A DNA stretch of 64,000 nucleotides from Lishizhenia tianjinensis (GTDB taxonomy: Bacteria; Bacteroidota; Bacteroidia; Flavobacteriales_D; Crocinitomicaceae): NCBI RefSeq assembly GCF_900116425.1, contig NZ_FPAS01000002.1:266537-330536 (forward strand), given 5' to 3'. The position numbers were made by a program, and so were the translations under genes. The notes beneath the pieces are model-generated. The model searched no databases, was not told the DNA's origin, and saw only the letters and a list, made by a program, of their open reading frames with translations. Every line of letters begins with the position of its first letter. Within the stretch, counting starts at the first letter, position 1. Of the stretch, positions 1-64,000 are shown piece after piece.

Positions 1-1
1 A

Positions 2-2626
2 TTTGGTGTGCCTGTAGTAATGTTGGATGTTAAAAAACAGGCGGGAGAAAACTTGTTAGATGCATCTGAGAAAATTGAAAAAATCTTAGCAGACTGTAAA
101 GCAGATAAAACAATATCTCCAAGTATTGCTGTTTCAATTGCTAACGACCAATCGGATAAAACAAGAGATATGGTTTCTAACCTAGAAAACTCTATCATCT
201 TCGGTATCTTGTTGGTAGTTATCGTATTGTTATTCTTCTTAGGTGGTAGAAATGCAATGTTCGTAGGGGTGGCTATTCCACTTTCTATGTTCATGTCCTT
301 CCTTATACTTTCTGCCATGGGGGTTACCCTGAACGTAATGGTGTTATTCTCTTTAGTGCTTGCACTGGGTATGTTGGTTGATAACGGTATTGTGGTTGTA
401 GAAAACGTTTACCGTTTCATCGATGAAGAAAAAATGGATCCTTTCAAAGCTGCTATTTACGGTGTAGGTGAGGTAGCTTGGCCTATTATTGCATCAACAG
501 CAACCACTTTGGCAGCCTTTATTCCTTTGGCAATTTGGCCAGGTATCATGGGAGAATTTATGAAGTACTTACCGATTACTTTAATGATCGTATTAGGTTC
601 TTCTTTATTCGTAGCCTTAGTGATTAACCCTGTGCTTACCGCACTTTATATGAAAGTGGAAGAAGAAAAACCAAACCGTAAAAAAGCATTGATTACTGCT
701 GCAATATTCATTGTGTTAGGTATGCTTTCTATTTTTGGAGGAGCAATTGCCTTTGGTAATATATTAGCCTTGGTAGGTATAGTTATCTTGGTAAATATGT
801 TCTTTTTTGTTCCAGGAACGAAAACCTTCCAAGAGAAATTTTTACCGCGTTTAGAAAGAATGTATAAACGATTTTTGGAGTTTGCCTTACGAGGAAAAAA
901 TCCGATTTGGTTTATTGCTGGTACCATTATGCTTTTAGTAGTTTCATTAGGTTTAGTTCAAGCTTTTCAACCAAAAGTGGTATTCTTCCCAGAAAACCAA
1001 CCGAGTATGGTGCACGTGTATGTGAGTCACCCAATTGGTACGGATATTAAAGTAACCAACAGCACGGTAAGAGAGGTGGAAGCGCGCGTAAATACTTTAT
1101 TACAACCTTACTTTGCAGATACGGCTGGTGTTCCAAAAGATGAGCAAATTATTCAGTCAATCATTACTCAGGTAGGAGAAGGGGCTACCAACCCTCGTGA
1201 TATGTCAAGTATGGGAGCTACGCCGCACAAAGGAAAAGTTACTGTGAGTTTCGCGGAATTCCAATATAGAGATACAGTGGCTACATCTAACATCTTGAAA
1301 TTAATTCAAGAAGGAATGAAGGGACAGTTTACGGCTGAAATTGAAATCAGTGTAGATAAAAACCAAGATGGTCCGCCAATGGCTCCACCGATTAACATTG
1401 AAGTTACAGGTAAAGGAGATTACAAAGATGTTATCATCGAAGCAACGAAAATTAAAAACTTCCTAGACCGTAAAGCGGTAGAGGGTGTGGATAAATTGAA
1501 GTTGAATGTAGATGCTACGCGACCAGAGATTCCTATTGTTGTGGATAGAGATAAGGTGAGAAAACTAAACTCTTCAACAACGGCAGTAGGTATGGCTATA
1601 CGTAAAGCCTTGTTAGGTCAGGATATCTCAACCTATACCAAGGATGAAGAGACCTACGATATCGTTGTTCGTTTCAAGAAGGAAGACAGAGACAATTTAG
1701 ATGCCTTGTTGGATCAGAAATTAATTTTTAGAAACAACAAAGGACAAATACTTAGAATTCCTATTCGAAGCCTAATTGAAGATCCAGAGGAAAATATTTC
1801 TTACACGGCTGTGGTTCGTAAAGATCAAGTTCCTATGGTTGTTATTTCTTCGAACGCGGCCGAAGGTTACAATGGTAACGAGGTAGTAGAAGAGTTGAAA
1901 GGACACATGGGTGAATACTTAGAGGAAGGTATGTTGGCCTCAGGTGTTGAATTCAAATTTACAGGTCAGCAAGATGAGCAAGCAGAAGAATTAGCCTTCT
2001 TGTCGAAAGCCTTGTTAATTGCTGTATTCTTAATCTTATTGATTATCGTAACGCAGTTTAACTCTTTCTCAACGCCAGCAATTATCTTGTTTGCGGTAGT
2101 ACTTTCATTAATTGGGGTATTCCTTGGATTGGTAATTAGTGGTATGGACTTCGTAATTATCATGACCATGATTGGTATTATTGCGCTAGCAGGAGTTGTA
2201 GTAAATAATGCCATTGTATTGATAGACTACACCAACTTGCTTCGTGTGGAAAGACGTGAAGAATTAGGATTGACAGAATACGAACAATTGCCTTACAGTG
2301 AAGTTGTAAAAGCAACCGTTCGTGGTGGTGAAACAAGGTTGAGACCTGTATTGTTAACGGCAATCACAACCGTTTTAGGTTTGGTTCCTTTAGCTATTGG
2401 TTTAAATATAGATTTCGTTGGGTTGATTAACAATTACGATCCGAATATCTTTATTGGAGGTGATAACAACATTATGTTTGCTCCAATGAGTTGGACGATT
2501 ATTTTTGGATTGACCTTCGCTACTTTCTTAACCTTGATTATTGTACCTGCCATGTACTTGGTATTCTACAAATTCAAGTTGTGGATTTACAAAATCTTCA
2601 AATGGAAAATGAGAAGTAATATCTAA
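2..2626 (+). CDS. RND-family efflux permease, 5' end outside window
   Basis: Inner-membrane proton-driven resistance-nodulation-division pump subunit, which would work with a periplasmic adaptor and an outer-membrane channel. The reading frame is open to the first base of the window, so the N-terminal part (TM1 and much of the first porter domain) is missing. About 870 residues are visible. They include a block of membrane helices (visible residues 60-215) with the TM4 motif LGMLVDNGIVVVEN, a long soluble porter loop (about 320-660), and a second helix block with VVVNNAIVLIDY and GGETRLRPVLLTA, all typical of the AcrB/MexB-like HAE1 class. The second Asp of the usual TM4 DD pair is Asn here. 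I recall this variant from Bacteroidota pumps. Substrate cannot be told from the sequence. A strong terminator follows. Confidence 0.9.
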   Translation, partial: FGVPVVMLDVKKQAGENLLDASEKIEKILADCKADKTISPSIAVSIANDQSDKTRDMVSNLENSIIFGILLVVIVLLFFLGGRNAMFVGVAIPLSMFMSFLILSAMGVTLNVMVLFSLVLALGMLVDNGIVVVENVYRFIDEEKMDPFKAAIYGVGEVAWPIIASTATTLAAFIPLAIWPGIMGEFMKYLPITLMIVLGSSLFVALVINPVLTALYMKVEEEKPNRKKALITAAIFIVLGMLSIFGGAIAFGNILALVGIVILVNMFFFVPGTKTFQEKFLPRLERMYKRFLEFALRGKNPIWFIAGTIMLLVVSLGLVQAFQPKVVFFPENQPSMVHVYVSHPIGTDIKVTNSTVREVEARVNTLLQPYFADTAGVPKDEQIIQSIITQVGEGATNPRDMSSMGATPHKGKVTVSFAEFQYRDTVATSNILKLIQEGMKGQFTAEIEISVDKNQDGPPMAPPINIEVTGKGDYKDVIIEATKIKNFLDRKAVEGVDKLKLNVDATRPEIPIVVDRDKVRKLNSSTTAVGMAIRKALLGQDISTYTKDEETYDIVVRFKKEDRDNLDALLDQKLIFRNNKGQILRIPIRSLIEDPEENISYTAVVRKDQVPMVVISSNAAEGYNGNEVVEELKGHMGEYLEEGMLASGVEFKFTGQQDEQAEELAFLSKALLIAVFLILLIIVTQFNSFSTPAIILFAVVLSLIGVFLGLVISGMDFVIIMTMIGIIALAGVVVNNAIVLIDYTNLLRVERREELGLTEYEQLPYSEVVKATVRGGETRLRPVLLTAITTVLGLVPLAIGLNIDFVGLINNYDPNIFIGGDNNIMFAPMSWTIIFGLTFATFLTLIIVPAMYLVFYKFKLWIYKIFKWKMRSNI

Positions 2627-2644
2627 AGCAATCAAAAGATATCA

Positions 2645-2674
2645 AGCCCCTGCCCTTAGGTAGGGGCTTTTTTT
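2645..2674 (+). terminator. Rho-independent terminator after RND permease
   Basis: Perfect stem AGCCCCT/AGGGGCT followed by seven T residues, 18 bases after the permease stop. Confidence 0.9.
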
Positions 2675-2756
2675 ACGAATAATTTACAGTTGCACACGGA
2701 AAATTTAAGCTGCAATAAGTTCACAATGAATTTATTTAAACTTCATCTTAAATGCT

Positions 2757-2764
2757 TAAGTTTG
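2757..2764 (+). promoter_or_regulatory. -7 promoter box of the small lipoprotein
   Basis: TAAGTTTG matches the Bacteroidota -7 consensus TAnnTTTG and ends 25 bases before the ATG. The box sits in an imperfect inverted repeat (AAACTTCA ... AAGTTTGAAG), which could be an operator. That is inference. Confidence 0.45.
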
Positions 2765-2789
2765 AAGTAAACCAAAAACAATTAGTGTT

Positions 2790-3206
2790 ATGAAAAAAAT
2801 AATCATGCTAGCTGCTATCACCTTGGTAGCCGTTTCTTGTACGAAAGAACAAAGATCAGTAAACAAGTTAGAAGGTACTTGGACTTTAGACAAAATTGAA
2901 GAAAATGATGGTTCTGTAACTGTTACGGATAATGATCCAAATGGAGAAGTAACTTTTAACAAATGTAAATTAGCAAAGGATGAATTTTGTACTTATTCAT
3001 CTACCATTTCATACGAGTTTAACGGGAATACTTTTGAATTTTCTGATGCTGGAGAATACAGAGTCCAAGACGATGAAATTCAATTTAGAGAAGATGCTGA
3101 AGACAATTCTTACGACGTGGCGACGATCGAAGAATTAAAAAATAAAGAATTAGTCGTTTATCAAGCAGAGGATGAAGGCTACACGAGGCTATATTACATA
3201 AAGTAA
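2790..3206 (+). CDS. Lipocalin-like small lipoprotein
   Basis: 138-residue predicted lipoprotein. A short hydrophobic signal ends in a lipobox (LVAVSC, Cys at about 17) and is followed by a charged linker. The LEGTWTLDKIEE motif near residue 28 is the usual start of the lipocalin-like domain found in many Bacteroidota lipoproteins. The rest is acidic and beta-rich, and three further cysteines are visible (about 61, 69 and none after). It stands alone between two terminators, with its own -7 box. Function is unknown. The lipocalin-like call rests on one motif and overall size. Confidence 0.7.
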   Translation: MKKIIMLAAITLVAVSCTKEQRSVNKLEGTWTLDKIEENDGSVTVTDNDPNGEVTFNKCKLAKDEFCTYSSTISYEFNGNTFEFSDAGEYRVQDDEIQFREDAEDNSYDVATIEELKNKELVVYQAEDEGYTRLYYIK

Positions 3207-3227
3207 TTGGTGCATATACAGTAGATG

Positions 3228-3259
3228 AAGTGCGGCGAGAAATCGGCGCACTTTTTTTT
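3228..3259 (+). terminator. Terminator after lipoprotein
   Basis: AAGTGCG-GCGA / TCG-GCGCACTT stem closing a GAAA loop, followed by an eight-T run. Confidence 0.9.
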
Positions 3260-3289
3260 GCTTTAATTTTTAGCTTAAGCATTTAATTT

Positions 3290-3297
3290 TAAATTTG
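3290..3297 (+). promoter_or_regulatory. -7 promoter box of the large T9SS protein
   Basis: TAAATTTG fits TAnnTTTG and lies 21 bases upstream of the ATG at 3319. Confidence 0.4.
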
Positions 3298-3318
3298 TTA
3301 TGGTGCTAAAACTAAAAC

Positions 3319-6300
3319 ATGAAACTTATTAAACGCTTAACGCTCGCAATTGCTTGTGGTGTTCTCTCTGCTTTGGCCTTTGGTCAAACAACAGATTGGA
3401 GAACCTACAATTCACAAGCTCATCAAAATTTTTTCGATCTACAAGAGTCCTTCGAAGATGAATTTGGAGGCCAACCCTATATACCAGGCAAGGGAATAAA
3501 ACAATTCCGCAGGTGGGAATATTATTGGGAAAGTCGTGTAAACCCTGACGGTACTTTTCCAAGTCCAGGACATGTGCTCAATGAAATGCTCATGTACAGA
3601 GCGGCACATCCACAACCAAAATCATATGTAGCGGGAAGTGGAACATGGAGTTTGGTAGGGCCAAAATCTTTGCCTACAAATTTAACCGGACAGTTAAATG
3701 GGAATGGTAGATTAACCGCCATTGCCTTTCATCCTACGGATACAAATATCATTTACGTTGGAGCTCCAGCTGGAGGTTTTTGGAAAACAACAGACCATGG
3801 AGCAACATGGACAGAGTATTCTGGTGGATTAACGCGTTTGGGAGTGTCGAGTATAGTAGTTCACCCTACCCAGCCCGATACCATTTATATAGGAACTGGA
3901 GATAGAGATGCCGGGGATGCACCAGGATATGGTGTATGGCGCTCTACGGATGGTGGAGTAACATGGGCAGCCCACAACACAGGAATGGGGAATGTTACCG
4001 TCAATGAAATCATCATGAACCCCAACCATGCAGATAGTATGTACGCGGCGGCTTCAAATCAGAAAATTTATAGAACCACAAATGGTGGAGCCACTTGGAC
4101 GGCATCAACTACTTTGGGGATGAATCCAAAAGACATTGCCATACATCCAAGCAATCCAAACATCGTTTATGCCGCGGGTTCACAATTCCATAAATCTACC
4201 AATGGTGGTGCGAATTTTACACAAATTACAAGTGGAGTGCCTACAGGTGCTTCAAGGATAGCTGTTGCTGTTTCTGCGGATGAGCCCAACTGGGTCTATC
4301 TGTTAGCTGGAGATGGAAGTGGATTGATGGGGATATATAGATCTTCAAATTCTGGAGTTTCCTTCGCGGTTAGAAGTACTTCTCCAAATATCTTAGGTTA
4401 CCCAACGGATGGTTCTGATACGCGTTCGCAAGCATGGTATGATTTGGTTTTGGCAGCAAACCCTTTGGACGCAGATGAAATTTATACAGGAGGAATAAAT
4501 ATTTGGAAGTCAACCGATGGAGGGATGACCTTAAATTGTGCTTCTTACTGGGTAGGTACACAAGGAAGTATAGATGGTGTACACGCCGATCAACACGTTT
4601 TGGAATTTTCTCCGCACAACAACATCCTATACAATGGGAATGATGGAGGTATTTATTTTACCCAAGATGATGGGGTAAATTGGACTGATATTTCGAGCGG
4701 ACTCGCCATTGCTCAAATCTATAAAATTGGGGTGTCGCAACAAACCAAAGATTTGGCCATAACAGGTTTTCAAGACAATGGAACAGGTTACGCTACAGGG
4801 GCAAATGCTTTTTATACAGTTATCGGAGGAGATGGTATGGAGTGTATCATAGATCCAACCGACGATAATTTTATGTATGGAGCTTTGTACTACGGTAATA
4901 TTCGTAGATCTACCAACGGTGGAAACAACTTTTCAAACATTTCTAACGCCATTTCTGAAGATGGTGCCTGGGTTACGCCTTATAAGTTAGATCCCAACAA
5001 TTCGAACACGATGTTGGTGGGGATGGAAAACATGTGGAGAAGCACCAATGTGAAAACTACTGCAAGCTTTACCCAAATCAGTACTTTTTCAGGAACTCAA
5101 AAAATTAGAGATATAGCCATTGCTCCTTCTAATAGTGATGTGGTCTATGTTTCAAGAAGAGATAATAAACTTTGGAAATCTACCAATGCAACATCTGCTT
5201 CACCTACTTGGACAGATTTAGCGAGTTTGCCGATTAACAATGAACCGGCCGACATAGAAATAGACCCAACAGATCCCAACCACGTTTTTATTGCGCTCAA
5301 CAATAACATTTACGAGTCGAACAACGGTGGAGCTTCTTGGGTAGACATTTCTGGAACTTTGCCTAACATCGCTTTGAATACGATAGTTATTGATCATGCA
5401 AGTTCTGTAAACGCCATGTACGTTGGAATGGATGTGGGGGTGTATTACATAGATGATAATCTAACAGACTGGGTTTCTTACCAAACCAATTTACCAAGTT
5501 GTGAGGTAACAGAATTGGAAATTCAATACGATAATGTAAACTGTGGTGGGCAGCTTTTGGCAGGTACTTACGGACAAGGTTTGTGGAAAAGTGATTTGAA
5601 AGATCCTGGAAACTTGGCTCCCGTAGCTTGTTTTACGTCAACATCAGCAACAGCTTGTGAAGGAACAGTAGTTCAATTTACAGATTTATCCAACTTTACC
5701 CCTACGAGTTGGTCGTGGAGTATTTCGCCAGCAACACATCAATATACCAATGGAACAACTGCAAGCTCGCAACATCCAGAAGTGATTTTTGGTGCTGGAA
5801 CCTATACCGTGAGTTTAACAGTAACCAATGCACAAGGTACAGATGTAGAAACAAAAACGGCTTACCTCACAGTAGGGACGGCAGATTATCCGTGTGCCTA
5901 CAACGAAGATTTTGAGGCTGAAACTGCATGTGCAACGACCACCAATTGTGGAGTTACCGTTTGTGGTTTAGCTTCGAATTGGGTCAATTTAACCAATGGA
6001 TCTGAAGACGATATAGATTGGAGAGTAGATGCTGGAGGTACGCCTTCTGCAGGAACTGGACCAAGCGTGGATAATACTACAGGTACAGCAACGGGTAAAT
6101 ATGTTTACTTGGAAGCTTCGAACGGTTGTTTCCAAAACACAGCAATTCTAGAATCAAGTTGTATCAAATTAACACAGGCCTATAACTTTAGTTTTGCCTA
6201 CCACATGTTTGGGACTCATATGGGAAAAATTCATGTCGATTTGTTCTACAACAACGAATGGCATGAAGATTATGTTCCAGAACTTACAGGAAATCAAGGT

Positions 6301-7818
6301 GACCAATGGTTGACACAAACCGTAGATTTATCAGCACATCAAGGAGAAACGGTGAAGCTAAGAATTAGAGGAAGAACAGGTTGGGATTTTGAATCAGATA
6401 TTGCCATAGATGACATCATGTTTACCCCAATACTTGGAACACCAACTTTGGCAACAGCTTGTGATACCTACACCTCTCCTAGTGGAAATTACGTGTGGAA
6501 TACAACTGGGATTTACACAGATACTATAACAGGAGCCGGAGGTTGTGATAGTTTGGTGGCGATAGATTTAACCGTTTTAGGAGCGGATAATACAACAGAA
6601 AACATCACTTCTTGTGGTAATTACATTTGGCCTGCAAACGGACAAATGTACACGAGTGATGGAAGTTATTCTACCACCCTTACCAATGTAAATGGATGTG
6701 ATAGCGTTGCGAACCTCAATTTAACCATAAGTACCGCGGCATCTAGTACGCAGAATGAAAATGTATGTTCGTCGTACACGTGGCCATTAAATGGTTTAAC
6801 CTATACCACAAGTGGAACGCATTCGGTTACGGTAACAAGTATTTCGGGTTGTGATTCAACCGTTACTTTAAACCTAACAGTGGCGCAACCTACAACGGCT
6901 ACCCAACAAATTACCAATTGTGATGCGTATGTATGGCCGGTAAACGGACAAACCTATAACACTTCAGGTAATTATACAGCAGTAATTCCAAATGCTGCAG
7001 GATGTGATAGCACCATAACTTTACAGTTAACCATAAACCCAGCGGCTACCACCACACAAACAGAAATGGCCTGTGGGTCTTATGTATGGGCGGCAAATAA
7101 CCAGTCTTACACGAGCTCTGGTCTTTACACGGCATCTTTACAAACCGTGAATGGTTGTGATTCTTTAGTAACACTAGATTTGCAAGTAAATCCAGCCTAT
7201 AACTTTACAGAAACGGTGAATTACTGCGGAGACTATACATGGGTAGAAGATGGAAATACCTATAGCGCAACAGGTGTATATACCACAACTTACACTTCTG
7301 TGTTTGGTTGTGATTCTGTAAGAACGCTGGATCTATTTATAGAAGATGTAGACGCCGTGGTTACCCAATCAAACGATATAACCTTGAACACCTTTGCAGG
7401 CGGAAGTTTACAATACCAATGGGTAGACTGTAACAACAATTACGCACCTATTGCTGGAGAAACTGGGTCTACTTTTGTGGCAACGGCCAATGGTAGTTAT
7501 GCCCTAATTGCAACCGGACAAAACTGTTCAGATACTTCTGAGTGTTTTGTAATTTCAACCATAGCTACAGATGAGGTAGATGCATTTGAATTTAACATTT
7601 ACCCGAATCCAGTGAGTGATAAATTGTTCATTACCCTTCCAACAGAGCAAGGTCCGGTAACTGCACGCTTGTTCGATGCCAAAGGAGCGCTGGTAGAAAG
7701 TTTCAACTTTGAGAACGGACAAAAAATAGAAATGCTCTTTCCTTACGCAAAAGGAGTTTACACCTTAGAATTACAAGTAGACGGAAAAGTAGTTTCTGAG
7801 AAGATAATTAAACAGTAA
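3319..7818 (+). CDS. T9SS-exported protein with beta-propeller, PKD, MAM-like domain and Cys repeats
   Basis: 1499-residue secreted surface protein. In order: a signal peptide (about 1-22, ending AFGQT); a long sortilin/BNR-like propeller (about 85-770) with repeated WKSTDGG, YRTTNGGATW and IYVG-type blades; a PKD domain (about 785-865); a MAM/jelly-roll-like segment (about 870-1040, starting NEDFE and ending IAIDDIMF); six tandem repeats of about 45-55 residues (about 1045-1335), each with an early Cys, W, a G-Y pair and a closing GCDS; and a C-terminal type A sorting domain from about 1427 (FNIYPNPVSDKL to SEKIIKQ). The sorting domain implies export across the outer membrane by T9SS and surface attachment or release. 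Propeller plus PKD proteins are often peptidases or adhesins, but I see no catalytic motif, so adhesin or binding protein is the safer inference. Confidence 0.88.
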   Translation: MKLIKRLTLAIACGVLSALAFGQTTDWRTYNSQAHQNFFDLQESFEDEFGGQPYIPGKGIKQFRRWEYYWESRVNPDGTFPSPGHVLNEMLMYRAAHPQPKSYVAGSGTWSLVGPKSLPTNLTGQLNGNGRLTAIAFHPTDTNIIYVGAPAGGFWKTTDHGATWTEYSGGLTRLGVSSIVVHPTQPDTIYIGTGDRDAGDAPGYGVWRSTDGGVTWAAHNTGMGNVTVNEIIMNPNHADSMYAAASNQKIYRTTNGGATWTASTTLGMNPKDIAIHPSNPNIVYAAGSQFHKSTNGGANFTQITSGVPTGASRIAVAVSADEPNWVYLLAGDGSGLMGIYRSSNSGVSFAVRSTSPNILGYPTDGSDTRSQAWYDLVLAANPLDADEIYTGGINIWKSTDGGMTLNCASYWVGTQGSIDGVHADQHVLEFSPHNNILYNGNDGGIYFTQDDGVNWTDISSGLAIAQIYKIGVSQQTKDLAITGFQDNGTGYATGANAFYTVIGGDGMECIIDPTDDNFMYGALYYGNIRRSTNGGNNFSNISNAISEDGAWVTPYKLDPNNSNTMLVGMENMWRSTNVKTTASFTQISTFSGTQKIRDIAIAPSNSDVVYVSRRDNKLWKSTNATSASPTWTDLASLPINNEPADIEIDPTDPNHVFIALNNNIYESNNGGASWVDISGTLPNIALNTIVIDHASSVNAMYVGMDVGVYYIDDNLTDWVSYQTNLPSCEVTELEIQYDNVNCGGQLLAGTYGQGLWKSDLKDPGNLAPVACFTSTSATACEGTVVQFTDLSNFTPTSWSWSISPATHQYTNGTTASSQHPEVIFGAGTYTVSLTVTNAQGTDVETKTAYLTVGTADYPCAYNEDFEAETACATTTNCGVTVCGLASNWVNLTNGSEDDIDWRVDAGGTPSAGTGPSVDNTTGTATGKYVYLEASNGCFQNTAILESSCIKLTQAYNFSFAYHMFGTHMGKIHVDLFYNNEWHEDYVPELTGNQGDQWLTQTVDLSAHQGETVKLRIRGRTGWDFESDIAIDDIMFTPILGTPTLATACDTYTSPSGNYVWNTTGIYTDTITGAGGCDSLVAIDLTVLGADNTTENITSCGNYIWPANGQMYTSDGSYSTTLTNVNGCDSVANLNLTISTAASSTQNENVCSSYTWPLNGLTYTTSGTHSVTVTSISGCDSTVTLNLTVAQPTTATQQITNCDAYVWPVNGQTYNTSGNYTAVIPNAAGCDSTITLQLTINPAATTTQTEMACGSYVWAANNQSYTSSGLYTASLQTVNGCDSLVTLDLQVNPAYNFTETVNYCGDYTWVEDGNTYSATGVYTTTYTSVFGCDSVRTLDLFIEDVDAVVTQSNDITLNTFAGGSLQYQWVDCNNNYAPIAGETGSTFVATANGSYALIATGQNCSDTSECFVISTIATDEVDAFEFNIYPNPVSDKLFITLPTEQGPVTARLFDAKGALVESFNFENGQKIEMLFPYAKGVYTLELQVDGKVVSEKIIKQ

Positions 7819-7832
7819 AAGTTTTGGCTGCC

Positions 7833-7862
7833 TTCCGATTGGCTTTTCAAAAGCCATCGGAA
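7833..7862. other. Strong stem-loop downstream of T9SS gene
   Basis: TTCCGATTGGCTTTT faces AAAAGCCATCGGAA across one base, with a single bulge. There is no T-run, so it is not a simple terminator. It could be a processing or mRNA-stabilising hairpin. Confidence 0.55.
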
Positions 7863-7907
7863 CCGCACCATACGCTAAACGCTTCGGCGGTAAAGTAATA
7901 AAAAGAT

Positions 7908-7953
7908 AACGCTACATCTGGCTTCCTCTGGTCGCCCGTGTAGCGTTTTTTTT
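7908..7953 (+). terminator. Terminator of the 1499-residue T9SS gene
   Basis: AACGCTACA pairs perfectly with TGTAGCGTT and is followed by a T-run. The apical loop contains CTTCCTCTGGTCG, which matches the loop of the two 143-bp hairpin elements at 36.2 and 46.0 kb (see findings). Confidence 0.85.
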
Positions 7954-8010
7954 ATGTACTTTCCCTCCTGCAGGGTACCGCTGCTGTTGCTTGCAGAAAA
8001 ATTCTAAGCA

Positions 8011-8043
8011 AAAAAAGGGAGACCACCGAAGTAATCTCCCTTT
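8011..8043 (-). terminator. Terminator of the DUF3108 gene
   Basis: On the minus strand AAAGGGAGA pairs with TCTCCCTTT and runs into T residues, 25 bases beyond the stop codon. Confidence 0.85.
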
Positions 8044-8067
8044 CCATACGCGTTAACATATTTGGTT

Positions 8068-8850
8068 TTATTTTTTGGCAAGCTCGTGTTTCAAGCCTTC
8101 CCATTCTACAAGGTGCATCTTTATGCTACCTACTGCTATTTTCGCCTTTACTAAAACTGGAATTCTGTTGCCGTCATTAGTTACCCAGAACTCTACGTCT
8201 TCTTCGTTTTTAAAGTAACGTCCTTCTTGTACTACGGGTACGAACTTCATACATTCAAATTCTCCTTTTCTAATTTTTATGGTTTCTACCCCCTTGTATT
8301 TCATTTTCAAAGGCCAAAGTTCACCGTCCATAAAACAATCGAAAGTAGTTACTTGGTTCACTTTCATGTTTTCAAAATCCAAGGTTCTGGCGTGGTAGAA
8401 AGCAGAAATCATATCTTGTACGCCCAGCGGGACTTTTACAGTTTTCTCACCCGTATTTACCGTTTGCTTGTCTTGTCTAAAATCGTACTTCTGGTTAATC
8501 GTATATCCACCTTCGTTAACATCTCTTATAAACTCCCAAGGAAAAGCTCCTTCTTGGTCCATGTAACTTTGGTAAAGGTCTTCTACTTTGTAAAATGCTG
8601 TAAATGCTCCTAAAGATCTACCTTCTCCTTTCATATGGTAGAGTTTCCTACCCGTTGGAGATTTTTTTGAGGTTTCGTTTACCGTCAAGATGGCTTCACC
8701 TGCATCAACAAAACCATAACTTACTCTATATCTTAATCGTTCTCCTGCTTCAAAACTTTTGCTCTTTGCTGTGGGATATTTAACGGTAGTGGCACTTACC
8801 AAGCCCAAGCCTAAACTCAAAACGATAGCTGCACCCAATGTCCATTTCAT
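8068..8850 (-). CDS. DUF3108 domain-containing periplasmic protein
   Basis: 260 residues with a signal peptide (about 1-20). The motif FEAGERLRYRVSYGFVDAGEA follows, which is the typical opening of DUF3108 proteins, and the rest keeps their beta-rich pattern (for example GVQDMISAFYHAR near 140 and ECMKF near 205). The family is exported, of unknown function, and common in Bacteroidota and Proteobacteria. A role at the cell envelope is only an inference. The gene is monocistronic, facing away from tlyA, with its own terminator. The start follows from the signal peptide. Confidence 0.85.
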   Translation of the reverse strand: MKWTLGAAIVLSLGLGLVSATTVKYPTAKSKSFEAGERLRYRVSYGFVDAGEAILTVNETSKKSPTGRKLYHMKGEGRSLGAFTAFYKVEDLYQSYMDQEGAFPWEFIRDVNEGGYTINQKYDFRQDKQTVNTGEKTVKVPLGVQDMISAFYHARTLDFENMKVNQVTTFDCFMDGELWPLKMKYKGVETIKIRKGEFECMKFVPVVQEGRYFKNEEDVEFWVTNDGNRIPVLVKAKIAVGSIKMHLVEWEGLKHELAKK

Positions 8851-9157
8851 ATTTTCAAGTTTTTGTGTTCAAGGACTATAACGCAAAATCTTTGCCATTA
8901 TTAATTCAAAATTTAAAAATCAAAATTCAAAAAGATTGTTGTGTGTGGGATATGATGAATTTAACCACAAAGGACACAATGCTTTTCACAGAGTGCACAG
9001 GGGACGTATTATTTTCACCTTCTTTAAATCTTTAAATAAGAGCCGCAGGCTCGTGCTTAAATTTTTAAATCCCTCAAATCATTCAAATCATTCAAATCTC
9101 TCGAATCCCTCAAATTTTAACTTTTCAAACCACCACCCACCTTTCACTCCTTTGTGT
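8851..9157. other. Intergenic region with palindromic repeat and ATTCAAAT-rich stretch
   Basis: No gene is supported here. The segment holds a palindromic repeat (9021-9070) and low-complexity runs of the word ATTCAAAT (about 9075-9115), then the tlyA promoter. Confidence 0.6.
9021..9070. repeat. AT-armed palindromic repeat, copy 1
   Basis: Arms rich in TTTAAAT flank the GC stem GAGCC-GCA-GGCTC. In reverse complement it aligns with 60412-60463 over the flanking blocks ATTTAAGCAC and TTATTTAAA, while the stem itself differs but stays paired. Confidence 0.6.
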
Positions 9158-9165
9158 TACCTTTG
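9158..9165 (+). promoter_or_regulatory. tlyA: -7 promoter box of tlyA
   Basis: TACCTTTG is a perfect TAnnTTTG. It lies between the two possible GTG starts and therefore favours the downstream one at 9184. Confidence 0.6.
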
Positions 9166-9183
9166 CAGTCTAAAAGCAACAAA

Positions 9184-9918
9184 GTGGAATTAGAGAGACT
9201 GGATAAAATTTTGATCAACAGAGGTTTGGTAAGTACACGCGTAAGAGCGGAGGAATTAATCAAAGAAACAGGAGTGCTTGTGGAAGGTAAATTGCTCACC
9301 AAACCGGGTAAGAAATTTCCAGTGGATGTGAAACTAGAGTTGCTCGGACAAGAATTACAATACGTTTCTCGTGGAGCTTTGAAATTGGAGAAAGCCTTAG
9401 ACTTGTGGGACATCAACCCGAAAGGGAAAAAAGTGATGGACATAGGAGCGAGTACCGGTGGTTTTACAGAGTTGGTTTTGGAACGCGGTGCAGATTTAGT
9501 ATTTGCGGTTGATGTAGGTACAGATCAATTGGCCCAAAAGTTAAAAGACGATGCACGTGTTTTAAACTTGGAGAAGACCCACGTTCGCGAGTTGAACAAC
9601 AAAATCATTACAGAAGAGTGCCAGCTGTGTGTGATTGATGTTTCTTTCATTTCTTTAGAAAAAGTGTTGCCTTTTTTACATGCTTTCATGCCTTCAGGTG
9701 CTGATTTGGTGGCTTTGGTAAAACCTCAATTCGAAGTAGGGAAAGACAATATCTCCAAAGGTGGAATAGTGAAGGATATGAAACTTTACCCACAAGTCAT
9801 AGAAAAAGTAAAACAGGCAGCAGCCTTGAGTAATTTTATCTATCAAGATCATACAGAAAGTCCAATTCTTGGAGGGAATGGTAACCGCGAGTTTCTGATG
9901 CATTTGAAGCGCAAGTAA
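9184..9918 (+). CDS. tlyA: TlyA-type rRNA 2'-O-methyltransferase / hemolysin A family
   Basis: About 244 residues. An S4 RNA-binding domain (LERLDKILINRGLV ... EELI) covers the first 60 residues. An FtsJ-like SAM methyltransferase domain follows, with the motif I signature VMDIGASTGGFTE near residue 86, a VFAVDVGTDQLA segment and VKPQFEVG near 180. TlyA enzymes methylate cytidines of 16S and 23S rRNA in the cytoplasm. The older hemolysin name is probably historical. I chose the GTG at 9184 because the -7 box lies downstream of an alternative GTG at 9154, and family members start just before the S4 motif. Confidence 0.88.
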   Translation: MELERLDKILINRGLVSTRVRAEELIKETGVLVEGKLLTKPGKKFPVDVKLELLGQELQYVSRGALKLEKALDLWDINPKGKKVMDIGASTGGFTELVLERGADLVFAVDVGTDQLAQKLKDDARVLNLEKTHVRELNNKIITEECQLCVIDVSFISLEKVLPFLHAFMPSGADLVALVKPQFEVGKDNISKGGIVKDMKLYPQVIEKVKQAAALSNFIYQDHTESPILGGNGNREFLMHLKRK

Positions 9919-9931
9919 GAAGGCGAGGTCG

Positions 9932-9955
9932 TAGTGAGCGGAGTCGACTATCGAT
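9932..9955 (+). repeat. Short GTGAGCG/CTATCGA repeat, copy 1
   Basis: TAGTGAGCGGAGTCGACTAT and following bases resemble, in reverse complement, the segment at 11358-11382 (about 20 of 25 positions). Both lie in gaps next to sufS. Confidence 0.4.
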
Positions 9956-10057
9956 ATGCCGATGTATAAAGCATAGACTATCCTCAGCCCAAATTGTCGA
10001 CCAACATCATTTCCCGAACTTTTCTCTTTAGAATCATTTCAAATAAGAAAGCTTGTT

Positions 10058-10065
10058 TATCTTTG
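10058..10065 (+). promoter_or_regulatory. sufS: -7 promoter box of sufS
   Basis: TATCTTTG, a perfect TAnnTTTG, ends only 4 bases before the ATG. This predicts a leaderless or nearly leaderless transcript. Confidence 0.5.
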
Positions 10066-10069
10066 TACC

Positions 10070-11308
10070 ATGGAAAAACTGGCTGTACAGAAAGGATTTA
10101 ATGTAGAAGAAGTTCGTAAGGATTTCCCGATTTTACATACGAAAGTTTACGATAGAAACTTGATCTATTTAGACAACGGTGCAACGGCGCAAAAGCCTCA
10201 AGTTGTTATCGATGCGATAGATACCTTTTACGCAAAAGAAAATGCGAATATCCACCGTGGAGTTCACTTTTTGAGTCAACACTCTACAGGATTGTACGAA
10301 GAAGCTAGAAACACCATTCAGCGTTACATCAATGCTGAAAACAGTTACCAAGTTTTATTTACGAAAGGAACAACGGATAGTATTAACCTTGTTGCCTTCT
10401 CTTTTGGAGAATTGGTAAAGGAGGGGGATGAAATCATCATATCTGCAATGGAGCACCACTCGAATATTGTTCCGTGGCAAATGTTGTGTGAACGCAAAGG
10501 TGCTGTCTTGAAAGTGATTCCTATGTCAACCAAAGGTGAGTTAGATTTAGACGCCTACCAAAACATGTTAAACGAGAAAACAAAGTTGGTAAGTGTTACG
10601 CATATTTCTAACGCTTTGGGTACAGTAAATCCAGTGAAAGAAATGATAGCCCAAGCGCATGCTGTAGGAGCTAAATTCTTGGTAGATGGAGCGCAGAGTA
10701 TGCAACACACTACGGTGGATGTGCAGGATTTAGATTGTGATTTCTTCGCATTTTCTGGTCATAAAGTATTTGGCCCAACAGGAGTGGGAGTGTTGTATGG
10801 AAAAGAGGATGTTTTGAATGCTATGCCACCTTACCAGGGTGGAGGTGACATGATCAAAACCGTGACTTTCGAAAAAACGACTTACAACGAATTACCGCAT
10901 AAGTTTGAAGCAGGTACGCCAAACATCGTTGGAGGAATAGCTTTAGGTACTGCTTTCGAATATTTATCGACTTTTGATTTTGAGGCGGTTGAAGCATACG
11001 AAAAGGAACTTTTAGATTACGCCACAGCAGAATTGAAAAAAATTCCAGAGATAGAATTCTATGGAGAAGCAGAGAACAAGGTGAGTGTGATTTCTTTCTT
11101 GGTGAAAGGTCAACACCCTTATGATGTGGGTTCTTTGTTAGACAAATTAGGAATAGCCGTAAGAACAGGACACCACTGTGCACAACCTGTAATGGATTTC
11201 TACAGCATTCCGGGTACCATAAGAGCATCTTTTGCTTTCTACAATACCAAAGAGGAAGTGGATATTCTAATTACTGGGTTGAAGCGTGTAATTACCATGT
11301 TGAGCTAG
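10070..11308 (+). CDS. sufS: SufS group II cysteine desulfurase
   Basis: 412-residue PLP enzyme that removes sulfur from L-cysteine to give alanine and an enzyme persulfide for Fe-S cluster assembly. Visible marks are the PLP lysine (SGHK, K232), histidines of the active site (MEHHSN near 127), and the catalytic cysteine in the group II motif RTGHHCAQP (C370). Full family length. sufE follows 153 bases downstream on the same strand and would be the sulfur acceptor that relays to SufB, so both probably act together. The sufBCD scaffold genes are not next to them, unlike a complete suf operon. A short repeat lies between the two genes. Confidence 0.95.
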   Translation: MEKLAVQKGFNVEEVRKDFPILHTKVYDRNLIYLDNGATAQKPQVVIDAIDTFYAKENANIHRGVHFLSQHSTGLYEEARNTIQRYINAENSYQVLFTKGTTDSINLVAFSFGELVKEGDEIIISAMEHHSNIVPWQMLCERKGAVLKVIPMSTKGELDLDAYQNMLNEKTKLVSVTHISNALGTVNPVKEMIAQAHAVGAKFLVDGAQSMQHTTVDVQDLDCDFFAFSGHKVFGPTGVGVLYGKEDVLNAMPPYQGGGDMIKTVTFEKTTYNELPHKFEAGTPNIVGGIALGTAFEYLSTFDFEAVEAYEKELLDYATAELKKIPEIEFYGEAENKVSVISFLVKGQHPYDVGSLLDKLGIAVRTGHHCAQPVMDFYSIPGTIRASFAFYNTKEEVDILITGLKRVITMLS

Positions 11309-11357
11309 GGTGAATTAATTCAAAGATTCAAGAATTCAATAATTCAAGCATTTTTAA

Positions 11358-11382
11358 CTCGATAGTTCGGCTTCGCTCACCA
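11358..11382 (-). repeat. Short GTGAGCG/CTATCGA repeat, copy 2
   Basis: On the minus strand TGGTGAGCGAAGCCGAACTA resembles the 9932-9955 copy. It also lies inside a larger palindrome-like stretch opening CTCGA and closing TCGAG. Confidence 0.4.
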
Positions 11383-11461
11383 CAGCGCTCGCTCGAGAAA
11401 CGCTTAGGATAAGAATGTAGTCTGAGGTAGGAAAATTTTAAATCTTCATTAATTTTGTAAT

Positions 11462-11872
11462 ATGTCAATAAAAGAGAAAGAAGAAGAGATAGTAGACGAA
11501 TTCGCGATTTACTCTGATTGGATGGAGAAATACGAATACATCATAGAATTAGGGAAGGATCTTCCTTTAATTGATGAAAAGTACAAAGTAGAGGAGAAGT
11601 TAATCAAAGGTTGTCAGTCTCAAGTATGGTTGCATGCAGAGAAAGAAGGCGATGTAATGAAGTTTACAGCCGATTCTGATGCCATCATTACGAAAGGTAT
11701 TATTGCGCTATTAATTCGTGTGTTAAACAATGAATCTCCGGCAGATGTTGCCAAAGCTGATTTGGCCTTTTTGCAAGAAATAGGTTTACAAGAACATTTA
11801 TCGCCTACACGTGCCAATGGATTGGTTAGTATGGTGAAGAAAATGAAAATGGAAGCCATTCAAAACGCCTAA
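11462..11872 (+). CDS. sufE: SufE sulfur-acceptor protein
   Basis: 136 residues, full length for SufE. The active-site cysteine sits in KLIKGCQSQVW (C51), the signature of the family. SufE takes the persulfide from SufS, boosts its activity and hands sulfur on to SufB in the cytoplasm. The gene lies downstream of sufS on the same strand, with a small lipoprotein gene starting 10 bases after its stop, so it may head a two-gene unit. No strong promoter box is visible. Confidence 0.93.
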   Translation: MSIKEKEEEIVDEFAIYSDWMEKYEYIIELGKDLPLIDEKYKVEEKLIKGCQSQVWLHAEKEGDVMKFTADSDAIITKGIIALLIRVLNNESPADVAKADLAFLQEIGLQEHLSPTRANGLVSMVKKMKMEAIQNA

Positions 11873-11881
11873 AGAAATAGA

Positions 11882-12124
11882 ATGAATAAAAAGGTATTGA
11901 TTATAGCATTAGGGGGACTCACGTCCCTCTTTTCATGTAAAAACCAAGCAGCGAGTGATGCTGTAGAACGTTACTGTAATTGTTTAAGTGAAAATGTAAA
12001 CAACCCTGCTGGACGCATGGTATGTATAGATATGATGGACAGTTTGCAAGACGCATTTGCCAATCAGCCTAGAGTATTAAATCAAATTGTGGAAGAGACA
12101 GAAGACTGTCAATTAAGCTTCTAA
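11882..12124 (+). CDS. Small hypothetical lipoprotein
   Basis: 80 residues. A signal peptide ends in a lipobox (LTSLFSC, Cys at about 19). The mature part is short and carries four more cysteines (YCNC near 32, MVCID near 48, DCQ near 76), which could form disulfides in the periplasm. The gene starts 10 bases after sufE, suggesting cotranscription. Its 3' end overlaps the convergent hypothetical gene on the other strand by 12 bases. I do not recognise a family. Confidence 0.65.
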   Translation: MNKKVLIIALGGLTSLFSCKNQAASDAVERYCNCLSENVNNPAGRMVCIDMMDSLQDAFANQPRVLNQIVEETEDCQLSF

Positions 12125-12487
12125 CTTTTCTAAGAAACGGTAAAGATTTTCGTTTTTACTAACTTCTGGGTTACCTAACACAACCACATTTTTACAGTTG
12201 TTGCGCTCTATCCACATTTGGAAATTCGTAACCGTAGCTGTAAGCGTACCGTTAATATCCACTTTGTGAGCAGGAATGTTGCTTTTATCTAGGGTAGAAA
12301 TGATCTCTTCAGAATCTTTAGAGATGTCATGATTTTCGTGGAATAAAAGTATACCATCAACAACTTCGTGAAGTTCATCGTTTTTTCCATCCAATAGATT
12401 TACAGGGAGGTCTAGTTTGTCTGACCACTCTCTAAATGTGTTGGAAAATTCATTCTCACTTGTTATATAAAACGTCTCTATTTTCAT
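12113..12487 (-). CDS. Hypothetical cytoplasmic protein
   Basis: 124 residues from the ATG at 12487. There is no signal peptide or membrane helix. It is acidic and mixed alpha/beta, with two hydrophobic strands (GILLFHE near 50 and NVVVLGNP near 100) that suggest a small alpha/beta fold, possibly flavodoxin- or Rossmann-like, but no binding motif is visible. A TTG at 12514 could extend it by 9 residues. The ATG is preferred because it lies about 40 bases after a good -7 box. The gene is convergent with the small lipoprotein and overlaps its end. Function is unknown. Confidence 0.6.
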   Translation of the reverse strand: MKIETFYITSENEFSNTFREWSDKLDLPVNLLDGKNDELHEVVDGILLFHENHDISKDSEEIISTLDKSNIPAHKVDINGTLTATVTNFQMWIERNNCKNVVVLGNPEVSKNENLYRFLEKLEA

Positions 12488-12533
12488 CTCCGTAAATTTG
12501 TTAATTGCAACCAATTAGCTCTTAAGCGGGGCG

Positions 12534-12541
12534 CAAAAATA
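12534..12541 (-). promoter_or_regulatory. -7 promoter box of the 124-residue hypothetical
   Basis: TATTTTTG on the minus strand (perfect TAnnTTTG), about 46 bases before the ATG at 12487. Confidence 0.5.
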
Positions 12542-12601
12542 CTGAGAATACTCAATATTCTTCTATTATTTGGGGATTATTTTTAATAAACTTTTAAGAT
12601 T

Positions 12602-13999
12602 CTATTTTTGATAACCTAATATGGCCAAATAATCAGAGGCGTTTTGTTGCTCAGAAAAAACTTCCGTTTGCACGACTCCCATTTTGTCTCTACTGATCAA
12701 AATGTGTTTCGGTTCAGGGATCAAACAGTGCTTTAATCCTCCAAAACCACCAATGGTTTCTTGGTAAGCTCCTGTGTTAAAGAATCCTATGTATAAATCT
12801 TTATCCTTTGTAAATTTTGGTAAGTATATCGCATTAACGTGCTGTTCAGAGTTGTAGTAATCGTCACTATCACACGTTAATCCACCTAAAAGTACGCGTT
12901 CGTATTTTTCGTTCCATCCATTGATAGGTAGCATTACGAAACGCTGATTAATGGCCCATGTATCTGGTAAATTCGTCATAAACGAACTGTCTATCATGTT
13001 CCACTTCTCTCTATCGTTTTGTTGTTTTTGTGCAATGATTTTAAAGATAGCTCCACCACTTTCACCTACTGTAAAAGATCCAAATTCTGTAAAGATGTTG
13101 GGTTCTGGAATATCGTACTCCTTACAAACACTCTGTATCTGTAATAGTATTTCCTTTACCATGTAAGGATAATCGTAATCAAAAGCTAGAGATTTCTTGA
13201 TTGGAAATCCTCCACCTATGTTTAAGCTATCTAAAGAAGGACAAACTTTTTTCAACTCACAGTAAACGCGTAAACTTTTGGTTAATTCGTTCCAGTAGTA
13301 GGCGTTGTCGTCTATCCCTGTGTTAATAAAGAAGTGAAGCATTTTAAGGTTCACTTTCTCATTGTCTTTAATGTTGTCTAAGTAATACGGTAAAATATCG
13401 CGGTAACGCATTCCTAAACGCGAGGTGTAGAACTCGAATTTCGGGTCTTCCTCAGAGGCGATACGTATACCTATATCTATAGTTCGGTTTACTTTTCCTA
13501 CCAATCTATCCAACTCATCGGCATTGTCCATCACGGGCAACACTTTGATGCGGTTGTCGTTGATTAAACCTGCAATATTATCTATGTACTTGTCTGGCTT
13601 GTAACCATTACAAATAACTTGCGGATCGTTGGTGATTTTCCCTTTATCCAACAAGTGGTTAATAATATCTATATCGTAAGAACTTGATGTTTCCAAGTGT
13701 ACATCATTCTTCAATACTTCATCCAGTACGAAAGAAAAATGCGAACTTTTGGTACAATAAGAATAATTGTAAGATCCTGTGTAACGAATCGTATTCATCG
13801 TTTCACTAAACCATCCCTTACATCTTTGAATATTGTTAGATATCTGGGGCAGATAATTGAACTTTAAAGGTGTACCATATTTAGCAATAAGTGCCATAAG
13901 GTCTATACCGTGGAACTGTAAAACATCGTCTTCTAACGCAAATTCATCTTGCGGAAAATCGAAAGTTTGTTCAATTAAATCTATGTATTTTGTTCTCAT
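12602..13999 (-). CDS. speA: Arginine decarboxylase, PLP fold III (Bacteroidota short type)
   Basis: 465-residue fold-type III PLP decarboxylase, assigned to arginine to agmatine, the first step of the agmatine route to polyamines. Visible motifs: the PLP lysine in NYSYCTKSS (K84), the phosphate-binding GGGFP (262-266), EFGSF (305) and the Cys-Asp pair of the active site in CDSDDYY (376-382). It is shorter than enterobacterial SpeA (over 600 residues) but matches the length I know for Bacteroidota homologues. The start lies 8 bases after the end of the TauE-like gene, in line with one operon running ctaA-tauE-speA. No agmatinase gene is next to it. Ornithine/diaminopimelate decarboxylase is the alternative reading, but the motif pattern favours arginine. 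Confidence 0.85.
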   Translation of the reverse strand: MRTKYIDLIEQTFDFPQDEFALEDDVLQFHGIDLMALIAKYGTPLKFNYLPQISNNIQRCKGWFSETMNTIRYTGSYNYSYCTKSSHFSFVLDEVLKNDVHLETSSSYDIDIINHLLDKGKITNDPQVICNGYKPDKYIDNIAGLINDNRIKVLPVMDNADELDRLVGKVNRTIDIGIRIASEEDPKFEFYTSRLGMRYRDILPYYLDNIKDNEKVNLKMLHFFINTGIDDNAYYWNELTKSLRVYCELKKVCPSLDSLNIGGGFPIKKSLAFDYDYPYMVKEILLQIQSVCKEYDIPEPNIFTEFGSFTVGESGGAIFKIIAQKQQNDREKWNMIDSSFMTNLPDTWAINQRFVMLPINGWNEKYERVLLGGLTCDSDDYYNSEQHVNAIYLPKFTKDKDLYIGFFNTGAYQETIGGFGGLKHCLIPEPKHILISRDKMGVVQTEVFSEQQNASDYLAILGYQK

Positions 14000-14007
14000 T
14001 CTAAGTT

Positions 14008-14817
14008 CTAAAAAAGGTGGAGTTTATCCATTACTAAGAATCCACCAACAAGTAAAATTAATACACCGAAGCCCTTTTTGAGTACACTTCCGTCTATTTT
14101 TTTTGAAAAAATTCCACCAAGGATAACACCACCTACTGTAAGTGCTGTTAAAACAAGGAGTAAGCTCCAGTCCAAACCGCCTTCGCCCATAATTTTTGGG
14201 TTGTTAAAATCTCCCATAAAAGCCACGCAAGACTGTATGGTAACTACCAACATGGATGTACTGATCGCTTTTTTGATGGGTAGTCCCATAAAGATAAGTG
14301 CGGGTACGATCAAGAATCCACCCCCAGCTCCAACAAAACCGGCTAACACGCCAACGGCAATACCCAATGCGATAACCAAAGATAGGGGTGTTTTTTTATC
14401 GTTCTCCGTAGCATCTTTACCCAAAAGCATCTTTAAAGAGGTAAACATCATTAAAACACCCAAGAGAATTACGATAACGGTATCTTTCAGCACCGTAGAT
14501 TCGAAAAAATGTAATTCTTGTGGAATGTTGGGCATGATTAAACTGCGCATGAAAAATGCAGTAATGGTACTCGGTATGGCGAAGATAATTCCTTCTCGTA
14601 TTGCCAATAAATTGAATTTTAAGCGCTGTAACACTCCTACTAAAGAGGACATTCCCACAATGAATAAAGAGTAAGAGGTAGAAACTTCTTCATTTACGCT
14701 AAAAAGGTAAATAAGAACAGGCATGCTTAAGATACTTCCACCGCCTCCAACTAAACCTAAAACAATACCAATTAGGATGGAGCAGAAATACCCAATAATT
14801 ACAATTAAATCCATCAA
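14008..14817 (-). CDS. TSUP family (TauE/SafE) membrane transporter
   Basis: 269 residues forming about eight membrane helices in two related halves. Each half carries the glycine-rich signature of the family (VLGLVGGGGSILSMP near residue 20 and GFVGAGGGFLIVP near 160). TauE/SafE proteins are thought to export sulfite, sulfoacetate or other organosulfur anions, or take up sulfate. The substrate here is unknown. The start codon overlaps the stop of the heme A synthase gene by 4 bases, a sign of translational coupling, and speA follows after 8 bases. Confidence 0.9.
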   Translation of the reverse strand: MMDLIVIIGYFCSILIGIVLGLVGGGGSILSMPVLIYLFSVNEEVSTSYSLFIVGMSSLVGVLQRLKFNLLAIREGIIFAIPSTITAFFMRSLIMPNIPQELHFFESTVLKDTVIVILLGVLMMFTSLKMLLGKDATENDKKTPLSLVIALGIAVGVLAGFVGAGGGFLIVPALIFMGLPIKKAISTSMLVVTIQSCVAFMGDFNNPKIMGEGGLDWSLLLVLTALTVGGVILGGIFSKKIDGSVLKKGFGVLILLVGGFLVMDKLHLF

Positions 14818-15848
14818 CTAAAAGTAGAAATATTTGTACGAGGGAACAAACTTCTGGTTAAGGCAATAAATAAAATACCAAAGATGATGGTAGCAAACAA
14901 GAGGTGAGCAACTTGTACCAAACCAGGCATGTTGAAGTGAGCCAACAATACACCTGAGAGTAATTCTATTGCCAGAATGATAAAAGCGCTGTACAAAAGT
15001 TTCGATTTTGCAGATTTGAAATTTAAATACGCCAATACGGCTAACATGACCAATACGAGCCAACTAAAGCTTCTGTGTATGTAAAAGGTCATCCCCATTT
15101 CATCGTTCCAGGCTTCTCTACCTATACCTTGCTTGGTTAACTCATCTATAAATTCTCTCACTTGCGTTCCTAGGAACATTTGTATAAAAGTGATGGCGAA
15201 ACTCAAGACAATAATTCCTTTGATTGATTTAGACACTTGTAAAGCTCTGCCAGTTGGTTCACTTATTTTTCGAATGATGAGCAACTGTAAACAAATGATG
15301 ACCAATGCCAAGAACATGTGAACAGTTATGGTCCATGGTACTAAATTAGTTGCAACCACAATAGAACCGAACCACGCTTGTACAGCCAGTATAATAAGGT
15401 TAATAAAACTCAAAAAGAAAAGTTTTTCCTTCCTGTATTTTAAGATGATCCAAAGAAAAACAATCAGTACTCCATTTCCTGCTAAAAAACCAAAAAGTCG
15501 GTTAGCATACTCCGTCCAAGTTTTTCTACCGTTAAAGTCTTGTTCTATCAACAGAGATTTATCGTTTCTTAGTTTGTTGGCTGTTTCTTCCATTCCCAGT
15601 GTTTCTAAGAAATTAGAAAACTTAGCCACTTTTTTTGCTCGTTTTTCAGAGTAAATATCCTTGTAATTGTCGGGTAGATTTTCATCCGTTGTAGGGGGAA
15701 CCCATTGTCCAAAACATTTGGGCCAATCCGGACATCCCATTCCAGATCCTGTAATGCGCACAAAACTTCCTGCAATTACAACTAAATAAATTAATACGAG
15801 GGTTAACCAATTGAAGCGAATAAATGCCTTGCTGAAAGAATTTTTCAT
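14814..15848 (-). CDS. ctaA: Heme A synthase (COX15/CtaA)
   Basis: 344-residue, eight-helix inner-membrane protein. The N-terminal motif GSGMGCPDWPKCFGQW (34-49) with paired cysteines is diagnostic for COX15/CtaA, which oxidises heme O to heme A for cytochrome c oxidase. Further histidines that would hold heme lie in VHMFLAL, YIHRSFSW and AHLLFA. The first helix-bundle position is NRLFG rather than the HR seen in many homologues. A loop rich in Lys (about 60-110) separates helices 1 and 2. A -7 box ends 4 bases before the ATG. The following tauE start overlaps its stop. Confidence 0.92.
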   Translation of the reverse strand: MKNSFSKAFIRFNWLTLVLIYLVVIAGSFVRITGSGMGCPDWPKCFGQWVPPTTDENLPDNYKDIYSEKRAKKVAKFSNFLETLGMEETANKLRNDKSLLIEQDFNGRKTWTEYANRLFGFLAGNGVLIVFLWIILKYRKEKLFFLSFINLIILAVQAWFGSIVVATNLVPWTITVHMFLALVIICLQLLIIRKISEPTGRALQVSKSIKGIIVLSFAITFIQMFLGTQVREFIDELTKQGIGREAWNDEMGMTFYIHRSFSWLVLVMLAVLAYLNFKSAKSKLLYSAFIILAIELLSGVLLAHFNMPGLVQVAHLLFATIIFGILFIALTRSLFPRTNISTFS

Positions 15849-15852
15849 GCTG

Positions 15853-15860
15853 CAAAAATA
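15853..15860 (-). promoter_or_regulatory. ctaA: -7 promoter box of ctaA
   Basis: TATTTTTG on the minus strand, ending 4 bases before the ctaA ATG, so a leaderless transcript is predicted. Confidence 0.45.
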
Positions 15861-15978
15861 AGTTACAAAGTTGAGTTAAAAGTGTTTTTTAGGGGAGATT
15901 ACTGTTAATTTGTGACTGATATTGATCAATATTTTCAAAGGGATCTTATTTTTAGCATAAGCGAAAGTTGATGATGAA

Positions 15979-16806
15979 ATGCAGAGTATAGGAATTATAG
16001 GATTTGGATGGTTGGGAAAACCAACTGGGGTGAGACTTAGGATAATGAATGAAAAGGTGTCGGCTATTACTTCATCGGCTAGTCGTTTGAATGAAATCGA
16101 AGCCTTAGGCATAGCTGCGGCTCACATAGATTTAAATACAGAATATTCTGCCGAGTTGTTTGATTGGCTAGAGGATAAGGACGTAATTGTTTTTGCCGTA
16201 TCTCCGAGTAAGTTGGATAACTATGTGGAGGTATTAGCCAATATTGCCGCTATGTTAAGTCCTCAGCAGAAAATGGTTTTTATCAGTTCTACTTCCGTTT
16301 ATGATGACAGCTTAAAGGTGGTAGACGAAACTAGTCCAACCAGTCCCTCTAAACGCTCTGGTAGTGTTTTAATTGATGCCGAAACGGTCTTGTATAAAAA
16401 ATTGGGCAAGCGTTTAAGCATCTTGCGTATGGGAGGATTAGTAGGTGGAGATAGACAGCCCGCCAAATATTTCGCAGGAAAAACAGACGTAAAGGGGGGA
16501 TGGCACCCAACCAACTTTATACATAAAGAAGATGCTGTGCACCTGATTTTTCATGTAATCATGTATGAATTATATGGAGAAATTATTAATGGTGTTTGCA
16601 GTAGTCATGTATTAAAAAGAGATTATTACCCCTATGCGCTAGAGATGTTAGGTAAGCCTGGGGTCACTTTCGATGAAAGCGACAAAAGCACGGCGAAAAT
16701 TGTTTCGAATTATAAAAGTTTACAGTTAGGGATGTGGTATAAATATGAAAATCCTATGCAGTTTCCTGAGCTTTTATTGAGTAATAAATACGAGGATGAA
16801 GTTTAG
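15979..16806 (+). CDS. NAD(P)-dependent epimerase/dehydratase-like Rossmann protein
   Basis: 275 residues. A Rossmann dinucleotide site opens the protein (GIIGFGWLGKP, 4-14). ISSTSVY near 100 resembles the SSxxxYG strand of extended short-chain dehydrogenases. The expected YxxxK pair is replaced by SGSVLIDAE, so catalysis is uncertain. ILRMGGLVG near 150 fits the sugar-epimerase fold, as in the E. coli YeeZ-like group. Probably cytoplasmic. It is divergent from ctaA and stands alone. The substrate cannot be inferred. Confidence 0.75.
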   Translation: MQSIGIIGFGWLGKPTGVRLRIMNEKVSAITSSASRLNEIEALGIAAAHIDLNTEYSAELFDWLEDKDVIVFAVSPSKLDNYVEVLANIAAMLSPQQKMVFISSTSVYDDSLKVVDETSPTSPSKRSGSVLIDAETVLYKKLGKRLSILRMGGLVGGDRQPAKYFAGKTDVKGGWHPTNFIHKEDAVHLIFHVIMYELYGEIINGVCSSHVLKRDYYPYALEMLGKPGVTFDESDKSTAKIVSNYKSLQLGMWYKYENPMQFPELLLSNKYEDEV

Positions 16807-16920
16807 AAGTGTATAAGTAAGTTTAGTTTCTGATTCTAAGTGGTGTTACACTGTTTAACTTTCGTTATTTTTATATTAAATAAGGACAACTAAAATTAGT
16901 TTTTAAACGTTCATTTTATT

Positions 16921-19086
16921 GTGAAGACTATCCTAATACTATCATGGCTACTCATTTCGAGTTTGAGTTTTGCATCGCACATTGTGGGAGGTGAAATTTA
17001 CTATGATAATTTGGGAGGGAACCAGTACAGAGTCACAATCAAATTGTACAGAGATTGTTTTTCTACAGGTGCACAATTTGACAACCCGTTGCCTTTGACC
17101 ATTTTTGATGGGAATGGAACCATGGTTTTAAACGTGGATGTACCTTTTCCTGGCTCTCAAGTGTTGCCCTTACAGTTTTCGAATCCCTGTATTAATCCTC
17201 CAACCAACGTTTGTGTAGAAGAAGCAATTTATCAAAAGGTGATTACGCTTCCCACCAATATCAATGGCTTTACTTTGAGTTATCAAAGGTGTTGTAGGGG
17301 GCCGAATGTTGTCAACTTATTGGTTCCTGATGATACAGGATTGACCCTAACCACTGAAATTCCAGCACCGCCGCTCGGAGCTTTAGTAAATAGTTCACCT
17401 CGATTTAATAATTTCCCGCCTTTAGTGGTATGTAACAACGATGAATTGATTTTCGATCACGCTGCAACGGATCCAGATGGTGACAGTTTAGTGTATGAAT
17501 TGTGTACGCCTTTTCATGGTGGAACAAGTGCTATGCCTGTAGTGAATCCTGCCAGCGCTCCACCATACACACCTGTAAATTGGTCTGGTGGATTTTCTGC
17601 AACTCAACCTTTTGGAGGAAATAGTCCAATAAATTTAGACCCAGTAACAGGATTGCTTACAGCTAGTCCGCAAAACCTTGGGTTGTATGCCGTGGGAGTA
17701 TGTGTGTATGAATATAGAAACGGGGTACAAATAGGCGTAACTAGAAGAGATTTTTTATTTAAGGTGATTAATTGTGATATCAGTTTGGAGTCCATTATCA
17801 CTGAACAAGTCAATACCCCTGGTTTTGTGTCTTTTTGTGATGGGTTAACCTTTACTTTTGACAATCAAAGTTACGGTGGGTCTAATTACGAATGGGATTT
17901 TGGTGTGGCAGGTACTACTTCAGACCAAAGCACAAATTTTGAACCTACGTTTACCTTCCCCGCAGAAGGTATGTATCAAGTTACACTTATCGTAAATCCA
18001 GGTTGGGCATGTTCTGATACAACGGTAGAAACCTTCTATTTCTATGAGGAAATAACCAATACTTTCGATCAACCCGACTCAATGTGTATTACCGGGAATT
18101 TATATGATTTTGAAGGAGAAGGTCAATACTCTGGTATGGGAACGCAGTATTTATGGACCTTTGATGGTCATGCCAATGTAGATTCTGTACAAACAGAGGA
18201 TGTGACGGGTGTTGTTTTTGATACAAGTGGATTTATACCTATTACCTTTCATATTGAAGAAAATGGTTGTACATCAAGTTACATCGACTCTGTATTCATT
18301 TTTATGGAGCCAACCATTAATTTTTATATAGACCCTGCCCTGCATTGTGCTCCCGCTCAAGTTTTGTTTCAAGACAGTTCCGATGCTGATGCACCCATAA
18401 CTTATTTATGGACTTTTGGTGATGGACAAAGCTCTACGCACCAAAATCCCATTCACGTGTATGATAACCCTGGACTCTATGACGTAAGTTTAAATATTAA
18501 GGTTACTGAAGGTTGTATGGTGGATACCACCCTCACCAAGCCTGCTTTTATTGATGTAAAACCTTCTCCCAATTCTGCTTTCTTTGTTACACCAACAGTT
18601 ACGGATATTTTTCATAACACATTTACCTTTGAAGATTTGAGTCACGAAGGAGTTGAACATTACTATTATTTTAATGACAGTGTGTTCACCAGCGATAGAT
18701 TCACTACCCATATTTATCAGGAGGGCGGATACCATAGGCCGTATCAATTGTTAATCAATGAATGGGGATGTAGAGATTCAAGTTATATCTCAGTTTACAT
18801 CTATCCCTTAACAACGATATATGCTCCGAATGCTTTTACACCGAACGGTAGCGGAGTAAATGATGTGTTTAAAATTGTGATTTATGATATTTCTGAATTC
18901 TCTCTTGAAATTTATAATCGTTGGGGAGAATTGATTCATGAATCCTTTGACAAGAATGTGGGTTGGGATGGTAAAAATTTACAAGGTGAAATGGTAAAGG
19001 ATGGCACCTATATATGGAAAATAAAATTCACCAATTCAGAAGGTGTACGTGAAGAACAACTAGGTCATGTTAATGTACTTAAGTAG
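16921..19086 (+). CDS. T9SS type B (CHU_C) PKD-domain surface protein
   Basis: 721 residues beginning at GTG. A signal peptide (about 1-18) is followed by SHIVGGEIYYDNLGGNQYRV and a YRDC motif, an N-terminal arrangement I know from gliding-motility-associated Bacteroidota proteins. PKD-like domains follow (about 320-400 with YEWDFGV, and about 500-560 with YLWTFGDGQSS). The last 85 residues form the gliding-motility-associated C-terminal domain (APNAFTPNGSGVNDVF from about 637, FSLEIYNRWGELIHE, WDGK, DGTYIW), which directs T9SS export. Likely a cell-surface adhesin or filament. Its 3' end overlaps the convergent gene by 8 bases. Confidence 0.88.
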   Translation: MKTILILSWLLISSLSFASHIVGGEIYYDNLGGNQYRVTIKLYRDCFSTGAQFDNPLPLTIFDGNGTMVLNVDVPFPGSQVLPLQFSNPCINPPTNVCVEEAIYQKVITLPTNINGFTLSYQRCCRGPNVVNLLVPDDTGLTLTTEIPAPPLGALVNSSPRFNNFPPLVVCNNDELIFDHAATDPDGDSLVYELCTPFHGGTSAMPVVNPASAPPYTPVNWSGGFSATQPFGGNSPINLDPVTGLLTASPQNLGLYAVGVCVYEYRNGVQIGVTRRDFLFKVINCDISLESIITEQVNTPGFVSFCDGLTFTFDNQSYGGSNYEWDFGVAGTTSDQSTNFEPTFTFPAEGMYQVTLIVNPGWACSDTTVETFYFYEEITNTFDQPDSMCITGNLYDFEGEGQYSGMGTQYLWTFDGHANVDSVQTEDVTGVVFDTSGFIPITFHIEENGCTSSYIDSVFIFMEPTINFYIDPALHCAPAQVLFQDSSDADAPITYLWTFGDGQSSTHQNPIHVYDNPGLYDVSLNIKVTEGCMVDTTLTKPAFIDVKPSPNSAFFVTPTVTDIFHNTFTFEDLSHEGVEHYYYFNDSVFTSDRFTTHIYQEGGYHRPYQLLINEWGCRDSSYISVYIYPLTTIYAPNAFTPNGSGVNDVFKIVIYDISEFSLEIYNRWGELIHESFDKNVGWDGKNLQGEMVKDGTYIWKIKFTNSEGVREEQLGHVNVLK

Positions 19087-19588
19087 TTTGAAGTATTTTT
19101 TTAACCCAACTTTTCAAGATGTCTATGTCATATTTATTTTCATCATTCATGATACTTAAATGCTTCCCATTTTTTAGTTGAAGAAGAAGTTCGTAGCTGT
19201 AGGTATAGTTGTCGTATTCATCATAATGCACATGTCTTTTCACTCCAACAGCTTTGATTTTATCAAAAGCTATTCCTTCCTTTCCTCGAAGTATAAATTT
19301 CTTATTCCCATCAAAAATTAAAAGATTTTTGTTTTTCGCACTCTTGTGATAACCTATGGAAACAACCGAGGTAATCAGGAAAAATAAGCTTACTATCAGG
19401 ATATGTATTATACTTAATTCTTCCCATGTTGTACCAATGAAACTTAGAAAAGGAAGAGCCCCAAGTATAGCAATACCGTTGGAGAGCAACAGAAAGTGAA
19501 AGGTGTTGTTTGTGAAAAAGAGTTGTTTCTTATCGGGTTGAAAGTGGGCAATGCGATTGGCGAAATGTATACGTTCTCTTTTTTCCAT
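19079..19588 (-). CDS. Small membrane protein with PH-like tail, unknown function
   Basis: 169 residues. A cytoplasmic N-terminus is followed by two hydrophobic helices (about 29-55 and 60-82), then a soluble C-terminal half with strand pattern LLIFDGNKKFILRGKEGIAF and LLLQLKNGKHLSIM, resembling bacterial PH-like or YcxB-type domains. This is a loose resemblance only. The gene lies 6 bases after the stop codon of the upstream T9SS gene on the same strand, so the two may be cotranscribed. Confidence 0.55.
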   Translation of the reverse strand: MEKRERIHFANRIAHFQPDKKQLFFTNNTFHFLLLSNGIAILGALPFLSFIGTTWEELSIIHILIVSLFFLITSVVSIGYHKSAKNKNLLIFDGNKKFILRGKEGIAFDKIKAVGVKRHVHYDEYDNYTYSYELLLQLKNGKHLSIMNDENKYDIDILKSWVKKILQTT

Positions 19589-19594
19589 GAGGGG

Positions 19595-21658
19595 TTAAAG
19601 TCGGTTAAATTTATAACTTTTCCCGTCAATAACCATGAAGTACAGTCCCCGCTGTAAAGATGAAATGTCAATAAAAAGGGTGTCTATGTTTTTCACCACG
19701 ATCGGTAGTTGCTGTTCTACAACACCTTGTGCATTTAATATTTGAATAGATTTTTTTGAAATGTTCGGCGCATTTAAGTTGATAAAATTATCTGCTGGGT
19801 TTGGGTAAAGATGTATAGTTTCTTGTTCAGTTGTAATTTCTGCAGAAACGGTTTCCAAGACGATCTGTTCACCATCTAAGGAGTTTTGAAGCAATTTGTA
19901 GTAGTAAATTCCTGAGAGTACATTCCTATCTTCAACATTGTACTGTTGTGGTGCGTAGCTGTTTCCGGCACTTGGTATTTGAGTTAATACTTCCCAGTTT
20001 TCAGAATCGGTAGATTTTTCAATGATGAATGATTCATTGTTTACTTCAGTTAACGTTTCCCAGTTTAATAAAACGTGGTTGTCAGATGCCTGGTAAGTCG
20101 CTTCAAAATAATTTAATTCAACGGCCAGAGGAGTTCCTACTCCTACAGATCCTAAAGTGATAAATTTTGTAGAATTACTTGGGAAGATACTGTCGTGTAT
20201 GTTGGCTATAGTTAACATGTTTCCATTGAGCGAAAAGCTTATTCCACTCGCGGTAGAAAAGCTTTGCGCATCTGTGAAGTCACCATCGTCATCAATTAAT
20301 AATCTTAAATCAGCCAGCGTAATACCACTGTTCAAGGCATAGTTTGCTAACTCAACATCTATGCTAAAACTTCCTGTGAAATTAGTGTTTTCAATTTTCC
20401 ATTCGCGTTCTACTCTGCTGAAAAGTGAAGCAGGTTTTTCTATCATGGAAGCTGTTGTGGCATAAGTGGCTCCTAAATTATTTCCCGCAACTAAAAATTG
20501 TAAGGTAGATCCATTCGAGCTAAAATTACCTGTATTGCTGAAGTTATCATTTGCTAAATTTCCAATGTAGATTCTAAAGTCATCTTGTTGGGTGTGGGAT
20601 TGCTTTTGTGATAAACCTGTATTTTCATCTTCACCTATTCCTATAATGTCATTGTAGTAACTAGGGTCACTGTAAACACTGTATAAATTGCTTCCATCAG
20701 ATGCAATATAATTTAATAAAGGCAGACCTGTATTGTAGCCTGTATTGTCCAGAGTAATTGAATATTTTAACGCAAGATAGCTCTCAATAGTTCTAGCTTC
20801 TTGGGGATTCAAAAGATTCTCAATCCCCATAATTTCCATTATTTTTCCTTGAAAAGCACGAATGGTGTTATTCCCGTTTCCGTTACCATTTCCATTTCCA
20901 TTTCCGTTCCCGTTACCATTTACAATTCCGTTTAATCCATTGTCTTTACTCTGTCTACCTATGGTGAATGGACCTTTAGAGGGACCGTTTATATTATTAA
21001 AGGCAACTGCATTGGCGTTGATGTTTGGTAAAGTAATAGTAGAAGTTGCACTTGGTATATATTCGCCTTGATAGAAAAGTCTTTGTTCCACACCAAATTC
21101 TATTTCGTAACGGATTATAACGGGTCTTGTAGCATGATTATGCTTGTGATATTTCACTGCTCCTCCATTAGAACCAGCGGTAGCCGAGTAAAAAACCGAA
21201 GTATCGGAAGAGTGGGTAAGACCGTAACCTTTGTTGGCAAAACTTCCAAAATCAAATACAAAAGCTTCCGGCTTTATCGTTTGGTCAGGTTGAACCACCA
21301 CGAAGTAGGTTAAGCCAGTTGTTTGACTGAAGGGTTTATTATCCCCTAAATCTAGCTTGTCATCTATACCATCGAAATAAATACACGGGTTGAAATTTAC
21401 ATCAGTATTTGCTGAAGAATAATATTTAGGTGAGGTTGATGAAAGGAAGGGATTTCCAATTGCAGTCCAATTATTAGAAGAGTTGTCTCCCCAATAGACA
21501 ACATTAGTATTGTTATAAGCTGGATAGGAAAACAAGCCAAAGAAACTGCCGTATACATCATCGTTGGATTTAAACCAAGTTTGACTAACAGGCATATAGT
21601 TCTGCGACATACAAAACGTACTCATGAAAAATGCTAGAAGTGTAATTAGTTTTTCCAT
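19595..21658 (-). CDS. T9SS type A exported LamG-like protein with Gly-Asn repeat
   Basis: 687 residues from the ATG at 21658; a second in-frame ATG lies 12 bases upstream. A signal peptide (ending CMSQ) is followed by a concanavalin/LamG-like domain (about 85-285, with PCIYFDGIDDKLDLGDN and FTIGRQSK). This domain is interrupted by eight Gly-Asn pairs (about 250-270). A segment from about 290 to 505 resembles the DUF8202-like partner domain seen in such proteins (EARTIESYLALKYSITLD, IIGIGEDENTGLSQKQS). A fibronectin-like strand region follows and then a type A sorting domain (IHLYPNPADNFINL to YKFNRL). Likely a secreted glycan- or surface-binding protein. Confidence 0.85.
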   Translation of the reverse strand: MEKLITLLAFFMSTFCMSQNYMPVSQTWFKSNDDVYGSFFGLFSYPAYNNTNVVYWGDNSSNNWTAIGNPFLSSTSPKYYSSANTDVNFNPCIYFDGIDDKLDLGDNKPFSQTTGLTYFVVVQPDQTIKPEAFVFDFGSFANKGYGLTHSSDTSVFYSATAGSNGGAVKYHKHNHATRPVIIRYEIEFGVEQRLFYQGEYIPSATSTITLPNINANAVAFNNINGPSKGPFTIGRQSKDNGLNGIVNGNGNGNGNGNGNGNGNNTIRAFQGKIMEIMGIENLLNPQEARTIESYLALKYSITLDNTGYNTGLPLLNYIASDGSNLYSVYSDPSYYNDIIGIGEDENTGLSQKQSHTQQDDFRIYIGNLANDNFSNTGNFSSNGSTLQFLVAGNNLGATYATTASMIEKPASLFSRVEREWKIENTNFTGSFSIDVELANYALNSGITLADLRLLIDDDGDFTDAQSFSTASGISFSLNGNMLTIANIHDSIFPSNSTKFITLGSVGVGTPLAVELNYFEATYQASDNHVLLNWETLTEVNNESFIIEKSTDSENWEVLTQIPSAGNSYAPQQYNVEDRNVLSGIYYYKLLQNSLDGEQIVLETVSAEITTEQETIHLYPNPADNFINLNAPNISKKSIQILNAQGVVEQQLPIVVKNIDTLFIDISSLQRGLYFMVIDGKSYKFNRL
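20871..20918. repeat. Hexanucleotide repeat coding (Gly-Asn)n
   Basis: Eight imperfect six-base units (TTYCCR / TTACCA on the plus strand) in frame inside the LamG-like gene. Unit changes would vary the Gly-Asn number without breaking the frame. Confidence 0.85.
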
Positions 21659-21670
21659 AATTGTTTTCAT

Positions 21671-22231
21671 TTAACTAATTATATAGTCTAAATAAAATGA
21701 GGCGTGTTGTAAAGCGCAGTAGTTCTTAGTGTTTATAAATTTTGTTTATTTGTCACAGTCATGAATTTCACTCCGTACAACTATCGTTTACTTGGCGAGT
21801 AGTTCTTGTAAACCACTTGAAATACCTATCGTTTAATTGAGGGGGTATTACTGTAAATAAGTGAGGGTGAATCACCTCAAATTGCACACTTGAAATGTTT
21901 TTCATCACTGTTATTGTGTTATTCGTCACTGTAAGTATACGTCAATTACAAGTAGTGGCAAAAAAAATCTGTCCAAATTTTCATTTTTTTCGACGAATGA
22001 ATTTTTAAGTATTTTCAAAACGTATTTAAAACGTTTTACAATTTTTTGAAGGGGTAGAATGGAATTGTTTAGGGATGAATGACCTATTAAGTAAGAGGGG
22101 GTGACCGATGATTTTCAGGTTAATTCGAACTTGTTTGATTCAGTGATGTAGTTTTTATCACGTGTGTGAAATTTTAAGTAAAGCATTATATCACAAATGC
22201 TCATATTTTAGTACATCTTCATTTTAATCTT
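21671..22231. other. 560-bp AT-rich intergenic region
   Basis: No gene supported. Short internal similarities only (AGTAGTTCTT twice near 21718 and 21801, TATCGTTTA twice near 21782 and 21828). It separates two divergent transcription units and must hold the promoter of the minus-strand T9SS gene, which I could not place. Confidence 0.5.
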
Positions 22232-22239
22232 TATTTTTG
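22232..22239 (+). promoter_or_regulatory. leuS: -7 promoter box of leuS
   Basis: TATTTTTG, perfect TAnnTTTG, 26 bases before the ATG. Confidence 0.5.
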
Positions 22240-22265
22240 TAGCCTTAAAATTCAGACGCATAGAG

Positions 22266-25079
22266 ATGGAATATAATTTTCAGGAGATAGAACAAAAATG
22301 GAGAAAGTTTTGGGCAGAAAACAAAACTTTCAAGACAGAGGAAAACAAAGATAAAAAGAAGTTTTACGGTTTAGACATGTTCCCTTACCCTTCTGGGGCT
22401 GGGTTACACGTTGGTCACCCTCTGGGATACATTGCTTCTGATATTTTTTCTAGATACAAGCGTTTACAAGGATACAATGTTTTGCACCCTATGGGGTATG
22501 ATTCTTTTGGTTTACCCGCAGAGCAATATGCCATTCAAACTGGACAACATCCGGCAATAACTACAGAGGCTAACTTAAAACGTTACCGTGAGCAGCTGGA
22601 TAAAATCGGTTTTTCATTTGATTGGGATAGAGAGGTAAGAACCTCAGATCCATCTTACTACAAATGGACGCAGTGGATTTTTAAGCAGTTGTTTAACGCT
22701 TACTACGATTACGATGCCAACAAGGCGGTTGTTATTGATGAGTTGATAGCAAAGTTTGAAACAGAAGGAAACACATCTGTTAACGCTGAACACAATTGCG
22801 AAATTGAATTCACTGCTGAAGAGTGGAAAGCTTTTGATGCAAAGAAACAGAGTGACATCTTGATGGATTACCGTTTGACTTACTTGGCTGATAGCTGGGT
22901 AAACTGGTGTCCAGCATTAGGTACTGTATTGGCCAATGATGAAATCGTAAATGGAGTTTCAGAAAGAGGTGGACACCCAGTTGAGCAAAAATTAATGCGT
23001 CAATGGTCTATGCGTATTAAAGCGTATGCAGAGCGCTTGTTAACAGGATTAGAAAAAGTAGATTGGACAGATTCAATCAAAGATATACAACGTAACTGGA
23101 TAGGGAAGAGTACAGGTGCTTCTGTGCGTTTCGCTTTAGAAAATGGAGCTGGAAATATCGAGGTATTTACTACGCGTCCAGATACTATTTACGGAGTGTC
23201 ATTCATGGTGTTGGCTCCAGAGCACGAATTAGTAGCTCAAATCACAACGGAAGAATACAAAGAACAAGTTGAGGCATACCAAAAAGCGGCAGGTTTAAAA
23301 TCAGAGCGTGATAGAATGTCTGAAACGAAAAATATTAGCGGTCAGTTCACTGGAGCTTATGCTATTCATCCTTTCTCTGGAGAAAAAATTCCAGTTTGGA
23401 TAGGAGATTACGTGTTGGCTTCTTACGGAACAGGTGCTGTTATGGCCGTTCCTTGTGGAGATCAAAGAGATTACGATTTTGCAAAGCACTTCGATATAGC
23501 AATCAAAAACATCTTTGAAGATGTAGATATTTCTGAAGCGGCTTATGCAGAAAAATCAGGTACAATAGCCAATTCTGACTTCTTATCAGGTTTAGAGGTA
23601 AAAGAAGCGATGGCCAAAGCAATTGCAGCTATTGAAGAAAAAGGATTAGGGAAAGCAAAAGTGAACTACAGGTTGAGAGATGCAGTATTCTCAAGACAAC
23701 GTTACTGGGGTGAACCTTTCCCTGTGTACTATGAGAACGGTATTCCGAAAATGATAGAAGATGAGTTCTTGCCGATTACTTTACCTGAGGTTGACAAGTA
23801 TTTACCTACAGAGGATGGTGAGCCACCTTTAGGAAATGCCAAAACGTGGAGCTGGTGTATCAACAAGAAGATCTTGAAGGATAACGAAAAGCAGAACGGA
23901 ACATGTACATGGCCTATGGAATTGAATACCATGCCAGGTTGGGCAGGTAGTTCTTGGTATTTCTTGCGTTACATGGATCCTAGCAACGAAAATGAGTTTG
24001 TTGCTAAAGACAAAGTGGATTACTGGCAAAATGTTGATTTATACATCGGTGGTGCTGAGCACGCTACAGGTCACTTGTTATATGCTCGTTTCTGGTGTAA
24101 ATTCTTATACGATTTAGGATTTGTTCCTTTCGATGAGCCTTTCAAAAAAATGATTAACCAAGGAATGATCTTGGGAAGAAGTAGCTTTGTTTACCGTGTA
24201 AAGGATACCAACACTTTTGTGAGTTTTGGAAAACGTAAGGATTACCAAACAACAAGAATTCACGTAGACATCAATATAGTTGATAACGATAAGTTGGATG
24301 TTGAAGCTTTTAAAAACTGGCGACCAGAATTTGCGAATGCTGAGTTTATTTTAGAAGACGATGGGACTTATGTTTGTGGTCATGAAGTTGAAAAGATGTC
24401 AAAATCTAAATTCAACGTTCAAAACCCAGACGACTTGGTAGAGAAGTACGGAGCAGATACTTTGCGTATGTACGAAATGTTCTTAGGTCCTATCGATCAA
24501 GCAAAACCTTGGGATACAAAAGGTATCAATGGGGTACATAACTTCTTGAGAAAATTATGGCGTTTGTTCCACGATGCAGAGAACAATGTTGTTATTTCTG
24601 AAGGAGAGGCGGACAAAAAAGCCTTGAAGACTTTGCACAAAACGATCAAGAAAATACACGAAGATTTAGAGCGTTTCTCTTTCAATACAGGAGTTTCTGC
24701 ATTTATGATTGCTGTAAATGAATTAACAGAGTTAAAGTGTAATAACAAAGAGATTTTAGAAAGCTTGACTATTTTATTATCTCCATACGCACCTCACATT
24801 GCCGAAGAACTTTGGACGAAATTAGGTCACGAAGCAGGAACAATCAGTTATGCAACTTTCCCAGAATTCAAGGAAGAGTACTTAGTTGAAGATGCTTTTG
24901 CATACCCCGTTAGTTTCAATGGTAAGATGAGGTTTAAAGCTGAATTACCAACTTCAATGTCGAAAGAAGACGTTGAAAAGGAAGTGTTAGCTATGGAGCA
25001 ATCTCAAAAATATTTAGAAGGAAAAGCACCGAAAAAAGTGATCGTTGTACCAGGAAGAATTGTAAACATCGTGGTATAA
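22266..25079 (+). CDS. leuS: Leucine--tRNA ligase
   Basis: 937-residue class I aminoacyl-tRNA synthetase that charges tRNA-Leu in the cytoplasm. The HIGH motif appears as HVGH in [16 protein letters not shown] (48-51) and the KMSKS loop as KMSKSKFN near residue 710. The editing domain lies between, with [14 protein letters not shown] and [19 protein letters not shown]. The anticodon-binding helical domain ([14 protein letters not shown]) and a C-terminal ubiquitin-like tail ([14 protein letters not shown]) close the protein. Length and order are normal for Bacteroidota. It is monocistronic with its own promoter and terminator. Confidence 0.97.
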
Positions 25080-25100
25080 AACACAAATTATATTTGAATT

Positions 25101-25153
25101 ACCTCCTGTGATGATTTGAAGTTTATTCTTTAGAGAGACACAGGAGGTTTTTT
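25101..25153 (+). terminator. Terminator of leuS
   Basis: Perfect 10-bp stem ACCTCCTGTG/CACAGGAGGT with a 28-base loop and a T-run. Confidence 0.85.
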
Positions 25154-25198
25154 CGTTTTAAAACTGACAGTTATCATTAAAAAGTACCGAAAAAGGTA

Positions 25199-25206
25199 TA
25201 CTTTTG
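25199..25206 (+). promoter_or_regulatory. -7 promoter box of AI-2E-type permease
   Basis: TACTTTTG, perfect TAnnTTTG, 33 bases before the ATG. Confidence 0.5.
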
Positions 25207-25239
25207 CGAACCGATACTAAGAATTAAAACTCAACTCAA

Positions 25240-26298
25240 ATGAAAGATTTAAAAATGACCAATCGCCTGCTTTTAGTAATGGTGATCGCTTTATGTTTTT
25301 ATTTATTGAAAGTGTTGTCTTTCATTTTTGTTCCCTTAGTATTTTCTATGTTCATTGCTTTGTTGTTTTTACCATTAATGAGGTGGTTAAGAAACAAAGG
25401 AATTCCAAGAATTTTATCCATAGTAATTTCCCTTATCGTATTTGCCGGAGTTATTTATCTCGGTGTGGAAATATTCGCACTGGCTTCGCGTGAAATTAGA
25501 AATGCAGACCCAGAGTTCTTTGTAAAAGCCAAAGAGAAAATAGCTTATTTGATAACTTCAGGTCAAGAAATGTTGGGTATGGAAGTGAGTTCCAAAGAGG
25601 CAGCATTGAAAGATGTGGCAGATCAATTTAAAATCATGGATAAATTAGGTGGTGCTTTTGGAGCTGTATCTAACTTATTGTCCATGACTTTAACTACCAT
25701 ATTCTTTACGGTTTTGTGGTTGGCAGAATCTATCAACGTACAAAAGCTCCTACAAGATTTCGTGATTAGAAATGAGTTTACTTCTATTAAAACCTTTATG
25801 AAAATAGAAAGCGAGCTCATCACTTTCGTAAAGGTGAAATTTTGGGTGAGTTTGTTTACAGGAATAGGATTTAGTTTGGCTTGTTTGGCCTTCGATGTAA
25901 GTTTCCCAATTTTCTGGGGATTGTTTGCTTTCTTGATCAATTTCGTACAAATGATTGGGTCTATTATATCTGTGGTTTGTTTGGCCATTTTTGCTCTAGT
26001 AGAATTAGATCCTACAGGAACTTTACTATTTTTTGTTCTGGTAATTACAGGAGTTCAAGCAGTATTCGGAGGAATAGTAGAACCTGTTATGATGGGGAAA
26101 TCATTCTCCATTAACGTTATTGCCATTTTGGTTATGTTAATGTTCTGGGGCTTCATTTGGGGAATCCCAGGTATGATTATGTCCATTCCTATTACCGTAT
26201 TTATTAAAATTATCTTGGATGAGTTTCCCAATACCAAGAAAATCGGAAGCTTACTTTCCGGACCAGAATTAAAGGCGCCGATTAAGTTGAAGAAATAG
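25240..26298 (+). CDS. AI-2E family (PerM/YdiK-like) membrane transporter
   Basis: 352 residues with about seven to eight helices: two hairpins at the N-terminus (LVFSMFIALLFLPLMRWLRNKGIPR, the usual AI-2E opening), a soluble amphipathic segment (about 90-140), and a C-terminal block with VKFWVSLFTGIGF, FWGLFAFLINFVQMIGSI and FWGFIWGIPGMIMSIPI. The family name comes from autoinducer-2 export, but many members act on other solutes or as Na+/H+ antiporters, so the substrate is open. It stands alone between leuS and the large split gene. Confidence 0.9.
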   Translation: MKDLKMTNRLLLVMVIALCFYLLKVLSFIFVPLVFSMFIALLFLPLMRWLRNKGIPRILSIVISLIVFAGVIYLGVEIFALASREIRNADPEFFVKAKEKIAYLITSGQEMLGMEVSSKEAALKDVADQFKIMDKLGGAFGAVSNLLSMTLTTIFFTVLWLAESINVQKLLQDFVIRNEFTSIKTFMKIESELITFVKVKFWVSLFTGIGFSLACLAFDVSFPIFWGLFAFLINFVQMIGSIISVVCLAIFALVELDPTGTLLFFVLVITGVQAVFGGIVEPVMMGKSFSINVIAILVMLMFWGFIWGIPGMIMSIPITVFIKIILDEFPNTKKIGSLLSGPELKAPIKLKK

Positions 26299-26371
26299 AT
26301 TACTGAGGTAGTCCTGCCTATTGTTGCCCTAATCTTCTCTAGGAGAATTTATGATTTGATTGAATTGTGAT

Positions 26372-26379
26372 TATCTTTG
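26372..26379 (+). promoter_or_regulatory. -7 promoter box of the split secreted gene
   Basis: TATCTTTG, perfect TAnnTTTG, 28 bases before the ATG at 26408. Confidence 0.5.
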
Positions 26380-26407
26380 GTTTTGATAATTAACGATTTA
26401 ACTACTA

Positions 26408-27412
26408 ATGTCATATTCAGTTTTCAAACTCCTAAAGGTCCTCTTTCTTGTTTTTAGTATTATTGGTTATACTCGATATTCTATTGCTCAAAAAGGATTG
26501 ATTCCCGTTGATTTAAACACTAAGGTTCTTAACGCAAATCATATTGTTAAAGGACGAGTTATAGATCAGACTTCTTTATGGGTGAAAAATAATACCAATA
26601 TCGAAACCCATAATTTGGTAGAACTTACAACTCAATTTAAGGGAGATTGTGATACAAATTTGATTACCATTATTACCAAAGGTGGAACTATTGGAAATGA
26701 AAAGATAATTCATACTGCAAATCTTCAGTTAAAAGAAGGTGAACAAGGATTGTTTTTCTTGAATAATATTTCAGGAAGTTATTATCATGTTTTTTCGGAA
26801 AAACAAGGCTTTTACAAGTATGAAAAGGGAGTTGCTTTTGATGTCTTTAACCTCTCTAGTGTTACAGATCTAGAAAATGATATACGTTCGTTTCTTGGTC
26901 AACCTACCGTTATTAATTTAAACATGACCCCAAAGTCTTTAGGTCAAGGGAATAATTTCTCCTTTTACCCGAATGCAATTACCGCAGGAACGAATTCACT
27001 TATTACAATTACGGGGTCTGGTTTTGGTACCCAAGGAGTAGACTCTGTTAATTATATCTCTTTTGAAGATCCCGAATACCATGTTACTGTTTATGAACCT
27101 TTAGATTCTGTAACTGATTATTTAGTTTGGACGGACACCTTGATAAAAGCATATGTCCCAACTAAAGCGAGTACAGGGCTTATACGACTTACTTTAAATG
27201 ATGTGGATTACTTCTCCACTGATAGTTTGTATGTTCCTTATTCCGTTGTGAATTGGAATGGCGAAATAATTGGTTTGGGCAATCAAAATGGAAGTGGTGG
27301 AATGAGCTGGAGTTTGAATAGTAATTTAGATTTCTATGCGAATAGCCGTTTGACGAGTGCACGAAATAAATGGAAGTGTGCAACAGGGATAAACTGGAAC
27401 AATAATTTATAA
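26408..27412 (+). pseudogene. Upstream part of frameshifted secreted protein (IPT/TIG domain)
   Basis: 334 codons before a TAA. A signal peptide (about 1-28, ending YSIAQK) is followed by a GLIPVDLNTKVLNANHIVKG region often found at the start of matrixin-like Bacteroidota proteins, then an IPT/TIG domain (about 185-275, opening FYPNAITAGTNSLITITGSGFG). The last residues, NKWKCATGINWNN, are the usual lead-in to a matrixin-type protease domain. Translation stops there, but the -1 frame is open from 27406 and continues that domain, so I read this and the next entry as one gene broken by a single-base deletion in the AATTTAT stretch, or by a sequence error. Confidence 0.75.
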
Positions 27413-30400
27413 GTTCATCCGCAAGCTCGTCAACACCCTATGATGGGGTGAACTTACTTACCCGTTCTACTCAATTAGGGTTTGGTGTGCTTTATAATGC
27501 TACAATTAGATATAATAATTGCGGCCAGTTGTTAGATTGTGATATAACTTTTTCATCCACTACTTTATTCACTTATACAGGAGGTATACCTTTAAATAAC
27601 AAGTATGATTTTGAAACATATGCCTTGTCAGCTTTTGGTCATGGACATTGTTTGTACTGGGTAGATAATGGTCAGGATATAATGACGGGAGACTTTGATT
27701 TAGGAGAGTACAATAGGGCTATTAGTTATAACAATGAACTTGCTGGAAACCTCATTATGGCCGAAAGTTTTTCGAACGGAACTTGTTTGTATACAAATAT
27801 GGTAATGGATTCTTCTGCTTATTGTGCCAATGATACACTAGTGGATGTTTTATTATTGTCCAACAGCAGCTTACATTCCAATGGTGCTTGTGCTGACTCG
27901 TCTGATTTATACCTTGATATATTAAGTTTTGGAAATGATACCGTTAATTCCATTGATTTGAAATGGCAAGTAAATGGTGGTGCGATTCAGAGTCAATCAT
28001 GGTCAGGAAGCCTATTACCTTTTGATACACTATTAAATTTTTATCTGGGTCATTACGATTTTTCTGCAGATACAAACCATTATATGATATGGATAGATCA
28101 AGTAAATGGTGGAAATTTGTTCAATGGACAATTGGATACTATTATTCATCAGTTTACTACAGTTCCGTGTACACCTAATAACATAGGTGTTAATAATATC
28201 ATGTATTTCGATTCCAGTCTTTGTTACTTTCAAGAGGATGTAGAAGTTGAGCTGTACAACATGGGGCCAAATACGATTAGTAATTGTTGGATATACTATA
28301 GTGTTAATGATCTTTTTGTAGATAGTGTGTTCTGGACGGGTACCCTTTTACCAGGGGAAAGTGTTTCCAATATTGTATTAGGTTCACATTCAGATTTTAT
28401 TGGGATTCAGAATTTTAAAATTTGGTCAGCCATGCCAAACGGCGTGCTAGATACCTATACTCTGAATGATACAACAGAGTACTTCTACAAAGGTGAGCGA
28501 TTAAGTGGTGTGTACACAGTGGGCGATTCATTGAGTGATTTTGTTAGTTTGATAGAAGCAACAAAACAACTTTCTACTTACGGGTCTTGCAGTGATGTTA
28601 CTTTTAATGTGAAGTCTGGAGTTTACCTAGATGGTATTATATTGGATAAGGTTCCAGTAATCGATACAAGTCATAGTATAACTATTCAGTCATTAGCTGG
28701 GAATAAAGACAGTGTGCTAATACACTATAGTCTACCAACGTATAATAATGCTGGATTATCCTCACCAGCATTAGTGGATGTAAATTTAACGCGGCATCTG
28801 ACAATTAAAGATTTAACTTTTGAATACATTCAAACTGATGCTTTTAAAAAGTTAGTTCTATTGAGGGATAGTGTAGAATTTGTCCATTTGAAAAACATAG
28901 ATTTTAAAACTACAGATGTTCTAAATCAATCTTACTTTACCTATGGGGTTTACCTGTACGGGGGTGCAAATACTTCGAGTTATAATGGTGACTGTAGAAA
29001 TATTTTAGTTGATGAGTGTACGTTTACCAATTTTGGTTATGGAATTTATGTAGAGAATACGGCCAATACTTTTATAAATCAAGCACCGTTAAATTTAGTT
29101 ATTAAGAATTCCAAATTCTTCAATCAAAAACGATCAGCTATAAAAATTGATTATGGATCGCAGATTCAAATTGGTAACAATGAATTCTATGCCACTGATT
29201 TCGATTTTTTTGATCAGCCCCTTGTGAATTTGGAAAATGTTGATGATTTAAATTTAAATGCCAATAAGTTCAAAATTGATGGAGAGTTTAATTGCTTGAA
29301 AATTGTAGATTGTGAAGGGACAGATTCTACCGGGATTTGGATGACCAACAATATTTTTGATGCAAGGTCGGACAATTTTAACAAGGCCTTTGAGCTGGAT
29401 AACTCTGAATATCTTCACTTTCTTCATAATACGGTCGTTTATCAAAATTATGATCCTAGCTATTCTTCGTCAAACTTGGTTTTTGATCTTTCTAATATCG
29501 ATTCTTTCGAAGTGAAAAATAATATTTTCACCTTTAATAAGAAATTTATAAACGCCTATCAGTCTTCCCTTTCGTCTGAAGACAATTTGTTTTTTACTCC
29601 CACAAATTCAGGGTATTCTTTCGGAAGTATTAACTTCAATAGTTTTGCTGATGTCTCTGATTATCTAACTAATTCTGGTTATGATACCAATTCAATTGCT
29701 TTAAACCCCATGTTTAGCGATTCGGTTTTGTTTAAACCAACAAATGTTTTGATAAATGGAGTGGCGAATTATTTACCAAATGTTTCGCTTGATTTTAACG
29801 GAGTAGTTAGGGATACACTTAACCCCGACTTAGGAGCATTAGAGTTTGATGTATTTAACTATAATTTAGGCGTAAATAATTCGACCCTATTAGATACATC
29901 TTTATGCGTTGGTTCTAATTATAATTTTTCGATACCGGTCACCAATTTTGGTTCACAAATAGTAGATAGTTTTTTTGTGTATATCAATTATGAAAATGCA
30001 TTTTATGATACGCTACAAATTCAACAAACTCTTACTCCCGGTACATCGAGCGTGGTTAATTTAGGTTTAATACCCGTGCAAAGTGGGATATTGAGTTCAT
30101 TAACCATCACTTTAGTTTCACCGAATGGTCAAATAGATCAAGATGGCTCCAATAACACAGGAGAAATAGTGGTTCATTCAAGATTGTCTGGTGCGTATAC
30201 CGTGGGGGATGTTAGTTCTGATTTTGACCACCTTTTGGAAGCATTGACTTACATTCAAGACTACGGTGTTTGTGGTAAAGTTGTCTTGAACCTTATTGAT
30301 GGGATTCATTCCAACCAAACCAATTCACCTATAGAACTTTCACCTTTCCTTGGAATGGGTTCAGATTCCTTAATCATCCAATCCTTGGCTCAAGATTCAT

Positions 30401-31965
30401 CAGCTGTAACTTTATTTGGGGAATTTGGGATGTTCGATTTTTACAGATTAAAAAATGTACATTTTAAGTATCTTACCTTCTTTGACCCTAGTTATAATCA
30501 GAATGGTCCAAATTTCACATTAGGTGCGTTGATGGTAAGAAACGTCCAACATTTAAGTTTTACTCAATGTACTTTTTCTGGGTTTTATAGACTATATATG
30601 TATACAGATAACTCCATCTATAGTAAATTGGACAGTGTGTTTTTTGATTCTTGTGCATTTAATAATGCTACCAGCTTAAGGGTTGGAATAACGATTTCAG
30701 CTGAGCCTAGCGGCTTTTTTAAAGTTTCTAATTCTAGATTTACGGGAGGTACTATTCAATTGGAAAAAATTGATTCATTAGTATTTTATAATTCTCAATT
30801 AAAAAACTATTCAACTACATTTAAAAACTTTAGAAAACTAGGGGTTTGGAACAATCATTTCTACAGTGCTATCTCTGTGTTGAATCAGCAAGATACAGCG
30901 TTAATCTATAATAACTTCTTCTCTTCTGATGAAAGACAGTTGAGCTTAAGTGGGAATGGATTAAAATGGGTGAGTCATAATAATTTTAGAAAAACGGGCA
31001 CGTCTTTAGAAGGAATAGTATGGTTAGGTGGTAATAGTATGACTACTCAATTCCCTAATGTGAAAATTGTTAATAATATTTTCAAAGTAGACTCAGGAGG
31101 TTTTGTCTACCAAGGAGTTCTTTTTAATATTCAAGGATTGAACTGGGAGATAGATAAAAATATTTATCATCATGTAACCGATTCTTTTTCTGAGGAATAC
31201 AATGTGGGGCAAGAGATATACAAAACCTATGATGAATGGAAGGCACTTGGGCTAGATCAAAATTCTTATTTTGTGAACCCTAATTATAGTTCTCTTATTG
31301 ATTTACATGTTGATAATTTAGCTCAAGCAGACAGTGCTGCTGAATTGGTTGATTTTGTTTTAACTGACATTGATGGAGACCTCAGAAATCCATTATTTCC
31401 GGATATAGGGGCAGATGAGTTTGATGTAAATTATTCTACCTACAGAGATTTAGGGATAGATTCCGTTATTTCTCCTTCAATTAATTCTTGTTGGCACAAC
31501 GATTCTATACATGTATTGTTGAGGAATTATTCCCAATTTACTATAGATTCATTTAAAGTTGAATTAAGGTTGTTTGGTCGACTAATAGACTCATTTTGGG
31601 TATACCAAAGTTTACCCACGCAAGCACAATATGTTTTAAAAATTAAAAAGTTTAATTTCAATACCAATACATATTACGATTTCAATGTAAATATAAGTCT
31701 CCCTAACGGTATGTACGATCATAATTCAACAAATGATGATTTGCAAGTAGAGTTTCACTACCTAAACCAATTAGAAATAGAAGAGCAGTCATTGGAAGAT
31801 TGTGACGGAGGAGTAAAGCTAGCTGTACCTTTGCACCCGGACGCCAGTTATATTTGGAGTACAGGTAGTACGGATAATGCGATTAATACGAATGTTCCAG
31901 GAACATACTATTGTACCATGACCTTGTTTAATTGTACACAAACTGCAACCAAAACCCTAAATTAA
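27406..31965 (+). pseudogene. Downstream part of frameshifted secreted protein: degenerate matrixin plus beta-helix repeats
   Basis: Open from 27406 (an independent GTG start is possible at 27448, giving 1505 residues). The first about 90 residues look like a matrixin domain: YNNCGQLLDCDITF, then DFETYALSAFGHGHCLYWV where the family has HELGHxHxLxHV. The first zinc His, the catalytic Glu and the third His are Ser, Ala and Trp, so proteolysis is unlikely. The rest is two large right-handed beta-helix units, each introduced by a similar block (LSGVYTVGDSLSDF and LSGAYTVGDVSSDF), joined by CARDB-like beta domains. It ends with a Cys-rich SYIWSTGSTDNAINT segment and has no T9SS sorting domain. 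The coding frame is otherwise intact over 4.5 kb. Confidence 0.7.
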
Positions 31966-31973
31966 TATTGACC

Positions 31974-34895
31974 ATGAAAAATCTATTGATTCAACTATTT
32001 GCGGCATTTACCTTCATTGGATATGGGCAAATATCATTGACCAAAAATTATATCGCTACAGATGGAAGCGTAATTCAGCACATTACGGGAAATTTGGAAG
32101 TTGAAGATGGAATTATTGCTGGAGTGGAACTTGTGGAAAATGGACATTCCTATCCAGTTATTAAAATTGGGTTAGATGGAGATATTGTGTGGAAGTGTAC
32201 TCCAAATGAGGTGAATTATACCAGTACTATTCAAGACAGGATTAAATGGAATCTTTCCGTTTTAGACTCCTGCATATATGGAGCAGCTTATGATTATTAC
32301 GGCAACAAAACGCACGTGGTAAGAATTAATAAACATTCTGGAGAATTATATTGGACTAAGACATTTGTCACCTATTATGACGCGGATATGACGCTCAGAG
32401 CTGCTGGTGACGATGAAGTTATGTTTATGGATCATTCCAGTGTTTTACGTGTTATTGATAAACAATCTGGAAATGTTGTTCAAGCTAAGAACTTTAATTC
32501 AACAGATGGAATTGCCATTATAGATAATGAAAATAATATTTATGTTTCTACCCTTGACCACTTGTATAAATTCAATGGAAATGATTTAAATACGCTTTTA
32601 TGGAAGCGTGAGTATAGTATCAATAATAATGTTCGAATACGACACATGTTTTGCGATGAGGAGGATAGAATATGGGTGTTGGGAGAAGTATCATTTTTTG
32701 CAATTTCAAATGGGAACTATGGCATAGTAAATAAAGATGACGGAAGTTTAAATGTTACACAGAATGCTTATGGTTCCTACCGAATGTCAGATAGAGTGGA
32801 TATTGGAGATTTTTTTTATATGTCAGCTTTGCCTTTATCAACAGGTTCAGGAACCAGTCCAATGATTGTATATGAGGTTGATAAGGAAAATTTGATGGTT
32901 ACAAATTTTTATTATGAGTATATAAATTTTACTAATCCACAATCAACGCAGGGCAATGGAGAGCAAGAAGCCTTCAGTTTGGATGTAGATTGTAGTGGAA
33001 ATATTTATGTAACCGGTAAGTACGATTTCTCTGTTTTGTCTCTAGGTCTATGGGGAGGGTACAAGGTGAATAAAGCAACAGGGTTAACTGAATACGAGTT
33101 TACTGTTATTAATGATTCTGTGGCAGAAGAAGACTTTAGTAAAGGGGTAGGTATGCATGTTATTAATAATGTGCCTTATGTTTTGGGTGAACTCGAAATA
33201 ATTAATAACCAGTCATATAATTCGACCAGGGGATACTTGATTGTTTTAGATAGTCTTACAGGAGAGTTTCTTGTAAAAAAAGAAATCGGTGATGGAGGAA
33301 ACCAAGATGTTGAGGTTTTAGATCTTGTTGATTTTGGAGGTGTATTGGTTTCATTAGTTGATTACGGAGATTCTTTAGGGTTATCGGGATATTTATCAAG
33401 CGGAACATCAATTTGGCAAGAGTCTTTAGTAGATACCTTAAAAAAGGGTGAAGGAAGTTTATGTAAAGATAATTCTGGTCTTTATGTTAGCTATGTAAAG
33501 GAGGTTACAAATGCTCAGGGTGGAGTGAGTTATTCGGCATTAAAAATAGCTCATATGAATAGTGCTACGGGACAAATTCTTAATACTGATGAGCTAATAA
33601 TGAGTCAAAATGATGTGAAAATAATAGATAGTTACGCTCAAGCAGATTCAGTATATGTTTTTTATCAAAAAGGTAGTGTCGTAAATTGCGTTGTTTGGAA
33701 CGCTAGCTCTTCCTTTTCAAATGAAATATTAATTGAGTCGGCCGGAAGTAATCTCAGTTATGATGGAAGCTTGAATCTAATATGTAGTGATTCTTCCTAT
33801 GTCTATTACGCGGGAAGCGATAAGATTTATTCCTTGGATTTAAATTCACTTATTCTCACACAGGGAAATACTTTTGGTTTAAAGAGTAATTATGAGATTG
33901 TATTAAATAACAATGATCTTTTGGTGGTGGGAGAGAATAATCAGAATCAAGCTGTTTTCTATGAGGTGGATAAAACAACTTTGAGCCTAAACTGGGAAAC
34001 AAACTATGGGGTTGGAAAACTTACCCGAATATCCATTGCAAATGATAGTACCCTAATTCTAGGTGGGGATGTGAACGATAGTATGACAGTCATTGCTGTT
34101 TCCGCAATGGATGGAAGTGTTTATTGGAATCAAAAGTATAAACATAACGGAGTGTTAAGTGAGCTCAGGGATCTACAATTGTTTAAAGACTCAACGGCGA
34201 TTCTAGTAGCTGGAACCGATAATATTCATCCAACATGGACTTCAAATATAGTTTACCAAATTTATTCTGTGCAGGGAGATAGTTTATGGACATCTGTGCT
34301 GAGTTCAGAAATTGGAGCAAAATCTAAACCCAATGTTGCTACCATCCAGAATCAAGACGAAATATGGGTAGGGGGAAAAATAAATACGAGTACACTGGGT
34401 AAACATGGAGTGCTCCATAAGATTTCTCCCTCTGATCAATTGCTCCAATTAGATTGTTTTGGAGATGTTGGGGGTACGGCCTATTTAGATTCTTGTGGAA
34501 TATGTGTGGGAGGTAACTCAGGTATTCTTGCCTGTATTAAAGATTGTGATAGCCTATGGGGAGGAACGGCCTTTGTTGACAGTTGTAATATATGTGCAGG
34601 AGGAGCAACAGGTGTTAGTCCAGTTCTTGATCCTCTTCTATGCGATTTGGGTATTGATAAAGATGATTTCCCCTCTCTTCAATTAATTCCAAATCCAACT
34701 CAAGGAATGGTCCGTATTGAAGGAAGGGATGATATCGAATTGAATACAAAAGTATATGATAGTAGAGGCAGTCTAGTAATTGAAGCAGGGAATAAAAGAG
34801 TTATAGATCTCACATCGTTAGCACCGGGTGTTTACAACTTTGTACTTGATGTGGAAGACGAAGTCGTACGACGAAAGATTATTAAATTTGAATAA
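31974..34895 (+). CDS. T9SS type A exported propeller-like protein
   Basis: 973 residues from the ATG at 31974, where the signal peptide MKNLLIQLFAAFTFIGYGQ begins. The body (about 20-840) is a series of WD/PQQ-like strands (for example GELYWTKTF, YKFNGNDL, GSVYWNQKY). Two copies of a Cys-rich motif follow, GGTAYLDSCGICVGGNSG and GGTAFVDSCNICAGGATG, a module I know from the stalks of T9SS cargo. A type A sorting domain closes the protein (LQLIPNPTQGMVRIEG to VRRKIIKFE). It starts 8 bases after the split gene and is probably in its operon. Likely surface-exposed; function unknown. Confidence 0.82.
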   Translation: MKNLLIQLFAAFTFIGYGQISLTKNYIATDGSVIQHITGNLEVEDGIIAGVELVENGHSYPVIKIGLDGDIVWKCTPNEVNYTSTIQDRIKWNLSVLDSCIYGAAYDYYGNKTHVVRINKHSGELYWTKTFVTYYDADMTLRAAGDDEVMFMDHSSVLRVIDKQSGNVVQAKNFNSTDGIAIIDNENNIYVSTLDHLYKFNGNDLNTLLWKREYSINNNVRIRHMFCDEEDRIWVLGEVSFFAISNGNYGIVNKDDGSLNVTQNAYGSYRMSDRVDIGDFFYMSALPLSTGSGTSPMIVYEVDKENLMVTNFYYEYINFTNPQSTQGNGEQEAFSLDVDCSGNIYVTGKYDFSVLSLGLWGGYKVNKATGLTEYEFTVINDSVAEEDFSKGVGMHVINNVPYVLGELEIINNQSYNSTRGYLIVLDSLTGEFLVKKEIGDGGNQDVEVLDLVDFGGVLVSLVDYGDSLGLSGYLSSGTSIWQESLVDTLKKGEGSLCKDNSGLYVSYVKEVTNAQGGVSYSALKIAHMNSATGQILNTDELIMSQNDVKIIDSYAQADSVYVFYQKGSVVNCVVWNASSSFSNEILIESAGSNLSYDGSLNLICSDSSYVYYAGSDKIYSLDLNSLILTQGNTFGLKSNYEIVLNNNDLLVVGENNQNQAVFYEVDKTTLSLNWETNYGVGKLTRISIANDSTLILGGDVNDSMTVIAVSAMDGSVYWNQKYKHNGVLSELRDLQLFKDSTAILVAGTDNIHPTWTSNIVYQIYSVQGDSLWTSVLSSEIGAKSKPNVATIQNQDEIWVGGKINTSTLGKHGVLHKISPSDQLLQLDCFGDVGGTAYLDSCGICVGGNSGILACIKDCDSLWGGTAFVDSCNICAGGATGVSPVLDPLLCDLGIDKDDFPSLQLIPNPTQGMVRIEGRDDIELNTKVYDSRGSLVIEAGNKRVIDLTSLAPGVYNFVLDVEDEVVRRKIIKFE

Positions 34896-34900
34896 ATAAA

Positions 34901-34935
34901 AAAAGCCCCTCAAACTAAATTTGAGGGGCTTTTTT
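34901..34935. terminator. Bidirectional terminator
   Basis: AAAAGCCCCTCAAA/TTTGAGGGGCTTTT stem with A-run on one side and T-run on the other. It serves both the T9SS gene and the convergent thioredoxin-like gene. Confidence 0.92.
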
Positions 34936-34951
34936 ATTCTGATTTGCATTC

Positions 34952-36157
34952 CTATTGAATAGCAACACGTTTGATCTTTGTTTCCCCTCTCGTTACTTTA
35001 AATCCAGCGGCAATTAAATAATCTTCGATTTCCTTGGCTGTCATATCATAGAGTTTACCTCTATCTATCCCTTTGTTTAAAAGTGTGTAATTCAAGTATT
35101 CATCTTTCATGGTATACACTTCTCCACTTTTATTTTCTAAGTGCTTTAAGAATACGCTAAAAGGCGTGTATAAATAATAGGTGCCTTCCATCACACTGTC
35201 GTTGTGAATTGCTGTATGCGGTAAGCTATCAATGGAAAGTTCGTTTTGTACCGCAGTGTACTTTTCCCATTTTACTTGTACTCCTAAGTTCTTTTCTAAT
35301 TGAGAAATAATAGCTGCAGTAGCCTCTTTCTGATTGGTAGAAGTAGCGTTGAAAACTAAATCATAGGCAGTGGTATCGCCCGAAAGATCGTTTACATAAA
35401 CCTCCGACGGTAAGTTGTAGATTTCAGATATGATGGTCTTCAAGGTTGCACCGTGAAAAGTAACTTTAGCTGTATCTCCCTTAAACAGCATTTTGTTTCC
35501 GTAGTACCCAGGCGCTAAAGAAGGTCTTAACACTTGTTGTTGCAAAGCTGTTGGCATGTCTTTGTTGTCTCCATGCGCTAAAAAGTAGGCCGTTCTGTAC
35601 AATGGATCTTCTCCCGCTAAATAACCTCTGTAGGGTAAAGCTTCTTTTTCAGAGGTGTTTTCTTTTTGGGCTTGTTCTAATTTTCCTTTGGCCAAAATTT
35701 CAACCAAATCTTCTTTGGTTAAGTGGTGGGTTTGGTGCACTACCTTTCCTTCAGGATTGATAACGTAGACCTGAGGAATAGCAGTTATTTTGTAGTTTTT
35801 AAAATCTTCTCTGCTTTCATTTACACCTATCCAAAAGTTGTAATTGGTATGCTTTACAAAATTTTCAACCTTTACCAACTTCTCAGTGCTGATTGCTAAA
35901 AACTGTACGTTTTGATCTTTGAATTCTGTATATAACTTGTCCATTTTTGGAAAGGAAGCTACACAAGGAGAACACCAAGTAGCCCAGAAGTCAAGCACTA
36001 CGTATTTCCCCTTTAAACTCTCTAATGTTGGGTTCACCTTATCGGCTTTATTAAATACGTGATCTACATGAACCTCAGGGGCAACTGCTCCTATTTCTAA
36101 TTGTGCATTTGCACTCAATGCAAAGCAAAAACCTAATATTCCTAGCAATTTTTTCAT
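34952..36157 (-). CDS. TlpA-like thioredoxin-fold protein with C-terminal DUF3738-like domain, paralogue 1
   Basis: 401 residues from the ATG at 36157, where the signal peptide MKKLLGILGFCFALSANAQ starts; an upstream in-frame start would lack a signal. The thioredoxin/AhpC-TSA domain (about 22-165) has the active-site pair in DFWATWCSPC (Cys about 73 and 76) and the cis-Pro segment AIPQVYVINPEGKV. The C-terminal region (about 235-400) has the pattern of DUF3738-like domains (LKTIISEIYNLPSEVYVN, YDLVFNATSTNQKEA, LEKNLGVQVKWEKY). Probably a periplasmic thiol reductase or disulfide handler. A paralogue with the same layout lies at 60664. A weak -7 box (CATCTTTG) ends 5 bases before the start. 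Confidence 0.8.
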   Translation of the reverse strand: MKKLLGILGFCFALSANAQLEIGAVAPEVHVDHVFNKADKVNPTLESLKGKYVVLDFWATWCSPCVASFPKMDKLYTEFKDQNVQFLAISTEKLVKVENFVKHTNYNFWIGVNESREDFKNYKITAIPQVYVINPEGKVVHQTHHLTKEDLVEILAKGKLEQAQKENTSEKEALPYRGYLAGEDPLYRTAYFLAHGDNKDMPTALQQQVLRPSLAPGYYGNKMLFKGDTAKVTFHGATLKTIISEIYNLPSEVYVNDLSGDTTAYDLVFNATSTNQKEATAAIISQLEKNLGVQVKWEKYTAVQNELSIDSLPHTAIHNDSVMEGTYYLYTPFSVFLKHLENKSGEVYTMKDEYLNYTLLNKGIDRGKLYDMTAKEIEDYLIAAGFKVTRGETKIKRVAIQ

Positions 36158-36241
36158 GGCCGCAAAGATGCGAAAAATGTAAGTTTTGTAGGCTTGAGAA
36201 GCTGGCGTAAAATCAGAAAGACTTGTAAAGCTATTAAGGTG

Positions 36242-36384
36242 CAAACGGCCGGGCCATCCATTTTAGTCCCCCTAAAAATTACCAAACAAGACTAAGGCCA
36301 GGTAGCACTTCCGCTGGTCGTACTCCCTTGCCCAATTCTTGCTAGTTACTTTTTAAGGGGCGCAGCCATTGCTGTCCCTGTTTG
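36242..36384. repeat. 143-bp covarying hairpin element, copy A
   Basis: Begins CAAACGGCCGGG and ends TCCCTGTTTG, with the ends complementary. The stem 27-42 pairs with 104-119 (CCCC-TAAAAA against TTTTTAAGGGG, two or three mismatches), and inner stems continue to a loop holding CACTTCCGCTGGTCGTA. It aligns over all 143 bases without a gap to 45992-46134. Confidence 0.8.
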
Positions 36385-36465
36385 GGGTGTAGATTGGAAA
36401 ATGGAAATTGGAGATTTTATAAGGGATTTTGCTTGTCGCTCGGTACCCAAGCTTGAGAATTTTAC

Positions 36466-36486
36466 TGACTACCCGCAATTCTATCC
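36466..36486 (-). repeat. 21-bp repeat copy 1
   Basis: Exact match to the consensus TGACTACCCGCAAT...CTATCC on the plus strand. I use '-' for copies reading TGACT first and '+' for copies reading GGATAG first. Confidence 0.9.
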
Positions 36487-36548
36487 TAAACAATTCAAAA
36501 TTATTAAGTCAAAATTCAAAATAAAAGATGGTTAGTAGAGAGTTTTAC

Positions 36549-36569
36549 TGACTACCCGCTATTCTATCC
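36549..36569 (-). repeat. 21-bp repeat copy 2
   Basis: One mismatch (CGCTATT for CGCAATT). Same orientation as copy 1, 83 bp further on. Confidence 0.9.
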
Positions 36570-36681
36570 CGTCGAGGATTCAAAGATTAAAAGTCAATAT
36601 TCAAAAACTAAAGAGCTTACTAAAATTCGTAGCAATTCACCAAGAAGTCACGTAAAGGTCCCTCAAATCTTTCAAATTCAC

Positions 36682-36702
36682 TGACTACCCGCAATTCTAT
36701 CC
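36682..36702 (-). repeat. 21-bp repeat copy 3
   Basis: Exact match, same orientation as copies 1 and 2, 133 bp beyond copy 2. Confidence 0.9.
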
Positions 36703-36795
36703 CAAGTAGATTAGAAATTAGAAATTGGATATTTGAAATTCCAGTTTAGATATAAGGTCGCTCGAAGTTTTCGAATTTAAAGGGTGTGAATTCAA

Positions 36796-36830
36796 TAAAA
36801 AAAGTGATACACTTCTTTGCGCATCACTTT
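36796..36830 (-). terminator. Terminator of the thi operon
   Basis: On the minus strand AAAGTGAT pairs with ATCACTTT and runs into T residues, just after the thiH stop. Confidence 0.8.
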
Positions 36831-36839
36831 CTTAGATTT

Positions 36840-37946
36840 TTATTGTAGACTCAAGTCCCAGTCTTTAAAGACCGGTTCGTAGCCTTGTTGTTTTATGACT
36901 TCTATGAAGGTTTCCGTTGAACGTTTATCATCAATTTCGAATTGTTCTAGGTTTACCTCTGGGTTGGCATATCCTCCAGGGTCTGTTTTAGAATCGGCAG
37001 AGATACTCGTGATTCCCAACTTTATAATATTGTTTCTAAAGGTTTCCGACTCTCGGGTTGACATACTTAACTCTACCTCTTGATTAAATATTCTGTAGGC
37101 ACATATGAGTTGTACTAATTCTCTATCTGTCATAACCGATTTCAACTCAATTCCTCCTGCACATGGTCTTAAACGCGGGAAGGAAATGGAATATTTAGTT
37201 TTCCAATAAGTACGTTCTAAGTAATCTAAATGAGCGGCGCAATAGAAAGTATCTGTTCTCCAATCTTCTAAACCGAAAAGTACTCCGAGTCCCATTTTGT
37301 GGATGCCTGCTTTTCCTAATCTATCGTGGGTATCCACACGGTAATCAAAATTCGACTTTTTCCCTTTAGGGTGATGGATTTTATAATCGTCCTTGTGGTA
37401 AGTTTCTTGATAAACCAATACCGTATTAAGACCTGCAGCAATTAACTTTTCATAATCTTCTTGGTCGAGCGGTTGCACTTCCATGGCAATATGAGAAAAG
37501 TAAGGTTTGATCAGTTCAATTGCATTTAAGAAATAATCCACCCCCACTGTTTTGTTGGCTTCACCAGTAACAATAAGAATGTGATCGTACCCCATGGATT
37601 TGATGATTTTAACTTCAGCTAAAATCTCTTCATCTGTTAAGGTTTTTCTGTCGATTTTTACATCTAAACTAAACCCACAGTAGGTACAAATGTTCTGGCA
37701 TTCATTCGAAAGGTACATAGGGATGTACATTTGAATGGTTTTCCCAAAACGCTCTTGGGTAAGCTTCTGACTCAAAGCTGCCATTTGCTCTAGATAAGGT
37801 GCGGCAGCAGGAGAAATCAAGGCTTTGAAATCTTCTAAATCACGCTTTGGTTTGCTTAAAGCACGTTCAACATCCTGTGCGGTTTTGTTATAAATACTCG
37901 CCTTTGTGCTGTCCCAATCTATCTTGTTAACTTCTTCTTTGAACAT
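36840..37946 (-). CDS. thiH: 2-iminoacetate synthase ThiH (radical SAM)
   Basis: 368 residues. A radical SAM cluster motif CxxxCxxC is seen in CQNICTYCGF (Cys about 83, 87, 90), placed after an N-terminal helix region as in ThiH. ThiH cleaves tyrosine to dehydroglycine and p-cresol, giving the glycine-derived part of the thiazole of thiamine. ThiG then uses it. Motifs VTGEANKTVG, EVQPLDQEDYEKL and SISADSKTDPGGY are typical. Last gene of the riboswitch-controlled operon, 18 bases after thiG. Confidence 0.95.
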   Translation of the reverse strand: MFKEEVNKIDWDSTKASIYNKTAQDVERALSKPKRDLEDFKALISPAAAPYLEQMAALSQKLTQERFGKTIQMYIPMYLSNECQNICTYCGFSLDVKIDRKTLTDEEILAEVKIIKSMGYDHILIVTGEANKTVGVDYFLNAIELIKPYFSHIAMEVQPLDQEDYEKLIAAGLNTVLVYQETYHKDDYKIHHPKGKKSNFDYRVDTHDRLGKAGIHKMGLGVLFGLEDWRTDTFYCAAHLDYLERTYWKTKYSISFPRLRPCAGGIELKSVMTDRELVQLICAYRIFNQEVELSMSTRESETFRNNIIKLGITSISADSKTDPGGYANPEVNLEQFEIDDKRSTETFIEVIKQQGYEPVFKDWDLSLQ

Positions 37947-37964
37947 AGCTCCCTTTCTTTTTAA

Positions 37965-38726
37965 TTAATCCGCTAAAAAACTAGTCAATGGACTACTTGC
38001 TACAGCTGTGTTTTGTATTCCACCTAGTTTTGCTTCGTATGCCATTCTTCCTGCCTCTACTGCTTGTTTAAAAGCAATGGCCATTTTAACAGGATCACCT
38101 GCAACAGCAATTGCCGTATTCACCAAAACAGCGTCAGCTCCAAGTTCCATAGCCTCAGCTGCATGAGACGGTGCACCCAAACCTGCATCAACAATAATGG
38201 GAACCCTTGATTGATCCACAATGATCTCAATGAAATCACGTGTTCTCACCCCTTTGTTTGAACCAATAGGTGCTCCCAAAGGCATGACAGCTGCAGTACC
38301 TGCATCTTCTAAATGCTTACACAAAACTGGGTCTGCATGTATGTAAGGTAGAACGATGAAACCTTTTTTGGCCAATTCTTCTGTAGCTTTTAAAGTTTCA
38401 ATAGGATCTGGCATTAAATATTTTGGATCAGGGTGAATTTCCAATTTCACCAAGTTCGTTTCCAAAGCTTCTCTGGCCAATTCTGCTGCAAAGACTGCTT
38501 CTTTCGCATTTCTTACTCCCGATGTATTCGGTAGTAAATTAAATTGTTTATGGTTCAAATGACGTAAAATTCCGTCGTTTTCGTTTTGAACATCCACTCT
38601 TTTTAAAGCAACTGTTACCAATTCAGAACCACTTGCCAAAAGTGCTTCTTCCATCAATTGGTTACTACTGAATTTACCTGTTCCAGTAAATAAGCGCGAC
38701 TGAATTTCTATATCTCCTAATTTCAT
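37965..38726 (-). CDS. thiG: Thiazole synthase ThiG
   Basis: 253-residue TIM barrel that condenses deoxyxylulose phosphate, dehydroglycine and the ThiS thiocarboxylate to thiazole phosphate. Family marks seen: [11 protein letters not shown] near residue 12, VALKRVDV with the Schiff-base lysine (about K42 in this segment; the catalytic one is in [15 protein letters not shown] near 96), [10 protein letters not shown] near 128 and the phosphate loop [23 protein letters not shown] near 180. Five bases separate it from thiE. thiS and thiF are not in the window. Confidence 0.95.
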
Positions 38727-38731
38727 ATTCC

Positions 38732-39421
38732 TTAAATTATTGGTGATGTTTCTTTGGCATTTTGTTCAACAAGATCTACAATTTCTTCTATAGATTCAAG
38801 GTCAAAATTGGCCTTGTGTATGAGTCCCGATAAAGCAATTCCGTACACTCCTGTTTGCATAATACCTTTTACATCTTCTTTTTCTATTCCACCTATAGCG
38901 AAAATTGGTGTATCTATATGTTGAGTTTTTAAACGTTCGATGCAAGAAGCATAGCCTCGTAGTCCCAAAGCTGGACTCAATTTGTCTTTATCTTTGGTAG
39001 TCGTAAAGGTATAAGGACCTAAACCGATGTAGTCTAAAATAGCCGTGTTATAAGCTAAAATGTCATCGTAAGCATTGGCAGTTGCGCCAACTATTTTTTG
39101 ATCCCCCAAGAAATTACGCACCACCTCATGAGCTTCATCTTCTTTACCTATATGGGCTCCATCTACATTGGCTTTGATGGCAAAACTGTAGTGATCATTA
39201 ACCGTAAGTAAAACTCCAAGGGATTTACATTTTTCGGCTATGCGAATTAACGTCTCTGTAAAAAATGAAGTATAATCTGATCCAGGATGACGCGCTTCGA
39301 AATGATTTTTCTTAATGCGAAGTTGTACCCATTTGATTCCGCCTTTAGCCAATCTGTCTATCCAGCTTAAATCGCTGAAATTCTCATCGGGATGTGTAAT
39401 GTATTGAATGCGCGGTAACAT
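38732..39421 (-). CDS. thiE: Thiamine-phosphate synthase ThiE
   Basis: 229-residue TIM barrel that couples the pyrimidine and thiazole halves into thiamine phosphate. Visible: WVQLRIKK (about 31), [24 protein letters not shown] (about 90-113) that binds the pyrimidine diphosphate, and [12 protein letters not shown] (about 150). The last segment [12 protein letters not shown] marks the phosphate site. First gene of thiEGH, 76 bases behind the TPP riboswitch. Confidence 0.93.
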
Positions 39422-39469
39422 AATTTCCTACAAATAATAAGGGGGATTCTTCTAGAAAAAGTGCCGCAG

Positions 39470-39488
39470 AAAACCTTGGGGTACCAAG
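39470..39488 (-). promoter_or_regulatory. Possible riboswitch expression platform
   Basis: On the minus strand CTTGG-TACC-CCAAG followed by GTTTT could be the terminator switched by TPP. The stem is only 5 bp, so this is tentative. Confidence 0.35.
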
Positions 39489-39496
39489 TGACTGTG

Positions 39497-39589
39497 AACT
39501 TTTTCCCTACGTCAGCCTTAACTGCCTCAGGTTCGAAGAGTATTTCTCAGAATTTCACTAAAAATTAGTAAAAGACACCCCTAAAAGTT
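39497..39589 (-). ncRNA. TPP riboswitch (THI element) of thiEGH
   Basis: Read on the minus strand: P1 AACTTTT...AAAAAGTT, then GGGGTGTC, the CTGAGA element (complement at 39545-39550), the ACCTGAGG segment (39525-39533) and the closing GACGTAGGGA (39504-39513). These are the invariant parts of TPP aptamers in the right order. It lies between a -7 box and thiE. TPP binding would be expected to shut the operon. Confidence 0.93.
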
Positions 39590-39594
39590 TGATA

Positions 39595-39602
39595 CAAAGG
39601 TA
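39595..39602 (-). promoter_or_regulatory. -7 promoter box of thi operon
   Basis: TACCTTTG on the minus strand. The expected start of transcription falls right at the 5' edge of the riboswitch. Confidence 0.6.
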
Positions 39603-39695
39603 GGAGTTGTTTTGGAGATAGCAAAGGGTTGAGGGATTCAAAAAAATAAAGATTTGAGAAATTGAATTTTTGTCGGAAAGGGGCATGCCTTTTTC

Positions 39696-39716
39696 TGACT
39701 ACCCGCAATTCTATCC
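39696..39716 (-). repeat. 21-bp repeat copy 4
   Basis: Exact match, left end of the 162-bp unit. Confidence 0.9.
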
Positions 39717-39836
39717 CAAATAGAAATTTGATATTGGAAATTGGAGATTTGAAATTAAGTGATACTCATATGTTAACTATAAATGCTGGAATTCTCCAAT
39801 TTTGAATTTTATTTTTTGAACTTTGAATTCTCACTG

Positions 39837-39857
39837 GGATAGAATTGCGGGTAGTCA
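39837..39857 (+). repeat. 21-bp repeat copy 5
   Basis: Exact inverted match, right end of the 162-bp unit, upstream of dusB. Confidence 0.9.
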
Positions 39858-39938
39858 ATGAAATTAGTTTGATTTTTAGAAAGTTGTCGTTTAAACAACT
39901 CGTTTTCAATTCTTTTTCTTGGTTCCTAATAAAATCTG

Positions 39939-39946
39939 TAACTTTG
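39939..39946 (+). promoter_or_regulatory. -7 promoter box of dusB
   Basis: TAACTTTG, perfect TAnnTTTG. It lies 20 bases before the TTG start at 39967 and excludes the upstream in-frame start at 39919. Confidence 0.6.
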
Positions 39947-39966
39947 CCCCCTCAAATACAAAGACT

Positions 39967-40962
39967 TTGGCAAAAATACGCGACATAGATTTAGGAGATT
40001 TTCCTTTGTTATTGGCACCCATGGAGGACGTGAGTGATCCGCCCTTTAGAGCTTTATGTAAAAAGAATGGGGCTGATTTGATGTACACAGAATTTATTTC
40101 TTCTGAAGGATTGATTCGTGATGCGGTGAAAAGTGTAAAGAAACTGGATATTTTTGAATACGAACGTCCGGTTGGGATACAGATTTTTGGGTACGACATA
40201 GAAAGTATGAAGCGTGCGACAGAAATTACAGAGCAAACCAACCCAGATATTATCGATATCAACTACGGATGTCCGGTAAAGAAGGTGGCGTGTAAAGGAG
40301 CTGGAGCAGGTATTTTGCAAGACATTCCTAAGATGGTTAGAATGACGGAGGAAATTGTGAAAACAACCAAACTTCCTGTAACCGTTAAAACCCGTTTGGG
40401 ATGGGATGACAACTCTAAGCACATTGTTGAAGTAGCTGAGCGTTTGCAAGATGTAGGAATAGAAGCAATTTCTATACACGGAAGAACGCGTAAGCAAATG
40501 TACAAGGGTGAGGCAGACTGGAGTTTGATTGCAGAGGTGAAAAATAACTCAAGAATGCACATTCCTGTTTTCGGAAACGGAGATATAGATTCACCAGAAA
40601 AGGCTGTAGAATACAAAAACAAGTTTGGTGTTGATGGTATAATGATAGGTAGAGCAAGTATAGGATATCCATGGATATTTAATGAAATTAAGCACTACCA
40701 GAAGACCGGACAACACTTGCCAAAACCGACGATTAAAGAAAGAGTAGCTGTTACACGTGAGCACTTAGAGATGAGTATCAAATGGAAAGGTGAAACATTA
40801 GGTATCGCAGAAATGAAACGTCACTATACGAATTATTTCAAAGGTATACCTCACTTTAAAGATTACAGAACTAAGTTGGTGACTTCTTTTAATTTGGAAG
40901 AAATTAGAGCCATTTTGGAAGAAGTTGAAGTGAAGTTTTCTGGTGTAGAGACTTTAGTTTAG
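39967..40962 (+). CDS. dusB: tRNA-dihydrouridine synthase (DusB-like)
   Basis: 331 residues from a TTG codon (reading AKIRDIDLGDFPLLLAP after it). FMN-dependent TIM barrel that reduces uridines in tRNA. Marks: LLAPMEDVSDPPFRALC (about 14-30), the catalytic loop NYGCPVKKVACKGAGAG (Cys near 100), TVKTRLGW (about 142), SIHGRTRKQMYKG (about 170) and the FMN phosphate site GNGDI/GIMIGRASIGYPW (about 205-235). A start at 39919 is possible but lies upstream of the promoter box, and close family members begin at the point chosen. Substrate position within tRNA is inferred from DusB relatives. Confidence 0.92.
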   Translation: MAKIRDIDLGDFPLLLAPMEDVSDPPFRALCKKNGADLMYTEFISSEGLIRDAVKSVKKLDIFEYERPVGIQIFGYDIESMKRATEITEQTNPDIIDINYGCPVKKVACKGAGAGILQDIPKMVRMTEEIVKTTKLPVTVKTRLGWDDNSKHIVEVAERLQDVGIEAISIHGRTRKQMYKGEADWSLIAEVKNNSRMHIPVFGNGDIDSPEKAVEYKNKFGVDGIMIGRASIGYPWIFNEIKHYQKTGQHLPKPTIKERVAVTREHLEMSIKWKGETLGIAEMKRHYTNYFKGIPHFKDYRTKLVTSFNLEEIRAILEEVEVKFSGVETLV

Positions 40963-41024
40963 CTTCTCAAAAAGGGATAGGAGCGGCAGTTTTTGACGTA
41001 GAAAGACATATGAAACTTAATAGA

Positions 41025-41052
41025 GAAGGGCGCCCAGAGGTAGCCCTTTTGT
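41025..41052 (+). terminator. Probable terminator of dusB
   Basis: AAGGGC/GCCCTT stem with a short T-run. Weaker than the others in the window. Confidence 0.55.
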
Positions 41053-41117
41053 ATTTTAGTTGAATGGCTTTTTAGGTTGAAAGCTACAGCGGAAAGCCCG
41101 GTGAAAAACGGAGTTTT

Positions 41118-43028
41118 TTATTTTGCCACCATCCACTCTTCGTACCACATTTGAAACATCAAAAGGTACCACATCTTGAAATCGAGTTCTTTTTTACCTG
41201 CGTAAAAGTCGCGTTTCATTTTCTCTACTACTTTCCAATTAAAGTAGCCTTGCTGACTAATTTTTTCTTCGGATATATAATGATTGACGTGTTCTTTTAG
41301 CTCTTTCCACATCCATTCGGCAATAGGAATAGCAAAACCTTGTTTGGGTCTTTCCATCATTTCTTTTGGAAGATAGTCGTGTACAATTTCTTTTAAAATG
41401 TGCTTTTTGGTTCCCTTATGGTATTTAAATTCGTCTGGTAACTGGGCTGCATATTCCGCAATACGATGATCTAACAGCGGTTCTCTGCCTTCTATGCTGG
41501 CAAACATGGTAGCTCTATCTACTTTTGTAAGGATGTCGTCAACCAAATAGGTTTGGAAATCGATAGCCTGCATGTAGGCCAAAGGAGAAAAATGAATTTT
41601 TGACAACTCGTTGCTCGTGTACAAAGTATCCAAAGGTTTTATATGGGTTTTCATCAATTTGCTTACCTGAGCATCTGTAAACTGCTGACTCAAACTTAGC
41701 ATGATAGCTTCGGCATTTGGATTGCGAAGTATACCCTTCATTTTCTCATAACGATTGTGGAAGTTGTATTTATGCTTGAAGTAAGGGAGAGCGTTGGAGG
41801 GGATGAGATCCATTACACCAGCCATAGCTTTACCTGCTATTTGAGGAAGTTTTTCCAATTTGGGCAGCATTTTGAGCAGATAGTCGTAACGGTTATAACC
41901 CGCAAATATCTCGTCGCCACCGTCTGCGCTCAGGGCTACGGTAACTTTTTCACTTGCCATTTTACTGACCAACATTGTTGGTAAAGCACTGCTATCCGCA
42001 AAAGGTTCATCATAATGATAAGGTATTTTTTGAATTAAAGCTAAGGCTTCATTCGCTGTACATTGAAATTCGTGATGATCCGTGCCTAAATAATTTGCTA
42101 CCTCGTTTGCAAAAGGCGCTTCGTTGAGTCCTATATCGGGAACGCCTATGGTAAAAGTCTTAAGTTGCTGCGTATTATTGGCTTGTAAAATAGAAGTGAC
42201 AGCCGCCGAGTCATAACCTCCACTTAAGAAAATTCCTACAGGAACATCAGAGCGCATTCTATAATGAAAGGCAGAAGTCAATAAACTTTTCGTCTCCTCT
42301 TTGGCTTGTTCAAAAGAAATATTCTTCTTGGGTTTGTTGTAGTAATCGTAAATGTTCCAATACTTTCTCTGAATCAGTTTTTTTGTATTAATATCGAGCA
42401 TGAAATACTCCCCGGCTCCTAGTTTTCTAATATTTTTAAAGATAGAATGTGGGGATGGAATGTTTCCGTACTGCATATAAGCAGCCAAACTGTTCAGGTC
42501 AATTTCCTTTTCAAAATCGGGGTGTTTGTGAAACACTTTAAGCTCTGAAGCAAAGAGGAATAGGTTTTCTTTTTGGTAAATGAAAAATGGTTTTACTCCA
42601 GCTCTATCGCGAGCAGCAAAGATGTGTTGCTTGTTTTCATCATAGATTACGAAGGCAAACATACCAATGAACTTATCCAAGCATTTTTCACCCCATTGCT
42701 GGTAGGCGTGAAGTAAAGTTTCTGTGTCGGAATGAGTGTTGAACAAATGTCCCAGCCTTATTAACTCTTTGTTGATCTCCTCGAAATTGTAGATTTCTCC
42801 GTTAAAGATGAGTGTGAGATGACCAAATTTCATAGGTTGTTTCCCTGCATCTGAGAGATCCAGAATGGAAAGTCGTTTATGACCCAGTCCCAAACAAAAC
42901 GCTTCTTTTTGAACTAACTCAAACCCTTCACCGTCTGGTCCACGGTGGTGGAGGGTACGGGTCATGGCTTGAAGGGTGTTCAAGGAAGAAGTTTTGGTGT
43001 AATCAAGAAAAGCAGCGATACCACACAT
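41118..43028 (-). CDS. asnB: Glutamine-hydrolysing asparagine synthase
   Basis: 636 residues. An N-terminal class II glutaminase domain starts at the catalytic Cys2 (MCGIAAFLDY) with HRGPDGEGF near 30 and LIFNGEIYNFEE near 73. The synthetase half holds the PP-loop LSGGYDSAAV (about 258) and the YDEPFADSSALPT segment (about 340). It makes asparagine from aspartate with ATP, or acts in glycan/antibiotic amidation in some gene clusters. Monocistronic, with a 21-bp repeat unit just upstream. Length suits the AsnB-1 type of Bacteroidota, slightly longer than E. coli AsnB. Confidence 0.92.
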   Translation of the reverse strand: MCGIAAFLDYTKTSSLNTLQAMTRTLHHRGPDGEGFELVQKEAFCLGLGHKRLSILDLSDAGKQPMKFGHLTLIFNGEIYNFEEINKELIRLGHLFNTHSDTETLLHAYQQWGEKCLDKFIGMFAFVIYDENKQHIFAARDRAGVKPFFIYQKENLFLFASELKVFHKHPDFEKEIDLNSLAAYMQYGNIPSPHSIFKNIRKLGAGEYFMLDINTKKLIQRKYWNIYDYYNKPKKNISFEQAKEETKSLLTSAFHYRMRSDVPVGIFLSGGYDSAAVTSILQANNTQQLKTFTIGVPDIGLNEAPFANEVANYLGTDHHEFQCTANEALALIQKIPYHYDEPFADSSALPTMLVSKMASEKVTVALSADGGDEIFAGYNRYDYLLKMLPKLEKLPQIAGKAMAGVMDLIPSNALPYFKHKYNFHNRYEKMKGILRNPNAEAIMLSLSQQFTDAQVSKLMKTHIKPLDTLYTSNELSKIHFSPLAYMQAIDFQTYLVDDILTKVDRATMFASIEGREPLLDHRIAEYAAQLPDEFKYHKGTKKHILKEIVHDYLPKEMMERPKQGFAIPIAEWMWKELKEHVNHYISEEKISQQGYFNWKVVEKMKRDFYAGKKELDFKMWYLLMFQMWYEEWMVAK

Positions 43029-43094
43029 ATGAGGGTAAATATAGGGGATGAGGGGGAGAATTGATGGGTGGTATTAAACTTTTTCGATCAAAAT

Positions 43095-43958
43095 TTACTG
43101 ACTACCCGCAATTCTATCCTTTGTCATTAATAACTGATAAACGAAAACTTTGAATTTGGGTGTCAATGAGTGCCTATTGTTGTACTTGAAACAATATTCA
43201 TCCATGACTCCTTGCATGAAAACGATAGAGACATTATGATAAATCCCCCTAAGTTCTTTAATGAAGTTGGTTTTTAATTTTTGCTCCCATGTTTTCTTAA
43301 TTTTCGCTCCGTTTAGAACTATAAATTCCTTGTTTAAAGTAGTGGGTTTTGAAACGTTTTCAGCAAAAAGTTTTTTATACCTATAATTTGGATTGAGAAG
43401 TCTATGGGACTTCAATTTAAATACTTCTTTGACATCATTTGACGAAAGTGTTAACCGGATTCTGTCATAATTTTTAAAGGGTTGTTTTAGGATTTGCAAA
43501 TCAATATTTTGTGGAATTCCCGGGAGATCAATTATGCTCTCTGTTTCACGTTTTTCAAAGTGTAGAAGTGTTTTAGGTTGGTCTAATAACTGTTTGTTTA
43601 TCTGTCCCATTTCAAGACGTAATTTTTTTACAGCATAAGCAAGCGTATCGTAGCGAGTTTGTCTCGATTTTCGTAGAAGGTTCAATACAGAATCTGTCTT
43701 TTTTCCTTGTGTTATTAGGTAGATAATTTCTAGCCAATCTCTTAATTGAAGGTTACTGTCTCTCATGAAAGAAACAGATTTTATACTGATGATTTTCTTA
43801 CACTTCGGACACCTCCATGATTTAAGGTGCATGTAGAATTTAAGTGAATGGTGCTTGCATTTTGGACAACATTTAACTCTGTACTGAAAGATTTCTTTGA
43901 AAAAAAGTACTGCATTTTCTTCGCGGTTATAGCGACCGTAAAATTCTGATTGATTCAT
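43095..43958 (-). CDS. IS1595-like transposase-related protein lacking a visible DDE triad
   Basis: 287 residues. The N-terminal third matches IS1595/ISXO2 transposases: a zinc ribbon (C31xxC34 and C50xxC53), the following KKIISIKSVSFM stretch and a WLEIIYLITQGKK ... SRQTRYDTLAYAVKKLR helix-turn-helix (to about 115). The C-terminal part also fits (TWEQKLK near 223, ELRGIYHNVSIVFMQGVMDEYCFKYNNR, 235-262). The middle (about 120-220) should hold the acidic DDE/DDN triad but shows no VDEtyfG-type motif, no TDG and Lys where the last Glu is expected. The last seven residues, DRIAGSQ, are coded by the bounding 21-bp repeat, and the stop lies just outside it. It could be an inactive transposase, a diverged active one, or a DNA-binding derivative. 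Confidence 0.65.
   Translation of the reverse strand: MNQSEFYGRYNREENAVLFFKEIFQYRVKCCPKCKHHSLKFYMHLKSWRCPKCKKIISIKSVSFMRDSNLQLRDWLEIIYLITQGKKTDSVLNLLRKSRQTRYDTLAYAVKKLRLEMGQINKQLLDQPKTLLHFEKRETESIIDLPGIPQNIDLQILKQPFKNYDRIRLTLSSNDVKEVFKLKSHRLLNPNYRYKKLFAENVSKPTTLNKEFIVLNGAKIKKTWEQKLKTNFIKELRGIYHNVSIVFMQGVMDEYCFKYNNRHSLTPKFKVFVYQLLMTKDRIAGSQ
43099..43119 (-). repeat. 21-bp repeat copy 6
   Basis: Exact match. Codes the C-terminus of the transposase-like protein on the minus strand. Confidence 0.9.
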
Positions 43959-44018
43959 GATTTTTAGTGTTAGGTTGATAGTATAAAAGTTACGACTTTT
44001 TAGCCATATATAAAAAAG

Positions 44019-44039
44019 GGATAGAATTGCGGGTAGTCA
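44019..44039 (+). repeat. 21-bp repeat copy 7
   Basis: Exact inverted match 60 bases upstream of the transposase-like start codon. Confidence 0.9.
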
Positions 44040-44155
44040 GTAAATATTCCTACAATCTTGAAATTTCTTTGACTTCCAACTCCACATTCCGTTAAAATTC
44101 ATTCTCTTTCCGCATTTATCAACCCTTCCACTACCATCACCTCATTTTTATGACT

Positions 44156-44163
44156 TATCTTTG
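44156..44163 (+). promoter_or_regulatory. lysS: -7 promoter box of lysS
   Basis: TATCTTTG, perfect TAnnTTTG, 49 bases before the ATG. Confidence 0.5.
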
Positions 44164-44212
44164 CAAATTGTTAAAACAAGTAGTACATAATTGTATTTAA
44201 AAGAGTTATCAA

Positions 44213-45925
44213 ATGAGTCTTATTGAACTTTCAGACCAAGAGATTCAGCGTAGAGAAACGTTGAAAAAATTGAGGGATTTGGGAATTGACCCATATCCTG
44301 CAGCACTGTACCCTGTGACGCACAAATCTTCTGAGATAAAGAACAATTACAAGGAAGGTGAAAAGGTTGTAATCGCGGGTAGATTAATGCGTCGAAAGGT
44401 TCAAGGTAAGGCCTCTTTTGGTGAGTTGCAAGATGCTGACGGAAGAATTCAAGTGTACTTTAACCGTGATGAAATTTGTCCGGGAGAAGATAAAAGCTTG
44501 TACAACGATGTTTTTAAAAAGTTGTTGGATTTAGGTGATTTCGTTGGTGTTGAGGGAGAAGTATTTAAAACACAAGTGGGAGAGACAACAGTTTCTGTTA
44601 AAAACTTTACTTTGTTAAGTAAGTCTTTGAAACCACTGCCACTTCCAAAAACGGATGCAGAAGGTAAGGTACACGACGCTTTTACAGATCCTGAATTGCG
44701 TTACCGCCAGCGCTATGTTGATTTAACAGTAAATCCACATGTCAAAGAAATTTTCGTGAAGCGTACAAAGTTGTTTACAGCGATGCGTAACTTCTTTAAT
44801 GATGCTGGATACATGGAAGTTGAAACGCCTGTTTTACAGTCAATACCAGGTGGAGCGGCAGCGCGTCCGTTTATTACGCACCACAATGCACTGGATATTC
44901 CATTGTACATGCGTATCGCCAACGAATTGTACTTGAAGCGTTTAATTTGTGGTGGATTTGATGGTGTTTACGAGTTCTCTAAAAACTTCAGAAATGAAGG
45001 GATGGATAGAACGCATAACCCTGAGTTTACGGCTATGGAAATCTATGTTTCATACAAAGATTACAACTGGATGATGGATTTCACAGAGCGTTTGTTAGAA
45101 CACTGTGCAATTGCTGTGAACGGAACTACTGAAGCTACTTTTGGAGAGCATAAGATAGATTTCAAAGCACCTTATAAGCGTGTAACTATGCGACAATCTA
45201 TTATCGATTTTACAGGGTTCGACATCAAAGGTAAAACGGAAGATGAGTTAAGAGAAGCATGTAAATCAATGGGAATTGCCGTTGACGATACAATGGGTGT
45301 TGGTAAATTAATCGATGAGATTTTCGGAGAGAAATGTGAAGGAAACTACATCCAACCAACGTTCATTACAGATTACCCAAAAGAAATGTCTCCACTGTGT
45401 AAAGAGCACAGAGAAGATCCAAGTCTTACTGAGCGTTTTGAGTTGATGGTGTGTGGTAAAGAAATTGCGAATGCATATTCAGAATTGAACGACCCTATCG
45501 ACCAAAGAGAGCGTTTTGAAGATCAAGTACGTTTGGCGCAAAAAGGAGATGATGAAGCTACAGAATTCATTGATCAAGACTTCTTAAGAGCGCTAGAATA
45601 TGGTATGCCGCCAACATCAGGATTAGGAATTGGTATGGATAGGTTGATTATGTTCTTAACCAATAACCCGGCAATTCAAGAAGTGTTGTTCTTCCCGCAA
45701 ATGAGACCTGAGGTTTTTGGAGCAAAGAAGGGACCAGAGTTGAATGAGAACGAAAAGTTAATCTTTGATCTATTGGCTAAAGCTCAGAAAATGGATTTAA
45801 ATGAGTTGAAAGAACAAACTGGTTTATCGAACAAGCAGTGGGATAAAGGAGTGAAAGGTTTGGCAAAACATGGTTTAACGAAAGTTACAAAAGAGGAAGA
45901 TCAATTAACGATAGAATTGGTTTAA
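44213..45925 (+). CDS. lysS: Lysine--tRNA ligase, class II
   Basis: 570 residues. An N-terminal OB-fold anticodon-binding domain (about 50-150, VVIAGRLMRRKVQGKASF) is followed by the class II core: motif 2 FRNEGMDRTHNPEFTAMEIY (about 261-280) and motif 3 GLGIGMDRLIMFLTN (about 468-482). About 60 further residues (LLAKAQKMDLNELKEQTGL ... LTIELV) form a winged-helix-like extension absent from E. coli LysS, which I know from Bacteroidota enzymes. Monocistronic with promoter and terminator. Confidence 0.97.
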   Translation: MSLIELSDQEIQRRETLKKLRDLGIDPYPAALYPVTHKSSEIKNNYKEGEKVVIAGRLMRRKVQGKASFGELQDADGRIQVYFNRDEICPGEDKSLYNDVFKKLLDLGDFVGVEGEVFKTQVGETTVSVKNFTLLSKSLKPLPLPKTDAEGKVHDAFTDPELRYRQRYVDLTVNPHVKEIFVKRTKLFTAMRNFFNDAGYMEVETPVLQSIPGGAAARPFITHHNALDIPLYMRIANELYLKRLICGGFDGVYEFSKNFRNEGMDRTHNPEFTAMEIYVSYKDYNWMMDFTERLLEHCAIAVNGTTEATFGEHKIDFKAPYKRVTMRQSIIDFTGFDIKGKTEDELREACKSMGIAVDDTMGVGKLIDEIFGEKCEGNYIQPTFITDYPKEMSPLCKEHREDPSLTERFELMVCGKEIANAYSELNDPIDQRERFEDQVRLAQKGDDEATEFIDQDFLRALEYGMPPTSGLGIGMDRLIMFLTNNPAIQEVLFFPQMRPEVFGAKKGPELNENEKLIFDLLAKAQKMDLNELKEQTGLSNKQWDKGVKGLAKHGLTKVTKEEDQLTIELV

Positions 45926-45944
45926 TTCTAAAAAGATATAAAGC

Positions 45945-45977
45945 AAAGTCCGATACGTAAGTGTCGGACTTTTTTTA
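45945..45977 (+). terminator. Terminator of lysS
   Basis: AAGTCCGATA/TGTCGGACTT stem followed by a seven-T run. Confidence 0.9.
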
Positions 45978-45991
45978 TGCTTCTTCCTTGG

Positions 45992-46134
45992 CAAACGGCC
46001 GGGCTAACCATTATAGTCACCAATAGCTAGTTTAAGTCGCAATTTGCCCCACAATCACTTCCCCTGGTCGTAATTGTAGTGCATTGCTTACTAAAAACTA
46101 GCCATTGGTGAGCTGCCATTATTATCCCTGTTTG
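45992..46134. repeat. 143-bp covarying hairpin element, copy B
   Basis: Same ends and loop as copy A (CAAACGGCCGGG, CACTTCCCCTGGTCGTA, TCCCTGTTTG). The stem here is CACCAATAGCTAGTTT against AAACTAGCCATTGGTG with one mismatch, quite different in sequence from copy A but paired at the same positions. Confidence 0.8.
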
Positions 46135-46158
46135 AGAAGCTTTTACATTTTTATTTAT

Positions 46159-46179
46159 TGACTACCCGCAATTCTATCC
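46159..46179 (-). repeat. 21-bp repeat copy 8
   Basis: Exact match, left end of the 163-bp unit, 25 bp after hairpin element B. Confidence 0.9.
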
Positions 46180-46300
46180 CACCATGAATTTAAAATTCAA
46201 AGATTAAAAATTTAAAACTCATGACACCCTTGTTTTTCTGGTGTTTAGATGTAATAGTGAAATTTTAAATATCCAATTTTCAAGATCAAATTTAGACTTA

Positions 46301-46321
46301 GGATAGGATTGCGGGTAGTCA
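46301..46321 (+). repeat. 21-bp repeat copy 9
   Basis: One mismatch (GGATAGGATT for GGATAGAATT), right end of the 163-bp unit. Confidence 0.9.
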
Positions 46322-46433
46322 ATGGTTCTATGTTTTTTTAATCCATAAATCTTGCTACTTGCGAGAATCCACATTTTTTATTCAATAAAGGCGCCTTAAC
46401 TTTATACCAATCAAAATCATAAAAAACCTAACC

Positions 46434-47111
46434 ATGAAAACGCTAAACATTGTAACCGTCTTAATTTTTTCCATTTTGTTGGTGAGTTGTGCTACCACAC
46501 CAGAATTTAACAAGAGAAAATATACGAAAGGAAGATTTCGAATTCCACACAATTTGAAAAAGCACAATGCAAAATCAGATGAAAAGGACGAATTGAATAT
46601 CATCCATGAAATCAAAAGAGAGGAAAACGGTTCTAAGGATTTGAAAATTCTTCATTCATCCAAAAAAACGACAATACCCAATAAAACAGAACAAAGGAAG
46701 AGAGAGGTCGAATTTACTGTTGAAGGTGTTACTGATGCTAAAAGAGAAGCACGTAGAATAGAATTTGAAAAGGATAGTAAAAAGAAAGTTTCTAGTAAAG
46801 AAGATGTAATTTCCGAATTAATTAATGAATTGAATGACTCAGAAGAACCTCAAAAAAATAAAACGGAATCAAGAGCAAACTTAGCTTTGGTGTTCGGGTT
46901 GTTAAGTTGGGCAGGCTTCTTTTATCCATTGTTTTTTCTTTTCAGTTTTGTTGGATTCATTTTTGGAATTTTCACACTGACGGCCACAGATTATACAAAG
47001 AAGGATAGAAATAGAGCTCTTTTTGGTATAGTCACTTTTATCCTGTTAACCTTAGTTTTTTCCTTCTTTCTTATAAAGTTACTTTGGATTGATGCCTTCT
47101 TTATTTTTTAA
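46434..47111 (+). CDS. Lipoprotein with C-terminal membrane segments, tandem paralogue 1
   Basis: 225 residues. The signal peptide ends in a lipobox (ILLVSC, Cys about 19) and is followed by the motif TTPEFNKRKYTKGRFRIPH, shared almost unchanged with the next gene. The middle (about 45-145) is charged and probably disordered. Two to three hydrophobic helices (about 147-225) close the protein and resemble a DUF4190-type tail. A lipid anchor plus C-terminal helices is an unusual combination: either the N-terminus is a third membrane anchor, or the protein spans the periplasm. I know the KRKYTKG motif from Bacteroidota lipoproteins without assigned function. Confidence 0.72.
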   Translation: MKTLNIVTVLIFSILLVSCATTPEFNKRKYTKGRFRIPHNLKKHNAKSDEKDELNIIHEIKREENGSKDLKILHSSKKTTIPNKTEQRKREVEFTVEGVTDAKREARRIEFEKDSKKKVSSKEDVISELINELNDSEEPQKNKTESRANLALVFGLLSWAGFFYPLFFLFSFVGFIFGIFTLTATDYTKKDRNRALFGIVTFILLTLVFSFFLIKLLWIDAFFIF

Positions 47112-47211
47112 CTGAAGAATACTCGAACAGGGTAAGGCTCTCATATCGATTAACAACTAAATTTTTGAAACACAACGCTGTGATTTAATTGCAGCTAAAT
47201 ACCTAACTGTC

Positions 47212-47901
47212 ATGAAACTACTTAATATTATAGCTTTAATGGTTACGACTATGCTTATCATAAGTTGTGCTACAACACCAGATTTTAATAAGAGAAGGTA
47301 TACGAAGGGCAAATTTCGTATACCGCATACCCTAAAAAAGTATAAGGGCGAAAAAGAAAAAGTAATCATCCCAATCAAGGATATTGAAAAAGTACCTGCC
47401 TTCAGTACAGATTCTATCTATGAATATCAATATTCAAGGGGGAAGGAGATAGAAGAGGCTACCGTGAATAAAGAATATACAATCCGAGGTAGTAGTAATT
47501 ATAACACGGCCTTAAGTGAAAATAATCAACCTGCTGAAGTCACTTTAGATGTATATGAAGAGGAGGAACCTCAACCTGAAATTATTGTTGCAAATAATGA
47601 TGATAGTTTATTTGTTGAAATGACCGATGAGGAAGTTTCTGCAGCATTATCGGCAGAGAAAAAGGCAAAAGCGGGTTTAATACTAACAATAATTGGAGGA
47701 ATATTACTCTTTGGTATTTTTACAACCTTACTTGGCTTCCTCATCATGTTTATAGGATTGATTTTTTCCATTTGCTCGTTAGTTTCAACTTATAACACTC
47801 GAGAGGGAAGAAGAAAAGCATGGGCAAGCATGATACTATTTTTTGTTTTCCCCATACTCGCCTCAGGGTTAATAATTATCTCTTTTCTGCTCTTCTTTTA
47901 A
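47212..47901 (+). CDS. Lipoprotein with C-terminal membrane segments, tandem paralogue 2
   Basis: 229 residues, same layout as its upstream neighbour: lipobox LIISC (Cys about 19), TTPDFNKRRYTKGKFRIPH, an acidic variable middle (about 50-145, QPAEVTLDVYEEEEPQPE) and C-terminal helices (about 150-229, AGLILTIIGGILLFGIF and FLIMFIGLIFSICSLVSTY). The N-terminal 40 residues are close to identical in pattern, while the middle is not alignable by eye. This points to an old duplication with fast divergence of the linker. The 3' end meets the end of mfd without a gap. Confidence 0.72.
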   Translation: MKLLNIIALMVTTMLIISCATTPDFNKRRYTKGKFRIPHTLKKYKGEKEKVIIPIKDIEKVPAFSTDSIYEYQYSRGKEIEEATVNKEYTIRGSSNYNTALSENNQPAEVTLDVYEEEEPQPEIIVANNDDSLFVEMTDEEVSAALSAEKKAKAGLILTIIGGILLFGIFTTLLGFLIMFIGLIFSICSLVSTYNTREGRRKAWASMILFFVFPILASGLIIISFLLFF

Positions 47902-50900
47902 TCATATTTCCTCCAAACTACTCAGCGCTTGATCTATGCTTGTAATATCGGTGTAGATCAGTCTGAGTTTGTCGTTCTTCTCACTCATTTTAACTCCTTT
48001 AGGAGCTTTTTGGATGTAGTTCAAAATACGTGTAAAGTGTGCACTTTGGAAATACATGCTTTGTGGATTGGAAATGAAATAGCCTATCATTTTACCTGAT
48101 TTCAAGACCAATTTTTCAAAACCAATTTCTTTAGCCGTCCACCTTAATTTCATGGATTGCATCAATTCTTCTACTTCAGAAGGGATAGGGCCAAACCTAT
48201 CTTTTAATCTCTCTTTAAATGCATCTAAACTTTGCTGATTCTCCAAGTTATCGAGCTCTTGATACAAGGCCAAACGCTCTGCAACGTTGTTTACATAATC
48301 GTCTGGGATACGGATTTCCATGTCCGTTTCTAATTGGGTTTCTTTCACAAACTGATTGAAATCATCCGTATTTCTTTCCTCAAAAAGTTGTTTGAATTCA
48401 CTTTCTCTTAATTCTTCTATGGCTTCATTCAAGATCTTCTGATACATATCGAATCCTATATCTGAAATGAATCCACTCTGCTCTCCACCCAGTAGATTTC
48501 CTGCCCCACGTATGTCTAAATCTTTCATGGCAATGTTGAAACCTGAACCTAAATCTGAGAACTGTACCAAAGCTTCCAATCGTTTTCTAGCTTCGGAAGT
48601 CATCATGTCAAACCTCGGTGCTATCAAATAACAGAATCCTTTTTTATTCGATCGACCTACACGACCTCTTAATTGGTGAAGGTCACTCAATCCAAAGTTA
48701 TTGGCATTGTTGATAATTATGGTATTGGCATTTGAAATATCAATTCCTGATTCAATGATGGTTGTTGCAAGCAAGACGTCGTATTCTCCTTCTATGAAAT
48801 CCATCATGATTTTTTCCAACTCTTTTCCTTCCATTTGTCCGTGACCAATGGCGACGCGTACACCTGGACAAAGTCGTTGAATCATTCCAGAGATTTCTTT
48901 GATGTTGGCCAATCGGTTGTGTACGAAATATACTTGTCCACCACGACTCACCTCATAAGCAATAGCATCTCTGATTTGTTCTTCGTTGAACTGAATCACT
49001 TCCGTTAATACCGGTTGACGGTTTGGGGGAGGTGTATTGATAATACTTAAATCTCGCGCTCCCATTAAAGAGAATTGAAGGGTTCTTGGAATAGGTGTAG
49101 CTGTTAGTGTTAACGTATCTACTGTAGCTTTTAAAGTTTTTAATTTGTCTTTAACAGCCACACCAAACTTTTGCTCCTCATCAATAATCATTAGTCCGAG
49201 ATCCTTAAACTTCACACTTTTTCCGACGATTTTATGGGTTCCTACTAAAATGTCTACTTTACCCTCAGCAAGATTCTTTAAGGTCTCGTTGTTCTGTTTG
49301 GTAGATTTAAATCTGTTGATATAATCTACCGTAACTGGAAAATCTTTTAATCGATCTCTAAAACTTCTGTAGTGTTGTAAAGACAGAATTGTAGTGGGTA
49401 CCAAAACAGCCACTTGCTTACCATCTGTTGCCGCTTTGAACGCTGCACGAATGGCAATTTCTGTTTTACCAAATCCAACATCTCCACAGACCAATCTATC
49501 CATTGGAGTTTCTTTCTCCATATCTTCTTTTACAGCTTCAGTCGCTTTTAATTGATCGGGAGTATCTTCATAAATAAAGGAGGCCTCTAACTCATTTTGT
49601 AAATAAGTGTCGGGTGAGTATGCAAATCCAACTTGTGATTTTCTTTTCGCGTATAATTGAATCAAATCGAAGGCAATTTCCTTGATCTTCTTCTTGGTTT
49701 TCTTCTTTAAATTGGCCCAAGCTTGCGTTCCTAATTTATTCATTTTAGGAACCGTTCCATCCTTACCGGTAAACTTAGAAATACGGTGTAAGGAGTGAAT
49801 ACTTACGTACAACACATCATTGTCTTTATAAACCAAACGAATAGCTTCTTGAGGCTTTCCATTAACATCTATGGTTTGCAAACCCGAGAATTGACCAACA
49901 CCATGGTCGATGTGTGTTACATAATCTCCCTTCTGAAGGTTGTACACTTCTTTAAGCGTTAACGCTTGTTTGGCCTGTCTAAAACCTTCTTTTAATCTAA
50001 ATCTATGGAAACGCTCAAAGATTTGGTGGTCTGTATAACAGGTGAGTTTTAAATCAGGAGAAATGAATCCTTCATGCAATGCAAAATTCATCGATGAGAA
50101 TTCAACTTCACCACCTATATCCTTAAAAATATCATGTAAACGCTCAATTTGTTTAGGCTGGTTAGAGAAAATCAAATTCGTAAAGTTGACTTTCTTTCTC
50201 GCTATTAAATCTTCACGTAGTAATTCAAAGTTTTTATTGAAGGCAGGGTGAGGTTGGAATTTGAAATCAACACTGTCATCTGCTTGAAAATGATAATCAG
50301 GTCCAAATTCTATGGATGAGAAGTTTTCAAGTTGTTTGGTCCATTCAGCTTTGTGTAAGAATAGTTCACTTGGTTTTCCTCTTTTTACAGGTGAATCAGC
50401 TAATTCTGTGTAGATTTTAGTCGCTTTGTCATGCTCTGCTTTGAGTGTGCTTTCCACCATTTTATTGGACGCCAACCATAGAGTGGAGTGTTCGCCAACG
50501 TATTCTAAAATACTTCCATTCATTTCCTCCATTAAGCTGCCCTGGACATTTGGAATGATGGAGAAAAACTCATGAGCGTGTATGGAAAGTTGAGACACGG
50601 GGTCAAAGGTTCTAATGGTGTCTACTTCATCGCCGAAAAACTCAACTCGGAAAGGATAGTCATTAGAAAAAGAATAGATATCAACGATTCCTCCTCTTAC
50701 AGAAAATTGCCCGGGCTCATAAACGAAATCAACGATTTCAAATCCATATTCATGAAGTACTTCTGTTAAAAAATCTATAGAATACTCTTTTCCTTTTTCA
50801 ATTTTGAAGGTATTCTCTGATAATCTTTTTTTCGTAGGGATTTTTTCAACTAATGCTTTGGGATAGGTGATGATCCAAGTGTTCGTCCCCTTGTTTACCT

Positions 50901-51234
50901 TGTCCAAAACTTCAGCTCTAGCTACAACGTTGGCATTGTCGGTAGACTCCAATTGGTACGGTGTTCTGTAAGAAGCGGGGTAGAACAAAATATGGGTTGC
51001 ATCTGGATATAATCCCTGTAAATCGTTTAAAAAGTAAGCAGCTTTTTCTTTGTCTTCTAAGATGAATAGGTGGTGTCCTGGAACCTGACTTGCCATCGCT
51101 CCTGCCAAGATTGACTTTGAAGAGCCTATCAATCCTTTCCAATGTATTCTACTGCCTACATATTGTAATTTGTCTGCAGTAGTTTGTAGTTGAGGAGAAT
51201 TTGTAAAGTGCTCTTTAAAGGTCTTGATATCCAT
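47902..51234 (-). CDS. mfd: Transcription-repair coupling factor Mfd
   Basis: 1110 residues from the ATG at 51234. Mfd pushes stalled RNA polymerase off DNA and recruits UvrA. Seen in order: UvrB-like domain 1 (about 30-320), the CarD-like RNA polymerase interaction domain (YVTHIDHGVGQFSGLQ near 445), the SF2 motor with Walker A GDVGFGKTEIAIRAA (about 585), the DEEQ box IIDEEQKFGV (about 690) and RecG-like motif VLLATTIIESGIDISNANT (about 815), and a TRCF C-terminal domain (about 970-1090). An upstream in-frame start at 51288 is excluded because the -7 box overlaps it. Confidence 0.97.
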   Translation of the reverse strand: MDIKTFKEHFTNSPQLQTTADKLQYVGSRIHWKGLIGSSKSILAGAMASQVPGHHLFILEDKEKAAYFLNDLQGLYPDATHILFYPASYRTPYQLESTDNANVVARAEVLDKVNKGTNTWIITYPKALVEKIPTKKRLSENTFKIEKGKEYSIDFLTEVLHEYGFEIVDFVYEPGQFSVRGGIVDIYSFSNDYPFRVEFFGDEVDTIRTFDPVSQLSIHAHEFFSIIPNVQGSLMEEMNGSILEYVGEHSTLWLASNKMVESTLKAEHDKATKIYTELADSPVKRGKPSELFLHKAEWTKQLENFSSIEFGPDYHFQADDSVDFKFQPHPAFNKNFELLREDLIARKKVNFTNLIFSNQPKQIERLHDIFKDIGGEVEFSSMNFALHEGFISPDLKLTCYTDHQIFERFHRFRLKEGFRQAKQALTLKEVYNLQKGDYVTHIDHGVGQFSGLQTIDVNGKPQEAIRLVYKDNDVLYVSIHSLHRISKFTGKDGTVPKMNKLGTQAWANLKKKTKKKIKEIAFDLIQLYAKRKSQVGFAYSPDTYLQNELEASFIYEDTPDQLKATEAVKEDMEKETPMDRLVCGDVGFGKTEIAIRAAFKAATDGKQVAVLVPTTILSLQHYRSFRDRLKDFPVTVDYINRFKSTKQNNETLKNLAEGKVDILVGTHKIVGKSVKFKDLGLMIIDEEQKFGVAVKDKLKTLKATVDTLTLTATPIPRTLQFSLMGARDLSIINTPPPNRQPVLTEVIQFNEEQIRDAIAYEVSRGGQVYFVHNRLANIKEISGMIQRLCPGVRVAIGHGQMEGKELEKIMMDFIEGEYDVLLATTIIESGIDISNANTIIINNANNFGLSDLHQLRGRVGRSNKKGFCYLIAPRFDMMTSEARKRLEALVQFSDLGSGFNIAMKDLDIRGAGNLLGGEQSGFISDIGFDMYQKILNEAIEELRESEFKQLFEERNTDDFNQFVKETQLETDMEIRIPDDYVNNVAERLALYQELDNLENQQSLDAFKERLKDRFGPIPSEVEELMQSMKLRWTAKEIGFEKLVLKSGKMIGYFISNPQSMYFQSAHFTRILNYIQKAPKGVKMSEKNDKLRLIYTDITSIDQALSSLEEI

Positions 51235-51636
51235 CTTAAAAATAAATTTGGGTTTCCCCGTAATGCTTGTAAAACGATTGGGCCTCAAATATAAGAAGTA
51301 AAAAGAGAAAGCTTAAGACACGTGGTTTACAAGATGATTTTTTGTGAAGGAATCAAAGAATTGTAAAAAGAACTATTTTTTCTTGATTGGTCGCATAATT
51401 GCCAGGTAGAACATCCCTTTAAAATAAGGGGTTTTCTATCGAATCATGAGAGGGGTAGTGACTAATTCATGTATTAGTTTTAAGAATATCTAAAATTTCA
51501 ATAAAGTTTTATTGTGAAAGATTGGCTGGAGATTTAGTAATTTCAGCTGTTTTAGCTTTTGGCAAACATGCGACTAATCAAGGTTTGAAATTCAAAAAAA
51601 TCCAAAACTCAATTCAATAATCACGCATTATTCTCC
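51235..51636. other. 400-bp intergenic region between mfd and ABC exporter
   Basis: Contains the mfd promoter and an unassigned hairpin (CCCTT-TAAAAT-AAGGG then TTTT, near 51416-51432). No gene supported. Confidence 0.5.
51286..51293 (-). promoter_or_regulatory. mfd: -7 promoter box of mfd
   Basis: TATATTTG on the minus strand, perfect TAnnTTTG, about 51 bases before the ATG at 51234. Confidence 0.5.
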
Positions 51637-53484
51637 TTAGTTAATTCCCTGTAAACTTGTCAATCTATGGTAAAACCCTTCTTTTTGCAACAACTCTTCA
51701 TGCGTACCACGCTCTACAATTTCACCTTTATTCAACACCAAAATTACATCCGCATTTTTAATGGTACTTAGGCGGTGAGCAATGACCAATGAAGTTCTAT
51801 TTTGCATTAATTTGTTTAATGCATCCTGAACTTGTTTTTCACTTTCTGTATCCAAAGCAGAAGTTGCCTCATCCAAAATCATGATAGGTGGATTCTTTAA
51901 TACTGCTCGAGCTATACTTACACGTTGTTTTTGTCCTCCAGAAAGTTTATTACCGCGTTCTCCAATGTTGGTGTCGTAACCATCTTCTAACTCCATGATG
52001 AAATTGTGTGCATTGGCAATTTTAGCAGCTTCAATTATCTCTTCACGGGTTGCATTTGGCATACCAAAGGCAATGTTGCTAGCCACGGTATCGTTGAACA
52101 GTATAGATTCCTGACTCACAATACCAATTTGAGCTCTTAAATCTTCTAAAGTAAATTCTCTGATATCGGTTTGGTCGAAAAGTATTTGGCCAGACTTAAC
52201 ATCGTAAAAGCGGGGAAGCAAATCCGCTAACGTAGATTTTCCACTTCCAGATTCTCCAACCAAGGCAACAGTTTTACCTTTTTGTATATCAAAAGAGACC
52301 TGCTTGATTACTTCTTCATCCTTGTAAGCAAAGGAAATATTATCAAATCGAATTTTATCATTCAATCCTTCCATCTTCTTTGGAGAGGTCGGATCCATAA
52401 TTTTTTCATTGGTGTTCAGCGTTTCATCAATTCTATCTTGGGAGGCCTTTGCTTTATTCATATTACCTATGTTCTTAGCTACAGCTTGTATAGGCACCAA
52501 TAATTGAGAGAAGACGATGATGAATCCCATAAATTCTTCACCGGTAAACCCATCCTGTCCTGTTCCATCCAAAATCATGTTTCCACCGAACCAAACTATA
52601 CCTATCATTACAGCGGCTCCTAAAAATTCATTTAAAGGAGAACTCAAGTCTTTCTTTCTAAAGGTTTTGGTGATCAATTTTTGATGGCGCAAGTTAATTG
52701 CCGCAAATTTTTCTACGGCTTTTCCAGTGGCGTTAAATCCTTTCACGATTCTAATTCCTCCCAAATATTCATCCAGGAAAGAAAATAGAACTCCCATTTG
52801 TTCTTGACCTTGTTTAGCGGTACGTTTTAAACTTTTGGCAATTCTTGAAATGACCAAAGCAGAAAGTGGAAGTAGAATAAAAGAGAAGAGTGTAAGTCCG
52901 GGACTCCAGTAAATTAAAACAGAAACGGTGATGATTATCGAAATCGGATCTCTAAACAACAACTCCAACATGGCAACAACCGCAATTTCAATTTCATTAA
53001 CGTCGGCGTTCATTCTTGCCATTAAATCTCCTTTTTTCTCTTCGGTGAAAAAGGACATCGGTAGGCGCATAGATTTATTGAACAGTGCATCTCTATAATC
53101 TCTAACTACGGCCATACGCAATTGAGACTGGTTGTAAATGGCGATATAACGAAATAGGTTCTTTAAGAAAAAGGCAGCTAACACAGAGCAACAAACAAAA
53201 AATAGAGCTTCCTTCGGACCTCTATCTACCATACTTTGCATAAAAAACTTGTAAGCGTCTTTTACATATTCTACAAATGCAATAGGGTTGGTTGCTTCTA
53301 AAACGGGTTCACTTACGCGTGTAATTTCCTCATCTCCTTTGGGGAAAATAAGTTGTAAAAAAGGTACAAAAAGAACCAAAGAAACTAAGTTGAAAATAAC
53401 GTATAATAAGTTGGAAAATATCGTGATTAATGCAAGGGCTTTATACTTAAATGTGGCCTTGTATATTTTGAATAACTGCTTCAT
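51637..53484 (-). CDS. MsbA-like ABC exporter (membrane plus ATPase)
   Basis: 615 residues from the ATG at 53484. Six helices form the N-terminal exporter domain (about 20-340). The nucleotide-binding domain follows with Walker A GESGSGKST (about 410), the signature LSGGQKQRVSIARAVL (about 515) and Walker B PIMILDEATSALD (about 537), then the switch His in IAHRLST. A homodimeric half-transporter, likely a lipid A or lipid flippase of MsbA type, though drug export cannot be excluded. The start fits a -7 box 9 bases upstream, which overlaps an alternative start at 53496. Divergent from rbfA. Confidence 0.88.
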   Translation of the reverse strand: MKQLFKIYKATFKYKALALITIFSNLLYVIFNLVSLVLFVPFLQLIFPKGDEEITRVSEPVLEATNPIAFVEYVKDAYKFFMQSMVDRGPKEALFFVCCSVLAAFFLKNLFRYIAIYNQSQLRMAVVRDYRDALFNKSMRLPMSFFTEEKKGDLMARMNADVNEIEIAVVAMLELLFRDPISIIITVSVLIYWSPGLTLFSFILLPLSALVISRIAKSLKRTAKQGQEQMGVLFSFLDEYLGGIRIVKGFNATGKAVEKFAAINLRHQKLITKTFRKKDLSSPLNEFLGAAVMIGIVWFGGNMILDGTGQDGFTGEEFMGFIIVFSQLLVPIQAVAKNIGNMNKAKASQDRIDETLNTNEKIMDPTSPKKMEGLNDKIRFDNISFAYKDEEVIKQVSFDIQKGKTVALVGESGSGKSTLADLLPRFYDVKSGQILFDQTDIREFTLEDLRAQIGIVSQESILFNDTVASNIAFGMPNATREEIIEAAKIANAHNFIMELEDGYDTNIGERGNKLSGGQKQRVSIARAVLKNPPIMILDEATSALDTESEKQVQDALNKLMQNRTSLVIAHRLSTIKNADVILVLNKGEIVERGTHEELLQKEGFYHRLTSLQGIN

Positions 53485-53493
53485 AATCTCTTG

Positions 53494-53501
53494 CAAAGAT
53501 A
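53494..53501 (-). promoter_or_regulatory. -7 promoter box of the ABC exporter
   Basis: TATCTTTG on the minus strand, 9 bases before the ATG at 53484. Confidence 0.5.
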
Positions 53502-53541
53502 GGTTTTTGTTTTTCTAGGTGAACACTATACAAACAATTCT

Positions 53542-53549
53542 TAATTTTG
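53542..53549 (+). promoter_or_regulatory. rbfA: -7 promoter box of rbfA
   Basis: TAATTTTG, perfect TAnnTTTG, ending 4 bases before the ATG. A leaderless transcript is predicted. Confidence 0.5.
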
Positions 53550-53553
53550 CGGT

Positions 53554-53889
53554 ATGGGAACTGTACGTCAAAATAGAATAGAGCAAGTAATACAACAAGA
53601 GTTATCTGGTGTTTTTCAAAGAAATGCTAGAGAATATTGTTTAGGTGCAATGGCAAGTGTAACGGTGGTTAGAGTAACTCCAGATTTGTCTTTGGCAAGA
53701 GTATACTTGAGTATATTTGCTGGACCTTCAAAAGAAGAAGTCTTAGAAAGCATCAGAGAGAATAAAGGAAAGATTAAAGCCGAATTAGGTAAGCGTTTGA
53801 AGAATATGAAGAAAATGCCCGACTTAATTTTTGATATTGATGATTCGTTAGATTACGCAATGAAGATAGACGAATTGTTGAAGCAATAA
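53554..53889 (+). CDS. rbfA: 30S ribosome-binding factor RbfA
   Basis: 111 residues, normal for RbfA, a KH-like protein that helps mature the 5' end of 16S rRNA and binds free 30S subunits. Visible: RIEQVIQQELSGVFQRNA (about 6-24), the VTVVRVTPDLSLARVYLSIF strands (about 35-54) and the final PDLIFDIDDSLDYAMKIDELL. Heads a short operon with the LolC/E-like permease 13 bases downstream. Confidence 0.95.
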   Translation: MGTVRQNRIEQVIQQELSGVFQRNAREYCLGAMASVTVVRVTPDLSLARVYLSIFAGPSKEEVLESIRENKGKIKAELGKRLKNMKKMPDLIFDIDDSLDYAMKIDELLKQ

Positions 53890-53902
53890 TCTCCCCTTTT
53901 AT

Positions 53903-55129
53903 TTGAACATATCATTTCACATAGCGCGCCGTTATTTTAAATCGAAGAAATCAACGAATATTATCAACCTTATTTCTAAGATAAGTGTAGTAGGTATTAT
54001 GGTTTCAACGATGGCGCTCATTGTGGTGCTTTCTGCCTTTAATGGTATAGAAAAAATTGTAGTTGGCCTTTACACTGATTTTGATACAGACCTAACCATT
54101 AGAAGCGAAAAAGGAAAAACCTTTAATCAATCCTTCCTCGATCTTGATACCCTACGAAATTTCGAAGGTGTGGACGGACTCTCCAGAGCACTTGAAGAAA
54201 TTGTAATCTTAAGAAAAGGTAATAAGTGGGTAAAAGCCCAGATGACAGGTGTAGATAGCAGTTTTCTGCGTATGTCTCACATGGAAAACCATTTGTATGA
54301 AGGTGATCCGAGTTTTAATTTTGAAGGTCTGCCCGTAGCATTATTCGGAGTTGGTTTACTCCAAAAATTAGACACTTACGTACCTCGTTTTGCAAATGAA
54401 AATAGTGTTTTATTCAACGTTCCCTTGCGTGAAGGTAAGTTTCGACCTGGTAAAAATCCTCTGAGTACAAAACACATTTATATAGGCGGAAGCATGAACT
54501 TTAACAAAGAGGTGAATGACGAACAAGTTGTTGTACCCTTTGAACTGGCAAATGAATTGTTGAATTACAGGGGGGATATCTCGGCTGTTTATTTGAGTGT
54601 TGATCCGGCTTACGATAATGAAGACATAAAAGAAGCTCTCTACAAAGTATTGCCGAAAGGTTTTGTGGTTAAAACGAATTTTGAGAAGAATGAACTCATT
54701 TTCAAAACTTCTAAGTCAGAACGCATCATTGTTATTTTTATATTGATTTTCATTTTCATACTCTCGAGCTTTAACCTTATTGCTTCCATAACGATGTTGT
54801 ATGTAGAAAAAAGGGACAACATTAAAACCCTTTACAGCATGGGTATAGATAAAGAAGCGATGTTTAAAGTTTTCTTTTACGAAGGACTTCTCATTAGCTT
54901 CAGAGGTATTCTTCTAGGTATACTTCTCGGTTATACCATCTGTGTACTTCAAATCAATTATGGCTTTGTAAAAATGCCGAATTCTAACGGTGAGTTTTTC
55001 CCCATTGCTTTAAAATGGATGGATGGACTTATGATAGTAGTATCAGCTCTATTTTTAGGGGTAATTGCTTCATACTTACCGAGTAGGTATTTGTTTAGAA
55101 AGCACGATAAAATTTATTTTCATCAATAA
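53903..55129 (+). CDS. FtsX/LolC-LolE family ABC permease
   Basis: 408 residues from a TTG codon. The N-terminal ARRYFKSKKSTNIINLISKISVVGIMVSTMA, with one helix (about 20-45), is the usual start of LolC/E-type permeases. A large periplasmic MacB-like domain (about 50-265) follows, then three helices (about 275-390) with the family pattern LIASITMLYVEKRDNIKTLYSMG. It probably works in lipoprotein release to the outer membrane with a LolD ATPase encoded elsewhere. Just downstream of rbfA on the same strand. Confidence 0.88.
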   Translation: MNISFHIARRYFKSKKSTNIINLISKISVVGIMVSTMALIVVLSAFNGIEKIVVGLYTDFDTDLTIRSEKGKTFNQSFLDLDTLRNFEGVDGLSRALEEIVILRKGNKWVKAQMTGVDSSFLRMSHMENHLYEGDPSFNFEGLPVALFGVGLLQKLDTYVPRFANENSVLFNVPLREGKFRPGKNPLSTKHIYIGGSMNFNKEVNDEQVVVPFELANELLNYRGDISAVYLSVDPAYDNEDIKEALYKVLPKGFVVKTNFEKNELIFKTSKSERIIVIFILIFIFILSSFNLIASITMLYVEKRDNIKTLYSMGIDKEAMFKVFFYEGLLISFRGILLGILLGYTICVLQINYGFVKMPNSNGEFFPIALKWMDGLMIVVSALFLGVIASYLPSRYLFRKHDKIYFHQ

Positions 55130-55283
55130 TGGGTGTACATATACCTGCATAATATTTGGTAAAAGTTTACACGTCTAATTGGTGAAATTGTTTTGTTCAT
55201 CCCAATTAATTGTTTTAACTTTCATCGCAAAAGCAACAATAGGCAAAAGTTAATAACATTGTCAGTAATTACATTTCATGGTT

Positions 55284-55317
55284 TAAGCGTTCTGTAGAAG
55301 TATGGAACGCTTTTTTT
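55284..55317 (+). terminator. Terminator of rbfA/permease operon
   Basis: AAGCGTTC/GAACGCTT stem and a seven-T run, about 155 bases after the permease stop. Confidence 0.85.
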
Positions 55318-55332
55318 ATGAAGTTATAAGGC

Positions 55333-55363
55333 AAAAAAAAAGGATGCAATTGCTTACATCCTT
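55333..55363 (-). terminator. Terminator of the M23 peptidase gene
   Basis: On the minus strand AAGGATG pairs with CATCCTT and continues into a long T-run, 20 bases beyond the stop. Confidence 0.85.
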
Positions 55364-55383
55364 CTATCCGTTCTATTTAAGAA

Positions 55384-56355
55384 TTAGTCAAACGATTGGT
55401 AATAGTTCTGACTCAGTTCTATCAATTTTTCGTATTCTTCTGGTGTTAAATCTGAATGGTAGAAGTTCACCGGGTTTACTTTATGTCCATCCTTTTCTAC
55501 TTCATAGTGTAGGTGTGGTCCTGTACTCTTTCCGGTAGATCCAACCAAACCAATTAAATCTCCACGTTTTACTTTATCACCGCGCTTTACTTCAAATTTA
55601 CTCAAGTGAGCATAACGTGTTCTATATCCAAATCCATGGTCAATAACGATTTCTTTCCCGTATCCCCAAGAATTGGTAACTACTTCAACAACCACTCCAT
55701 CACCTGTAGAATAAACTTCAGCACCGATGTCGGCTGTAAAGTCCATTCCCCAGTGCATTTTACGTGTTTTGTAAACGGGGTCTATTCTCCAACCAAAACC
55801 GGAAGCCGTTCTTTTCAAGTCATCGTTACTTACAGGTTGAATGGCAGGTAAAGAAGAAAGTCTGTTTTCTCTCTCCTTGGCTAATTGCAACAATTCCTTA
55901 AAAGAAAGACTTTGTGCATACAATTTACTTTTAACGCTGTCTATCGTTTTAGCTGTTTCTATCAACAACTTAGCGCTCGACATGTTTTCATATTCCTTGT
56001 ATTTATTGGAACCACCTATCCCCATTCTTCTCAAATCTTCTGGGAATTCTTCGGCATACAAAGCAACTCTGTAGAGCTTCTTTTCTTTTTCTTCTATGTC
56101 TTGTAACACACGAGCATTGGCCTTCGCATTAGCATGAAGCTTACTCAAGGCATACTCCATTTTTTCAAGCTCAGCACGCAGTTCTTTTTCTTTGGGTGTT
56201 TCAACACTCGTCTCAAAAACAAATGCTAGTCCCAATCCTATAATTACACTCGGTGCAACTATGATTAACCCTTTGAGAAGTTTTTGACCAAAACTAATCT
56301 GTACTTCCTCGTAAGCGAGGGTTTTAGGATTGTATTTATACTTTGTTTTTCCCAT
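55384..56355 (-). CDS. M23 family metallopeptidase, membrane-anchored
   Basis: 323 residues. A cytoplasmic start is followed by one helix (about 26-48), a coiled-coil-like segment (about 55-95), a linker, and an M23/LytM domain (about 185-295). Zinc ligands are in HWGMDFTA (His and Asp) and HLHYEV, with the third site in TRYAHLS. M23 enzymes cut peptidoglycan cross-bridges in the periplasm. All metal ligands are present, so it should be active rather than an EnvC-like activator. Divergent from alaS, the two promoter boxes being 11 bases apart. Confidence 0.9.
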   Translation of the reverse strand: MGKTKYKYNPKTLAYEEVQISFGQKLLKGLIIVAPSVIIGLGLAFVFETSVETPKEKELRAELEKMEYALSKLHANAKANARVLQDIEEKEKKLYRVALYAEEFPEDLRRMGIGGSNKYKEYENMSSAKLLIETAKTIDSVKSKLYAQSLSFKELLQLAKERENRLSSLPAIQPVSNDDLKRTASGFGWRIDPVYKTRKMHWGMDFTADIGAEVYSTGDGVVVEVVTNSWGYGKEIVIDHGFGYRTRYAHLSKFEVKRGDKVKRGDLIGLVGSTGKSTGPHLHYEVEKDGHKVNPVNFYHSDLTPEEYEKLIELSQNYYQSFD

Positions 56356-56377
56356 TAAATTTCTTTAAAAAACGATA

Positions 56378-56385
56378 CAAAATTA
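56378..56385 (-). promoter_or_regulatory. -7 promoter box of the M23 peptidase
   Basis: TAATTTTG on the minus strand, 22 bases before the ATG at 56355. Confidence 0.45.
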
Positions 56386-56396
56386 TACAAATAATC

Positions 56397-56404
56397 TAAC
56401 TTTG
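56397..56404 (+). promoter_or_regulatory. alaS: -7 promoter box of alaS
   Basis: TAACTTTG, perfect TAnnTTTG. Back-to-back with the M23 promoter box. Confidence 0.5.
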
Positions 56405-56461
56405 CCCATGTGTTAACATACCTTAACACGGGTTTATTTATTGAAAATAAGTTATTTAGCA

Positions 56462-59077
56462 ATGACAATACAAGAGATTAGAAGTCAATTTTTAGCATTT
56501 TTTGAGTCTAAAAACCACAAAATTGTGGAATCGGCACCCATGGTAATTAAAAATGATCCAACATTGATGTTTACCAATGCCGGTATGAACCAATTTAAAG
56601 ATTATTTCTTAGGTCATAGCGTACCCGCCGATAGAAGAGTATGTGATACACAAAAATGTTTACGCGTTTCAGGTAAGCACAACGACTTGGAAGAAGTTGG
56701 AGTTGATACTTACCACCACACCATGTTCGAAATGTTAGGAAACTGGTCTTTCGGAGATTACTTCAAAAAAGAAGCGATTGATTGGGCGTGGGAATTATTG
56801 ACAGAAGTTTACAAAATTGATAAATCTCGTTTGTACGTTACTGTTTTTGAAGGTGACGAAGAAGATGGTTTAGAAGTGGATAACGAAGCTTTTGAATTAT
56901 GGAAACAACACGTTGCTGAAGACAGAATTATTTTATCCAACAAGAAAGATAACTTCTGGGAGATGGGAGATGTTGGTCCGTGTGGTCCAGCTTCTGAAAT
57001 TCACGTTGACATACGTTCAGAAGAAGAAAGAGCAAAGGTGGATGGTAAATCTTTGGTGAATATGGATCACCCGCATGTTATTGAGGTGTGGAACTTAGTA
57101 TTCATTCAATACCAAAGAAAAGCAAACGGAAGCTTGGAGAAATTGCCAGAAACTCACATCGATACAGGAATGGGGTTAGAGCGTTTGGCCATGGTTCTTC
57201 AAGGTAAACAATCGAACTACGATACAGATTTATTCCAAAGTCTTATTCAACATATAGCTAAAGTGGCGAAGGTGGATTATGGGGTAAAAGAAGAAACAGA
57301 TATCGCATTGCGTGTAATTGCAGACCACGTTCGTGCAATTGCTTTCTCTATTTGTGACGGACAGTTACCTTCTAACACAGGTGCAGGGTACGTTATCCGT
57401 CGTATCTTAAGAAGAGCGGTGAGATACGGTTACTCTGTATTGAACTTGAATGAGTCTTTCATGGCAGATTTGAGTCAAGTATTGGTACAAGAAATGGGTG
57501 AGGCTTTCCCACAGTTAGAAGGTCAAAAAGTACTGGTTGAAAAAGTTATTAGAGAAGAAGAAAACAGTTTCTTTAGAACTTTGGAACAAGGTATCAAGCG
57601 TATGGATGCGATCATGGATGCTACAAGAGCTGAAGGTTCTGAGGTAGTAAATGGTGAAGCAGCCTTTGAATTGTACGATACGTTCGGATTCCCTGTTGAC
57701 CTTACTTTGTTGATTGCGAAAGAAAACAAGTTAACGGTAGACGAAAAAGGATTCGAAGCTTGTTTGAACGAACAAAAAGAAAGATCTAGAGCAGCAACAT
57801 CTGTTGAAACGGAAGACTGGATTACAGTTGGAGGTGGTGATGATGTTGAATTCATCGGTTACGATAATTTAATTGCAGACGTTAAAATCACAAAATACCG
57901 TAAGGTAACGCAAAAGAAAAAGACCTTCTACCAATTGGTGTTCAACAAAACTCCTTTCTATGCAGAAGGTGGTGGACAAGTTGGTGATAAAGGATACATA
58001 GAAAATGGCGACGGTAAAGTGGCAATTTTCGATACGAAAAAAGAAAACAATCTTATCGTTCATTTGAGTACAGAATTACCGAAAGATGTGGAAGCAACTT
58101 TCAAGGCTGTAGTCAACGAAAACAAAAGAAACTTATCTGCAAGTAATCACTCAGCGACTCACTTATTGCACCACGCATTAAGAGAAGTTTTGGGAGATCA
58201 CGTTGAGCAAAAAGGATCTTTGGTAAATGATAAGTACCTGCGTTTTGACTTCTCTCACTTCTCGAAAGTAACAGACGAGGAAATGGAGAAAATTGAAGCT
58301 TTGGTGACGCAACAAATTAGAGCAAACATTGCTTTAGATGAAAAGCGTGCCGTAGCTATGGAAGTCGCTCAAGACATGGGAGCAATGGCCTTGTTTGGTG
58401 AGAAGTACGGAGATAAAGTTAGGGTTATCAAGTTTGGTGACTCAGTAGAACTTTGTGGTGGTACGCATGTTGGAAACACAGGTGAAATTGGCTTGTTTAA
58501 AGTGACTTCTGAAGGTGCTGTTGCTGCGGGTGTGAGAAGAATTGAAGCCATTACAAATGCAGAAGCAGAAAACTTCTACAAAGAAAAAGCAAATACAGTT
58601 GCTGAGGTTGCTGGACTATTGAAAAACCCAAAGAACTTGGCGAAATCAGTAGAAGACTTGATCGAAAAGAACAAGCAGTTAACCAAACAAATTGAAGCCT
58701 TCCAAAAAGAAAAAGCTGCCTTGATGAAAACAGAAATCAAATCGAAAGTAGAGGCGATGGATGGATTCAACTTCATTGGTACAAAAGCAGGTTTAGATGG
58801 AGGTTCTATCAAAGATATCTTGTTCCAATTAAAGAGTGAGGTAGAAAACTTATTCGCTGTAATTGGTGGAGAAGAAGATGGAAAATGTACTTTGTCTATC
58901 ATCATCAACGATGATTTGGCGAAGGCAAAAGATCTAAATGCAGGTCAGTTAGTAAGAGAAGCTTCTAAATTCATCCAAGGGGGTGGAGGTGGACAAGCTG
59001 CCTTTGCTACAGCAGGTGGTAAAAACCCAGCTGGTTTAGATGACGCCATTGCATTGATCAAAGAAAAATTAGCATAA
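56462..59077 (+). CDS. alaS: Alanine--tRNA ligase
   Basis: 871 residues from the ATG at 56462. The class II catalytic core has FTNAGMNQFKDYFLG (about 36-50) and GYVIRRILRRAVRYGY (about 304). The editing domain holds the zinc set HSATHLLHHALR (His near 562 and 566) and CGGTHVG (about 667). The C-terminal C-Ala part follows, ending in the glycine-rich IQGGGGGQAAFATAGG. It charges tRNA-Ala and clears misacylated serine and glycine. An upstream TTG at 56441 is less likely. The glycosyltransferase starts 4 bases after its stop. Confidence 0.97.
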   Translation: MTIQEIRSQFLAFFESKNHKIVESAPMVIKNDPTLMFTNAGMNQFKDYFLGHSVPADRRVCDTQKCLRVSGKHNDLEEVGVDTYHHTMFEMLGNWSFGDYFKKEAIDWAWELLTEVYKIDKSRLYVTVFEGDEEDGLEVDNEAFELWKQHVAEDRIILSNKKDNFWEMGDVGPCGPASEIHVDIRSEEERAKVDGKSLVNMDHPHVIEVWNLVFIQYQRKANGSLEKLPETHIDTGMGLERLAMVLQGKQSNYDTDLFQSLIQHIAKVAKVDYGVKEETDIALRVIADHVRAIAFSICDGQLPSNTGAGYVIRRILRRAVRYGYSVLNLNESFMADLSQVLVQEMGEAFPQLEGQKVLVEKVIREEENSFFRTLEQGIKRMDAIMDATRAEGSEVVNGEAAFELYDTFGFPVDLTLLIAKENKLTVDEKGFEACLNEQKERSRAATSVETEDWITVGGGDDVEFIGYDNLIADVKITKYRKVTQKKKTFYQLVFNKTPFYAEGGGQVGDKGYIENGDGKVAIFDTKKENNLIVHLSTELPKDVEATFKAVVNENKRNLSASNHSATHLLHHALREVLGDHVEQKGSLVNDKYLRFDFSHFSKVTDEEMEKIEALVTQQIRANIALDEKRAVAMEVAQDMGAMALFGEKYGDKVRVIKFGDSVELCGGTHVGNTGEIGLFKVTSEGAVAAGVRRIEAITNAEAENFYKEKANTVAEVAGLLKNPKNLAKSVEDLIEKNKQLTKQIEAFQKEKAALMKTEIKSKVEAMDGFNFIGTKAGLDGGSIKDILFQLKSEVENLFAVIGGEEDGKCTLSIIINDDLAKAKDLNAGQLVREASKFIQGGGGGQAAFATAGGKNPAGLDDAIALIKEKLA

Positions 59078-59081
59078 GATT

Positions 59082-60386
59082 ATGAAGAGAAGACCACGCG
59101 TACTAATATTGACATATTATTGGCCACCCAGCGGAGGAGCCGGGGTACAGCGATGGTTGAAATTCGTAAAACATTTACCAGATTTAGGGTACGATCCTGT
59201 TGTCTACACTGTAGAGGATGGGGAGTACCCTTCTGAAGACTACGGACTTTTTAAAGATGTTCCGGAAGGACTAGAAATCATCAAAACTCCAATTTGGGAG
59301 CCTTATGATTTGTACAAAAAGTTCATAGGTCAAAAAAAGGAAGAAAAGGTAAATGCCGGATTCATATCCGAGAACAAAAAATCAAGTAAACTTCAAGATA
59401 TTGCCGTTTGGTTAAGAGGGAATTTGTTCATTCCAGATGCCCGAAAATTCTGGATCAAACCTTCGATTAAATACTTGATGAATTACCTTAGAAGCAGACC
59501 TGTTGATTTGGTAATTTCTAGTGGTCCGCCCCACAGTATGCACTTAATTGCGCAAGAATTAAAGCACAAACTCGAAATTCCGTGGATAGCAGATTTTAGA
59601 GATCCATGGACCAATATAGATTTCTACAAAGACCTAAAGTTGAGCAATTGGGCGGATAAAAAGCACAAACGTTTGGAAAAAGGTGTTTTGACGAAATCTG
59701 ACAAGGTTATTACTGTAGGACCAACCTTAGCCCGAGAGTTAGAAGAACTTGGAGCCAAAGATGTTAAGGTCATTACCAATGGATACGATCAGGATGATTT
59801 TGTAACAGATCCTGTGAAGGTGGATGAGAAAATCAGTATCGTGCACATAGGGTCTATGAACAAGGATAGAAACCCTGAGAACTTGTGGAAGTACCTTGGT
59901 AAACGTGTGAAAGCTGATGCAGATTTTGCAAATAAACTTGAAGTCCGTCTGATTGGTAAAGTGGATATCGCCGTTTTAGAGTCTTTAGAAAAAGAAGGGT
60001 TAAATGCCTACCTCAACAAAATAGAGTATTTGGCCCACAGTGAAGTGGTTGCTGAACAAAAAAGAAGTAAAGTCCTTCTTTTGGTGGTAAACAATACACC
60101 GAATGCTTTGGGTATTTTAACAGGTAAAATGTTTGAGTACATGGCCGCAGAACGACCCATTTTAATGATAGGTCCAAAAGCTGGAGACGCCGCAAAAATT
60201 ATTGACCAAAACTACGGAGAGGTATTTGACTTCGAAGACCAAAACTTCGATGCTTTCTTCAATCAAGATTTCAGTGCACTTAAGTACACCTCAGATCCTA
60301 AAGACTACGAACGCAAGGCCCTTACCCAAAAGTTAGTTACGGTGATGGATGAACTCATCGCAGCCCACAAAGAAAGTCTGGGATAG
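59082..60386 (+). CDS. Glycosyltransferase, GT4-like
   Basis: 434 residues of GT-B form. The N-terminal half starts RVLILTYYWPPSGGAGVQR, the usual nucleotide-free acceptor side of GT4-type enzymes. The middle has VISSGPPHSMHLIA and WIADFRDPWTN (about 150-180). The C-terminal half carries VHIGSMNKDRNPENLW (about 262) and KMFEYMAAERPILMIG (about 348), which binds the sugar nucleotide. Probably adds a sugar to a surface polysaccharide in the cytoplasm. Cotranscribed with alaS by spacing. Its TAG stop codon lies inside a copy of the 21-bp repeat, so the last residues (SLG) may have been changed by that insertion. Confidence 0.87.
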   Translation: MKRRPRVLILTYYWPPSGGAGVQRWLKFVKHLPDLGYDPVVYTVEDGEYPSEDYGLFKDVPEGLEIIKTPIWEPYDLYKKFIGQKKEEKVNAGFISENKKSSKLQDIAVWLRGNLFIPDARKFWIKPSIKYLMNYLRSRPVDLVISSGPPHSMHLIAQELKHKLEIPWIADFRDPWTNIDFYKDLKLSNWADKKHKRLEKGVLTKSDKVITVGPTLARELEELGAKDVKVITNGYDQDDFVTDPVKVDEKISIVHIGSMNKDRNPENLWKYLGKRVKADADFANKLEVRLIGKVDIAVLESLEKEGLNAYLNKIEYLAHSEVVAEQKRSKVLLLVVNNTPNALGILTGKMFEYMAAERPILMIGPKAGDAAKIIDQNYGEVFDFEDQNFDAFFNQDFSALKYTSDPKDYERKALTQKLVTVMDELIAAHKESLG

Positions 60387-60401
60387 CATTGCGGGTAGTC
60401 A
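60381..60401 (+). repeat. 21-bp repeat copy 10
   Basis: One mismatch (GGATAGCATT). Supplies the TAG stop of the glycosyltransferase gene. Confidence 0.88.
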
Positions 60402-60411
60402 AGGAATCTGA

Positions 60412-60463
60412 ATATTTAAAGATTTAAGCACCGACTAGCGTCGGTTATTTAAAATTTAAAGAA
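60412..60463. repeat. AT-armed palindromic repeat, copy 2
   Basis: ATTTAAAGATTTAAGCAC, then the stem CCGAC-TAGC-GTCGG, then TTATTTAAAATTTAAA. Aligns with the reverse complement of 9021-9070 with a different but paired stem. Lies between repeat copies 10 and 11. Confidence 0.6.
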
Positions 60464-60541
60464 TTACTTATTCAGAACTAATACTGTTACTGCTGTAATC
60501 TCGAATCTCAAATCTCCAATTTCGAATTTCGAATTTATTTG

Positions 60542-60562
60542 GGATAGCATTGCGGGTAGTCA
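60542..60562 (+). repeat. 21-bp repeat copy 11
   Basis: Same variant (GGATAGCATT) and same orientation as copy 10, 161 bases further on, so this pair is a direct rather than inverted repeat. Confidence 0.88.
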
Positions 60563-60663
60563 GTAGAAGTGAAAAAAATATAGCTTAAGTTTGATTTATA
60601 AATTTTTGTTAAAATGGATTTAATTCATTGACTTAATATTATTTTCGCCCCAAAATCAATATT

Positions 60664-61887
60664 ATGAAAACCACATTAATCCTATTCAGTATTCTTACTG
60701 TATTCCTTTTAAATGCTCAAACACCTAAAACACTCGAAATCGGTGATATTGCACCAGAATTGAATATTTCAAAAATCTATAATTCGGAGAATGGAGAAAT
60801 TCCGACACTGGAATCTTTGAAGGGCAAATATGTTGTGCTTGACTTTTGGGCTACCTGGTGTTCACCGTGCGTTGCATCTTTTCCAAAAATGAACAAGCTC
60901 TACAACCAATATAAAAATCAGGAGGTGGTTTTTATTGCACTTACCAAGGAGAAGGAAGTCAAAGTAAGTAATTTTTTATCAGCGAAACCTCAAGATTTTA
61001 TGGTTGGTATAAGTAATAGTAGTACAATTAATGAAGCGTATGGTGTTGCTGCGATACCGACTGTTATTGTGATTGATCCTTTTGGAAAAATTGTGTTTTC
61101 TAATTACGGTAATTTTTTTAATGAGACCGCTATGGATCAAATAATGAAGGGGGAATACAAAAAACAAGTGCCTTCGTCAATACCACAAACTTCAAGCTTC
61201 CAGTTTGGATACGCTAATCCTGGAATTGATCCTGTTTTCATATCTGTTTCAAAACTTGAAAATTCAGGATCTTCATCAAGTCCTAATACATTTAGACAAG
61301 AAGTGTTTAGAGAATCCATTTTTCCAGACTCAATGTCTTACTACAGCTTTTCACATAATTTTCTTACGAAAGATCAACAAGGAACTTTTATTGGACATGA
61401 TTTAACAGAGATTTTTTCAGTTACAATGAATTTGGGAAGTGAGGTATACGTAGCTAATAAAACCCAGTATAAGGGTAGTTATGATTATATCTTAAAAAGA
61501 AAAAGTAGAAAGAATATGTTTAATCACATCAATAAAAGTATTAGTGCGGATTTAAACATTAAAATAGAATCTTCAAAAATGGATACTCTTGTCAATTTTA
61601 TGAATTTGGACTCCTTGACAGTGTACAAAAAAAGTGATATTGCAGAAGGGACGGAAAAAATGTATTTAACAGTAGATTTTTTAGTTTGGATTTTGGAGAG
61701 CAAGACAGGTGAATACTATCAAACGAAAGGAAATTTCAAGAATACTTATGTATCTATCAATAAGATGTCTTCAATGGAGTTTTATGGTTTAAGTGCTGAA
61801 GAAATTCTTGATTTACTTAAATCTGTAAATGTCCAGTTTGTAAAAGAACAAGGCACCATCAAGCAATATTACATCGTAGAGAAGTAA
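60664..61887 (+). CDS. TlpA-like thioredoxin-fold protein, paralogue 2
   Basis: 407 residues. A signal peptide (about 1-19) is followed by a thioredoxin domain with DFWATWCSPC (Cys about 67 and 70) and AIPTVIVIDPFGKI. The block TLESLKGKYVVLDFWATWCS is identical to that of the protein at 34952-36157. The C-terminal half (about 230-407) keeps the same order (IFSVTMNLGSEVYV, NHINKSISADLNIKIESS, WILESKTGEYY, GLSAEEILDLLKSVNVQFV) but is much more diverged. Likely periplasmic thiol chemistry. The catalytic pair is intact. Confidence 0.8.
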   Translation: MKTTLILFSILTVFLLNAQTPKTLEIGDIAPELNISKIYNSENGEIPTLESLKGKYVVLDFWATWCSPCVASFPKMNKLYNQYKNQEVVFIALTKEKEVKVSNFLSAKPQDFMVGISNSSTINEAYGVAAIPTVIVIDPFGKIVFSNYGNFFNETAMDQIMKGEYKKQVPSSIPQTSSFQFGYANPGIDPVFISVSKLENSGSSSSPNTFRQEVFRESIFPDSMSYYSFSHNFLTKDQQGTFIGHDLTEIFSVTMNLGSEVYVANKTQYKGSYDYILKRKSRKNMFNHINKSISADLNIKIESSKMDTLVNFMNLDSLTVYKKSDIAEGTEKMYLTVDFLVWILESKTGEYYQTKGNFKNTYVSINKMSSMEFYGLSAEEILDLLKSVNVQFVKEQGTIKQYYIVEK

Positions 61888-61908
61888 GCTCAAGTAAATA
61901 TTCATTTC

Positions 61909-61942
61909 TAAAAGCCAAATCCATGATGGGTTTGGCTTTTTT
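61909..61942 (+). terminator. Terminator of thioredoxin-like paralogue 2
   Basis: AAAAGCCAAA/TTTGGCTTTT stem with a T-run. Confidence 0.88.
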
Positions 61943-61989
61943 GGTTGAATAGCCCATTCTTATAAAGGATAAACCTTATTTTCGTCTTA

Positions 61990-64000
61990 ATGACACTTCA
62001 GAACGAAATTCAAAATTGGGCGCAACAAAAAATAACCCAGTCTACCAAAGATCCTTTGGTGAATTTCGCCTGTGTAAAGAACAGCTTAAATTTAAAATCA
62101 GAGCTAAAGTTTGAATTTAAAAGTGTTGCTAGAAAACTCTTTTTAGAGGCCGAGGATTTTCGTAAGAACAGTGGTGTAGAGACACTATGTTTTGTAGAAC
62201 ATCTTGTAAAATGGCACTGGAAAGGAGAGGAGATTTTGACTCCTATCTTTTTGACCCATGTGAGCTATAAAAAAGTTGAATTGGGCAATTGCATCGTCTT
62301 CACACCCCAACCTGAAAGTAATTTTATCAATCCTTTTTTGCAAAGTATATTTCGATTGCAAGAGGAAGATACTTTGGAAGATGTAAAAAGTGCTTTTAAT
62401 AGGGAAGGGATTGCATTCGAGATTCATGAGACAAGTGAACTAGCCAACGTCCATCCCTACCGCATTAATATTTTACGCGAGTTACAAGCAATGGCGGAGA
62501 TGGAGATTAATCCTTCTGCATTGTCTCAAATTATGGGGCATGATAAAAATGAGGCGAAGGAATTTGCTTTTCAAGAAGCCTTACTTACAAATGCAGATGC
62601 AGATCAAATCAAAGTTTTTAAAACTCTAGAAAATGAAGACGTGGTCTTGCAAGGCCCTCCAGGAACAGGGAAATCGCAAACCATTACAAATGTATTGGCA
62701 AAGGCTTTAGGTCAAGGTTGTTCTGCGTTATTATCATCGGAAAAATCTGTGGCTTTAACGGTGATTTATGAAAAGTTCAAGGCGGCCGATTTACATCATT
62801 TTTTGTGTTTTTATAAAGGAAAACAACATAAAAAAGTCTTTGTTCAACAGTTGAAAGAGGCTTGGTTATTCCTAGAAAATCATGTGGAAACCAAAGTGTC
62901 CTGCTTACAAATAAGTGAGCTTGAAATTCAACAATTAGATAATCGTTTAGCACGACTCAATAGTCCAACAGCAATAGGTGGAATGAGTTGGTGGAATTTT
63001 AAAGAATTACTAGGAGATAGATCCCTCGATGAAGTGGAAGCCGACGATAAATTGCCTGACTTAAAAGATTGGATGGCTTGTAAAGAGGAAATCAACTTTT
63101 TCTTACAGGATGAATTTTTTAAAGTCCATAAATCTTGGGCTGATTTACCTTTACTGGTTTTTGAAGGTGAGGCTCAACTCAATGACTTTATCCAAAATTT
63201 AGAAAAAACGAAGACGAAACTTGAGCTGTTGTTCGGCAAAGAGCTGAGCATAAAGGAAGTTCAAGATCAAATCCGTTACAGTGATTTTATTCACCTCTTT
63301 TTTTACGATGAACAATTAATTCCAAAGGAACTTTTAGTTAAAGAGAGTGCACAACAAAAAGCCTTTTATAGAACTTATAATTCCTATTCTAAATTAGTAG
63401 ATGAACAAGCCTTGTTGCTGAAAGAAAGAGACAATTGGAAGAAGAATATTAGTTTGAGTGAAATACATGCTTTTATTGATTTTGTTGAAAGTGAAAAAGG
63501 ATTGCGATTTTCTCATTTTAGAGTAAAGAACAAGTTGAAAAAACTGACGCATTTACATTATGAGGCAATCCCAGGTGGACTCCAAAACCTAAAACGTTTA
63601 GAGGAAGTTGAAGCCAAACTCGTAGAGTTAAAAGCTAAACTGAGAAAGCAAAATCTTCCCGAAGAAATCAATCACCTTAGAAGTTTAAAGAATACAGTAG
63701 ATAGAAGTAAAAGTACAGACGACAATGTTTTAAAATCCATTATAGCTTTAACAGATGATGAGCGTATTGACTTGCATAAAAAATCTGGAGAGTACCGTGA
63801 TTTGAGACAGTTTTTTAGGAATTATTTCCAAGTTGTGGAGAACGACAAGAATTGTATTGCTCATTGTGATGAATTGTTGCAAACACTCCCTTTTTGTTTT
63901 ACAGTTTTACCCCGAATTCAGCGTTTAGATAAAGCCGCTAAATATGCCTATAAACACTATGAAAATCTAGAAGGGATAGAATTGCGGGTAGTCAAGACAG
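61990..64000 (+). CDS. Superfamily 1 DNA/RNA helicase (AAA_11/AAA_12 type), 3' end outside window
   Basis: 670 codons are visible from the ATG at 61990 and the frame is open to the window end. Residues about 85-200 resemble the N-terminal region of DUF4011-type helicases (HPYRINILRELQAMAE). Walker A is GPPGTGKSQTITN (about 221-233), followed by ALLSSEKSVALTVIYEKF, the usual motif Ia. From about 300 the protein is an alpha-helical, Lys/Glu-rich insertion. Walker B and the helicase 2A domain lie beyond the window. The frame runs through a 21-bp repeat at 63974-63994, read as GIELRVV. This may be an in-frame insertion, or the gene may be cut by the mobile unit starting there. Confidence 0.75.
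   Translation, partial: MTLQNEIQNWAQQKITQSTKDPLVNFACVKNSLNLKSELKFEFKSVARKLFLEAEDFRKNSGVETLCFVEHLVKWHWKGEEILTPIFLTHVSYKKVELGNCIVFTPQPESNFINPFLQSIFRLQEEDTLEDVKSAFNREGIAFEIHETSELANVHPYRINILRELQAMAEMEINPSALSQIMGHDKNEAKEFAFQEALLTNADADQIKVFKTLENEDVVLQGPPGTGKSQTITNVLAKALGQGCSALLSSEKSVALTVIYEKFKAADLHHFLCFYKGKQHKKVFVQQLKEAWLFLENHVETKVSCLQISELEIQQLDNRLARLNSPTAIGGMSWWNFKELLGDRSLDEVEADDKLPDLKDWMACKEEINFFLQDEFFKVHKSWADLPLLVFEGEAQLNDFIQNLEKTKTKLELLFGKELSIKEVQDQIRYSDFIHLFFYDEQLIPKELLVKESAQQKAFYRTYNSYSKLVDEQALLLKERDNWKKNISLSEIHAFIDFVESEKGLRFSHFRVKNKLKKLTHLHYEAIPGGLQNLKRLEEVEAKLVELKAKLRKQNLPEEINHLRSLKNTVDRSKSTDDNVLKSIIALTDDERIDLHKKSGEYRDLRQFFRNYFQVVENDKNCIAHCDELLQTLPFCFTVLPRIQRLDKAAKYAYKHYENLEGIELRVVKT
63974..63994 (+). 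repeat. 21-bp repeat copy 12, inside the helicase gene
   Basis: Exact match, reading in frame inside the helicase. A partner copy may lie just outside the window. Confidence 0.9.

Follow-up and report, generated by a model that had tools for sequence, protein, structure and literature searches.

IS1595 elements usually generate 8-bp target duplications and encode a transposase with an N-terminal zinc finger and a DDE domain, according to sections of PMC8101967 and of the description of ISApl4 (PMC12561309). RAYTs are domesticated transposases that occur as single copies and are inherited vertically; in REPINs, which are inverted pairs, the spacers vary greatly (parts of PMC8049555). In TldR, transposon nucleases have become RNA-guided transcription factors (excerpts of PMC13418256). 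The words IS1595 and RAYT were not found by a word search in the available text of a review of recruited prokaryotic mobile elements (PMC8987985), and no title on core-less IS1595 families stood among the best full-text matches of our literature search, which reached few subscription papers.

The gene described here lies in a 64-kb stretch of the Lishizhenia tianjinensis genome, called the window below, and has the zinc ribbon, HTH region, C-terminal part, single gene and terminal repeats of an IS1595 insertion sequence (compare sections of PMC8101967); unlike these elements, its family lacks the DDE/DDH set and the 8-bp target duplication. As in the RAYT/REPIN system, a transposase-derived protein has been kept together with inverted pairs of short repeats with diverse spacers (in eight units of one repeat group, group II), and in G031 and G165, two species of one genus, the genes appear to be inherited vertically. 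However, the ancestry is IS1595 rather than a tyrosine (Y1) transposase, the window genome carries 17 copies rather than one, and each gene has private, often local repeats. Small non-coding units with terminal inverted repeats recall MITEs, but their interiors in the window genome are mostly not alike and target duplications are absent. A transposon protein reused as a DNA-binding regulator, putatively in the present case, also recalls TldR (excerpts of PMC13418256), whereas no RNA guide was seen in the window family and specificity appears to be set by fixed DNA repeats.

We interpret the window gene, with a probability of roughly 55%, as a core-less descendant of an IS1595-type transposase that is now a resident sequence-specific DNA-binding protein, in an arrangement like that of RAYTs and REPINs with DDE ancestry. 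The 17 intact core-less relatives with private repeats suggest that an enzyme has been turned into a family of DNA-binding proteins. The initial annotation had offered two alternatives, of which the transposase-derived DNA-binding protein fits best; a diverged active transposase fits less well and keeps some probability because relatives moved recently in two other genomes.

The gene occupies window positions 43095-43958 on the minus strand (stop codon included) and encodes a protein of 287 aa, P0001, assigned from the open reading frame and its translation, the NCBIfam match and the alignment of catalytic columns. It is bracketed by two identical, inverted 21-mers, one at 43099-43119 (plus strand) at the 3' end of the gene and one at 44019-44039 (minus strand) at the 5' end, and the former encodes the final seven residues, DRIAGSQ; the perfect unit ends and the coding of the last seven residues by the repeat had both been described correctly. 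Along the minus strand, the protein comprises a zinc ribbon at residues 28-56 (C31, C34, C50 and C53; 43791-43877), based on a Pfam match and cysteine conservation; residues 68-123 (43590-43757), the part matching the NCBIfam IS1595 model, which we take to be an HTH region, a label carried over from the initial annotation; a central region without the catalytic segments at residues 124-223 (43290-43589), defined by alignment and profile comparison; and a conserved C-terminal part at residues 224-265, from W224 to KYNNR (43164-43289), defined by paralogue conservation and profile comparison. A leader motif, TAACTT ... TCAACCTAA, common to the paralogues, lies at 43970-43992 on the minus strand. 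As scored, TAACTT is found upstream of the start in 15 of 17 paralogues and a CAACC box in 16 of 17, and L008, scored from an upstream start codon, fails both; TAACTT resembles a Bacteroidetes -7 box.

Taken alone, P0001 has a partial similarity to IS1595 that stays under the curated cut-offs: the Pfam zinc ribbon matched with E = 0.0097, and the NCBIfam IS1595 model (NF033547) with E = 8.3e-9 and 35.6 bits against a cut-off of 75, over residues 68-123 only. When a profile of the 17 paralogues was compared with a profile of intact relatives, the match probability was 100%, in line with the earlier assignment of the zinc ribbon, HTH and C-terminal part to IS1595. A structure prediction (AlphaFold2, 10-sequence alignment) gave pLDDT near 26 for residues 126-224, and a control on the same ten loci with an intact relative placed first gave 26-47 in ten-residue blocks over residues 121-280. 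The core was thus poor in target and intact control alike, so neither prediction is informative on the fold.

The catalytic columns were read on an alignment of 70 proteins. In the intact sister group, the first aspartate (D1) lies in a D-E/D/N-x-F/Y motif and is followed by D2, H as the third residue and then a conserved N; the third residue is S in intact L098, L239, L099 and L126, and more distant IS1595 rows carry D-D-E. None of the 17 window-genome proteins in this alignment has D1, D2 and H/E together, which bears out the earlier remark that no DDE/DDN triad could be seen, and the N after the third column is kept in all 17. L007, L013 and L016 each have a lone D in one of the three columns; of the acidic residues, only E13 and E254 are the same in all 17 proteins, and D165 is nearly so. 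The set is likewise missing from the five G006 proteins, with a D at the D2 position in L079, and from all G031 and G165 proteins, where L153 (G165) carries E at all three positions and some others one or two acidic residues. Partial erosion is seen in L068, L069, L065 and L070; D1 and H persist in L069 without the D2 segment, and L065 reads D, E, N. In L012, L096, L146 and L067, the match to the Pfam model DDE_Tnp_IS1595 begins only at profile position 86-114 and ends at 153; in L069, which keeps part of the core, it begins at position 2, and L002 had no Pfam match.

The window genome (G000; 3.56 Mb, 13 contigs, 99.99% complete) contains 16 further copies that are 28-43% identical to the window protein, and all 17 are full length with no internal stops. 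NF033547 matched every one of them; its search of the genome gave 27 matches, all on the 17 loci and within profile positions 1-66 or 143-215, and found neither an IS1595 gene besides the 17 nor an intact IS1595 transposase. With its pieces summed, one of the 17 loci passes the cut-off of 75 (78.9 bits, C8:449 kb). The four zinc-ribbon cysteines are conserved in the paralogues, with one replaced in L015, and the Pfam zinc ribbon is over its cut-off for L096 and L146. All Pfam and NCBIfam matches were of IS1595 type, with no Y1/HUH tyrosine transposase. Other origins were rejected: the plasmid search gave one record at 20% identity, the phage search one PHROG of unknown function, and the defence search a PADLOC match with E = 0.0022 covering only the zinc ribbon.

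Terminal repeats were found at a similar place in 15 of the 17 paralogues, with a single gene between them, and were not detectable at L005 and L009. The repeats form one motif class, about TGAnTnnnCGCAnnnTTGCC, of which each element has its own version: the distance between repeats is 0.176 within an element and 0.474 between elements, and 0 of 5000 random pairings were as low. Repeat distance follows protein distance (Mantel r = 0.68, 0/2000), but among the nine group-I elements alone the correlation fails to reach significance. The terminal-repeat span is 911-941 bp in the 15 elements (mean 921, SD 8).

The count of 12 sites in the initial annotation was reproduced: with no more than three mismatches allowed, the 21-mer occurs 12 times in the window and never in 100 shuffles, so a chance origin was rejected. 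Genome-wide, 13 copies were detected, all within C8:303002-333511 (30.5 kb around the gene), and a reversed-pattern control gave 0. Besides the two at the gene, the window copies comprise an array of three direct copies at 36466-36702 (plus strand, start spacing 83 and 133 bp), an inverted pair of 162 bp at 39696-39857 (unit A), an inverted pair of 163 bp at 46159-46321 (unit B), two direct copies at 60381-60562 (minus strand, start spacing 161 bp) and a single perfect copy at 63974-63994 (minus strand). The window also holds a small unit with group-II repeats, which are those of other paralogues, at 51383-51581 (C8:317919-318117; window positions were obtained by subtracting 266536). The interiors of units A and B are alike at 80 of 118 positions (z = 7.1) and their repeats at 41 of 42, an identity with p = 1.7e-6 if the repeats drifted at the rate of the interior; the two units are old copies of each other, B in reverse orientation. 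Segmental duplication is not favoured because the flanks and most interiors differ. An RNA hairpin is not favoured either, since by eye the two arms of a unit are about as dissimilar as arms taken from different units, and Rfam at gathering thresholds found only a TPP riboswitch in window positions 35500-47500.

Further cognate repeats were found within 24 kb of six paralogues (L001, L003, L004, L007, L011 and L012). L003-type repeats occur in the genome only at the gene and in three pairs within 10 kb of it, and L007-type repeats in one pair within 5 kb of the gene. The group-II repeats make up 24 sites in 12 inverted pairs, which belong to four genes and eight small units (the reversed-pattern control gave 1 match); three of these units lie within 9 kb of L012 and five at least 35 kb from any group-II gene. 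Strict locality of the small units therefore holds for the L001, L003 and L007 types, which were searched genome-wide, and fails for group II; L004 and L011 were scanned within 668 kb. The eight group-II units are inverted pairs of 198-222 bp with repeats identical at 36-41 of 42 positions, and for the most part their interiors show no similarity beyond that of shuffled sequence (56 comparisons, highest z 3.3). Of the small units, arrays and solo sites, 20 were compared with ORFs of at least 90 aa: 17 overlap none, and one overlaps a gene end by 6 bp. The remaining two are an L011-type unit of 532 bp (L062:10194-10725, G000 C2:1170693-1171224), which encloses a DUF1801 gene as an apparent passenger, and the perfect solo 21-mer inside a 1112-aa ORF. 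In other genomes, L076 (G006) is accompanied at +5.7 to +6.1 kb by an array of four direct copies, each with three mismatches, and L152 (G031) has extra sites at -5.1 and -3.3 kb; nine intact loci, scanned up to about 10 kb on each side, had no extra site. Extra local sites thus accompany 8 of 24 core-less and 0 of 9 intact loci, a difference that is not significant (p = 0.07); the test left out L069 and L070, which were scanned and have no extra sites, and of a set of 13 retrieved stretches all but L281 and L286 were scanned.

The initial annotation also reported no target duplication and noted that IS1595 makes duplications of 8 bp, and both statements proved accurate. At the window unit no 8-bp duplication was found (best match 5/8), and among the window genome's 30 units, genes and small units together, one reached at least 7/8, against 0.77 expected by re-pairing. 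The complete genome G382 carries at least six copies of an intact IS1595 relative, each spanning exactly 1000 bp (L257, L262, L266, L269, L271 and L274), and four of these six scored candidates have exact 8-bp duplications and one has 7/8. Eight further intact loci were scored, with exact 8-bp duplications at L116 and L121; the 8/8 match at L099 was not counted as it sits inside its own repeat. The units of the window genome are either old or were made differently. The G382 relative would be a good bench control.

Within the genus, the genomes searched covered L. tianjinensis alone, and constraint was measured between G031 and G165, which share seven reciprocal-best core-less genes at 77-84% identity. 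Ortholog alignments cross both flanks in six of the seven, and the right flank of L154/L157 is represented only by a displaced 275-bp piece. All seven are open in G031; in G165, L157 and L159/L163 are interrupted by runs of N. The dN/dS values are 0.10-0.25 in the seven pairs, with dN lowest in the N-terminal part in six and highest in the central part in five. Seven repeats of four pairs are conserved at 150 of 161 positions, against 818 of 1002 in neighbouring, partly coding sequence (p = 1.5e-4). Left out of this count were L148 and L154, in which neither end showed a terminal repeat, the 5' end of L150 (no sound alignment) and L152, whose 5' repeat is conserved at 16/19 and its flank at 109/140, and whose 3' end is misaligned at a run of N. 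In the tree, these proteins, in which selection was measured, are not united with the clade of the window. As a separate observation, the ends of L150 and L152 in G031 carry the repeat twice, inverted and hairpin-like, as opposed to the simple terminal repeats elsewhere.

In the DNA-binding-protein reading, the zinc ribbon and HTH would bind the cognate repeats, and protein units joined through the C-terminal part may hold two inverted sites together. Such paired sites would be about 0.92 kb apart at the gene, with the 5' site beside the promoter-like leader, and about 0.14-0.26 kb apart at the small units, and their pairing might lead to autoregulation and to local DNA looping or insulation. 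For any past movement of the units, an intact ancestor or some other source would have had to supply the catalysis. This reading is supported by the 17 open frames in which the catalytic set is gone and the N is kept, by the private repeats, the 911-941 bp spans and the conserved repeats of group II and of units A and B, and by the dN/dS of 0.10-0.25 and the conservation of repeats over flanks in G031 and G165. Several results count against it: selection was measured outside the clade of the window, five of the eight group-II units are at least 35 kb from group-II genes, the correlation within group I is not significant, and two paralogues have no detectable repeats.

Related elements have also moved recently in G031 and G165, which counts against simple domestication. 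One family in G031 (X) has four 5' ends that agree at 136-140 of 140 positions inside and 13-28 of 60 outside, and another (Y) has two ends that agree at 140/140 inside and 23/60 outside; in G165, three ends agree at 99-103 of 107 positions inside and 13-15 of 60 outside. Such a repeat also marks the limit of four 3' ends in G031 and of five contig-edge 3' ends in G165 (23-105 bp visible), beyond which the flanks differ. Compared without gaps, two of six pairs of G031 3' ends agree at 146-149 of 156 positions and the other four at 57-60 of 156 owing to a one-base length difference. Near-identical copies with sharp ends at repeats and different flanks indicate recent movement; the window genome has no recent copies. 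Two residues past the conserved W, the mobile copies have K in place of the H of intact relatives. Contigs break inside the mobile elements, and D1 and D2 of these copies are therefore unseen. Beside a full X-copy 5' end in G031 (L218; C52, about 102418-102635), tandem units of about 98 bp consisting of element 5' ends precede that end, and this array resembles the window array at 36466-36702.

These mobile copies would fit two-part transposition, in which the core-less protein serves as a repeat-specific adaptor that still mobilises its own unit and the small ones, with cutting and joining done in trans by a separate enzyme. We regard this account as possible and give it a clear minority weight. 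The recent copies stop at the repeats, and their nearest relatives are core-less: among the matches listed, the mobile N-terminal fragment is closest to core-less L066/L149 (59%), and the C-terminal fragments are closest to L149 among the G165 proteins. No full catalytic set occurs among the IS1595 proteins read in seven such genomes (G000, G006, G007, G010, G019, G031 and G165). However, the mobile copies have their catalytic segments in assembly gaps, where a multi-copy helper could also have disappeared; moreover, no helper was detected, the check for one covered IS1595 proteins, and the window genome itself is without recent copies. The same movement, together with the nearly invariant D165, the invariant E13 and E254, the three E residues of L153 and the single acidic residue in one column in several other proteins, could also point to an autonomous transposase whose active site was rebuilt in the diverged centre. 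We consider this unlikely: no acidic set is common across lineages, E254 lies within the C-terminal part that intact transposases also conserve, and in five of seven ortholog pairs dN peaks in the central third. Functionless decay, that is, decaying or non-autonomous insertion sequences and MITEs, would fit the IS ancestry, terminal repeats, MITE-like pairs and absence of duplications expected of old insertions, but is improbable given that all 17 frames stay open at 28-43% identity with the window protein, that selection is purifying in the sister lineage and that the repeats evolve more slowly than their flanks.

Returning to the core-less proteins as a group, a tree of 60 proteins was built on N- and C-terminal columns, with 10 of the 70 rows omitted as partial or near-duplicate. 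The 17 window-genome proteins form one clade (98/90) and the five G006 proteins another (91/90). The label core-less was applied to 38 rows, including the partly eroded ones, L153, L231 and L250; these rows need at least four changes, and a single core-less clade was rejected (AU p = 0.0009). Several core losses in Flavobacteriales appear to be the simplest account, given that the number of changes alone cannot separate loss from gain. Multi-copy core-less groups within one genome comprise 17 members in G000, at least five in G006 and seven full-length ones in G031. With intact and core-less members counted at strict thresholds, the whole family is present in 25 of 245 sampled genomes of the order and 9 of 392 of the phylum. 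We tentatively put forward, at odds well below even, that IS1595 elements have repeatedly, by losing the DDE core, become repeat-specific adaptor elements that diversify within a genome into many families with private repeats and are still mobile through an enzyme in trans or a new active site. If the DNA-binding-protein reading is right, bacteria would have made a DDE transposase more than once into multi-copy repeat-binding proteins, with catalysis dropped and repeats kept, and one genome would offer 15 protein-repeat pairs in which to read how a transposase N-terminus specifies DNA. The mobile relatives pose a sharp and testable question: how does an element move if its own protein is seemingly incapable of cutting?

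Some minor features of the window were also recorded. The solo 21-mer at 63974-63994 encodes GIELRVV in the 1112-aa frame (C8:328526-331864, from window position 61990 on), and one search found no homologues of this stretch in plasmids. The TPP riboswitch aptamer, above the Rfam threshold, lies at 39487-39592 on the minus strand. A second, unrelated intergenic repeat is present at 36241-36384 and 45991-46134, and partly also at 40961-40989; its matching end blocks are GCAAACGGCCGGGC... and ...CCCTGTTTG, and the copies are exactly 9750 bp apart.
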